A stretch of 35,673 bases of DNA. It comes from Blautia sp. (lineage in GTDB: Bacteria > Bacillota > Clostridia > Lachnospirales > Lachnospiraceae). The notes below the pieces were generated by a model. The model saw only the letters and a program-made list of their open reading frames with translations, was not told where the DNA came from and searched no databases. A program made the translations under genes and the position numbers. The stretch spans positions 1 to 35,673 of the forward strand of contig JAMPHB010000013.1 of the NCBI GenBank assembly GCA_023663685.1, read 5' to 3'. Shown piece by piece: positions 1-35,673 of this stretch (its first letter is position 1; each line of letters opens with the position of its first letter).

Positions 1-37
1 CTGGCGGTCTATCTCTTGTTTTTAGTTGCTTGCTTCT

Positions 38-541
38 TTACCGTACATGAGCATTCACACGGGTCATGTCATACATGGTGGATGCCACTGTCGCCCTGAT
101 ACGGGTATCCAGCGCCGCTGCATTTAACGCCATGCCTCCCCAGCCGCAAATACCAATAATACCGATTTTCTCCGAATCAACATTTTCCTGGACAGACAGA
201 AAATCCACCGCCGCCTGAAAATCCTCCGTATTGATATCGGGAGAGGCCATATATCTCGGCTCTCCGCCGCTTTCTCCCGTGTATGACGGGTCAAAAGCGA
301 TCGTCAAAAACCCGCGCTCCGCCATTGTCTGGGCGTACAGTCCCGCCGCCTGCTCTTTAACTGCTCCAAAGGGGCCGCAGACCGCAATGGCCGCCTGCCT
401 GCCGGAAGCTTCCTTCGGCTCATACAGATCGGCCGCCAGTGTGATGCCATAGCGATTATGAAAGGTGACCTTTCTGTGATTGACGCGTTCACTTTTCGGG
501 AATGTTTTATCCCACTCCATCTCCAGCTTTAAATCTTCCAT
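38..541 (-). pseudogene. alpha/beta hydrolase (dienelactone hydrolase-like), C-terminally truncated
   Basis: The 167 aa reading frame matches the N-terminal half of YcjY-like / dienelactone hydrolase-like alpha/beta hydrolases, which are usually around 300 aa. A strand 'AIAVCGPFGAVKEQ' and the following 'FDPSYTGESGG' form the oxyanion-side loop. The nucleophile elbow reads G-I-C-G-W-G-G, so the nucleophile would be Cys. The frame stops 18 residues after 'ASTMYDM', before the catalytic Asp and His expected in the second half. Family members normally continue there, so I infer a frameshift or nonsense lesion; the window edge hides the rest. The start at 541 is chosen because AAGAAAGGA lies just upstream, whereas the longer frame has no good ribosome binding site. 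It is divergent from the LysR gene and has its own promoter at 585-613. The hydrolase fold is fairly sure; the substrate is unknown. Confidence 0.6.
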
Positions 542-584
542 AATGATTCCATCCTTTCTTTTCCAATAATTATTTTTGTTCTTT

Positions 585-613
585 ATTATATAAAACAGCC
601 CGTGGTATTTCAA
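585..613 (-). promoter_or_regulatory. sigma-A-type promoter for the hydrolase gene
   Basis: On the minus strand the -35 TTGAAA (608-613) and a perfect -10 TATAAT (585-590) are separated by 17 bp. Transcription would start near 578, about 37 bases before the chosen start codon. Confidence 0.65.
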
Positions 614-635
614 ATATCTATTTTTTATATCATGT

Positions 636-652
636 TATTCTTGACAAGAATA
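636..652. promoter_or_regulatory. perfect 17-bp palindrome, likely LysR operator (T-N11-A)
   Basis: TATTCTTGACAAGAATA is a perfect palindrome (8+1+8) and contains a T-N11-A LysR box. It covers the -35 of the LysR promoter and lies centred about 66 bp upstream of the predicted hydrolase transcription start. That is the classic place for a LysR recognition site that represses its own gene and activates the divergent one. The binding is inferred from position and symmetry. Confidence 0.6.
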
Positions 653-669
653 TCTTTCCAAGTCATAAT
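641..669 (+). promoter_or_regulatory. promoter for the LysR gene
   Basis: A perfect -35 TTGACA (641-646) and -10 CATAAT (664-669) are separated by 17 bp. Transcription would begin near 676, downstream of the ATG at 671, which supports the start codon at 698. Confidence 0.65.
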
Positions 670-697
670 AATGAAAAAACAAGCGGGGGAGCGTTAC

Positions 698-1594
698 ATG
701 GAAATACGATTATTACGCTATTTTTTAGAAATCGCAAGGGAAGAAAATATGACAAGGGCGGCGGAAAGCCTGCACATTTCCCAGCCCACGCTTTCCAAGC
801 AGATGAAAGAACTGGAGCAGGAATTGGGAAAAAAGCTGTTCCGGCGCGGAAGCACAAGCATGAAGCTTACCGATGAGGGGATGCTCCTGCGCAGGCGTGC
901 GGAAGATATTTTAGCTATGGTGGATAAGACGACGGCTGAGTTTATGTCCCTTGATGAGATAAACGGCGGGGACGTCTATATTGGCTGTGCGGAATCCTAT
1001 CTGATCTGCCATCTGGCGCAGGTAATCCGCGAATTTCAGCAGGAATACCCTCTTATGCGCTACCATCTGTTAAGTGGCAATACGGAAAACGTTGCCGAAC
1101 GGCTTGACCGTGGACTCCTTGATTTTGCTTTCATTGTAGAACCCCCGAATCTTTCCAAATATAATTATATTGAAGTTCCCAGCTCAGACAAATGGGGAGT
1201 TGTTATGAGAAAGGACAGTCCGCTTGCAAAAAAGCAGAGAATATATGTAGAAGATCTGTACGGTCTGCCTTTGCTCTGCTCTGACCAGGCGATGAAAGTG
1301 GATATTCCGAGATGGTGCGGGGAAAAAGCAGATAACCTTATCCTGTCCGGCACCCTGAACCTTGTTTACAACGGCTCTGTATTTGTAAAAGAAGGCTTGG
1401 GATATATGCTTTCTTTTGACAAACTCAGCAATACCGGCAGCGACAGCGATCTGTGCTTCCGCCCACTGGAGCCGCCGCTGGAAACCAAAATGTACATTAT
1501 CTGGAAAAAATATCAGCTGTTTTCCCCGATTGCCGATTTGCTGTTAAAGGCGATTCGGGAGCATTTTGAGGGGGACAAAGCAGGCCGGTCTTGA
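698..1594 (+). CDS. LysR family transcriptional regulator
   Basis: This 298 aa protein has the standard LysR layout and length. An N-terminal winged helix-turn-helix (about residues 1-60, 'MTRAAESLHISQPTLSKQMKELEQELGKKLF') is followed by a linker helix and a periplasmic-binding-like effector domain (about residues 90-295). The start at 698 is chosen because GGGGGAG precedes it at about 7 nt and because the predicted promoter excludes the upstream ATG at 671. It is divergent from the hydrolase at 38-541 and probably controls it through the palindrome at 636-652, which also overlaps its own -35 and suggests autoregulation. The effector cannot be told from sequence. Its partner hydrolase appears broken, so the target may be lost in this strain. 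Confidence 0.9.
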   Translation: MEIRLLRYFLEIAREENMTRAAESLHISQPTLSKQMKELEQELGKKLFRRGSTSMKLTDEGMLLRRRAEDILAMVDKTTAEFMSLDEINGGDVYIGCAESYLICHLAQVIREFQQEYPLMRYHLLSGNTENVAERLDRGLLDFAFIVEPPNLSKYNYIEVPSSDKWGVVMRKDSPLAKKQRIYVEDLYGLPLLCSDQAMKVDIPRWCGEKADNLILSGTLNLVYNGSVFVKEGLGYMLSFDKLSNTGSDSDLCFRPLEPPLETKMYIIWKKYQLFSPIADLLLKAIREHFEGDKAGRS

Positions 1595-1624
1595 CGCAGG
1601 AGCAAAGAACTCCCAGTAATTTCC

Positions 1625-2434
1625 TTATTTCTCATACGGTATTCGGAAATAGTCCAGGTACGCTTTGAACTTATCTTGTGCCAAACGGCAGGTATCCATC
1701 AGATATCCTCGTTCGGATTTCCACTCGTACAGTCCCCGATAGTAGAACATTTTCAGTTCTTCATCAATGATAAACGGGACGATGCCGTTCCGCAGGCATT
1801 CTTTGAACAAGATGAGCCTGCCCACGCGGCCGTTGCCGTCCTGAAATGGATGAATCGACTCAAACTCATAATGAAAAGCGATAAGCTCCTCCAGCGTTTT
1901 TTCTTTTACGGCATTGTAGGAGCGCAACAATTCCTTCATGCGTCCCGCCACTTCTTCCGGGGCTGCTGTATCACGTCCTCCGACTTCGTTCGGCAGCTTT
2001 TTGTAAGCACCCACTGCGAACCAGTCCTTGCGGGAATCACTGGTGCCGCTTTTTAACATCAGGTGCAGGCTTTTAATGAACGCCTCTCTCAACGGCTGGT
2101 TAGCCTGCTCAATTGTGAGATCTATACAGCGGAAGTGATTTGCCGTTTCAACAATGTCATCTACATTGACAGGGCCGCTTTCTATGCCAATCGTATTTGT
2201 CTCATAAATATAACGGGTCTGGTCATGGGTCAGACTGCTTCCTTCGATGTGATTGGAGTTGTATGTGAGTTCAATCTGCACCTTGTGATAAATGCCGCCC
2301 TTTACACCACCGGCTTTCTCCATGCGCAGGAACTCCAATAAATTCCCCGGTGCGTTCGATTTTCGGTTTACCCGTGCCGTCTGCTCCGACACGCCCTCTT
2401 TTTTTGCAATTTCCGAAACCGATAAATGCTTCAT
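1625..2434 (-). CDS. Fic (Fido) domain protein with N-terminal inhibitory motif
   Basis: This 269 aa protein is a probable AMP-transferase (AMPylator) of the Fic family, cytoplasmic. The active-site loop H-P-F-Q-D-G-N-G-R-V-G-R (His195 to Arg206) fits HxFx(D/E)GNGRxxR completely, so the catalytic His and the phosphate-binding residues are all present. Near the N-terminus S60-N-H-I-E64-G65 fits the (S/T)xxxE(G/N) inhibitory helix, which places it with class II Fic proteins that hold themselves inactive. The first 25 residues ('VSEIAKKEGVSEQTARVNRK') resemble a short helix-turn-helix. The start at 2434 has GGAGGTG at close spacing. It ends 30 bp from the convergent LysR gene, and no antitoxin partner is adjacent, consistent with an internal inhibitor. 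The target protein is unknown. Confidence 0.85.
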   Translation of the reverse strand: MKHLSVSEIAKKEGVSEQTARVNRKSNAPGNLLEFLRMEKAGGVKGGIYHKVQIELTYNSNHIEGSSLTHDQTRYIYETNTIGIESGPVNVDDIVETANHFRCIDLTIEQANQPLREAFIKSLHLMLKSGTSDSRKDWFAVGAYKKLPNEVGGRDTAAPEEVAGRMKELLRSYNAVKEKTLEELIAFHYEFESIHPFQDGNGRVGRLILFKECLRNGIVPFIIDEELKMFYYRGLYEWKSERGYLMDTCRLAQDKFKAYLDYFRIPYEK

Positions 2435-2627
2435 AAAGCACCTCCATGTTCATTCCATTATACCATGTCACCAGGCGAAGCTTGATGACGGCAATATTCG
2501 TGCTGCTTTTGCACGAAGTAAAATAAACTCTTTATGCTTATTTTACCATATTATTGGCAATAAACCAGCGGTTTACCCCTGAATATTTTGATTGTTTTTG
2601 CCGTTACCGGAAAAGCCAAACTAAAAA

Positions 2628-2665
2628 GGCCTAAAACCATTCTCTAATGATTTTAAGCCTTTTTT
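2628..2665. terminator. intrinsic terminator downstream of tRNA-Pro
   Basis: Two 13-nt arms (2628-2640 and 2647-2659) pair throughout with a few G-U pairs and a loop of about 6 nt. On the minus strand the stem is followed by TTTTT (2623-2627), so it would end the tRNA transcript. The plus side also has a six-T tract (2660-2665), so it may work both ways. Confidence 0.75.
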
Positions 2666-2667
2666 CA

Positions 2668-2741
2668 TCGGCGCGACAGGATTTGAACCTGCGACCTCTG
2701 CGTCCCGAACGCAGCGCTCTACCAAACTGAGCCACGCGCCG
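2668..2741 (-). tRNA. tRNA-Pro (anticodon CGG)
   Basis: The 74-nt cloverleaf is complete. The 7-bp acceptor stem CGGCGCG/CGCGCCG has discriminator A. A D-arm contains 'TGGCTCAGTTTGGTAGAGC', and the anticodon stem CTGCG/CGCAG encloses loop TTCGGGA. The T-arm contains GGTTCAAATCC. The anticodon CGG reads CCG proline codons. No CCA is encoded. It is a single tRNA with a hairpin terminator directly downstream. Confidence 0.95.
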
Positions 2742-2833
2742 TCTGCCACTATTGTAAAAATGTCCTTTTCACTCGTGCCAATCTATAGTATCATATATTT
2801 AGAAGTTTGTCCACAACTTTTTTTAAATACACC

Positions 2834-3103
2834 AAAATCAATTTTATATGGACAGACGGCGACGTGTGCCAAGATTCACGCTATCGGTTCCGTCAAATGG
2901 ATTTTCTAAATGTTCTGGGGAAGCTACAAGCTTTGACGCGACCGCCCGCAAATCGCCATCGTGGCTTAGTGCGGGCTTTACGGTACATCGTGTCCCGTAA
3001 TCGCTGGTTATGTGCAGAACATTAAGAAAATCCTATTTTCCCTCACAAAGATAGCTTGGGAATCGTTTTGCGCACGCCACCGTCTGTCATAAAAATTGAT
3101 TTC
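2834..3103. repeat. MITE-like element with long imperfect inverted repeats
   Basis: The two ends of this stretch of about 270 bp are imperfect inverted copies of each other. Outer arms carry GACAGACGG (left, about 2850-2858) and its complement (right, about 3079-3088), preceded and followed by an ATCAATTTTAT / ATAAAAATTGAT pair. Further in, GGATTTTCTAAATGTTCTG (2899-2917) matches the complement of 3015-3033 at 18 of 19 bases. The centre holds smaller hairpins, for example CCCGCA...TGCGGG around 2943-2975. Small open frames inside (2807-3025 and 3008-3340) are mirror products of the symmetry and not convincing genes. It resembles a non-autonomous mobile element or a large structured RNA. Confidence 0.55.
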
Positions 3104-3130
3104 TGCAATTACAAAAAGGAGAACACGACC

Positions 3131-3862
3131 ATGTATCAAACGGCATGTATCACCGGAGCCTCCCGCGGCATCGGGGCGGCAGCGGCAAGGCGGCTGGCCG
3201 CAGAAGGCTACCATCTGTCCCTGTGCTGCCGGCACAACCACGAACAGCTTCACGCACTCGCCAGAGAGCTGGAAGCAGACTATTCTGTACAAGTCCTCTG
3301 CTTCGCGGGGGATGTGGCGGATTACGCCTTTATGGAGCACATGATCACACAGACACTGGCCGCCTTCGGACAGATTGACCTGCTTGTCAACAATGCCGGA
3401 ATCTCCTATATCGGCCTTCTGACAGACATGACTATCGACGACTGGAATAAGCTTGTGGCGACGAACCTGACCTCTGTATTTTCCGCCTGCCGGCTCACGA
3501 TTCCCTCCATGGTCTCCAGAAAGCGGGGAACCATCATCAACATCTCATCTGTCTGGGGAATCGCCGGGGCGAGCTGCGAAGCGGCCTACAGCGCCTGCAA
3601 GGGCGGCGTCAACGCATTTACCCGGGCGCTGGGAAAGGAGCTTGCCCCCAGCCACATTCAGGTAAACGCCATCGCCCCCGGCGTCATAGACACTGACATG
3701 AACCGCGGCTTCTCCGAAGAGGAGCGCAAAGCACTGACCGACGAAATTCCCGCCGGGCGCATGGGAACGCCCGAGGAGGCCGCGGAGCTCATTTTACAGC
3801 TTGCGCAGGCTCCCTCCTATCTGACCGGACAGATCCTCACCATGGACGGTGGCTGGCTGTAG
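3131..3862 (+). CDS. ymfI: SDR family oxidoreductase, probable EF-P 5-aminopentanone reductase
   Basis: This is a 243 aa cytosolic NAD(P)-dependent short-chain dehydrogenase. It has the cofactor motif TGASRGIG (residues 8-15), the structural NNAG motif, a catalytic Ser in 'NISSVWG', and the YSACK active-site Tyr/Lys. The region 'SSVWGIAGASCEAAYSACKGG', the 'AIAPGVIDTDMN' segment and the ending 'TGQILTMDGGWL' are very like the Clostridial proteins annotated as elongation factor P 5-aminopentanone reductase (YmfI). In Bacillus that enzyme finishes the 5-aminopentanol modification of EF-P. A general FabG-like reductase is the alternative. AAAAAGGAGA precedes the ATG at 3131. It stands alone, just after the MITE-like repeat and convergent with the debranching gene (5 bp apart). 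Confidence 0.75.
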   Translation: MYQTACITGASRGIGAAAARRLAAEGYHLSLCCRHNHEQLHALARELEADYSVQVLCFAGDVADYAFMEHMITQTLAAFGQIDLLVNNAGISYIGLLTDMTIDDWNKLVATNLTSVFSACRLTIPSMVSRKRGTIINISSVWGIAGASCEAAYSACKGGVNAFTRALGKELAPSHIQVNAIAPGVIDTDMNRGFSEEERKALTDEIPAGRMGTPEEAAELILQLAQAPSYLTGQILTMDGGWL

Positions 3863-3867
3863 CCTGC

Positions 3868-6138
3868 CTACGCCTCCTTCTCCGGCACGTTCTTTTCCGC
3901 CACAAGAATCACGGTAGACCGCGCGGCGATGCCCACATGGCTCGGCCCGTACACCTCCGTGTTCGCCTGAAAGTCTATGCCGTCATGGTATTCACAGTTG
4001 GTATTGGCTACCACCCTCCAGTGCCAGCCGACCGGCGGCTCCGGCAGATGCATGGTCAGAAGCTCCCAGTAGGAATTCATGCCGTAAAATACGATATCGT
4101 CCTCCGTCTCATCCTTATTTCTCCCCGCATACATGATTCCAATCAGGCGCGACTCAAAATCCGTATAGCTCTGGTAAGGCTCGCCGTTGTGGATGCTGAT
4201 CATTGGAAGTCCGCACTCCGCAGGCTTTGTATTTTTCCGGAGCACCGGATGCTCTGCGCGGAAATGAATCATAAACCGCACAAAATCGTGAATCTCCTGA
4301 TACTCCTTGAGGCGGTTCCAGTCCAGCCATGAGATAATATTATCCTGACAGTAGGCATTATTATTGCCAAACTGTGTGTTGCAGAATTCATCTCCCGCCA
4401 AAAACATCGCAGGCCCCCGGCTGCACATCAGCGCGGCAAACGCATTCTTTACCAGTCTGCGGCGGAGTCCCTCTACCTTCTTGTCCGTCGTGGGGCCTTC
4501 ACAGCCGCAGTTCCAGCTGTGGCCGTTGTTGTCCCCATCGGTATTGTCCCAGCCATTCTTCTCATTGTGCTTCTCATTATAAGAATACAGATCATACAGC
4601 GTAAACCCGTCGTGGCAGGTCAGAAAGTTCACAGAGGCACTGTAGCCGCGGCTCTGGGGATCATACATGTCCGGCGAGCCCGTAATCCTCGTGATTGCCC
4701 GGCCTGCCGACCCGGAATCCCCCTTCAGAAAACAGCGCATATCGTCCCGGTAACGTCCATTCCACTCCGCCCAGCGGTTCCACGAGGGGAAGCTTCCCAC
4801 CTGATACAGCCCCCCGGCATCCCACGCCTCCGCAATGAGCTTCATCTTACTTAAAGTCGAATCAAATGCCAACTCCTCGAGAATCGGTGGGTTTTCCATC
4901 GGCGCCCCGTTCTGGTCGCGCCCCAGAATCGAGGCCAGATCGAAACGGAAGCCGTCCACCCGGTACTCTACCGCCCAGTAATGCAGACAGTCCATAATAA
5001 ACCGTCGTACCACCGGATGATTGCAGTTGAGCACATTGCCGCAGCCGCTGAAATTGTAATATTTCCCATCCGGGGTCAGCATATAGTAAATATTGTTGTC
5101 TATACCCTTAAAGCAGAAGCTGGGTCCCATCTCGTTGCCCTCCGCCGTATGATTGAACACCACGTCGAGAATCACCTCGATACCATTCTGCTTCAATTCC
5201 AAAATCAGACGCTTTAACTCGTCTCCCTCGTGGTTGTGCTCCTCCTGAACGGCGTAGCTGGTATTCGGGGAAAAGAAGGACACCGTATTATAGCCCCAGT
5301 AATTGTAGAGCTGTACATCGTCCACCCTCCGGGCATTTTCCATCTCATCAAACTCAAAGATCGGCATGAGCTCCACCGCGTTGATGCCGAGATCCTTCAG
5401 ATACGGAATCTTCTGCCGCAGCCCCTCAAAAGTGCCTCCGCCCTGCACCCCGGAGGACTTGTCTTTGGTAAAGCCCCGCACATGGGTCTCATAGATCACC
5501 AGATCCTCAAAGCGGTGGTTCAGCTGCTTCGTATTGCCCCAGTCAAAATTGCTCTTTACCACGCGCGCCTTGTAGACAAAAGCCCTGTCTCCCTCGGGCT
5601 TATCCCCCCAGTTCCTCTGGCCGGTAACGGCGCGGGCGTAGGGGTCAAGAATCACATTTTCCTTATTAAAGAGCTTCCCCTTTGCGGGATTGTAGGCTCC
5701 ATCAAACTGGTACGCATACTCAAACTCCGCAATGTTTAATCCAAATACCAGAATGGAATAGGTATCTCCAATGCGGTAGGACTTGGGAATCCGAATCTTG
5801 GCGTATGGCTCTGCCTCCGCCGGACGGAACAAAAGCAGGGTACAGCTCTTCGCTCCGTGGGAGCTGACTGTGAAGCTGACCGCATTGCCCGACTGATAGG
5901 CTCCGCTCATGCGGAAAAACCCGGGTCTCACGTCAAAGCCGTCAATGTGGTCGAGCGGGCGCAGCCCGTCCCCGATCACCTCTTCCCCATAGCGCGGCTT
6001 ATAGCCAGTCATCACCGTCACGTCCGGCTGGGGCTTTTCCCGTTCCTGCTGCCCCGGCTCCGCAGAACGCCTCGTGATCTGTGGGAGCCGGTTTTCCGTG
6101 CCTGCATAAATTCGTTTCTTTTTATATTTCCTTGCCAT
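3868..6138 (-). CDS. glgX: glycogen debranching enzyme, GlgX/isoamylase type (GH13)
   Basis: This 756 aa cytosolic protein would hydrolyse alpha-1,6 branches of glycogen or imported alpha-glucans. An N-terminal CBM48-like beta domain (about residues 60-170) precedes a GH13 barrel with all four conserved regions. These are DVVFNHT (I), GFRFDLA with nucleophile Asp400 (II), IAEAWD with acid/base Glu437 (III) and CHDGFTL with Asp510 (IV). Length fits bacterial GlgX/isoamylase enzymes. The frame extends to a GTG at 6147, but ATG 6138 is preferred because GAGG lies 8 nt before it. That ribosome binding site lies in the last codons and gap after capA (12 bp away), so the two are cotranscribed. The basic start 'MARKYKKKR' is not a signal peptide. 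Pullulanase-like specificity cannot be excluded. Confidence 0.9.
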   Translation of the reverse strand: MARKYKKKRIYAGTENRLPQITRRSAEPGQQEREKPQPDVTVMTGYKPRYGEEVIGDGLRPLDHIDGFDVRPGFFRMSGAYQSGNAVSFTVSSHGAKSCTLLLFRPAEAEPYAKIRIPKSYRIGDTYSILVFGLNIAEFEYAYQFDGAYNPAKGKLFNKENVILDPYARAVTGQRNWGDKPEGDRAFVYKARVVKSNFDWGNTKQLNHRFEDLVIYETHVRGFTKDKSSGVQGGGTFEGLRQKIPYLKDLGINAVELMPIFEFDEMENARRVDDVQLYNYWGYNTVSFFSPNTSYAVQEEHNHEGDELKRLILELKQNGIEVILDVVFNHTAEGNEMGPSFCFKGIDNNIYYMLTPDGKYYNFSGCGNVLNCNHPVVRRFIMDCLHYWAVEYRVDGFRFDLASILGRDQNGAPMENPPILEELAFDSTLSKMKLIAEAWDAGGLYQVGSFPSWNRWAEWNGRYRDDMRCFLKGDSGSAGRAITRITGSPDMYDPQSRGYSASVNFLTCHDGFTLYDLYSYNEKHNEKNGWDNTDGDNNGHSWNCGCEGPTTDKKVEGLRRRLVKNAFAALMCSRGPAMFLAGDEFCNTQFGNNNAYCQDNIISWLDWNRLKEYQEIHDFVRFMIHFRAEHPVLRKNTKPAECGLPMISIHNGEPYQSYTDFESRLIGIMYAGRNKDETEDDIVFYGMNSYWELLTMHLPEPPVGWHWRVVANTNCEYHDGIDFQANTEVYGPSHVGIAARSTVILVAEKNVPEKEA

Positions 6139-6149
6139 CGTATACACCT

Positions 6150-7349
6150 CTACTCATTTTCTGGTTTGAGCATCAATTTTCCATTTGTATCCAGACAAAT
6201 ATTACTGTATGCCTCCGAATAATCGTTCATATCCTCAATAATAGCCGCCCATCTCTCGCCCTCGACCACCGTCGGCTGAAAATCGTTGCGGCTGGTGGTC
6301 GAGCTTATGCTGCAGGGTATCATTTCGGCGTTTACATCCGGTTGCAGCACTCCGTCCACAAAGGTAAAAGTCTGCTGATAAATCGCTGTATCCTTCACCG
6401 CCGGATTCCGGTTTCCGCCAAAACAGAAATTGCCGAGACTGTAGCAGATCACCTTGCCCCCGTACAGCTCTATGCCCTGCAGCACATGGGGATGCGTCCC
6501 CACCACAAGATCCGCGCCCCAGTCGATGATCTGGTGTGCCATGCTGCGCTGGTAGTCGTTCGCATAGTGATCCCCCTCAATGCCCCAGTGACAGCTCGCA
6601 ATCACAAGATCCGCGCCCTGCGTGCGCAGCATCTCAATGCTATCCTTCATGTAATTGGCATGTGTTTCGTCCTGCCACAGCAGATTCGAGGAAACAATAC
6701 CGACCACCAGACCGGAATCCGTGGTGTAGGCAGCCACATGCTCATTCAGTCCATAGATAATCCCCGCGTCATCGAGCACACTCCTCGTATCGTCCAGACT
6801 CTGCTGCCCGTAGTCGTAGGTATGATTGTTCCCCAGACTGCAGGCCTCCACAGAACTTCCCGTCATAATACCAACATATTCAGGCTTTCCTTTCAGGTTC
6901 CATGTCTTTTCCACCCGGTCATTGGATTCTGTCAGCACACACTCCAGATTTACCAGTGTAAAATCATCCGCCTCAAAAATATCCCGCACTCCGTCAAAAA
7001 AATAGTTTTCTCCATTTGCGTCGTAGTATTCGTGAAATGAGCCTGCATAGCCGTGGGTCTGCGTAACCCCCAGCGTACAGTCTCCCACCGCCGTCACCGT
7101 GACTGTCTGCACCACCGGCTCCGGTATCTCCTCCGATTCTGCCTCCGTCTCCGTCCCTGCTTCCAGCCCAGTCCCGGCCGCCGCCAGACTTTCGGTTCCG
7201 ATCACAGCTTCTGTCTCCGCCGGACTTTCAGTTCCGGCCGCAGCTTCTGTCCCCTGCGCCTGCTCTGGCGGCACGCTTTCAAGACCACAGCCGCCCAGAA
7301 ACAGCACTGCCGCCAAACATGCCAGCGCATGTCCGTTATATCCTTTCAT
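6150..7349 (-). CDS. CapA-like metallophosphoesterase lipoprotein
   Basis: This 399 aa protein begins with a lipoprotein signal (lipobox LGGC, Cys21), so it should be anchored outside the membrane. Residues about 32-80 are a low-complexity Glu/Thr/Ala linker with repeated 'GTES' and 'AETEA' units. The rest is the CapA / PgsA-like fold with its hallmark segments VTAVGDCTLG, ECVLTES, SLGNNHTYDYG, SCHWGIEG, GTHPHVLQG and YSLGNFCFGGN, which carry the metal-binding Asp, Asn and His residues. CapA proteins are linked to poly-gamma-glutamate export, but many single-copy versions in Clostridia have no known role. No PgsB/PgsC partners are present. The start overlaps the methyltransferase stop (ATGA), so the two are translationally coupled. 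Confidence 0.85.
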   Translation of the reverse strand: MKGYNGHALACLAAVLFLGGCGLESVPPEQAQGTEAAAGTESPAETEAVIGTESLAAAGTGLEAGTETEAESEEIPEPVVQTVTVTAVGDCTLGVTQTHGYAGSFHEYYDANGENYFFDGVRDIFEADDFTLVNLECVLTESNDRVEKTWNLKGKPEYVGIMTGSSVEACSLGNNHTYDYGQQSLDDTRSVLDDAGIIYGLNEHVAAYTTDSGLVVGIVSSNLLWQDETHANYMKDSIEMLRTQGADLVIASCHWGIEGDHYANDYQRSMAHQIIDWGADLVVGTHPHVLQGIELYGGKVICYSLGNFCFGGNRNPAVKDTAIYQQTFTFVDGVLQPDVNAEMIPCSISSTTSRNDFQPTVVEGERWAAIIEDMNDYSEAYSNICLDTNGKLMLKPENE

Positions 7350-8146
7350 ATCCCATCCTTCTTCCGTAAAATATCCACTGTATGCCCCGACGCGCCCATG
7401 AGCTCCATACGCTCGCAGGTCGCCAGATGATAGCGTACAAACTCCTCAAATTCATCCTCTGTCAGTGCATTTAAAAAAGGGCGAATGTAGTTCGCCGCGC
7501 CGTCCGCCGCAACAATCCGCTCCCGTATCAGTCCCGCCTCCCTATTCATTCTGTCGATATCCGACAGACGAACCATACTGTACAGCGGATTCGCCTGCTC
7601 TGTACAGTGAAATTCCTCATCCAAAAGCCCCTGCTCCCGCGCCTCTAAGATATGGCGCTCCTTAAAAGCATAGGTAATCACCGAAAACTCATTCATCACA
7701 TAGGCGGCTAAGATCCGGCCATTTTGCCTCGTCACCCGCTTCGCCTCCCCAAGAGCCTGCAGCTTGTCCTCCCATGTCTTAAGATGATACATCGGCCCAA
7801 ACAGAAGCGTCACATCAAAAGAGCCGTCCGCGAAGCGCTTTAGTCTTCTGGCGTCTCCCTGAAACGCCGACACGCCGCCGCCCTTTTTCTTAAGCCTGCC
7901 AAGATTATGCCTGACCGGCTCCACCGCAGACACCGCATAGCCCTCCTTTGCCAGCGGCACACAGTATCTTCCGGTTCCCGCGCCAATGTCAAGAACCGAC
8001 ACCTCCGCAGGCGCGCGCCCGGCGGACACCTCCTCCAGACACTTATGGATATAGCGCATACTGGTAATAAACTCCACGCGCCCGTGTCTCGTATCCAGAC
8101 GTTTTTCCTCGTTAAATTTATTATAATACGCTTCCAGCTCGGTCAT
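7346..8146 (-). CDS. class I SAM-dependent methyltransferase
   Basis: This 266 aa cytosolic protein has the Rossmann methyltransferase motifs. Motif I is VLDIGAGTGRYCVPLA (about residues 53-68), followed by an acidic end of beta-2 ('SAVEPV'), then 'FQGDARRL' and 'FDVTLLFGPMYHL'. The 'FGPMYHL' segment is common in small-molecule methyltransferases of Clostridia. The ATG at 8146 is chosen over a longer frame that starts with TTG and adds an unconserved 26 residues; its ribosome binding site is weak. It is the first gene of a three-gene minus-strand unit with capA and glgX. The substrate is not evident. Confidence 0.8.
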   Translation of the reverse strand: MTELEAYYNKFNEEKRLDTRHGRVEFITSMRYIHKCLEEVSAGRAPAEVSVLDIGAGTGRYCVPLAKEGYAVSAVEPVRHNLGRLKKKGGGVSAFQGDARRLKRFADGSFDVTLLFGPMYHLKTWEDKLQALGEAKRVTRQNGRILAAYVMNEFSVITYAFKERHILEAREQGLLDEEFHCTEQANPLYSMVRLSDIDRMNREAGLIRERIVAADGAANYIRPFLNALTEDEFEEFVRYHLATCERMELMGASGHTVDILRKKDGI

Positions 8147-8275
8147 AGTAATATCGTACCATATGTTGAAATAAATACAAAGTAAGAAATTGTTTTTTTC
8201 CGCGTGCAAAAAAACGCTGTACAAAATCCCGCAAACTAAAAATGTATTCCTTTTACTTTATAGCTATAGCTTATT

Positions 8276-8346
8276 AGAATATTCTGATACAAATGGGAAA
8301 ACACTATAATTAAACTAACAGTTAAATAATTATACCTACAGTTAAA
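8276..8346 (+). promoter_or_regulatory. promoter/operator region of the XRE gene
   Basis: This AT-rich stretch holds a 10-bp palindrome AGAATATTCT (8276-8285), a perfect TATAAT (8305-8310) and two copies of ACAGTTAAA (8318-8326 and 8338-8346) spaced 20 bp apart, about two helical turns. The repeated 9-mer just after the -10 would be well placed for autorepression by the encoded XRE protein. The -35 is poor. The function is inferred. Confidence 0.4.
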
Positions 8347-8370
8347 AGATATCTATTAAAAGGAATGCTT

Positions 8371-8628
8371 ATGTCACGTTCAAAACCAAAAAAGTTCAAC
8401 AACACAGACAAATACTACGAGATCTCGGCAAATATCATTCGTTACCGCAAGCTTGCAGGACTGACGCAGGGTCAGCTCGCAGAGAAGGTAGACGTCACCC
8501 AGCCCTATATGTCCAAGATTGAATCCCTGAACACTTCTACCATGTGCACCTTAGAGGTACTCTTCGACATTGCAGAAGCGCTGGATGTACCCGCCTATAA
8601 GCTCTTAAAACCAGTGGACGAAAGCTGA
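8371..8628 (+). CDS. XRE family helix-turn-helix regulator
   Basis: This 85 aa single-domain DNA-binding protein covers one HTH_XRE fold (about residues 18-78): 'IRYRKLAGLTQGQLAEKVDVTQPYMSKIE' followed by 'LFDIAEALDV'. The second ATG (8371) is preferred because AAAAGGA lies 6 nt upstream; the ATG at 8365 would sit on that ribosome binding site. It is monocistronic, ends in the bidirectional terminator at 8648-8684, and is divergent from the methyltransferase operon. No adjacent toxin or phage genes were seen, so it is probably a stand-alone chromosomal regulator. Confidence 0.85.
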   Translation: MSRSKPKKFNNTDKYYEISANIIRYRKLAGLTQGQLAEKVDVTQPYMSKIESLNTSTMCTLEVLFDIAEALDVPAYKLLKPVDES

Positions 8629-8647
8629 CGCTTTTACTGTCAAAAAG

Positions 8648-8688
8648 AGAAGCTGCGCACTCATTACCCAGTGCTGCAGCTTCTTTTT
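8648..8688. terminator. bidirectional intrinsic terminator
   Basis: AGAAGCTGC pairs with GCAGCTTCT and the stem continues GCACT/AGTGC after one bulge. It is flanked by TTTTT on the plus side (8684-8688) and by AAAAA (8642-8646) on the other. It lies between the convergent XRE gene and chemoreceptor gene and should serve both. Confidence 0.85.
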
Positions 8689-8690
8689 AT

Positions 8691-10427
8691 TTAACTCTGT
8701 CCCTGCTGCTTTGTCAGTTCAAACTGTCCCACAAGCTGATCCAGCATCATCGCCTGCGCGGACAGCTCCTGACTCGTTGCGGACGCCTCCTCGGCCGTTG
8801 CCGCATTGCTCTGTACCACGCCGGAAATCTGATCTATTCCCTTTTCTGCCTGACGCATCGCCTCCGCCTGCTCCTCCATCATAACCTTCAGATTTCTTGA
8901 GAAGCCTGCAATCTCCTTGATACCTGCCACCACGGACTCAATCGCGCCCGTCGCGTGCTCTGCAACGCTGTTTCCTCTTGACACCTCGGCAATGGAGGCC
9001 TCTATCAGCTCTCTGGTATCGACCGCCGCCTTGGCGCTCTGCGCCGCAAGCTCCCTGATCTGATCCGCCACAACCGCGAATCCCCGGCCGGATTCTCCCG
9101 CTCTCGCCGCCTCTATGGAAGCGTTGAGTGACAACAGATTTGTCTGGGAGGCAATCGACTCAATCTCCGTAATAATATCGCCAATCTTTGCAGAAGCCTC
9201 GTTGATGCGCTCCATAGCCGACATCATGGTATCCATTTCCTGACGGCTTCTGTCCGCCTCGTCCGCATATTCCTGCGCCTTTTCATAGGATTCGTCCGCA
9301 CTCTGCGCGCCCCTCTCCATCGCGTCGGAAATCTCGGAGATTGTCTCATGTAACTCGGATACCGCGGTGGCCTGGTTGGTAGCGCCCTCCGCAAGGCTCT
9401 GCGATGCATTTGCCAGCTCGTCCGAACCGGCAAACACCTGATTTGAGGCATCTCCAATGGAGGTTAATGTCTCTGTCATCTGCTCCCGCAGCCCGCGCAT
9501 AGAATCATACAGCTTCTTGAAATCTCCGGTATAGCGTTCGGAAACTTTGGAGCGAACCGTGTAATTTCCCTCCGCCATCTTCCCCAGCACTTCACCGATA
9601 TCATATATGATGGCGTCGAGGTTTTCTGCCATTTCCCTGGCGTCCTGCTCCATATGCTCCACTTCGTCCCCTGTCTCAATCATCGGGAACGGCGAGACGA
9701 GATCTCCTGCCGCGAAAGTTCTCAGGCGCTCTCCCAGCTCGTTCAGGGGATTCGAGATCCTCCTTGCAATTCTGCCGCCGAGCTTTGTGGACATCACCAT
9801 TGCCATTGCAATGGTCACAAGAATCGCTGCTACCAGAATCCAGCCGACAAGCGTAAGTGTCCTCGAAAGGCGGTTTCCTTCATTTACCTTTACCGCCAGA
9901 AGCTCCTCGAGCTTTCCGTAAATACTGTTGTAGGCGCCTGTCAGATCGGTAAGCGCAAGCTCCTGCGCCTGCACACAGAGCGCACGGTCCGTAGTAGCGC
10001 CGAGTTCCATGATCTGTGCATCCAGCTCCCAGTAGGCATCCAGCTCCTCCTTAATGGCGTCGTAGGTTGCCCTGCCCTCTGCGGATACCACCGTGTTTTC
10101 AACTTCCGCGAAATATTCATCAAATACAAGCTTCTTTTCATCGTGCTGCTGTACGACCGCAGCAATGTCCTCTTCGTTATCATAACCGATGGCCGCCCGC
10201 AGCGATGACCGGATATCTGCAAACTCAAACATTGCCTTGCCAATATCTCCCTGTGCAAAGCCAAAATTGTGCAGCGCATACGAATAGCGGTTGGATATTA
10301 CCACCAGCGCAATCACGCCTAAAAGCGCCGCAGCCGCCGTAATCGTTGACACTCTGAAAATCGACACTGTCAGTTTTCTCTCAATGTTCTCCCTCTTATC
10401 TTTTTCTACAGTCTCCTTTTTGTTCAT
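8691..10427 (-). CDS. methyl-accepting chemotaxis protein (4-helix-bundle sensor)
   Basis: This 578 aa membrane chemoreceptor has a first transmembrane helix (about residues 24-48), a helical extracytoplasmic domain of about 150 residues like 4HB_MCP, and a second transmembrane helix ('[20 protein letters not shown]'). A HAMP linker follows, then a signalling coiled coil with the conserved hairpin tip '[35 protein letters not shown]' that binds CheA/CheW. The frame extends upstream, but ATG 10427 is the start that removes an unlikely 13-residue leader; AGGAG lies 11 nt before it. No che or fla genes are in the window. The ligand is unknown. Confidence 0.9.
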
Positions 10428-10797
10428 TCCAACAGCTTCTCCTCTCCGGCTGCATGACAAATACATGCCCGATGCTAAGTTAAAATATAAGCTTCTGTTA
10501 TAGAGTTGTGCTTGTAGCTTGCTGGAAATTTATGTACTAATGATATAACCCTTCAGTAACATATGTAGGCAGAATCGTAGATAAGGTTTGTGGATTATGT
10601 GCAAATTTTCAGGTGTCATATAGCTGCAAGTAATATGCTCATCATAGCAGAAAGCATATTTGTTTTTACCCAATTATTATACTACAAGAAAAAAATAAGT
10701 CCATATTTCCTATAACGAAAATTGTTATAAAATTCCCACAAAAAATTGTAGATTTTAACCAATTATGGCATATTATAGGGAACTTTGCACAAATTTC
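10428..10797. other. gene-free AT-rich intergenic region
   Basis: About 370 bp separate the chemoreceptor start from the end of the DUF4358 gene. The stretch is AT-rich and should carry the chemoreceptor promoter. I see no convincing promoter pair, hairpin, riboswitch fold or coding frame. In particular I see no c-di-GMP (GEMM) aptamer signature. Confidence 0.5.
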
Positions 10798-11295
10798 TCA
10801 GTGCGACAGTTCCCCGTCAATAACCTGCTGAAACGCCCTTTTTACTGCGCTGCTGTTGTCACAGATAATGAGCACCGCATACTGGCCGCTCGAGAATACC
10901 AGCCCGTCCTCTATGCGCTTTGTCTCCTCCGGCTCGTACTGCTCCAAAAGCTTATAGCGCTTTGTCCTGTGCTCCTTTAAGCTCTCCTCCGCCTCCTTCA
11001 CATCGGTGCTGTCCTTCACCGCGATCACAGCGATCTCGTCCGCCTTTCCCTCCTCGGAATAGCTCACGAAAAAGCTCTCTACCTTTTCATAATCCATCTC
11101 CGAAATATGGGAAAAGTTTTCCTTCGCATTCTCCTCGGCGCTGCTGGCATTTAGCATGGAGGGCAGACTGTCGTCTGCCTCCTCCATCGCCACCCGTAAA
11201 TCATACATGCTGACTGTGGGATTCGCCGGCTTCGCCCCGCAGCCGCAGGCAAAAAGCATCGCAAGAACGAGTACTATACTAATATATCTTTTCAT
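10798..11295 (-). CDS. DUF4358 family lipoprotein
   Basis: This 165 aa protein has a lipoprotein signal with the Cys in 'LFACGC' (about residues 15-19). The mature part resembles the DUF4358 family of Firmicutes: a 'MYDLRVAMEEADDSLPSM' start, a 'SFFVSYSEEGKADEIAVIAVKD' strand pair, a charged helix with 'LKEHRTKRYKLLEQYEPEE', and the final 'GQYAVLIICDN' strand. The function of this family is unknown. It lies 12 bp after the transglutaminase-like gene, so the two are cotranscribed and probably act together at the outer face of the membrane. Confidence 0.75.
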   Translation of the reverse strand: MKRYISIVLVLAMLFACGCGAKPANPTVSMYDLRVAMEEADDSLPSMLNASSAEENAKENFSHISEMDYEKVESFFVSYSEEGKADEIAVIAVKDSTDVKEAEESLKEHRTKRYKLLEQYEPEETKRIEDGLVFSSGQYAVLIICDNSSAVKRAFQQVIDGELSH

Positions 11296-11307
11296 ATTCC
11301 CACCTGC

Positions 11308-12669
11308 CTAATAATCAATTACCGTCTTTTCGGCCGTCTCCGCGGGCACGGCTGTCTCTGTCTCCGGCAGCCCTTCCTCCGCGGGCACGGCTGTCTCTGT
11401 CTCCGGCAGCCCTTCCTCCGCGGGCGCAGCTGTCTCTGTCTCCGGTTTCTTCTCATCCGTCTCCGGCTTCTCCTCATCTGTCCCCAGCCCTGCTGCCGCC
11501 GTGTCTGTGGCCGCCTCATCTATTCCTGCCTCAACGCCTGCGGGCGCGAGATCCTCAAATGCCTTGTTTACCAGCTCCTGAATCTTTGTCATCTCCTCGG
11601 GGCTGAGCTCCTGGGAAACACCCTGCGTATTATAGTTTCCCATATAGACGCAGAAGAGATAACGGTCGTCCTCCGGATCCTGAATCCAGTGGTATGTACT
11701 CAGATAATACGGCATATCCTGATAATTATTGGCCATCAGAAGATTGTCGATTGTGCTTGCAATGCTGCTGGCAACCCGGGCGTCCTCATCTTTAATCTCC
11801 TGCTTAAAGCCGATCATCACCGCCCCAAGCTGGTCATTCATTGCCTGCCGCATGGCGTCCACGATATCGTAGATATCCTCTACCTCAATCTTGTTCTGGT
11901 AAGCCATGTTATACTTTAAAGAATCCGCCGCCGGGAAAAAGTCACGATCCCAGTTCTGCTGCTGCTCCTGCATCGCATCGGTCATATTAAAATGCGCGTA
12001 GTTGTTCTGTCCCGCATCCGAATAAATATCTGTAATGTACCAGTCGTCGTCCAGCTTTACCAGATTCCACGAATGGTAGCGCTCCGTATTGTGCTCCACC
12101 ATACACTCAATATCCAGCATATGCATGAACATGCGGAATGTGGTCGCATACCCCACGCAGACTGCATTGTGGTATTTCAACACACCGTAAGGATTGTCAC
12201 AATCCTCCTGCGTGCGCGGAATCACGGTGAGGGCTCCCCTGTCCTGCTGCAGGGATGTGGTCATCCAGTCGTAAACCGCCTTTTCCTTCTCGTAGTCGGA
12301 CATATCGTCCTTAATCTCCATCTCCTCGAGAGCGGCCTTCGCCATATCGAGGGTCTCCTTCTGCTTATCGTCCAGCTTTGAGGTATCGCCGGACTTGTAG
12401 GCGTCTGAAATTTCTGTGGTCGGCAGAATCTCGTACTGGTCGGCAATCTTCACATAGTCCTCCGTAGTCTCGGGATTTTCCTCCTCGTCCATCTTTGCAA
12501 TGAAGGTCTTTAAGGTTCCCAGCGTAAAGGCGGACACCGCAATGCTTCCCAGCATACCGATCAGCAGGACAACTGCCACAACCACCATCCATGCGCCGCG
12601 CTCCCTGCGCGGCTTCGCCTGCGGCTGCTCCGCCACCGGCTTCGTCTCATTTGTTTCCATCTCACTCAT
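11308..12669 (-). CDS. membrane-anchored transglutaminase-like protein
   Basis: This 453 aa protein has a cytoplasmic proline/charged tail, one transmembrane helix (about residues 27-52) and an extracytoplasmic part. The transglutaminase/papain-like core has Cys171 ('NAVCVGYATTFRMFMHMLDIE'), His199 ('YHSWN') and Asp214 ('DWYITDIYSD'), a complete Cys-His-Asp triad, so it should be active as a protease or transglutaminase-type enzyme. The C-terminus is a Glu/Thr/Ala/Pro-rich tail made by a 39-bp DNA repeat (11341-11457). The substrate is unknown; a cell-wall or surface-protein role is inferred from location. GGGAGG lies 10 nt before ATG 12669, and ATG 12660 is also possible. It heads an operon with the DUF4358 lipoprotein. 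Confidence 0.8.
   Translation of the reverse strand: MSEMETNETKPVAEQPQAKPRRERGAWMVVVAVVLLIGMLGSIAVSAFTLGTLKTFIAKMDEEENPETTEDYVKIADQYEILPTTEISDAYKSGDTSKLDDKQKETLDMAKAALEEMEIKDDMSDYEKEKAVYDWMTTSLQQDRGALTVIPRTQEDCDNPYGVLKYHNAVCVGYATTFRMFMHMLDIECMVEHNTERYHSWNLVKLDDDWYITDIYSDAGQNNYAHFNMTDAMQEQQQNWDRDFFPAADSLKYNMAYQNKIEVEDIYDIVDAMRQAMNDQLGAVMIGFKQEIKDEDARVASSIASTIDNLLMANNYQDMPYYLSTYHWIQDPEDDRYLFCVYMGNYNTQGVSQELSPEEMTKIQELVNKAFEDLAPAGVEAGIDEAATDTAAAGLGTDEEKPETDEKKPETETAAPAEEGLPETETAVPAEEGLPETETAVPAETAEKTVIDY
11341..11457. repeat. three tandem 39-bp repeats inside the transglutaminase-like gene
   Basis: Copies at 11341-11379 and 11380-11418 are identical; the third (11419-11457) is diverged. 39 bp is 13 codons, so the frame is kept, giving the protein unit 'ETETAVPAEEGLP'. 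Identical neighbouring copies point to recent slippage and likely length variation between strains. Confidence 0.9.
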
Positions 12670-12736
12670 CCTTTCTCATCCTCCCTGAATGTCATTGTTT
12701 TTCTTTATCTCCGATTATAGCGGATAAAATGAGAAA

Positions 12737-12786
12737 GATGCATATTTTCAAAAAAAATTAAAACATTTTTAAGGAAAATATGCATC
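12737..12786. repeat. perfect 13-bp inverted repeat upstream of the transglutaminase operon
   Basis: GATGCATATTTTC (12737-12749) and its exact complement (12774-12786) are separated by a 24-nt A/T-rich spacer. No gene ends here, so it is not an obvious terminator. A -10-like TATAAT on the minus strand (12714-12719) lies just downstream, which puts the repeat where a dimeric regulator could control the operon. Confidence 0.6.
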
Positions 12787-12852
12787 CCGTATATCCGTCG
12801 CGTTCCCTCTGAAACACATGCAAACATCACGATTGCTTATAGGCAACAAGCA

Positions 12853-13113
12853 TTACACTGGCTGTAACCCAGCAATCTCCTTTACCCTTTCGATTGACAA
12901 TTCCGTTACATCTGCAATCTCTTCAATTGAGAATCTACCCAATTTCATCAAGCGTCTTACTGTTTTCTCTTTCTCATGCTCAATACCCTGCTCAATACCC
13001 TGCTCATACTTTTCCTGATAATTCATCTGCAATGTCATATAATCCAATCTCCATAACAACTCTTCCTTCTCAATCTTTACCCCTATTATAATATGAGGTC
13101 TTGCGCTTGACAA
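12853..13113 (-). pseudogene. remnant of an Rpn family nuclease/putative transposase
   Basis: The 86 aa frame matches only the C-terminal tail typical of Rpn / PD-(D/E)XK recombination-promoting nucleases. The tail has 'MNYQEKYEQGIEQGIEHEKEKTVRRLMKLGRFSIEEIADVTELSIERVKEI', a Gln/Glu-rich helix and a short helix-turn-helix-like end. The N-terminal catalytic PD-(D/E)XK domain (about 200 residues) is missing, and upstream sequence to 13180 does not supply it. A tandem 12-bp repeat (about 12982-13005) encodes the EQGI doublet, which often varies in this family. No good start codon is seen. Confidence 0.6.
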
Positions 13114-13179
13114 GGACGAATTTTTCCAGCTTATATCATCACAATCACTGCTTTGATTTTACGCGGACTTTCCTGATAT

Positions 13180-13205
13180 AAAAAACGGGCTGCTGCCGCA
13201 GCCCG
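13180..13205 (-). terminator. intrinsic terminator of the CotF-like gene
   Basis: An 8-bp GC-rich stem CGGGCTGC/GCAGCCCG (13186-13193 and 13198-13205) with a 4-nt loop is followed on the minus strand by TTTTTT (13180-13185). It lies 15 bp after the stop codon. Confidence 0.9.
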
Positions 13206-13220
13206 AATCTCTGGCGCATC

Positions 13221-13679
13221 CTACGCCATTCCGTTTACTGTCTTATACTTGTAAAGCATCTCTGCGTGGTTCTGCTCCTCCACCTGAATGTCCGCTAACA
13301 GCTTGCGGATCTTGGTGTCGCCAAACACAAACACATCTGTGTTGTAGGTGCCGGACACCATCTTCTCTGTGCCGATACAGTCGGTAGCGAGGAAACAGTC
13401 GTTTTTCTTATCCTCGGAGTTCGTCAGGGAGTCGTAGGTCGCCTTCGGCTGGTACATAGCTCCGTCCCGGTCGTTACAGTTGCAGCTGGGAACGCTCCCG
13501 TTCAAGACCTTTCCCAAAGACTCGTAATGCTCCTTCTCCTCCTTCTGCAGATCGTTGAAGAGATCCCTGAGCACCGGGTCCTTCGCCTCGGACGAATAGC
13601 GCTTATACTTCTCGATACAGCTCTGCTCCTGCTGACGAAGATCCTCGATTACACTGGTTTCTTTTTCTGTTAATACCAT
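13221..13679 (-). CDS. CotF-like spore coat protein (ferritin-like helical fold)
   Basis: This 152 aa protein has two ferritin-like helical stretches. The first contains 'DLRQQEQSCIEKYKRYSSEAKDPVLRDLFNDLQKEEKEHYESLGKVL' and the last 'IRKLLADIQVEEQNHAEMLYKYK', with paired E/H residues in the E-x-x-H style. The middle, with 'CNCNDRD' and 'CFLATDCIGTEKMVSGTYNTDVFVF', is typical of Clostridial proteins annotated as spore coat protein (Coat_F). It supports a spore-forming host. The E..EExxH pattern could bind metal, so a rubrerythrin-like role is the alternative. It is monocistronic with its own terminator. Confidence 0.75.
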   Translation of the reverse strand: MVLTEKETSVIEDLRQQEQSCIEKYKRYSSEAKDPVLRDLFNDLQKEEKEHYESLGKVLNGSVPSCNCNDRDGAMYQPKATYDSLTNSEDKKNDCFLATDCIGTEKMVSGTYNTDVFVFGDTKIRKLLADIQVEEQNHAEMLYKYKTVNGMA

Positions 13680-13756
13680 AATTGCACCTCTCTCTCAAAT
13701 TTTTACAATTCTAGTATGAGAAGGAGTCAGGTATTTTATACAGATTTTTATGATTT

Positions 13757-15799
13757 TCAGGTCTCGAAGACAGATACTTTCTCTGACAGTCCGGTCACTT
13801 TCTCCATGGTATCCTCCGTCAGATCCACAACCTCATTCGCTTTCAGGGTGATCTCCGTACTGTTCTGTGCGATCAGGGTAACGCCCGTTGCAGATTCTTC
13901 TGTCGCGACCGCAATGTCTTTCAGCGCTGATACAATATACTTGATCGTGTCAAGTATCTGCTTTGCCGATTTATCAAAGTTGGATACGATCCCGCGGATA
14001 TTATCTGCATCGTCATTATACTGCCTGCTCGTTTTGGTCATATTTTCATAATCCTGCATAACTGTTCCGTCAAGGAAATTCAGAATATCCTGCGCGCAGC
14101 TGCTTAAGTTCTCTACACTGTGAACCACCTCTTTTGTGATCATCTGAATCTGGTTGACGGATTCCTTGGAATCCTCCGCCAGATGGCCAATCTCGCTCGC
14201 CACGACCGCAAAACCCTTCCCCGAATCACCGGCTCTTGCCGCCTCGATGCTCGCATTTAACGCCAGCAGATTCGTCTGTGAGGTAATCGAGAGGATGGCA
14301 TCCGACAGCTTGCTGATTTCTTCAATCTTTGCTGCATCCGCAATTGCCTTTTGTAAGGTCTGCATAGACTGCTGATAAATAGCAACCGCATTGTCCTTTG
14401 AACGGATCGTCGCCTGCTCCAGCTCGTAAGCTCTCTGCTTGATCTCCTGCGAAGTCTTATTCCCCTCATCGGCAAGCTGTGCGACTGTAATCAGACTCTG
14501 CTCCGCTTCTGCCGCGACATTGGACATCTGCTCGGTCGTCGCTGCCGTCTCCTCAGAGGATGCCGCCAGCTCCTGTATGGTGGCGGATACGCTTTCCAGA
14601 TCCGACATCAGGCCGCTCATCCGGCTTCGCTGCCTGCCTGCATAACTGGATACGTCGTCCGAACTCTCATTCACTGCCGAGATGGTCTCGCGCAGCTCGG
14701 TCTGCATTTTTTGCAGCGCATTGGCCAGTATCCCCGATTCATTCTTTGTCCGCAGCAGCTTCTCCGGTATCTGCCGGGTGAAGTTCCCGTGTGCAATATA
14801 TTCCAGCTCATCCTTAATCGCAATAATCGGCCTGACAATGCCTCCTGCGATAAAGTTTGCAACGATACCGAATATCACGATTGCCAGAATACATATAACG
14901 AGAATACTGATGATAATTTTTTTCACAGCGCCGTACATCTCATTATAATCGGTATTCACTACGACATGCCAGCTGTATTCCGGCAGATCTGCATATCCCA
15001 CGCATTTCTTTGTGCCCTCATAGCTGTACTCCGCGTAACCGCTGCCGCCCTGCGCTGCCTTGTCGAGCATATTTACCAGATCCTGCAAAGCCGGATTCTG
15101 CGCAAGCATATCTTTGGCGTTTTCCTGACTGATTACCTTATCCCGGTTCGAGTGGGCGATCGTTGTGCCCGCCGAATTGATCATGTAAGCGTTTCCGGTC
15201 TCGCCAAAGACTACCTCGTCCGTAATGTCGGAAAGGGCTGCACCGTCCTTCTTCATATATAAGATGCCCGTAATCTGTCCGCTCTCATCATAGACCGGAA
15301 CCGAAATCATCAGAATCATCGTCCCGGGCTTCGTGGAGTCCTCCAGCGGATCGGATATGTAGTTTGTTCCCTCCATGGCCTTCAAAAAGTATGCACGCTC
15401 AGACACATCCGCGTAAGTCTCAAGATCAGCGGTCAGCGTTCTGCCGCTTTTATCTGCGACGCCGATATCCCCGACGCCTCTCTCCTCCGCCAGCTGCAGC
15501 AGATACTTTTTCTGTTCCATCTCATCCTGCCCGATATGATACACTCTGTCGTCTGTCCGAAGCGCTTCCAGATATGCAAAATCCTGCTCCATCGACTCCT
15601 GCACTCTGCCGGCTACCTGCTCTGCGAGAACCGTCAGCTCTCTCTGCGTGCTCTCCGTGAGCACGCTCTTCATGTTAATCGCACAGAATATGCCGACGAA
15701 TGCCGCTACACAGATACAGATGATACCGCTCAGCCCTACGATCTCGACCTTGAGGCTTCTTTTGCCGCCGGCACTTTTTTGTTCTTTTGCTTTACCCAT
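13757..15799 (-). CDS. methyl-accepting chemotaxis protein with dCache sensor
   Basis: This 680 aa chemoreceptor has transmembrane helix 1 at about residues 18-42 and a large extracytoplasmic domain of about 240 residues with dCache_1 features: '[32 protein letters not shown]', '[17 protein letters not shown]' and '[11 protein letters not shown]'. Transmembrane helix 2 ('[26 protein letters not shown]') leads to HAMP and then a signalling domain with the tip '[35 protein letters not shown]'. dCache domains usually bind amino acids, organic acids or other small molecules. A minus-strand TATAAT (15843-15848) may be its own promoter, so it need not be cotranscribed with the receptor upstream. 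Confidence 0.9.
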
Positions 15800-15951
15800 G
15801 CCCTCCCCCTGTTCATTGCATTGTTTTACCTATAATATTGACATTATACTACAAATCAGACAGGGGTGTATATTTTATTTGAAACATTTCCCTAATTTTC
15901 TATCCGTCCTAATTTTCTGTCCGCCTCTGCGGCTGATGAGACGCCCGGTGC

Positions 15952-17709
15952 TTACTCGACCACAAAGCCTCCGGAAAGCTCCCGGAATTCCTTCACAACC
16001 TCCTTGTTCCGGTGGTTCTCATCCGAGATATTCCCCGTCGCATCCAGCAGGTCGACAACATTGCCGGTCACATTCTGGATTCCCTGCGAGCTCTCCTCCG
16101 CGGAGCTGGATATGCCGCCGATGCTCTGGAGCACGTTATTGATCTGCCCGCCGATATGGTCTACGTTACTCTGAATCTTATCAATCATTTCCGAAACGCT
16201 GTTTGCGTCTTCCATATAGCGCTCGGACATCGTCTCAAAGCTCTTATAATCCTCCATTACCTTGCTGTTCACAAACTCGGTCATACGCTCACTGCATTCA
16301 CACAGCGAACGCACCGCCGCAATCACCTTGTAGTTTAAGGACTGGATTTCTGTCGCATTCTGCTTACTGTTGTCGGCGAGTATGCGGATCTCGTCTGCGA
16401 CGACAGCAAAGCCCTTGCCCGCCTCTCCCGCTCTCGCCGCCTCAATCGAAGCATTGAGGGCTAAAAGATTGGTTCTTGCCGTGATATCCAGAATCGTGGT
16501 CGTCAGCTCCTCAATCTTGTCAATATTGCGGCTCTCGCGAATGCTGACCTCCATCGTCTCGCGAATCGACGCCGCAATCTCCTCCGCCGACTGTTTGCTC
16601 TCGACAGTCTGATTACGGATATAACCGGCGCGCTTCCTGAGCTCTGCGGCAAAGCTCATGCCGCTATCCATCTCCTCGGTAATCTGCGCAGTTTCGCCGG
16701 AGATTCCCTGCACCTCCCCCTGCATCTGATGCACAAGGGCGGCGATTTCCTCGCTTCCCGCCGTCATCTGCTCCATCAGGGATGAAAGATCGCTAATCTT
16801 ATCATTGGACGCGGTGAACTGTACATCGACCCTGTCCGTAATCTCTTCCATATAGACAGAGCTTTTCTTGATGCGGGCAATGACCTGCTGGAACGCCTCC
16901 AGAAGGCGGTTGATGCTGTCCGACAGCTGTCCCATCTCATCATTTCCCTTCTTCCACATGCGCTCCGTCAAATCCCCGTTTCCGGCGGAGATGGTGCGTG
17001 CAATCTGCCGCATTTTCTGCCCCATGCCCTTTACCGGCTTTAAGAGCATAAAGTAAATGATAAAAATGGCAGTTGCCGAGCACAGCACGCAGACCGCGGA
17101 CACCAAAAGGCAGCTAAAATTCGCTGTGCTGATGGACTGCTTCGCCTGCGCCTGCGAGGCTTTTAATCCATTGTCAAATGCCTCCTCCAGCGCGAGAATA
17201 ACCTCCTCCTGCGCAAGAATGACCGGCATTGCCTCCGCTCCCATATACAGCTTCGACTCCGGTATTCCCCGCTCCTTTCGAACCCGGCTGACGTTCTGCA
17301 TCGCCTCCATCGTGTTCAGGCAGCCGCCGCGGTACTCCTCATACTGCGCGATGATTTCCGCATTGTTCGTCTTTGCGATGTAGGCGTCCAGCCCGCCCAG
17401 CATGGACTTTACTGCCTCCACCTCCATGTCCAGCAGACCGTATATATCGCCCGCAATCTCCAGATCCTCATCCGAGCTGCCGGACAGAATATTGGCATAC
17501 TTTTGTATGGTTTCCGTCTTTTTCCCGATGGCTCCGTACTGTGCCTGAATATTGACATAGACCTCGCTCATTTCCGTCACGGACTTATTGATATTCCCCA
17601 AATTGACCATGATGATGGAAGCATTAAACAGCACGGCAATCAAAATTGCAATCATTACAATCATAATTTTACATTGAATCGACAAACTCTTTTTCATACG
17701 GTTACCCAT
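15952..17709 (-). CDS. methyl-accepting chemotaxis protein following the diguanylate cyclase gene
   Basis: This 585 aa chemoreceptor has transmembrane helix 1 at about residues 13-33, a helical extracytoplasmic sensor (about residues 35-190, 4HB-like), transmembrane helix 2 ('[24 protein letters not shown]'), HAMP, and a signalling domain with the tip '[35 protein letters not shown]'. AGGA lies 8 nt before ATG 17709. It starts 33 bp after the end of the LacI-like diguanylate cyclase gene, on the same strand, with no terminator visible between, so it may be the last gene of the rhamnoside operon. Its ligand is unknown; a sugar-related cue is an inference from position. Confidence 0.9.
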
Positions 17710-17742
17710 CTTCCTTTTCCTAAGTGCCCAAAGTCTCTAAAG

Positions 17743-19593
17743 TCACCTTTTTTTCTTCATATTGTACATTTCTCTGTCCGCCTGCTCCATGAGCTGGTCG
17801 AGCTTGAAATCCTCTGAGATCAGCACGGACTGGAACCCCACGCTGACACTCATTACATACTCTTTGTTATTCTGCTGCCTGTGTTCTGCAAGCTTTGGAT
17901 TTAATTTCTCCATCAGATCGTCAAACTCTGTGCCCGTCTCATTTTTGCCCAGAATCACAAACTCGTCGCCGCCGTAACGCATCAGAAGCTGGCCGTCTTT
18001 TTTGAGCTTTTTCAGCATATCGGCAACGGATTTGATGTAGAAATCCCCCTCCTCATGCCCGTAGGTGTCATTGACCGTTTTCAGGCGGTTGATATCCGCA
18101 AACAGAATTCCGATTGGAATCTCCTTTTGCCTGCACTCCTCGACGATTCTCTTTGCATAATGGAAAAATCCTGCACGGTTATAAATCTGCGTGAGGCTGT
18201 CCATCATCCAGACACGGTTCAGCTTTTTGACCAGCCTTTTTAATTTGCTCTGCCTGCGGACATTTTCCAGCGCGCTTGCTATGTTCATAAACCAGTTCTG
18301 GAACTGCGTGCTGTTATAAACCATATCGCTGCCGCACATCACCGCGTATCCCAGACAGTTTTTCCGGAAATGGAGCGGCGCGACGATGCACACCTCCCCG
18401 CGCACCTTCCTTCTGCATTCCTCCGGCAGAATCTCTCTGGACGGAAAATACGGATATTCCGTAAACATCCCCTGCTCATACGCGATGGGGATATACACGC
18501 GCTCCGTATATTCCTCCCTCTCCTGATAATCATATTCCATCTTGTCCTCCGACTCCTTTTCCTCGCAGAGGCACAGATAGGCAAAGGAAAAATCGACCAG
18601 CGCGATATGTGTCTTCAGACACTCGCAAAATTCCTCAAAGCTGTCACAGTCATTTAAATCAGAAGCCATATTTTTGTTGATATCCGCCATGGAGACGGCG
18701 GAGAGCCTGTGCATGGCATTCTGCAGCTGCAGCTTTGACGCATTATACTTGTGCCGCTCCCGGCAGCCGCAGCTTCCCCTGTAGCAATACCTCACGGAAA
18801 AAGTTCTGCTCGCCGCACAGCCCTCCGCAAGCATTTTGCACGCCTCATAACCAATCCGCTCCTGCGGCTTTTCCACCGTCGTAATTGCAGGAATCAGCTC
18901 GGCCGCGTCGGAGACATGGTCAAAACCCGTGAGCAGGACGTCCTCGCCCGGCCGTATGCCATTCCGCGCAAGCTCGGTATAGACTCCCAGCGCCATGTTG
19001 TCGTTGGCACAGACGATGGCGTCCGGCAGCCTGTCCTCTTCTACCAGAGTCCTGACAAGCGCCTCGCCGCTGTCAATCCAGTAATTGCCGTAAACAATCC
19101 GCTCGGAGGGCAGGCTGATTCCGTGCTCCTCAAGCGCCTCAAGCGCCCCCGAAAGCCGCGCGCTGCTCTCCGGGTTCTGCTTCGGGCCGGACAGATAACA
19201 GATATCCATCGCCCCGTGCGTCTCTATCAAATGGGTCAGCATCCCCTTCATCGCCTTTTTGTTGTCTACACACAGTACCGGCATTCCCGGCGTATGGCTG
19301 TCAATGCTGACAACGGGCGTCCCCGAGGCTGTAATCCGCTCGGCAATCGCCTGCGCGTGCTGCTCGCTCTGAATCGTATCCCGCACAAATACGATGCCGT
19401 CAAAGCGGCTGAAATCGGGAAGGCTGTAGATCTGGAATTCTCCAATCCCATACTCGGACTGTCTGTAGATATCGCCGTTGCAGATGAACGCAAAAATATC
19501 TATCTCCTGCTCCCTCGCATACTCCACGACTCCCTCAAGCAGCCGCTTTTGAACCTCATGTGCAATTCCTCCGATCAGTACAGCAATTTTCAT
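17743..19593 (-). CDS. cytoplasmic LacI-type sugar-sensor diguanylate cyclase (GGDEF)
   Basis: This 616 aa protein has no signal peptide or transmembrane helix. Residues about 1-275 are a LacI-type periplasmic-binding fold without the DNA-binding domain: 'IAVLIGGIAHEVQKRLLEGVVEYA', 'FDGIVFVRD', 'DAIVCANDNMALGVYTELARNGIRPGEDVLLTGFDH'. A Cys-rich 'YRGSCGC' joint and a GAF-like middle region (about 290-440) lead to a GGDEF domain (about 455-610). The GGDEF signature is intact at 541-545, so it should make c-di-GMP. No RxxD inhibitory site is seen before it (the stretch reads KDGQLLMRY), so product feedback may be absent. The ATG at 19593 has GGGGA at 6 nt and overlaps the rhamnosidase stop (ATGA). 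The likely ligand is a sugar such as rhamnose, by context. Confidence 0.88.
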   Translation of the reverse strand: MKIAVLIGGIAHEVQKRLLEGVVEYAREQEIDIFAFICNGDIYRQSEYGIGEFQIYSLPDFSRFDGIVFVRDTIQSEQHAQAIAERITASGTPVVSIDSHTPGMPVLCVDNKKAMKGMLTHLIETHGAMDICYLSGPKQNPESSARLSGALEALEEHGISLPSERIVYGNYWIDSGEALVRTLVEEDRLPDAIVCANDNMALGVYTELARNGIRPGEDVLLTGFDHVSDAAELIPAITTVEKPQERIGYEACKMLAEGCAASRTFSVRYCYRGSCGCRERHKYNASKLQLQNAMHRLSAVSMADINKNMASDLNDCDSFEEFCECLKTHIALVDFSFAYLCLCEEKESEDKMEYDYQEREEYTERVYIPIAYEQGMFTEYPYFPSREILPEECRRKVRGEVCIVAPLHFRKNCLGYAVMCGSDMVYNSTQFQNWFMNIASALENVRRQSKLKRLVKKLNRVWMMDSLTQIYNRAGFFHYAKRIVEECRQKEIPIGILFADINRLKTVNDTYGHEEGDFYIKSVADMLKKLKKDGQLLMRYGGDEFVILGKNETGTEFDDLMEKLNPKLAEHRQQNNKEYVMSVSVGFQSVLISEDFKLDQLMEQADREMYNMKKKR

Positions 19594-22139
19594 AAACATT
19601 CCCCATTTTGGTCAAAGACGTATGTTCCGCCGCCCAGCAGACGGCTTTTTCCGTTTGGAAAAATTACTTTTGCATTTGCCGGATACGGTATTTCAATCTC
19701 ATACGAAAAGCCCTTTTCCTCACTGTAAGTCCACGCGCTCCGGAATGTCCCGAATACCGATTCAAAGCTTCCCCGCACGAAAGAAAAACGCTTATCCGGC
19801 ATGGGTCTTATGGTCATCGGAACCTCCCCCGCCATCTCCGGCAGAAATCCGCACATATAGCGGTACATCCAGTCTGCGATACTGCCGTATGCGTAATGAT
19901 TCAGGCTGTTCATTCCCATATCGCTGATGACGCCGTTTTCATCCAGCGAATTCCATCTCTCCCACACCGTCGTCGCACCCAGATTGACCTCAAAGAGCCA
20001 GCCCGGATACTCCTCATTCAAAAGCAGGTCGTAGGCGAGTGTGTTGAGTCCGTTCTCCGACAGCGCGGGACACAGCACCGGCGTTCCGACAAATCCGGTA
20101 TTCAGATGCCCGTTGTTTTCTTCAATCAGCCGCTTTAACTCCGCCACCAGCCAGTCCTTCGCATGTTCCGGGTACAGCCCTGTATACAGCAGAAATGCAC
20201 ATGCGGTCTGCGTCGTCCCAATTCTCAGCTGCCCCTCCTCTGTAAAATAAAACCGGAGAAAAGCGTTTCGGATATTTTCCGCCACCGTCCGGTAAGTCTC
20301 CTCCTCCGACTCAAGCGCGAGCACAGCGGCCGCCTTCGCCAGCGTCACCGTGGACAGATAGAACCATGCGGACGCCAGAAAACCGCTGTCCGTCTTTCCG
20401 ATGGGATTGCAGATATTGCCATTGTCCAGCGCGAGCCAGTCTCCCAGCTGCATATCGTTCTGCCACAGCCAGGGCGTATCGTTCTGCTCCGCTCTCCCCC
20501 GCACATAGTCCACCCACAGCTTCATCATCGGATACTGCTCCTGCAGCATACTGACATCGCCGTAATACTGGTACAGATTCCACGGAAGCATCGTCGCCAC
20601 GTCCGCCCACGCGCAGGCGCCGCCGTCCCGGTAGAACGGGTTGGTATTTTCCTTAAGCGGCACTTTCGGGCGCGGGGAGAAAAAGGGAACCGCACCGCCC
20701 AGCAGCTTCTGCTCCGGGTACAGGCTTCTCGTATAATGTCTGAAAAATGCGCTGCTGTCCATATGGAAGCACGCCGTCGGCGCGAAGATATTCGCATCTC
20801 CCGTCCAGCCCATGCGCTCGTCCCTCTGCGGACAGTCCGTGGGGATATCTAAAAAATTGCACTTCTGCGAGCGGAGCGTGTTGGCAAACAGCTTATTTAC
20901 CTTTTCATTGGAGGTCTCGATTTTCCCGGTCTGCTCGATATCCGACATGATGCGGTATGCGCGGAAAGAAAGCTCCTGCCCTTCGAAAAGCCCTTCCAGC
21001 CGGACATAGCGGAAGCCGTAAAAGGTAAAGTGCGGGCGCACCGTTTTGTTCACGCCGTCGGAGATATAGACAAACTCCGCCTTCGCCGTCCGCAGGTTGT
21101 CCCGGAAAAACTTCCCGTCCTGCAGCACTTCCCCGTACAGGAGCCGAATCTGCTGCCCCCGCTTTAGCTGTCCCGTAAACTCGACCCATCCGGTGATGGC
21201 CTCGCCGAAGTCCAGCAGCATTCCGTCCTGCTCCGCTTTTTTCGATACCGGTGAAAATTCCTCCACCTTCCGCAGCGGGGGATTGGAGCGCTCCGTCAGA
21301 AGTTCCGTGCCATCCGGCAGCACTTCAACGGTAAGCGGAAGCTCCTCCCATGTATCGTTCTGCCACTCGCCGTCGTAAATCCCGTTCGCTCCGATGGTTC
21401 CCGTATGCGCCGACCAGAGTCCGTCCGTGACAAGCTGCTGTTCTTTTCCCGTCCCGTCCTCCCAGATGAGTTCCGCGATACATTTCTTTCTGTCCCCGTA
21501 CAGATCCAGGTACACATCGTCAAAGCCGAATCTTCCCTTGTACCAGCCCTCTCCCAGCAGAATTTCTATGCGGTTTTCGCCGCCCTGTAACAGCTCTGTG
21601 ACGTCAAAGGTCTGGTACTCCATCAGAAAATCATAGGAGTGGTAGCCCGGCAGCAGATATTCGTCGCCCGCCTTCTGCCCGTTTATATTTACCTCGTAGA
21701 GTCCAGCTCCGAAGATATAGAGCCTCGCCTTTTTTGCCGGCTGCGGTACAAAAAAATCACGGTACAGAACCGGCATCCGCTCCCTGTCCTCCGCCACAGA
21801 GATAAATTCCGCGTTCCATGGCTCCCCGCGCTTTGCCGTCTCAAACCATGCCGTCCCGCTCTCCACCGTCCCGGACGCTGTCTGCGCCGTCACTTTCCAG
21901 AAATAGCGGGTGCGGGCACGCAGGGCAAGCGGGATTCTCAGCTGGCACTGCATAAAGCCGCTCATCATGCCGCTGTCATAGACAGGGATGCGCATATCCT
22001 CTGTCTCCGATACCGTAATCTGCACACCGGAGAGAATGTCCGCGCCGACGTCCGTGAGTCTCCATGACAAGACCAGATACGGCAGGTCGCTGCCAAGCGG
22101 ATTTTTCATATGGTTCGTTCTTAAATGTGTGATTTTCAT
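19590..22139 (-). CDS. GH78 alpha-L-rhamnosidase, cytosolic
   Basis: This 849 aa enzyme would release terminal L-rhamnose from rhamnosides. N-terminal beta-sandwich domains (to about residue 330, with 'YHSYDFLMEYQTFDVTELLQGGENRIEILLGEGWY') precede the (alpha/alpha)6 barrel. The GH78 signature DCPQRDERMGWTGDA carries the acidic catalytic cluster (Asp440-Glu441 in 'DER'). 'TTVWERWNSLDENG' is the second conserved acidic segment, and a C-terminal beta domain closes the protein. There is no signal peptide, so the substrate must be imported first. The ATG at 22139 is preferred to the GTG at 22145, because AAAGGG is 8 nt upstream of the ATG. Its stop overlaps the diguanylate cyclase start by 4 bp, and it lies 34 bp after the GH3 gene. 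Confidence 0.92.
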   Translation of the reverse strand: MKITHLRTNHMKNPLGSDLPYLVLSWRLTDVGADILSGVQITVSETEDMRIPVYDSGMMSGFMQCQLRIPLALRARTRYFWKVTAQTASGTVESGTAWFETAKRGEPWNAEFISVAEDRERMPVLYRDFFVPQPAKKARLYIFGAGLYEVNINGQKAGDEYLLPGYHSYDFLMEYQTFDVTELLQGGENRIEILLGEGWYKGRFGFDDVYLDLYGDRKKCIAELIWEDGTGKEQQLVTDGLWSAHTGTIGANGIYDGEWQNDTWEELPLTVEVLPDGTELLTERSNPPLRKVEEFSPVSKKAEQDGMLLDFGEAITGWVEFTGQLKRGQQIRLLYGEVLQDGKFFRDNLRTAKAEFVYISDGVNKTVRPHFTFYGFRYVRLEGLFEGQELSFRAYRIMSDIEQTGKIETSNEKVNKLFANTLRSQKCNFLDIPTDCPQRDERMGWTGDANIFAPTACFHMDSSAFFRHYTRSLYPEQKLLGGAVPFFSPRPKVPLKENTNPFYRDGGACAWADVATMLPWNLYQYYGDVSMLQEQYPMMKLWVDYVRGRAEQNDTPWLWQNDMQLGDWLALDNGNICNPIGKTDSGFLASAWFYLSTVTLAKAAAVLALESEEETYRTVAENIRNAFLRFYFTEEGQLRIGTTQTACAFLLYTGLYPEHAKDWLVAELKRLIEENNGHLNTGFVGTPVLCPALSENGLNTLAYDLLLNEEYPGWLFEVNLGATTVWERWNSLDENGVISDMGMNSLNHYAYGSIADWMYRYMCGFLPEMAGEVPMTIRPMPDKRFSFVRGSFESVFGTFRSAWTYSEEKGFSYEIEIPYPANAKVIFPNGKSRLLGGGTYVFDQNGECL

Positions 22140-22173
22140 ATCCACCGCCCTTTTCTGCTGTATTCTACAGCCC

Positions 22174-23856
22174 TTAATATGCCAGCTCTTTTCTCCCGCA
22201 GAACGGGTCTACCGGATTTTTCCCTTTAAACTCACTCTTTCCGGTAATCTTATCCGCCACAGAGCTGATGACATATTCGTTGTTGGAGTAACAGTTTATG
22301 TAGGTCTTTATCATCGGCACGTCCAGCAGATGGTAGGGATTCGCCAGGCTGATAAACAGCACCGGAACCTCGTCGGCAAACCACGGCACGTTGTTTCCCT
22401 GCCCCCAGAAGGTGTACCAGTTCAGCCGGTTCGTAGTCTTATTGCTCGCGTTCTCCACATTGCCAATGTAAATGACTAAATCATATTTTTCCTTAAAGCT
22501 TTTTACATTGTCCACGCCCATCTCAAAGTTTTCCTTCTCGTAGGCGGACACCTGAAAGCCCCGTTTCTCAAGCTCTTTTTTCATCTGCCCCAGCACGCGC
22601 TCATTGGACGGGAAATCCCCCATAATCTCAAGCAGCACATACGGATATTTCTCCGCGCTTATGGGAAGCAGCTCCTGCGTATCCTTCACCAGCGTAATCG
22701 ATGCGTCCGCCAGCTCCTTTGCCCACCGCACATGCTGGTTACACCTTAAGAGATTCATATCCGCATCCGCCGGAACCAGCGTTCCCGCCGCACTGCGCTC
22801 GTGCAGCCCCAGCGCCGCCTTCATGGCGAGGATTCTGCGGTTCGCATCGTTTAAGCGTTTCTCTGACAAAAGTCCGCTTTTGTATCCCTCCATCATAAAA
22901 TCAAAATCCTCGGTCAGATCCTTATTGAACAAGAACATATCGCAGCCGCTCTCAATCGCAAACGGCACGGATTTCTCTCTTGCCATCGCAGAGGTAAAGC
23001 CGACCATCGGCGTTGCGTCCGTGATGATGAGCCCGTTAAAGCCAAGCTTCCCCCGCAGCAGGTTGCCGAGAAGCTCCTTTGACAGGGTCGCCGGAATGAT
23101 TCTTCCGGCGCTCTCACTATTATAATATTCCTGATATGCCGGCATTGCAATATGACCGGCCATCACGGAGAGCGCCCCGTCGTCGATCAGTTTTTTGTAC
23201 AGCTCTCCAAAGCTGCTGTCCCACTCCTCCATCGTCAGGCTGTTGACAGATGTGAGCAGATGCTGGTCGCGCTCGTCCACGCCGTCTCCCGGGAAATGCT
23301 TGATGGCCACGGCGACATTGCACTCGGATGCGCCCCGCATATATTCCCGCGCACAGTTATAAACGGTTCCGGAATCGCTCCCGTAGGTTCTCACGTTCGT
23401 GATGGGATTGTGGTAGTTCATGTCGATATCAACGACCGGGGCAAAGGCCCAGTTGATCCCGAGCGCCGCCGCTTCGCTGCAGGCGATTTTCCCGAGCCGG
23501 TAGGCATATTTTGCGTCTCCTGCCGCCGCGCACGCCAGCTGTTTTCCGTAAGGGGTTCCGTCTGTCGCCGCCCCGTCGCCGCCCGCCTCCAGATTCGACG
23601 GAATCAGCAGCGGAATCCGGGAATGCGTCTGCGCATACGCAAAGGTTCTTTTCATCTCCTCGCCAACGCCGTCACGGAAGAACAGCCCGCCTATGTGAAA
23701 GTTCAGCAGCATATCCAGATACTCCGGCTCTGTCGAATAGCCGATCGGGCAGAAGAGCTGTCCGATTTTTTCCTCCAGCGTCATTTTGCCAAGGGTCTGC
23801 TCTACCCACGCAATGTCCGCGTCATTTAAATTAAAAGGCTTCTTTTTCAGGTCCAT
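22174..23856 (-). CDS. GH3 enzyme of the NagZ-like Asp-x-His class, possible beta-glucoside phosphorylase
   Basis: This 560 aa cytosolic protein has two domains: a GH3 TIM barrel (about residues 1-345) and a GH3 C-terminal alpha/beta domain. The motif KHFPGDG-VDER-DQH aligns position by position with the NagZ signature KHFPGHG-xxxx-DSH, so the Asp197-His199 dyad is the acid/base instead of the Glu of ordinary GH3 beta-glucosidases. The nucleophile is the Asp of 'IITDATPM' (about residue 280). It departs from true NagZ in GDG for GHG and DQH for DSH. Published work on Cellulomonas fimi Nag3 linked this dyad to retaining phosphorolysis giving beta-sugar-1-phosphates. The gene follows pgmB by 43 bp, which supports a beta-glucoside phosphorylase. 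Plain beta-N-acetylhexosaminidase is the alternative. The start at 23856 has GAGG at about 6 nt. Confidence 0.8.
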   Translation of the reverse strand: MDLKKKPFNLNDADIAWVEQTLGKMTLEEKIGQLFCPIGYSTEPEYLDMLLNFHIGGLFFRDGVGEEMKRTFAYAQTHSRIPLLIPSNLEAGGDGAATDGTPYGKQLACAAAGDAKYAYRLGKIACSEAAALGINWAFAPVVDIDMNYHNPITNVRTYGSDSGTVYNCAREYMRGASECNVAVAIKHFPGDGVDERDQHLLTSVNSLTMEEWDSSFGELYKKLIDDGALSVMAGHIAMPAYQEYYNSESAGRIIPATLSKELLGNLLRGKLGFNGLIITDATPMVGFTSAMAREKSVPFAIESGCDMFLFNKDLTEDFDFMMEGYKSGLLSEKRLNDANRRILAMKAALGLHERSAAGTLVPADADMNLLRCNQHVRWAKELADASITLVKDTQELLPISAEKYPYVLLEIMGDFPSNERVLGQMKKELEKRGFQVSAYEKENFEMGVDNVKSFKEKYDLVIYIGNVENASNKTTNRLNWYTFWGQGNNVPWFADEVPVLFISLANPYHLLDVPMIKTYINCYSNNEYVISSVADKITGKSEFKGKNPVDPFCGRKELAY

Positions 23857-23899
23857 ATTTTCCTCACATTCTATAGACTGCTGCTCCGTCACAACGCGT

Positions 23900-24538
23900 C
23901 TACTTTACAATCTCCACTAAGTCACTAAAGGTTTTCATTCCGTATGTCACATGCTCACATGACGCCGCTTCTCCCAGACCCGCGCTGTCAAAGCCTCCGG
24001 CACACGCCGCCTCGATTCCGGCCTTTGCATCCTCGACGACGAGGCATGTTCCCGCTTCCAGATGTAAAAACTCCGCCGCCTTTTCAAATACCTCGGGGTC
24101 GGGCTTTGAGCGCGCGATATTGGTGCCGTCGCTCACCGCGTCAAAATAATCCTTTACGCCCAGCCGCGTTAAGATATATTTTGCATTTTTGCTGGAAGAG
24201 CCGATGGCCAGCTTTACGCCCCGCGCCCTCAGTTTATCCAGCGTATCCTTCACCTCCGCGGATAAATCTTTTTCCGACATCTGAGAAAGCAGCTCCACAT
24301 ACAGCCTGTTTTTCCGTTCCGCCAGCTTCTGCTTTTCCCCGTCTGTCAGCGTCCCGTCGTATCTCTCGAGAATAATCTCAAGGCTTTCCATGCGGCTGAC
24401 GCCCCGGAGCCGGTTGTTGATTGTCTCGTCAAAATAGACGCCCAGCTCATCCGCCATGCTTTTCCATGCCTGATAATGATACTTGTCTGTGAAGCAGATC
24501 ACCCCGTCCAGATCAAAAATAACTCCCTGATATTTCAT
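23900..24538 (-). CDS. pgmB: beta-phosphoglucomutase
   Basis: This 212 aa HAD-superfamily enzyme interconverts beta-D-glucose-1-phosphate and glucose-6-phosphate in the cytosol. Nucleophile and acid/base Asp9 and Asp11 sit in 'FDLDGV', and 'FTDKYHYQAWK' supplies the Thr17 and His21 equivalents of Lactococcus PgmB. 'LRGVSRMESLE' is the cap-domain substrate loop, 'GSSSKNAKYIL' the Ser and 'SKPDPEVF' the Lys, and 'VVEDAKAGIEA' the Mg-binding Glu-Asp. All key residues are present and the length is close to the usual 220 aa. It overlaps the permease stop (TAATG) and is followed by the GH3 gene. PgmB normally partners a phosphorylase; no classical GH65 or GH94 phosphorylase is in the window, which points to the GH3 enzyme. 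Confidence 0.92.
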   Translation of the reverse strand: MKYQGVIFDLDGVICFTDKYHYQAWKSMADELGVYFDETINNRLRGVSRMESLEIILERYDGTLTDGEKQKLAERKNRLYVELLSQMSEKDLSAEVKDTLDKLRARGVKLAIGSSSKNAKYILTRLGVKDYFDAVSDGTNIARSKPDPEVFEKAAEFLHLEAGTCLVVEDAKAGIEAACAGGFDSAGLGEAASCEHVTYGMKTFSDLVEIVK

Positions 24539-25539
24539 TATTTACCGTCCTTATTTTTATTGATATATTTTTTTAATGTGACAAGCTCTATCACCTTGTT
24601 TTCGTTGTTCAGATAAATCAAAAATCCTACCAGAATAAGCGCCGTTATAATCTGCTGCACGGACGCGTCCACATTCAGTCTCGCATAGGTCAGCGAGATA
24701 AACGCCGTCGTGACTGCACCGAGCAGATAACCGATTTTTTCATTGCAGAATCTTCCGATAAAACCGCCGATGAACATCGGTAAAAATGCTGTGAACATGA
24801 CGCCGATGGAACCAAAGTTCAGCGCCATCTGTATCGTGCCCGTGTTGGTCGCACTGATGAATCCGACCACGCCCATCAGAGCACCCGCAATCGTGTAGCA
24901 GGCTACGGCATTCGGAATCTCCCGGATTCCTGTATTGACAGATACCTTCTGCCCGGAAAGCAATGCCTTGTACTCATAGCCAAACTGCGTATAATCAAAG
25001 AGGAAGATAAATATGAGCAGGCCAAATACGATCACAAGCAGATAATTGACTACGCCCGGGAAGCTTGTAAGCTCCTGATTTGCCACAAAGGATACGCCGT
25101 AGCCGCTTGTGACTGCAAATGCAAGACCTTCGTAAAACAGCGCAACACCGAGGGAGACAATGATCGGCGGCAGCTTCACAATCACATAGACTGCGCCTGA
25201 TATAAGGCCTAATACTGCGCCTGCCGCAATGGATATGATCAGCATGACAGAGGTAGGAAGACCTGCCGCTGTACAGATGGATGCGCTGATCACTGACGAT
25301 AAAAGTGAGATTGAGCCGATTGAAAAATCAAATCTTCCGCTGTTTAAGTTCAGTGACAGTGCAAAGGTTGTAAGCATAACGGATGCTGTCGCCCTGAAAA
25401 ACAGTATCCAGTTTCCTTCTGTCTCGAATAAGCTGACTCCCCGCATTCCGCAGAGAACAAGCATGATCAGAAGGGTCGCTACGGGGATTCCCGCGATCCC
25501 GCCTATTTTTTTAAAAACTCCTGTTGTATTTGTTTTCAT
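24538..25539 (-). CDS. sugar ABC transporter permease (RbsC/RhaP-type)
   Basis: This 333 aa integral membrane protein of the BPD_transp_2 family has about 8-10 hydrophobic segments. Typical markers are 'ALSLNLNSGRFDFSIGSISLLSSVISASI' and 'GFISATNTGTIQMALNFGSIGVMFTAFLPMFIGG', matching ribose/rhamnose-type permeases. It would form half of the import channel with the permease at 26935-27894. A GAGG ribosome binding site precedes the ATG at 25539, and its stop overlaps the pgmB start. The transported sugar is not fixed by sequence; the operon suggests a rhamnoside. Confidence 0.88.
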   Translation of the reverse strand: MKTNTTGVFKKIGGIAGIPVATLLIMLVLCGMRGVSLFETEGNWILFFRATASVMLTTFALSLNLNSGRFDFSIGSISLLSSVISASICTAAGLPTSVMLIISIAAGAVLGLISGAVYVIVKLPPIIVSLGVALFYEGLAFAVTSGYGVSFVANQELTSFPGVVNYLLVIVFGLLIFIFLFDYTQFGYEYKALLSGQKVSVNTGIREIPNAVACYTIAGALMGVVGFISATNTGTIQMALNFGSIGVMFTAFLPMFIGGFIGRFCNEKIGYLLGAVTTAFISLTYARLNVDASVQQIITALILVGFLIYLNNENKVIELVTLKKYINKNKDGK

Positions 25540-25616
25540 ATTCTCAGTCCTCTTTACCTCTAAACCCGGACAGCCGACGGGTAATCCTTTCCCGCCGGCC
25601 GTCTGATTACCACTGG

Positions 25617-26879
25617 TTACATGTTTTGAATTTCCTCAAAGCTGTACTTAGATACAAATTCTTCAAATGTTTCATAATCTGCCGTCAACAATGTGTCCAA
25701 TAATTCCTTTGTGTAAGCGGGCGCATCCACGCTGCTGTCCACTGCATAATATGTATTGAATTCGTCCGCGCTGGTTGCGATCCAGTAGCCCTGGCTTAAC
25801 GCGAGCGCGCCGCCGTCCTTTGCGCGGAGCGGAGAGCCGAGTGCTGCCCTGTAGGCTGCGATAAAGATGGGTCCGATGCTGGCAGAGAATTTTCCTGCCA
25901 GATAATCAAGCATTCCAGCCTCCATCGCCTCGCCGTAGCTGCTTGCATATGCGTCCACACTCGCAATCTTTACATCTGTTCCCGCGATTGCCGTTCCAAA
26001 GAAATCGGAGCCGTTGCCCACTGCAAGAATGGCCTGCAGATCCGGCGTCTGCGCCATCTGCGCACATTTTCCAAACCACGCGTCGTCCATGTCATAACCA
26101 CCTACATAGCCCAGAATGTTAATGCTTCCAATCTCCCCTGTCTTTACCTCGCCGTCCGCAAAAATCTGTCCGACGATCGCATCCCTTTCGGTTGCTCCCT
26201 GATAATTCGCGCCGTCTCCTCCGGCCTCCACCATGGCGGCGATCATTCCTGCCGCACGGTAGATGTGCATCTCTGTGTAGTAAGGAATTGCCCCGCCGAA
26301 GATTGCAAAGTTTGTCATGCCCTGATCCAGATAATGCTTTGCCATTTCGTATCCGGTGTCATACTCTACATCCAGGGACGGTCCTACCGCGCCCACATAG
26401 TGCTCATAGCCCTTGTAGATCTCGTACTCCTCCGCTGTCAGTGTACCGGTCGCCACTGCGTAGTACACGCCCGCCTCGTCGCACTGCTCAAGCTGCGCCG
26501 CGCGGTCAAAGGACGAGAAGGAGATAATCGCCTTACAGTTGTTGGTGATAAATGTGTCGATTGCTGAGGTCTCGCCCGCTGCGTCTGTCAGCTCGTCCGA
26601 GTAGATCAGCTCTACATTGTACTGCTTCTGGATATACTCGGTATAGTAGGTGCGGAATGCAAGCGCCTCCGCCGAAGTCGCGTCGGATACCAGAATTCCC
26701 ATCTTCACCTTCTCGCTCATGTCGAGCTCTGACTGCTCCTGCTGTACGTCGCTTCCGCCGCCCGCGCTCTGTGTACCACCCGCGCTGTTTCCGCCTGAAC
26801 CTGTACCTCCGCCGCCGCAGCCGGCCAGCATGGTGACGGTCATGGCCGCCGTTAATAGTAATGCCCAAACTTTTTTCAT
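25617..26879 (-). CDS. sugar ABC transporter substrate-binding lipoprotein
   Basis: This 420 aa protein has a lipoprotein signal with lipobox LAGC (Cys21), then a Gly/Ser-rich linker (to about residue 50) and a two-lobed binding fold: 'KMGILVSDATSAEALAFRTYYTEYI', 'NCKAIISFSSFDRAAQLEQCDEAGV', 'AIFGGAIPYYTEMHIYRAAGMIAAMV' and 'LQAILAVGNGSDFF'. It is longer than and diverged from the classic RhaS/RbsB binding proteins, so its ligand may be a disaccharide or glycoside rather than a free monosaccharide; this is inference. It lies between the two permease genes, an unusual order. AGGAGG-type sequence precedes the start. Confidence 0.85.
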   Translation of the reverse strand: MKKVWALLLTAAMTVTMLAGCGGGGTGSGGNSAGGTQSAGGGSDVQQEQSELDMSEKVKMGILVSDATSAEALAFRTYYTEYIQKQYNVELIYSDELTDAAGETSAIDTFITNNCKAIISFSSFDRAAQLEQCDEAGVYYAVATGTLTAEEYEIYKGYEHYVGAVGPSLDVEYDTGYEMAKHYLDQGMTNFAIFGGAIPYYTEMHIYRAAGMIAAMVEAGGDGANYQGATERDAIVGQIFADGEVKTGEIGSINILGYVGGYDMDDAWFGKCAQMAQTPDLQAILAVGNGSDFFGTAIAGTDVKIASVDAYASSYGEAMEAGMLDYLAGKFSASIGPIFIAAYRAALGSPLRAKDGGALALSQGYWIATSADEFNTYYAVDSSVDAPAYTKELLDTLLTADYETFEEFVSKYSFEEIQNM

Positions 26880-26934
26880 TTCCTTTTTCCTCCATTCTTT
26901 TTGTTTTTATATTAAGTGTCTCCACAAAATACCG

Positions 26935-27894
26935 TTACCTTGGAAGCATTTTCCCTCTCTGGTCGCTGGTTGCAAGGAATACCACCAGAAGGAAAATTGC
27001 CGCCTTTACCATCTGTCCGATTCCGGAGTTCAGATTAAACATCACCATAATCTGGCTTAATAATGTCATGGAAAATGCACCGATGACTGCCGCATAGATT
27101 TTACTTCTCGCACCGCCGGATACCGGCATTCCTCCAAATACAATCGCGATGATGACGTCCATTCCCACGCTGGATGCTGTGTTCTTGGTCAGGGTGGGGG
27201 CGTATACGATGGAGAGGAAAGCGCCGAGTCCCGCACCTATTCCTGATAGAGCAAATGCAATGACCGCCATCTTCTTTTCCGACACGCCGCTCAGCTTCGC
27301 GCAGACGGGATTGCCTCCCTGAAATTTCTGCATACGCCCGATCTTTGTAAAGCTGAATACCACCACGCAGATGACCACGAACAGCACCAGCACTGCGATT
27401 TTAAACGGTGTATTGTTCAACGGCTTTACCGCCGCCGACGGCACTGCAATCTCGGAACCCGTTCCGTTTACCTTGATCAGTACCAACACCAGAGCGTTTA
27501 ACACGCTCAGCATGGCGATTGTCGTGACAAAGACCGGCAGGTTGAACACGGAGGCGAGCACCGAGTTGAACAGTCCCACGAACACCGCGACGCCGATACA
27601 CACGAGTGCCATCACCCATAGGTTTTCGGTTTTGTTATAGACCATTCCTCCAATCAGCGCGCTCACTGCCACGGAGGCGCCAAGGCTGATATCGAAGGAG
27701 CCCAATGTATAGATAAATATGGCTCCCGTAGCTACGACCGCCACGACCACGGACTGGTTGATAATGTTCTTCATGCCGTATCCGATATTGATATCCTGCA
27801 TCGTACCGATAATCAGAAATGCGATAAACAGTGCGGCCAGTCCGAACAGCGGAGTCAGATTCATTATGTATTTTTTTAATTTGTAATTTTTCAT
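26935..27894 (-). CDS. sugar ABC transporter permease (RbsC-type)
   Basis: This 319 aa integral membrane protein of the BPD_transp_2 family carries 'IYTLGSFDISLGASVAVSALIGG', 'LNALVLVLIKVNGTGSEIAVPSAAVKPL' and 'GMDVIIAIVFGGMPVSGGARSKIYAAVIGAF', the conserved coupling-loop region of ribose-type permeases. It starts 13 bp after the ATPase stop with an excellent GGAGG. With the other permease it suggests a heterodimeric channel rather than the single-permease layout of ribose importers. Confidence 0.88.
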   Translation of the reverse strand: MKNYKLKKYIMNLTPLFGLAALFIAFLIIGTMQDINIGYGMKNIINQSVVVAVVATGAIFIYTLGSFDISLGASVAVSALIGGMVYNKTENLWVMALVCIGVAVFVGLFNSVLASVFNLPVFVTTIAMLSVLNALVLVLIKVNGTGSEIAVPSAAVKPLNNTPFKIAVLVLFVVICVVVFSFTKIGRMQKFQGGNPVCAKLSGVSEKKMAVIAFALSGIGAGLGAFLSIVYAPTLTKNTASSVGMDVIIAIVFGGMPVSGGARSKIYAAVIGAFSMTLLSQIMVMFNLNSGIGQMVKAAIFLLVVFLATSDQRGKMLPR

Positions 27895-27907
27895 TTCCGC
27901 TTTCCTC

Positions 27908-29428
27908 CTAAATCATGTACTGGATAATATCCGACTCACTCAGTGTACTGCTTCTCGGAAACTCTTTTTTAATCTCTCCGTCCTTCATAATAATCAGCCG
28001 GTCTGACATTCCAATCAGCTCCGCCATCTCCTCGGAGATGATGATGATGGATTTTCCTTCCTTCTTCATCTGGTACATGAGCTGGTACATGGCCTGCTTT
28101 ACACCGATATCCACGCCTCTGGTCGGACAGTCGAGAATCAGAATCTCGCTTCCGCGTCCAATCCATTTTCCAAACACGACTTTCTGCTTGTTTCCTCCCG
28201 AGAGCGCCGATACATACTGGTTCATCTCCGCACACTTGATACTCAGATCGCCAATCTGTTTCTGCACATATTTCTTTTCCTTCCCGGGAAGCACCCAGAA
28301 ATTACGGGCCGCAAAGCGGTTGAAGCCGCCAATGGCAATGTTGTCGCGGATACTCGCGTTCAGGCAGAGGGATTCAGTGTCCCTGTCCTTTGCCGCGTAG
28401 CCGACCTGCTCCTTCATGGCGCCCGCTTCATTCTTTAGTTCCTTCCCGCGGATTCTGACGCTTCCGGCCTCGGGCTTTGCCGCTCCGAAGAGCACCTTGC
28501 CGAGGGTATGCATACCACAGTGGGAAAGTCCCCCGACGCCTAAAATCTCGCCCTTATGTATCTGCAGGTTAAAGTCTTTTAACTGGTCGCCGAGACTGAC
28601 TCCCTTTAACTCCATGACAACCTCGCTGCCAAAGCTTCCGTCGTAATCGCTGCGGTAATAATCTCCCTGCATCTCCCTGCCGATCATGCTGGTCTTGATG
28701 CGCTCCTCGTCAAATTCCTCCCTAGCGAAGGTCACGATGATCTTTCCGTCTCTAAGCACGGTGAGCGCGTCGCAGACATTCATAATCTCGTCCAGGTCGT
28801 GGGAGATAAAGACGACCGCCTTGTTCTCCTCTTTCATCTGCTCCATAATCTTGTAGATGATGTCGCGCCCAATCTGTGAGAGCGCCGTCGTCGTCTCGTC
28901 CACCACCAGAAGCTGCGGCTTCTTTGCCATGATTCTTGCAATCTCGATCAGCTTTCTGTCCTGCATATCGAGCATTGCCGTCATCTGCCCCGCCCTGATG
29001 TGGGATGCGCCGATGGCGTCCAGCGCCTGCTGCGCCTTTTCCAGCATCTCTTTTCTGCTGACAACGCCCCATTTCTTTCCCTCGTTTCCCCAGACCTTAA
29101 AACGGTCCGTCTCCCCGAGAAAGATGTTCTCCGCGACGGTGATACCCGGCACGGTTCCGTTCTCCTGCACGATCATGCCGATGCCCCTTTCTAAGGCCCA
29201 GAGCATCGATACCGGCTCCCATTTCTTTCCCTCGTAGAACATCTCTCCCGCATCCGCCTTCTGCATACCGGATATGATGGAGGTCACTGTAGATTTGCCG
29301 GAGCCGTTCTCCCCGATCAGGCCCTGAATCTCGCCCCGCCGGATTTCAATACTGACATTGTCGAGGGCAACCGTTGAGCCAAAACGTTTGTCCATGTTTT
29401 TTACTTCGACGATCACATTTTTTCCCAT
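27908..29428 (-). CDS. sugar ABC transporter ATP-binding protein (RbsA/MglA-like, double ATPase)
   Basis: This 506 aa cytoplasmic protein has two fused ATPase domains. Domain 1 (about residues 1-245) has an intact Walker A GENGSGKST and Walker B 'LLVVDET', but its signature loop reads 'MTAMLDMQDRKL' and lacks LSGGQ. Domain 2 (about 260-506) has the reverse: the Walker A position 'GGLSHCGMHTLGK' lacks GKS/T, while the signature LSGGNKQ is perfect. Together they build one complete catalytic site, as is common in sugar-type double ATPases. It is the first gene of the importer/rhamnoside operon and is divergent from an AraC regulator. Confidence 0.92.
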   Translation of the reverse strand: MGKNVIVEVKNMDKRFGSTVALDNVSIEIRRGEIQGLIGENGSGKSTVTSIISGMQKADAGEMFYEGKKWEPVSMLWALERGIGMIVQENGTVPGITVAENIFLGETDRFKVWGNEGKKWGVVSRKEMLEKAQQALDAIGASHIRAGQMTAMLDMQDRKLIEIARIMAKKPQLLVVDETTTALSQIGRDIIYKIMEQMKEENKAVVFISHDLDEIMNVCDALTVLRDGKIIVTFAREEFDEERIKTSMIGREMQGDYYRSDYDGSFGSEVVMELKGVSLGDQLKDFNLQIHKGEILGVGGLSHCGMHTLGKVLFGAAKPEAGSVRIRGKELKNEAGAMKEQVGYAAKDRDTESLCLNASIRDNIAIGGFNRFAARNFWVLPGKEKKYVQKQIGDLSIKCAEMNQYVSALSGGNKQKVVFGKWIGRGSEILILDCPTRGVDIGVKQAMYQLMYQMKKEGKSIIIISEEMAELIGMSDRLIIMKDGEIKKEFPRSSTLSESDIIQYMI

Positions 29429-29494
29429 ATGTCTGATCCTTTCTTCGATGTAAGCAGCAATTGTCTTTCAGCCGTTCCTCTTTTTGATAACTCT

Positions 29495-29522
29495 ATTTTA
29501 GTCCTCCTGCCATGCTTTTCAA
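29495..29522 (-). promoter_or_regulatory. promoter of the importer/rhamnoside operon
   Basis: Minus-strand -35 TTGAAA (29517-29522) and -10 TAAAAT (29495-29500) are 16 bp apart and point at the ATPase start at 29428. Confidence 0.5.
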
Positions 29523-29544
29523 TTGTTTTAAGAAACCAAAAATA

Positions 29545-29573
29545 TTGACATACTTTGACTAACATGTTAATAT
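29545..29573 (+). promoter_or_regulatory. promoter of the AraC gene at 29624
   Basis: A perfect -35 TTGACA (29545-29550) and -10 TAATAT (29568-29573) are 17 bp apart. TTGACATAC and TTGACTAAC repeat at a 10-bp step across the -35, a possible regulator contact. The 13-mer ATGTTAATATTGT (29564-29576) recurs after this gene. Confidence 0.6.
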
Positions 29574-29623
29574 TGTTATATAAAAACTGTTCATTTTTGA
29601 TTTTTATTTTTGGGAGGCGCGTG

Positions 29624-30670
29624 ATGGAGTATGAGACGCTGAAAAGTGAGATCTATAAGCTGAACGAGGACGAGCTGTTTTACCGCAAGTACTACTACGC
29701 GAAGCAGCAGGAATATTCTCTGGAAAAGTTTCTCGCGGAGCTGGATTTAAACCAGGTGCATGAGAGGAATCTTCTTGTCCCGGAAATCAAAAGCACCATT
29801 CCCCTGCAGTATGAGGACTGGTTCTATTTTGACCCCGCAGAGCGCACCTCGATCGTCACCATGCGGCACAACCGCTATTCCCCCCCTATCGAGCATGACC
29901 ACACGTTCTTTGAGGTTATTTATGTCTACGACGGTGCCTGCAAACAGACCATCAGCGGCAATACGCACAATCTGTCCACGGGTGATATCTGCATTATCCC
30001 GCCCAAAATCAAGCATGCGGTCAGTGTGTTTGACGAGAGCATCGTCTTTAACTGTCTGATAAAAAAAAGCGCGCTGCACAATATTTTCTTTAATTTTTTG
30101 AGTAACGCGAATGTTCTCTCTGCCTTCTTTTTAAATAACATCTATTCTGAGAACGGGAACGATTATATTATTTTCCATACGGGAAACGATTATGAGATTA
30201 AGCGCGGCGTCCTCTATATGTACTGGGAGTCCCTAAACCGCTCTCTCTACTGGGATCAGATGATCTCCTACACGCTGATGCTGATATTCGGGCTTCTGAT
30301 CCGCAACTATGAGAAAAGTATAGAAGTGCCCACCTTCACGCAAAAAGCAGATGTGCAGCGCTATGCCCTGCTGCAGTTCATTCAGGACAATTTCGCCAAT
30401 GTAACCTTAGAGCAGATTGCGGAAAAATTCCACTATACGCCAGAGTACACCTCCCGGCTGATCAAGTCTACCACCGGGAAGTCCTTTACCCGGCTCGTAC
30501 AGCAGGTACGTCTGGAAAAAGCACAGGTGCTTCTCCAGGATACAAATCTCTCTGTCACAAATATTGCGAATCAGGTGGGCTATGAAACTACAGAATATTT
30601 TATCCGTCTCTTTAAGAGGCAGATGCATATGACGCCGACAGAATATCGAAGGAGAGGAATTATTATCTGA
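29624..30670 (+). CDS. AraC family regulator with cupin sensor
   Basis: This 348 aa transcription factor has an N-terminal cupin-like domain (about residues 60-170, 'RHNRYSPPIEHDHTFFEVIYVYDGACKQTISGNTHNLSTGDICIIPP') and a C-terminal pair of helix-turn-helix motifs (about 245-345): 'NVTLEQIAEKFHYTPEYTSRLIKSTTGKSFT' and 'VTNIANQVGYETTEYFIRLFKRQMHMTPTEYRR'. The ATG at 29624 has GGGAGG about 6 nt before it; the longer frame starts inside the promoter. It is divergent from the importer operon and is its likely activator. The cupin domain would bind a sugar; which one is not visible. Confidence 0.9.
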   Translation: MEYETLKSEIYKLNEDELFYRKYYYAKQQEYSLEKFLAELDLNQVHERNLLVPEIKSTIPLQYEDWFYFDPAERTSIVTMRHNRYSPPIEHDHTFFEVIYVYDGACKQTISGNTHNLSTGDICIIPPKIKHAVSVFDESIVFNCLIKKSALHNIFFNFLSNANVLSAFFLNNIYSENGNDYIIFHTGNDYEIKRGVLYMYWESLNRSLYWDQMISYTLMLIFGLLIRNYEKSIEVPTFTQKADVQRYALLQFIQDNFANVTLEQIAEKFHYTPEYTSRLIKSTTGKSFTRLVQQVRLEKAQVLLQDTNLSVTNIANQVGYETTEYFIRLFKRQMHMTPTEYRRRGIII

Positions 30671-30694
30671 TTCTGCCGGGTCATCTTATGCCTA

Positions 30695-30717
30695 CATTAT
30701 ATTATGTTAATATTGTA
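30695..30717. other. AT-rich imperfect palindrome between convergent araC and rhaD
   Basis: TACATTATATTATG and TTAATATTGTA form an imperfect dyad in the 51-bp gap between the two convergent stops. It contains ATGTTAATATTGT (30704-30716), a 13-mer identical to one at the araC promoter (29564-29576). It may be a weak terminator or a regulator site. Confidence 0.35.
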
Positions 30718-30721
30718 ACCC

Positions 30722-31549
30722 TTATTTTTCATATAAGAATTTCTCCGGCAGCGTCACACTAAAGTCCTTCGCCAGATCGCGGAAATTCTGCGGCGTGATG
30801 CTCTGCAGCTTCTCCGGCCGCATGGAGAGCATCTTCACAAGGATCTCTGCGGATTTTTCTACTGTGTGCATCAGGCCGAAGGTCAGATCGAAGTCCTCAC
30901 CCGACGCAAACATGCCGTGATGTGCCCAGACTGCAACGTCATACTGCTTCATCAGTTCACTGGTCGCTACGGCGATGTCCCTGCCGCCCGGCACCATCCA
31001 GCCCACGACGCCGATTCCGTCCGGGAATACGACCGGACACTCGGTCGCCATCTCCCAGAGCTCCCTTGTAAATACCTTATCCTCAAGCGGCAGCACGAAG
31101 GTGAGCGCAATCACATTGGTGGTGTGCGCGTGGTAGATCACGCGGTGCGTGCCATTCGTCGCCAAGAGCTTCACCTCATGGTTCATCAGATGGCTCGGCA
31201 GCTCGCTGGTCGGTCTGCCGCCGTTCACCAGCCCCCAGCAGATACGGTACTTCTCGCCCTTTTCATCTATCTCCACGATTGCAAGCGAGTCCCCGGGGTC
31301 TAAAATGACATTGCGGAAATACTTGCCGCTGCCGGTCGCTAAGAAATACTCTCCCGCCAGCTTCGGCACGGACGTTCCGATTTCGCTCCATTCACCGTCT
31401 GTTTTCAGCTCTTCCCTGACGGCCTCCACTTCCTCCTTTTTGATGCGGTAGGTCAGATTTCCGCCGTTTCTCTCATGCCAGCCCTGCTCCCAGCCGTCGT
31501 TGCACATACGGATAAAGCCCTGCACAAATTTTGCTTCTAATACCTTCAT
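30722..31549 (-). CDS. rhaD: rhamnulose-1-phosphate aldolase
   Basis: This 275 aa class II aldolase cleaves L-rhamnulose-1-phosphate into dihydroxyacetone phosphate and L-lactaldehyde. It is one residue longer than the E. coli enzyme, and the key residues align with an offset of one: catalytic Glu116 ('TSELPSH') and zinc ligands His140, His142 ('YHAHTTN') and His211 ('WAHHGMF'). It is the last gene of rhaBAD, 23 bp after rhaA. Its stop lies 51 bp from the convergent AraC gene. Confidence 0.96.
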   Translation of the reverse strand: MKVLEAKFVQGFIRMCNDGWEQGWHERNGGNLTYRIKKEEVEAVREELKTDGEWSEIGTSVPKLAGEYFLATGSGKYFRNVILDPGDSLAIVEIDEKGEKYRICWGLVNGGRPTSELPSHLMNHEVKLLATNGTHRVIYHAHTTNVIALTFVLPLEDKVFTRELWEMATECPVVFPDGIGVVGWMVPGGRDIAVATSELMKQYDVAVWAHHGMFASGEDFDLTFGLMHTVEKSAEILVKMLSMRPEKLQSITPQNFRDLAKDFSVTLPEKFLYEK

Positions 31550-31572
31550 AGTCTGTGTCCTTTCCTATATTT

Positions 31573-32832
31573 TTAACCACGTTTACTGAGCACCTCGTCC
31601 TCATATTTTTTCACTTCGCCGAATATCTCAAAATCGCCGGGGACGCCGCTCTTTTCACAGTAATAATTCCACACATCTCCAAACGGCAGCATTTTCACCG
31701 CCTCCTGCACTGCCATCAGCTCTGTAAAACGGCTCTCGTCCTGCAGGCGCTTAAGCGTCTCATTCGGCGTGCACAGCGCCATCATCAGCGCCTTCTGGAA
31801 GCTTCTCATACCGACTGCCCACGCGGATACACGGTTGATGCTCGCATCAAAATAGTCCAGCGCGATATAGACGCGCTCCAGCGCATTACAGCGCACAATC
31901 TCTTTGGCAATCTCCTTTGTCTCATCGTCCAGAAGAAGCACATGGTCAGAATCCCAGCGGACGCCTCTGGTCACATGGAGCGCAATCTCCGGGTAAAAGC
32001 AGAGCATCGCCGGAATCTTGTCCGACACATACTCCGTCGGGTGGTAATGCCCGTTATCCATGAGCGGCAGACAGCCGTCGTTCATGGCCGCCATGGAAAG
32101 CGCAAACTCTGCGGAGCCCGCGGTGTAGGATTCCACGCCGATTCCGAATACCTTGGATTCCACGCACGGCTTTACCTTATCCTTGTCAAACGGCTCGGCA
32201 AGAATCTGCTCGATGGAATCCTTGTAGCGCATTCTCGGCCCCATGCGGTCTGCCGGCACGTCCTTGAAGCCGTCCCCCGTCCAGATATTCATTACGCATG
32301 GAACGCCGGTCTCCTCGGCAAAATACCGGGAGATGCGGATGCAGGCTTTTCCGTGCTCAATCCAGAAGCGGCGCACCTCCTCGTCCGGGCTGGAGAGCGT
32401 CAGCCCGTCCTTCACCATCGGGTGGGAGAAAAATGTCGGGTTAAAATCCAGCCCCATGCCCCGTTCCTTTGCAAATTCCACCCATTTTGCAAAATGCTTC
32501 GGCAGAAGCTTATCCCGGTCGGCGGACTCGCCCCCGTCAAAAATCGCATAGCAGGCGTGGACATTGATTTTCTTTTTGCCCGGAATCAGGGAAATCGCCT
32601 TGTCCATATCCGCCATCAGCTCCTGCGGCGTCCTCGCTTTTCCCGGATAATTTCCGGTTGTCTGAATTCCGCCTGTCAGCGGCCCCTCGTGGTCAAAACC
32701 GATCACATCATCTCCCTGCCAGCAATGCATGGAAACGGGCACTGTTTTGAGCGCTTCAAGCGCCGCGTCCGTATCCACCCCGACTGCCGCAAACGCTTCC
32801 TTTGCGGCTGCATACCTTTCTGTTGTTGTCAT
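31573..32832 (-). CDS. rhaA: L-rhamnose isomerase
   Basis: This 419 aa cytosolic metalloenzyme isomerises L-rhamnose to L-rhamnulose. The length equals that of E. coli RhaA. Recognisable segments are 'VPVSMHCWQGDDV', 'INVHACYAIFDGG', 'GLDFNPTFFSHP', 'MNIWTGDGFKD', 'MDNGHYHPTE' and 'RWDSDHVLLLDDET', which supply the Glu/Asp/His metal and substrate ligands of the barrel. It follows rhaB by 11 bp in the same transcript. Confidence 0.97.
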   Translation of the reverse strand: MTTTERYAAAKEAFAAVGVDTDAALEALKTVPVSMHCWQGDDVIGFDHEGPLTGGIQTTGNYPGKARTPQELMADMDKAISLIPGKKKINVHACYAIFDGGESADRDKLLPKHFAKWVEFAKERGMGLDFNPTFFSHPMVKDGLTLSSPDEEVRRFWIEHGKACIRISRYFAEETGVPCVMNIWTGDGFKDVPADRMGPRMRYKDSIEQILAEPFDKDKVKPCVESKVFGIGVESYTAGSAEFALSMAAMNDGCLPLMDNGHYHPTEYVSDKIPAMLCFYPEIALHVTRGVRWDSDHVLLLDDETKEIAKEIVRCNALERVYIALDYFDASINRVSAWAVGMRSFQKALMMALCTPNETLKRLQDESRFTELMAVQEAVKMLPFGDVWNYYCEKSGVPGDFEIFGEVKKYEDEVLSKRG

Positions 32833-32843
32833 GTTTACCCTCC

Positions 32844-34253
32844 TTAATATTCTTTTATCTCAAAAGACCGAAGTACACAGTCTCTTGCTTCCGGCAAATC
32901 CGCCAGCTCGTGATTTTTAATCATCTGTGCCATAATGTTTCCGACCGCCGTCGCCTCGCCCGGCCCGGCGTAAACTCTCTTTCCCGTTGCCTTTGCCGTG
33001 AGGCGGTTTAAGTACGCGGCATTGGCGCCTCCTCCAATAATGTAGACCGCGCCGTAGGTTTTTCCGGTGTTTCTCTCAATCTCCTGCACCGTCTCCCCGT
33101 AACAGCCCGCAAGGCTCTGATAGATCACGGCGGCAATTTCTCCCACCTTCTCGGGAACCATCTGGTTCGTCCTGCGGCAGTAATCCTGAATCTCCGCCGT
33201 CATGCTCTCCGGCGCCAGAAAACAGCTGTCATTTGCATTGACACGCGACGGGAAATCATCGCACTCCTCCGCCATCTGGCAGAGCCCCGCAAATGAATAT
33301 TTATCATCCAGCTCGTGGCGCACGGACTGGATCATCCAGAGTCCCATGATGTTTTTCAGATAACGGAATCTGTAATCGTAGCCGCCCTCGTTCGTAAAGT
33401 TTGCCTTGCGGCTCTTTTCACTACAGTCTGCCTGCATAAGCTCCACGCCCATCAGCGACCACGTCCCCGAGCTCAAGTACAAAATATCGCCGTCCGCCGC
33501 CTCCTTTGACTTTGGCACTGCCATGACTGCCGCCGCTGTATCGTGGCTGCTGCACAGGACGACCTTACAGTCAAAGCCGACCTCCTCTGCAATTTCCGCT
33601 CTGAGGTTCCCCACCCCGGCGCCCGGCATCCGCAGCGGCAAAAATATGTCCTCCGGGTATCCCAGCTGGCAGATCAGCTCTCTGTCCCACTGCTTTGTCT
33701 GTGGGCTGACCAGCTGCGTGGAAGTCGCGTTTGTGTATTCCGATATTTTTTCTCCGGTCAGCAAAAACTGAAAATAATCCGGCAGCATCAGAAATGTTTT
33801 TGCCTGCACTAAAATCTCCGGTCTTTGCTTTTTGTCCGCCATCAGCTGGTAGATGGTATTGAAGCTCTGCTTCTGGATTCCGGTTCTGGCGTACAGCTCG
33901 TCCTCCGCAATTTTTTCATATACAAATGCGTCCATTCCCTTTGTGCGCTCGTCCCGGTAGCCGTATGTATCTCCCAGCACACGGTCGTCTGCGTCCAGCA
34001 ATACATAGTCTACCGCCCATGTGTCCACCGACATGCTCTCCGGTATCCTTCCGGTCGCGGCACACTGCTTCATACCGTTTACAATCTCCTCAAAGAGACG
34101 CTTCGTATCCCACAGAAGCTTACCGTCCTTATTTGTCATTCCATTCTCGAAGCGGTAGATCTCTTCCAGCTTCATTGTCCCGTCTTCCATATGCGCCAGC
34201 ATATGTCTTCCGCTCGAGGCCCCGATATCCACCGCCAGATAGTATTTGCACAT
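32844..34253 (-). CDS. rhaB: rhamnulokinase
   Basis: This 469 aa FGGY-family kinase phosphorylates L-rhamnulose at O1. The N-terminal phosphate loop 'AVDIGASSGRHML', 'SVDTWAVDYVLLD', 'SSHDTAAAV' and the C-terminal adenosine motif 'VYIIGGGANAAYLNRLTA' are intact. It is somewhat shorter than E. coli RhaB (489 aa), within family range. It is the first gene of rhaBAD, with GGGGGAAG before the ATG at 34253. Control is probably through the inverted repeat at 34334-34372 and the divergent AraC regulator. Confidence 0.96.
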   Translation of the reverse strand: MCKYYLAVDIGASSGRHMLAHMEDGTMKLEEIYRFENGMTNKDGKLLWDTKRLFEEIVNGMKQCAATGRIPESMSVDTWAVDYVLLDADDRVLGDTYGYRDERTKGMDAFVYEKIAEDELYARTGIQKQSFNTIYQLMADKKQRPEILVQAKTFLMLPDYFQFLLTGEKISEYTNATSTQLVSPQTKQWDRELICQLGYPEDIFLPLRMPGAGVGNLRAEIAEEVGFDCKVVLCSSHDTAAAVMAVPKSKEAADGDILYLSSGTWSLMGVELMQADCSEKSRKANFTNEGGYDYRFRYLKNIMGLWMIQSVRHELDDKYSFAGLCQMAEECDDFPSRVNANDSCFLAPESMTAEIQDYCRRTNQMVPEKVGEIAAVIYQSLAGCYGETVQEIERNTGKTYGAVYIIGGGANAAYLNRLTAKATGKRVYAGPGEATAVGNIMAQMIKNHELADLPEARDCVLRSFEIKEY

Positions 34254-34333
34254 AAATCTTCCCCCGCTCCTTCCTCCAGTTTTTTATGGACATTTTTCCC
34301 TTCTGCTAGTATCATATAGGAAGGGAGCGAAAA

Positions 34334-34372
34334 AAATAAGGTCGTATTCCGACAGAAACAGGGACCTTATTT
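34334..34372. promoter_or_regulatory. 10-bp perfect inverted repeat, candidate rha operator
   Basis: AAATAAGGTC (34334-34343) and GACCTTATTT (34363-34372) are exact inverted copies with a 19-nt spacer, half sites about three helical turns apart. A minus-strand -10 TATGAT (34311-34316) lies close by, and the place of its missing -35 coincides with the near arm. This fits an activator-dependent rhaBAD promoter bound by the divergent AraC protein. A transcript hairpin ahead of the AraC gene is also possible. Confidence 0.55.
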
Positions 34373-34444
34373 GCGAATATGTGCAGAATCGCGGGAGCTG
34401 CGAAACAGCGGAGCAATTTGTGTATTATCAAAAAGGGGATATCT

Positions 34445-35407
34445 ATGAATGAAGAACTGCTGAACCATCTGCGGAAAATTACAGACGAGGAAAGGGTGCT
34501 CTTAGAGGAGCACTCCGACATTCAAAAGGGCATCTATACCTCCGGCAGGGAATTTGTCATCGACAATGCCAGACTTTTGGAGCGGGGACATCTGATTGAA
34601 ATCCGGCCGCACACGCGCTTTGCGCACTTTCCGAAGCACAGCCACAATTATGTGGAACTGGTCTACATGTGCTGCGGCAGCACCACCCACATTATTGACG
34701 ATACGAAGGAAATCCTTTTGCAGGAGGGGGATCTGCTTTTTCTCAACCAGGCGGCGACGCAGGAGATTCTTCCCGCCGGGGAAAATGATGTCGCTGTCAA
34801 TTTTATTATCCTGCCGGAATTTTTTAACCGCGCCCTCTCCATGATCGAGCGCGACAACGTGCTGCGCAGCTTTTTGATATCCACGCTCTCCAACCGCGAT
34901 TCCCAGATTACGCATCTGCATTTTCGGGCAAAGGATATCCTTCCCATCCAAAATCTGATTGAAAATATGCTGTGGACCCTGATCGAGAAAAAATCAGGCA
35001 TCAATACGGTCAACCAGATTACCATGGGACTTATTTTTATGAATTTGTCCATCTTCTCCGACGCCATGCTTCCCAGCCGGGAGGATCACTATGAGCAGGA
35101 TCTGATCGTGCGCATCCTAAAGTATGTCGAGACACACTATAAGGACGGAACGCTCTCCGGGATTTCCTCCGAAATCAGTCTTCCGCCCTATTATGTCAGC
35201 CGCCTGCTCAAAAAATATACCAGCCGCACATTTAAAGAGCTGCTGCAGCAACAGAGGCTCCAGCAGACCGTTTATCTGCTGAAGCAGACGACGCTCTCCG
35301 TCGATGGCATTATGGAAGCGGTCGGGTATCACAACAGCAGCTTTTTCTACCGCATCTTCCGCGAGAAATACGGATGCTCGCCGAAAGAATACCGTTTGTA
35401 TTTTTAG
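34445..35407 (+). CDS. AraC family regulator, likely rhamnose regulator
   Basis: This 320 aa protein has an N-terminal cupin-like effector domain (about residues 45-130, 'RFAHFPKHSHNYVELVYMCCGSTTHIIDDTKEILLQEGDLLFLNQAATQE'), a helical linker and a C-terminal AraC double helix-turn-helix (about 220-318, 'LSGISSEISLPPYYVSRLLKKYTSRTFKELLQQQRLQQTVYLLKQTTLSVDGIMEAVGYHNSSFFYRIFREKYGCSPKEYRLYF'). AAGGGGAT lies 6 nt before ATG 34445; the upstream frame is discarded. It is divergent from rhaBAD with the inverted repeat between them, so it is the likely rhaBAD activator, analogous in role to RhaS/RhaR but not clearly orthologous. Confidence 0.88.
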   Translation: MNEELLNHLRKITDEERVLLEEHSDIQKGIYTSGREFVIDNARLLERGHLIEIRPHTRFAHFPKHSHNYVELVYMCCGSTTHIIDDTKEILLQEGDLLFLNQAATQEILPAGENDVAVNFIILPEFFNRALSMIERDNVLRSFLISTLSNRDSQITHLHFRAKDILPIQNLIENMLWTLIEKKSGINTVNQITMGLIFMNLSIFSDAMLPSREDHYEQDLIVRILKYVETHYKDGTLSGISSEISLPPYYVSRLLKKYTSRTFKELLQQQRLQQTVYLLKQTTLSVDGIMEAVGYHNSSFFYRIFREKYGCSPKEYRLYF

Positions 35408-35565
35408 AGCGGCGTGAGCCGTTTGCGGAGGCAGACGAAAACGCTTATATACAGGCGTCGCATCATGCCATGTGGGGCGGGCGGCGCCTCCATTTAGGAA
35501 AAAACGTGTATATCAATTATTACTGTACGCTGGTTGACGATACACATATTTATATCGGGGATAAT
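35408..35565 (+). pseudogene. fragment of a hexapeptide-repeat sugar O-acetyltransferase
   Basis: A frame of about 50 codons reads 'EPFAEADENAYIQ', 'HAMWGGRRLHLGKNVYINYYCTLVDDTHIYIGDN', which matches the start of the left-handed beta-helix of maltose/galactoside O-acetyltransferases. After IGDN the match stops abruptly and the frame ends at 35595 with unrelated residues. The N-terminal helical part and the catalytic His region are both missing. It begins right at the AraC stop codon, without its own start, so it is a decayed leftover. The last 100 bp of the window are AT-rich and show no gene. Confidence 0.6.
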
Positions 35566-35673
35566 TCAGACAGGATTTCTACAAATAATTTGTAATTGGT
35601 ACTGGCATTTCAAATATAAATTTTATCCAATATTAAAGTCTTTTGTTTTCAAGTCGCAATAATATCTTCCATT

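Follow-up and report, generated by a model that had tools for sequence, protein, structure and literature searches.

The window analysed here, a stretch of 35,673 nucleotides from a draft genome of Blautia sp., carries a gene for a beta-phosphoglucomutase (PgmB) directly followed by one for a glycoside hydrolase family 3 (GH3) protein, which raises the question of where the beta-glucose 1-phosphate (beta-Glc-1-P) used by PgmB comes from. The usual maker of this compound is a GH65 enzyme. No match to GH65 (PF03632) was found in the draft genome of the window (81.8% complete), which extends to the whole draft the remark of a preliminary description that no such gene lies here. We consider the most probable answer (roughly 0.8) to be retaining phosphorolysis of a beta-glucoside by a cytosolic GH3 protein of the BglP type, followed by PgmB, with a donor that is probably rhamnosylated. 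The genes and sites concerned are the following.

17743 to 19599, minus strand: fusion of a LacI-type ligand domain and a GGDEF (diguanylate cyclase) domain, towards the end of the operon; profile matches
19590 to 22145, minus strand: GH78 alpha-L-rhamnosidase, 851 aa; profile match, signal peptide not apparent by eye
22174 to 23856, minus strand: BglX/BglP-type GH3 protein, a predicted retaining beta-glucoside phosphorylase; starting at the ATG it has 560 aa, and the reading frame stays open back to GTG 23892
23017 to 23019, minus strand: Asp280 (IITDAT), presumed catalytic nucleophile; invariant in alignment
23260 to 23268, minus strand: Asp197-Gln198-His199, putative His/Asp acid/base dyad; role by homology to BglP/Nag3 (excerpts of PMC8950772)
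23281 to 23301, minus strand: KHFPGDG segment, residues 186-192; from alignment
23900 to 24538, minus strand: PgmB, beta-phosphoglucomutase, 212 aa; 1-bp overlap with the upstream permease gene
24538 to 25539, minus strand: ABC permease 2 (BPD_transp_2); profile match
25617 to 26879, minus strand: putative substrate-binding lipoprotein; lipoprotein-like N-terminus by eye, no match at E 0.001 in Pfam and NCBIfam searches
26935 to 27894, minus strand: ABC permease 1 (BPD_transp_2, AraH-like); profile matches
27908 to 29428, minus strand: ABC ATPase, AraG/RbsA-like, below the cut-offs of the AraG/RbsA models; profile matches
29555 to 30670, plus strand: AraC-family regulator, divergent from the operon; profile match
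30722 to 31549, minus strand: RhaD, rhamnulose-1-phosphate aldolase (PRK03634, 325.2 bits, cut-off 170)
31573 to 32832, minus strand: RhaA, L-rhamnose isomerase (PRK01076, 624.4 bits, cut-off 572)
32844 to 34253, minus strand: RhaB, rhamnulokinase (TIGR02627, 528.9 bits, cut-off 527.95)

The GH3 gene lies on the minus strand and ends at 22174, and its pairing with pgmB is confirmed. The longest frame starts at GTG 23892, 7 bp after pgmB, and would encode 572 aa. The ATG at 23856 is nevertheless the likelier start, because GAGGA sits just upstream, 14 of 17 aligned genomic rows share the Met and little similarity precedes it (clear N-terminal similarity is seen in only two of these rows, L003 and L004). 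This start puts 43 bp between the two genes and numbers the motif D197-Q198-H199, both as originally described. D197, H199 and D280 are invariant in 16 aligned GH3 rows, D280 being the presumed nucleophile as in GH3 enzymes generally. The protein passes Pfam Glyco_hydro_3 (PF00933) with 193.7 bits against a cut-off of 27. Its neighbour passes the NCBIfam equivalog TIGR01990 (233.2 bits, cut-off 189.4), and an alignment of 13 sequences places in it the DxDG motif, cap His, RGVSR and SSSKN segments, which presumably have their customary functional roles. We agree by eye with the preliminary description that neither protein has an apparent N-terminal signal peptide.

The best solved relative of the GH3 protein is the 'beta-glucoside phosphorylase BglX' (5VQD; E 1.8e-142, 45% identity, nearly full length). 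This enzyme, BglX/BglP (PDB 5VQD/5VQE, AUG44408.1), is a reported retaining GH3 phosphorylase obtained from a metagenomic library. It shares KHFPGDG...RDQH with the window protein and nests among PgmB-linked rows of a GH3 tree built without a hydrolase outgroup. The window protein has a GH3 domain, a His/Asp dyad where GH3 enzymes usually have a carboxylate acid/base, and a close relationship to 5VQD by sequence; its own gene belongs to an operon that also encodes PgmB, GH78 and an AraG-like transporter. According to excerpts of a 2022 review, Nag3 of Cellulomonas fimi, to which it can be likened by description, is a GH3 beta-N-acetylglucosaminide phosphorylase, an activity attributed to the His acid/base, and prefers to cleave GlcNAc-anhydro-MurNAc, while the donors of BglP include both beta-GlcNAc-1-P and beta-Glc-1-P (PMC8950772). 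Because BglP also takes GlcNAc donors, glucose specificity of the window enzyme rests on PgmB. The proposal that the changes from GHG to GDG and from DSH to DQH mark a shift from GlcNAc to glucose fits poorly with these donors. Moreover, GDG...DQH also occurs in part of a sister clade that lacks PgmB, and in one genome PgmB is fused to a GH3 bearing GFG...DSH.

The pairing recurs. PgmB lies near this GH3 type in 26 of 29 related loci, which are not independent, and the pair persists through gene rearrangements. We then considered a sample of 250 genomes of the family, counting as bPGM any match over the TIGR01990 cut-off and as neighbourhood a distance of 10 kb. A BglP-type GH3 is present in 46 genomes, bPGM in 41 and both in 26 (nominal p = 6e-13). 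Within the 41 bPGM-bearing genomes, bPGM lies within 10 kb of 19/42 BglP-type genes versus 4/245 other GH3 genes (nominal Fisher p = 1.3e-14). Chance linkage is rejected by these two statistics. Across the family, 19 of 69 BglP-type matches have bPGM within 10 kb, the remainder belonging mostly to the sister clade. PgmB is missing from the examined stretch in seven of the 27 rows of the PgmB-linked part; six of these have a contig end within 6.3 kb, and the seventh (L063) is a real absence nearby. Outside the family, bPGM lies within 10 kb in 3 of 12 genomes bearing this GH3 type, spread over three families, and eight (five of them distant rows) have neither PgmB nor the HAD protein discussed below nearby. 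An uninterrupted match to both domains in a GH3-PgmB fusion was found in only one of the 250 genomes (G161). The search for pgmB-GH3 adjacency elsewhere, suggested as a check in the preliminary description, therefore gave a positive answer. Together with the BglP grouping, this recurrence upholds the predicted core of its interpretation, phosphorolysis followed by PgmB; the sufficiency of the dyad and the GDG/DQH marker did not stand. A PgmB subfamily dedicated to GH3 was not found: in the PgmB tree, sequences linked to GH3 are intermingled with those linked to GH65, and well-supported branches force at least eight changes of GH3 label.

An ordinary retaining hydrolase, either a beta-glucosidase or a beta-N-acetylglucosaminidase, beside a PgmB that serves another source of beta-Glc-1-P, would be compatible with the motif. 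YbbD, of the NagZ/LpqI/YbbD beta-N-acetylglucosaminidases, aligns its D-x-H at the same place, with DQEGG and KHFPGHG...DSH where the window protein has NLEAGG and KHFPGDG...DQH. LpqI carries the His/Asp dyad. This enzyme, NagZ-type according to its authors, gave hydrolysis with no sign of phosphorolysis in the excerpts of their report, which also cite a second NagZ-type GH3 that hydrolyses (PMC6572805). The dyad alone is therefore insufficient, and we reject it as sole proof. The nearest NCBIfam model to the window protein is also a beta-N-acetylhexosaminidase (NagZ, PRK05337), yet the score of 99.5 bits falls short of the cut-off (207), and the protein is nearer to the reported phosphorylase 5VQD (478.9 bits) than to the hydrolase YbbD (172 bits). 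As the pgmB linkage is moreover specific to this GH3 group and the draft gave no GH65 match, we regard simple hydrolysis as improbable.

PgmB might instead belong to a GH65 alpha-glucosyl-rhamnose phosphorylase route whose GH65 gene was lost or is missing from the 82% complete draft, the GH3 being incidental. Such pathways likewise feed beta-Glc-1-P to PgmB, but GH65 enzymes are inverting and act on alpha-glucosides (excerpts of PMC8626586), whereas the GH3 route would be retaining and act on beta-glucosides. One genome (G231) does have GH65 less than 10 kb away from the GH3, and in another (G192) a GH65 fragment adjoins it. However, among 62 listed bPGM copies, 29 are near GH65 only, 19 near a BglP-type GH3 only, one near both and 13 near neither; these 13 include a GH3-PgmB fusion and a copy with a BglP-type GH3 fragment 1.8 kb upstream, at the contig start. 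Furthermore, 11 of the 12 bPGM genomes without a GH65 match carry a BglP-type GH3, compared with 15 of the 29 with GH65 (p = 0.03). With the survival of the PgmB-GH3 pair through rearrangements, these data make the GH65 route very unlikely here.

The GH78 gene of the operon and the nearby rhaBAD genes, a substrate context absent from the preliminary description, suggest a rhamnosylated beta-glucoside as donor. A rhamnosidase lies within 10 kb in 15/27 rows of the PgmB-linked GH3 part versus 2/44 of the sister clade, and the BglP-type GH3 is also statistically linked to the AraG/RbsA-like transporter type. The rhaBAD neighbourhood is not generally kept, since rhaA, rhaB and rhaD are near the GH3 (within 10 kb) in 0/27 rows; at one locus (L167) rhaBAD adjoins PgmB and a rhamnosidase. 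AraG/RbsA-type transporters mostly carry monosaccharides and are a poor fit to a bulky flavonoid diglycoside. In the preferred reading, the donor, probably a small rhamnosylated beta-glucoside, would be imported by the AraG/RbsA-like ABC transporter, GH78 would remove L-rhamnose for use through RhaA, RhaB and RhaD, and the GH3 would phosphorolyse the then exposed beta-glucoside in the cytosol. D280 would form a covalent glucosyl-enzyme, and the His199/Asp197 dyad, replacing the usual carboxylate, would allow attack by phosphate; the beta-Glc-1-P released in this way would be converted to Glc-6-P by PgmB, encoded in the same operon. The predicted conversion of a beta-glucoside to beta-Glc-1-P and Glc-6-P is well supported by the grouping with BglP and the recurring pgmB adjacency; we infer the reaction, its product, the glycoside and a saving of ATP. 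A plant-type sugar compound appears to be cut with phosphate rather than water, and the product fed to energy metabolism. It is possible, if rather doubtful, that with the same chemistry the beta-glucosyl residue caps L-rhamnose or an oligosaccharide containing rhamnose, GH3 acting first and GH78 second. Gene content (GH78, rhaBAD) leaves the order unfixed and a small sugar would better suit the transporter, but a plain beta-Glc-Rha disaccharide needs no GH78.

The kind of enzyme is already known, given that 5VQD, the top solved match, has been reported to phosphorolyse beta-glucosides with retention; our analysis adds genomic evidence. In excerpts, the 2022 review counts no more than two characterised phosphorylases in GH3 (PMC8950772), and published accounts disagree on whether enzymes of this sort phosphorolyse at all (excerpts of PMC6572805). 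Repeated pairing of this GH3 with bPGM, also where no GH65 was found, is evolutionary evidence for beta-Glc-1-P as the natural product. We recognised no report of a GH3-PgmB or rhamnosidase-PgmB route in the open-licence literature searched. A likely substrate class and many candidate enzymes are now on offer, including those of the named strains Agathobacter ruminis JK623 and Ohessyouella blattaphilus PAL227.

In the sister clade (44 rows), PgmB is nearby in 0/44 and a HAD protein in 33/44, and all 46 genomes with a BglP-type GH3 hold bPGM, the HAD protein or both somewhere. There is perhaps an even chance that D-x-H GH3 phosphorylases form a two-branch system, each branch with its own HAD-family enzyme: PgmB for BglP and the window, and an uncharacterised HAD protein (A3, DSDGCAxD) that would rearrange or dephosphorylate the beta-glycosyl phosphate. 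If so, this unstudied family, its role predicted by gene position, would constitute a new group of beta-sugar-1-phosphate mutases or phosphatases. Strong GH3 residue markers separating the two sides are rejected, as merely three conservative columns reach 75% on both. A close relationship of the HAD protein to PgmB is likewise rejected (profile comparison probability 1.3%, part of the core covered), and a PDB search with it gave no match. By eye, and as a lead only, its 'TRGINRF' resembles 'LRGVSR' of PgmB. Part of the sister-clade loci adjoin glucuronate-pathway genes.

The window GH3 protein matches PF00933, and its best solved relative is the 'beta-glucoside phosphorylase BglX' (PDB 5VQD/5VQE; E 1.8e-142, 45% identity to 5VQD in our alignment), YbbD reaching only 1.6e-49. 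The 5VQD enzyme is called BglP in a review which, in the sections available, names it and Nag3 as the only characterised GH3 phosphorylases and ascribes the conversion of beta-glycosides to beta-glycosyl phosphate in a few GH3 members to their His/Asp acid/base (PMC8950772). GH3 phosphorolysis as such is already known from BglP. A His/Asp dyad was considered as sufficient for a phosphorylase assignment and rejected: in the available portion of their paper, the authors of LpqI, by their own account an 'authentic NagZ-type' enzyme, report that it gave no phosphorolysis under the conditions used for Nag3, and they refer to one further negative example (PMC6572805). The argument for the window GH3 must therefore rest on its closest relative and gene context. 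The neighbouring PgmB matches TIGR01990 with 233.2 bits, and this model (E up to 0.001) is matched by 13/13 aligned GH3-linked PgmB homologues. The analysis establishes the identities, layout and linkage of the genes; we infer that the GH3 enzyme would phosphorolyse a beta-glucoside, probably a rhamnosylated one in which rhamnose may be outer or inner, to beta-Glc-1-P and that PgmB would convert this to Glc-6-P, with a saving of energy. In a search of open-licence texts we recognised no publication that describes a GH3-PgmB route or links one to rhamnosides.

Both genes lie on the minus strand in an apparent operon running ABC ATPase, permease, binding protein, permease, PgmB, GH3, GH78, LacI/GGDEF and methyl-accepting chemotaxis protein (the last identified from its own sequence). 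With the GH3 start at ATG 23856, adjacent genes overlap by up to 10 bp or stand up to 77 bp apart; the overlap of permease with pgmB is 1 bp. At 29522-29495, upstream of the ATPase gene, a sigma-70-like site is a consensus match only, such sites numbering 23 vs 11.6 in shuffles. An AraC regulator gene is divergent from the operon, and beyond it lie RhaD, RhaA and RhaB, all three above curated NCBIfam cut-offs. The putative binding lipoprotein (25617-26879, -) has no Pfam or NCBIfam match, and its operon neighbours match well. Late in the operon, a LacI-type ligand-binding domain is fused to GGDEF (17743-19599, -), with chemotaxis-receptor-like genes after it, an arrangement retained in many close loci.

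The preliminary description had proposed a search for recurrent pgmB-GH3 adjacency, and the pair does recur: named genomes searched with the window GH3 protein gave 29 loci (L030 and L031 sharing one genome), 26 of which have PgmB near GH3 within the fetched stretch. Of the other three, L018 and L021 are interrupted by contig ends and L015 is a true miss. The named relatives of the window's draft genome are mostly Lachnospiraceae MAGs. PgmB is directly upstream of GH3 in the closest loci, and in others downstream, after a rhamnosidase of different architecture (PF21104 + PF17389; four such genes scanned), so the pair survives both rearrangement and rhamnosidase replacement. In L017 of Ohessyouella blattaphilus (9717-11846, +), a rhamnosidase of this short type and a PgmB domain above the TIGR01990 cut-off share a single 709-aa frame. 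Loci L003 (GH3 94% identical) and L014, from MAGs titled Muribaculaceae, and L028, titled Bacillus, have the same gene order, as do others that are mostly Lachnospiraceae; the three titles are possibly binning or labelling errors. A divergent PgmB in L067 (7360-8022, -), 11 bp from the GH3 frame and at the TIGR01990 cut-off (189.3 bits), carries FGLDG, with Gly for the expected nucleophile Asp; this locus has another PgmB, of ordinary type, some 5.4 kb away from GH3.

Linkage was also evident in 250 Lachnospiraceae genomes, one per genus by our tally; because these genomes are related, all family-wide p values are nominal. Profile A2, representing this GH3 type (18 rows including 5VQD; E up to 1e-80), gave 69 matches in 46 genomes, and 41 genomes exceeded the TIGR01990 cut-off, with 62 PgmB copies among the matches listed. 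Both occurred together in 26 genomes (nominal Fisher p = 6e-13). PgmB lay within 10 kb of 19/69 A2 matches: 16/33 above 600 bits, 2/31 at 400-600 and 1/5 below. Among all GH3 genes (PF00933) of the 41 PgmB genomes, 287 after merging pieces, the proportion was 19/42 for the A2 type vs 4/245 for others (nominal p = 1.3e-14), one of these four being a GH3-PgmB fusion. The partner within 10 kb of the 62 PgmB copies was GH65 (PF03632) only in 29, A2-type GH3 only in 19, both in one and neither in 13. One of the 13 is the fusion, and the other 12 were fetched. L160 has a fragment of an A2-type GH3 at the start of the stretch, separated from the downstream PgmB by 1.8 kb that include a 589-aa frame. 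The PgmB of L167 lies between a short rhamnosidase and genes scoring as RhaB (just below cut-off), RhaA and RhaD (both above). The ten others showed no such partner in the fetched stretches, where most neighbours are unannotated. A2-type GH3 was present in 11/12 PgmB genomes without a GH65 match vs 15/29 with one (nominal p = 0.03), and GH65 was not found in the window genome, an 82%-complete draft. Across 341 genomes of the Clostridia, 15 had a GH3 match, 12 outside the family. Three of these 12, from three families (L145, L146, L151), have PgmB within 10 kb, each above the TIGR01990 cut-off; eight, five of them distant rows, have neither PgmB nor the HAD protein described below, which occurs in one (L148).

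Production of beta-Glc-1-P from alpha-glucobioses is assigned to GH65 phosphorylases in the available part of one paper, the remaining inverting phosphorylases cleaving beta-glycosides (PMC8626586); these should therefore yield the alpha phosphate. In a phylogeny of 65 PgmB domains (29 GH65-linked, 24 GH3-linked) the two groups interleave, and at least eight changes of the GH3 label are forced by well-supported branches; overall it requires 15 changes vs 19.6 in shuffles, 12/500 of which were equally low. It thus appears that one mutase was repeatedly recruited next to GH3 or GH65, as expected if both supply beta-Glc-1-P. The fusion is a single 759-aa frame (L122:7988-10267, -) joining a GH3 of another branch (KHYPGFGASPVDSH; GFG...DSH type) to a PgmB portion above the TIGR01990 cut-off (230.1 bits). 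It adjoins a glucuronate isomerase gene.

Stretches were fetched for the 68 non-window family matches (67), the fusion (1) and class-wide matches (14). Besides the window and 5VQD, a quick GH3 tree with SH-aLRT support only took in 80 rows from these stretches, 82 altogether, after dropping matches below 290 bits or 450 aa, including the fusion and three short pieces. Some of the rows have a different partner, an uncharacterised HAD-family protein, for example:

L086:10704-11555, + strand, HAD protein with motif DSDGCAxDxMxxKH, partnering DxH GH3 proteins from a clade that lacks PgmB

The 33 rows with this protein within 10 kb all fall inside one 44-row clade (support 100), and the 21 PgmB-linked rows all fall outside it. 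The remaining 29 rows of the 73-row branch, here called the PgmB part, form no supported clade of their own; neither partner accompanies the nine outlying rows, eight of which are NQH. No more than 300 bp separates the HAD gene from GH3 in 27/33 cases, and 32/33 pairs share a strand; for PgmB the figures are 9/20 and 19/20. A profile search placed the HAD protein in 35/250 genomes, with 41 copies of which one is split in two; 31 copies have a GH3 of this kind within 10 kb. HAD protein and A2-type GH3 coincide in 29 genomes (nominal p = 2.5e-20 over the 250 related genomes), six having the HAD protein alone. Each of the 46 A2-type GH3 genomes holds a partner somewhere (PgmB 17, HAD 20, both 9). 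The single representative scanned scores above threshold for Pfam's generic HAD_2 model and reaches no NCBIfam cut-off; no matching PDB chain was found by representative or profile. As the DxD, S, K and GD..GD positions are kept, phosphoryl chemistry is likely, whether as mutase or phosphatase.

Neighbour genes also differ between the two groups, counted as rows with a BLAST match within 10 kb to one or two annotated representatives per family. Rhamnosidase accompanies 15/27 rows of the PgmB part vs 2/44 of the HAD clade, and an AraG-like ATPase 14/27 vs 2/44. Counting against a rhamnose context, rhaA, rhaB and rhaD were found by BLAST within 10 kb of 0/27 PgmB-part rows; with flanks of up to 8 kb, one or two of them were seen in 5/29 named loci (L006, L007, L009, L010, L020). 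Conversely, GH2 was near 2/27 rows of the PgmB part vs 21/44 of the HAD clade, and UxuA (0 vs 12), UxaC (0 vs 7) and a mannitol-dehydrogenase-like gene (0 vs 7) were confined to the latter. UxuA, UxaC or GH2 genes accompany the HAD protein itself in part of its loci.
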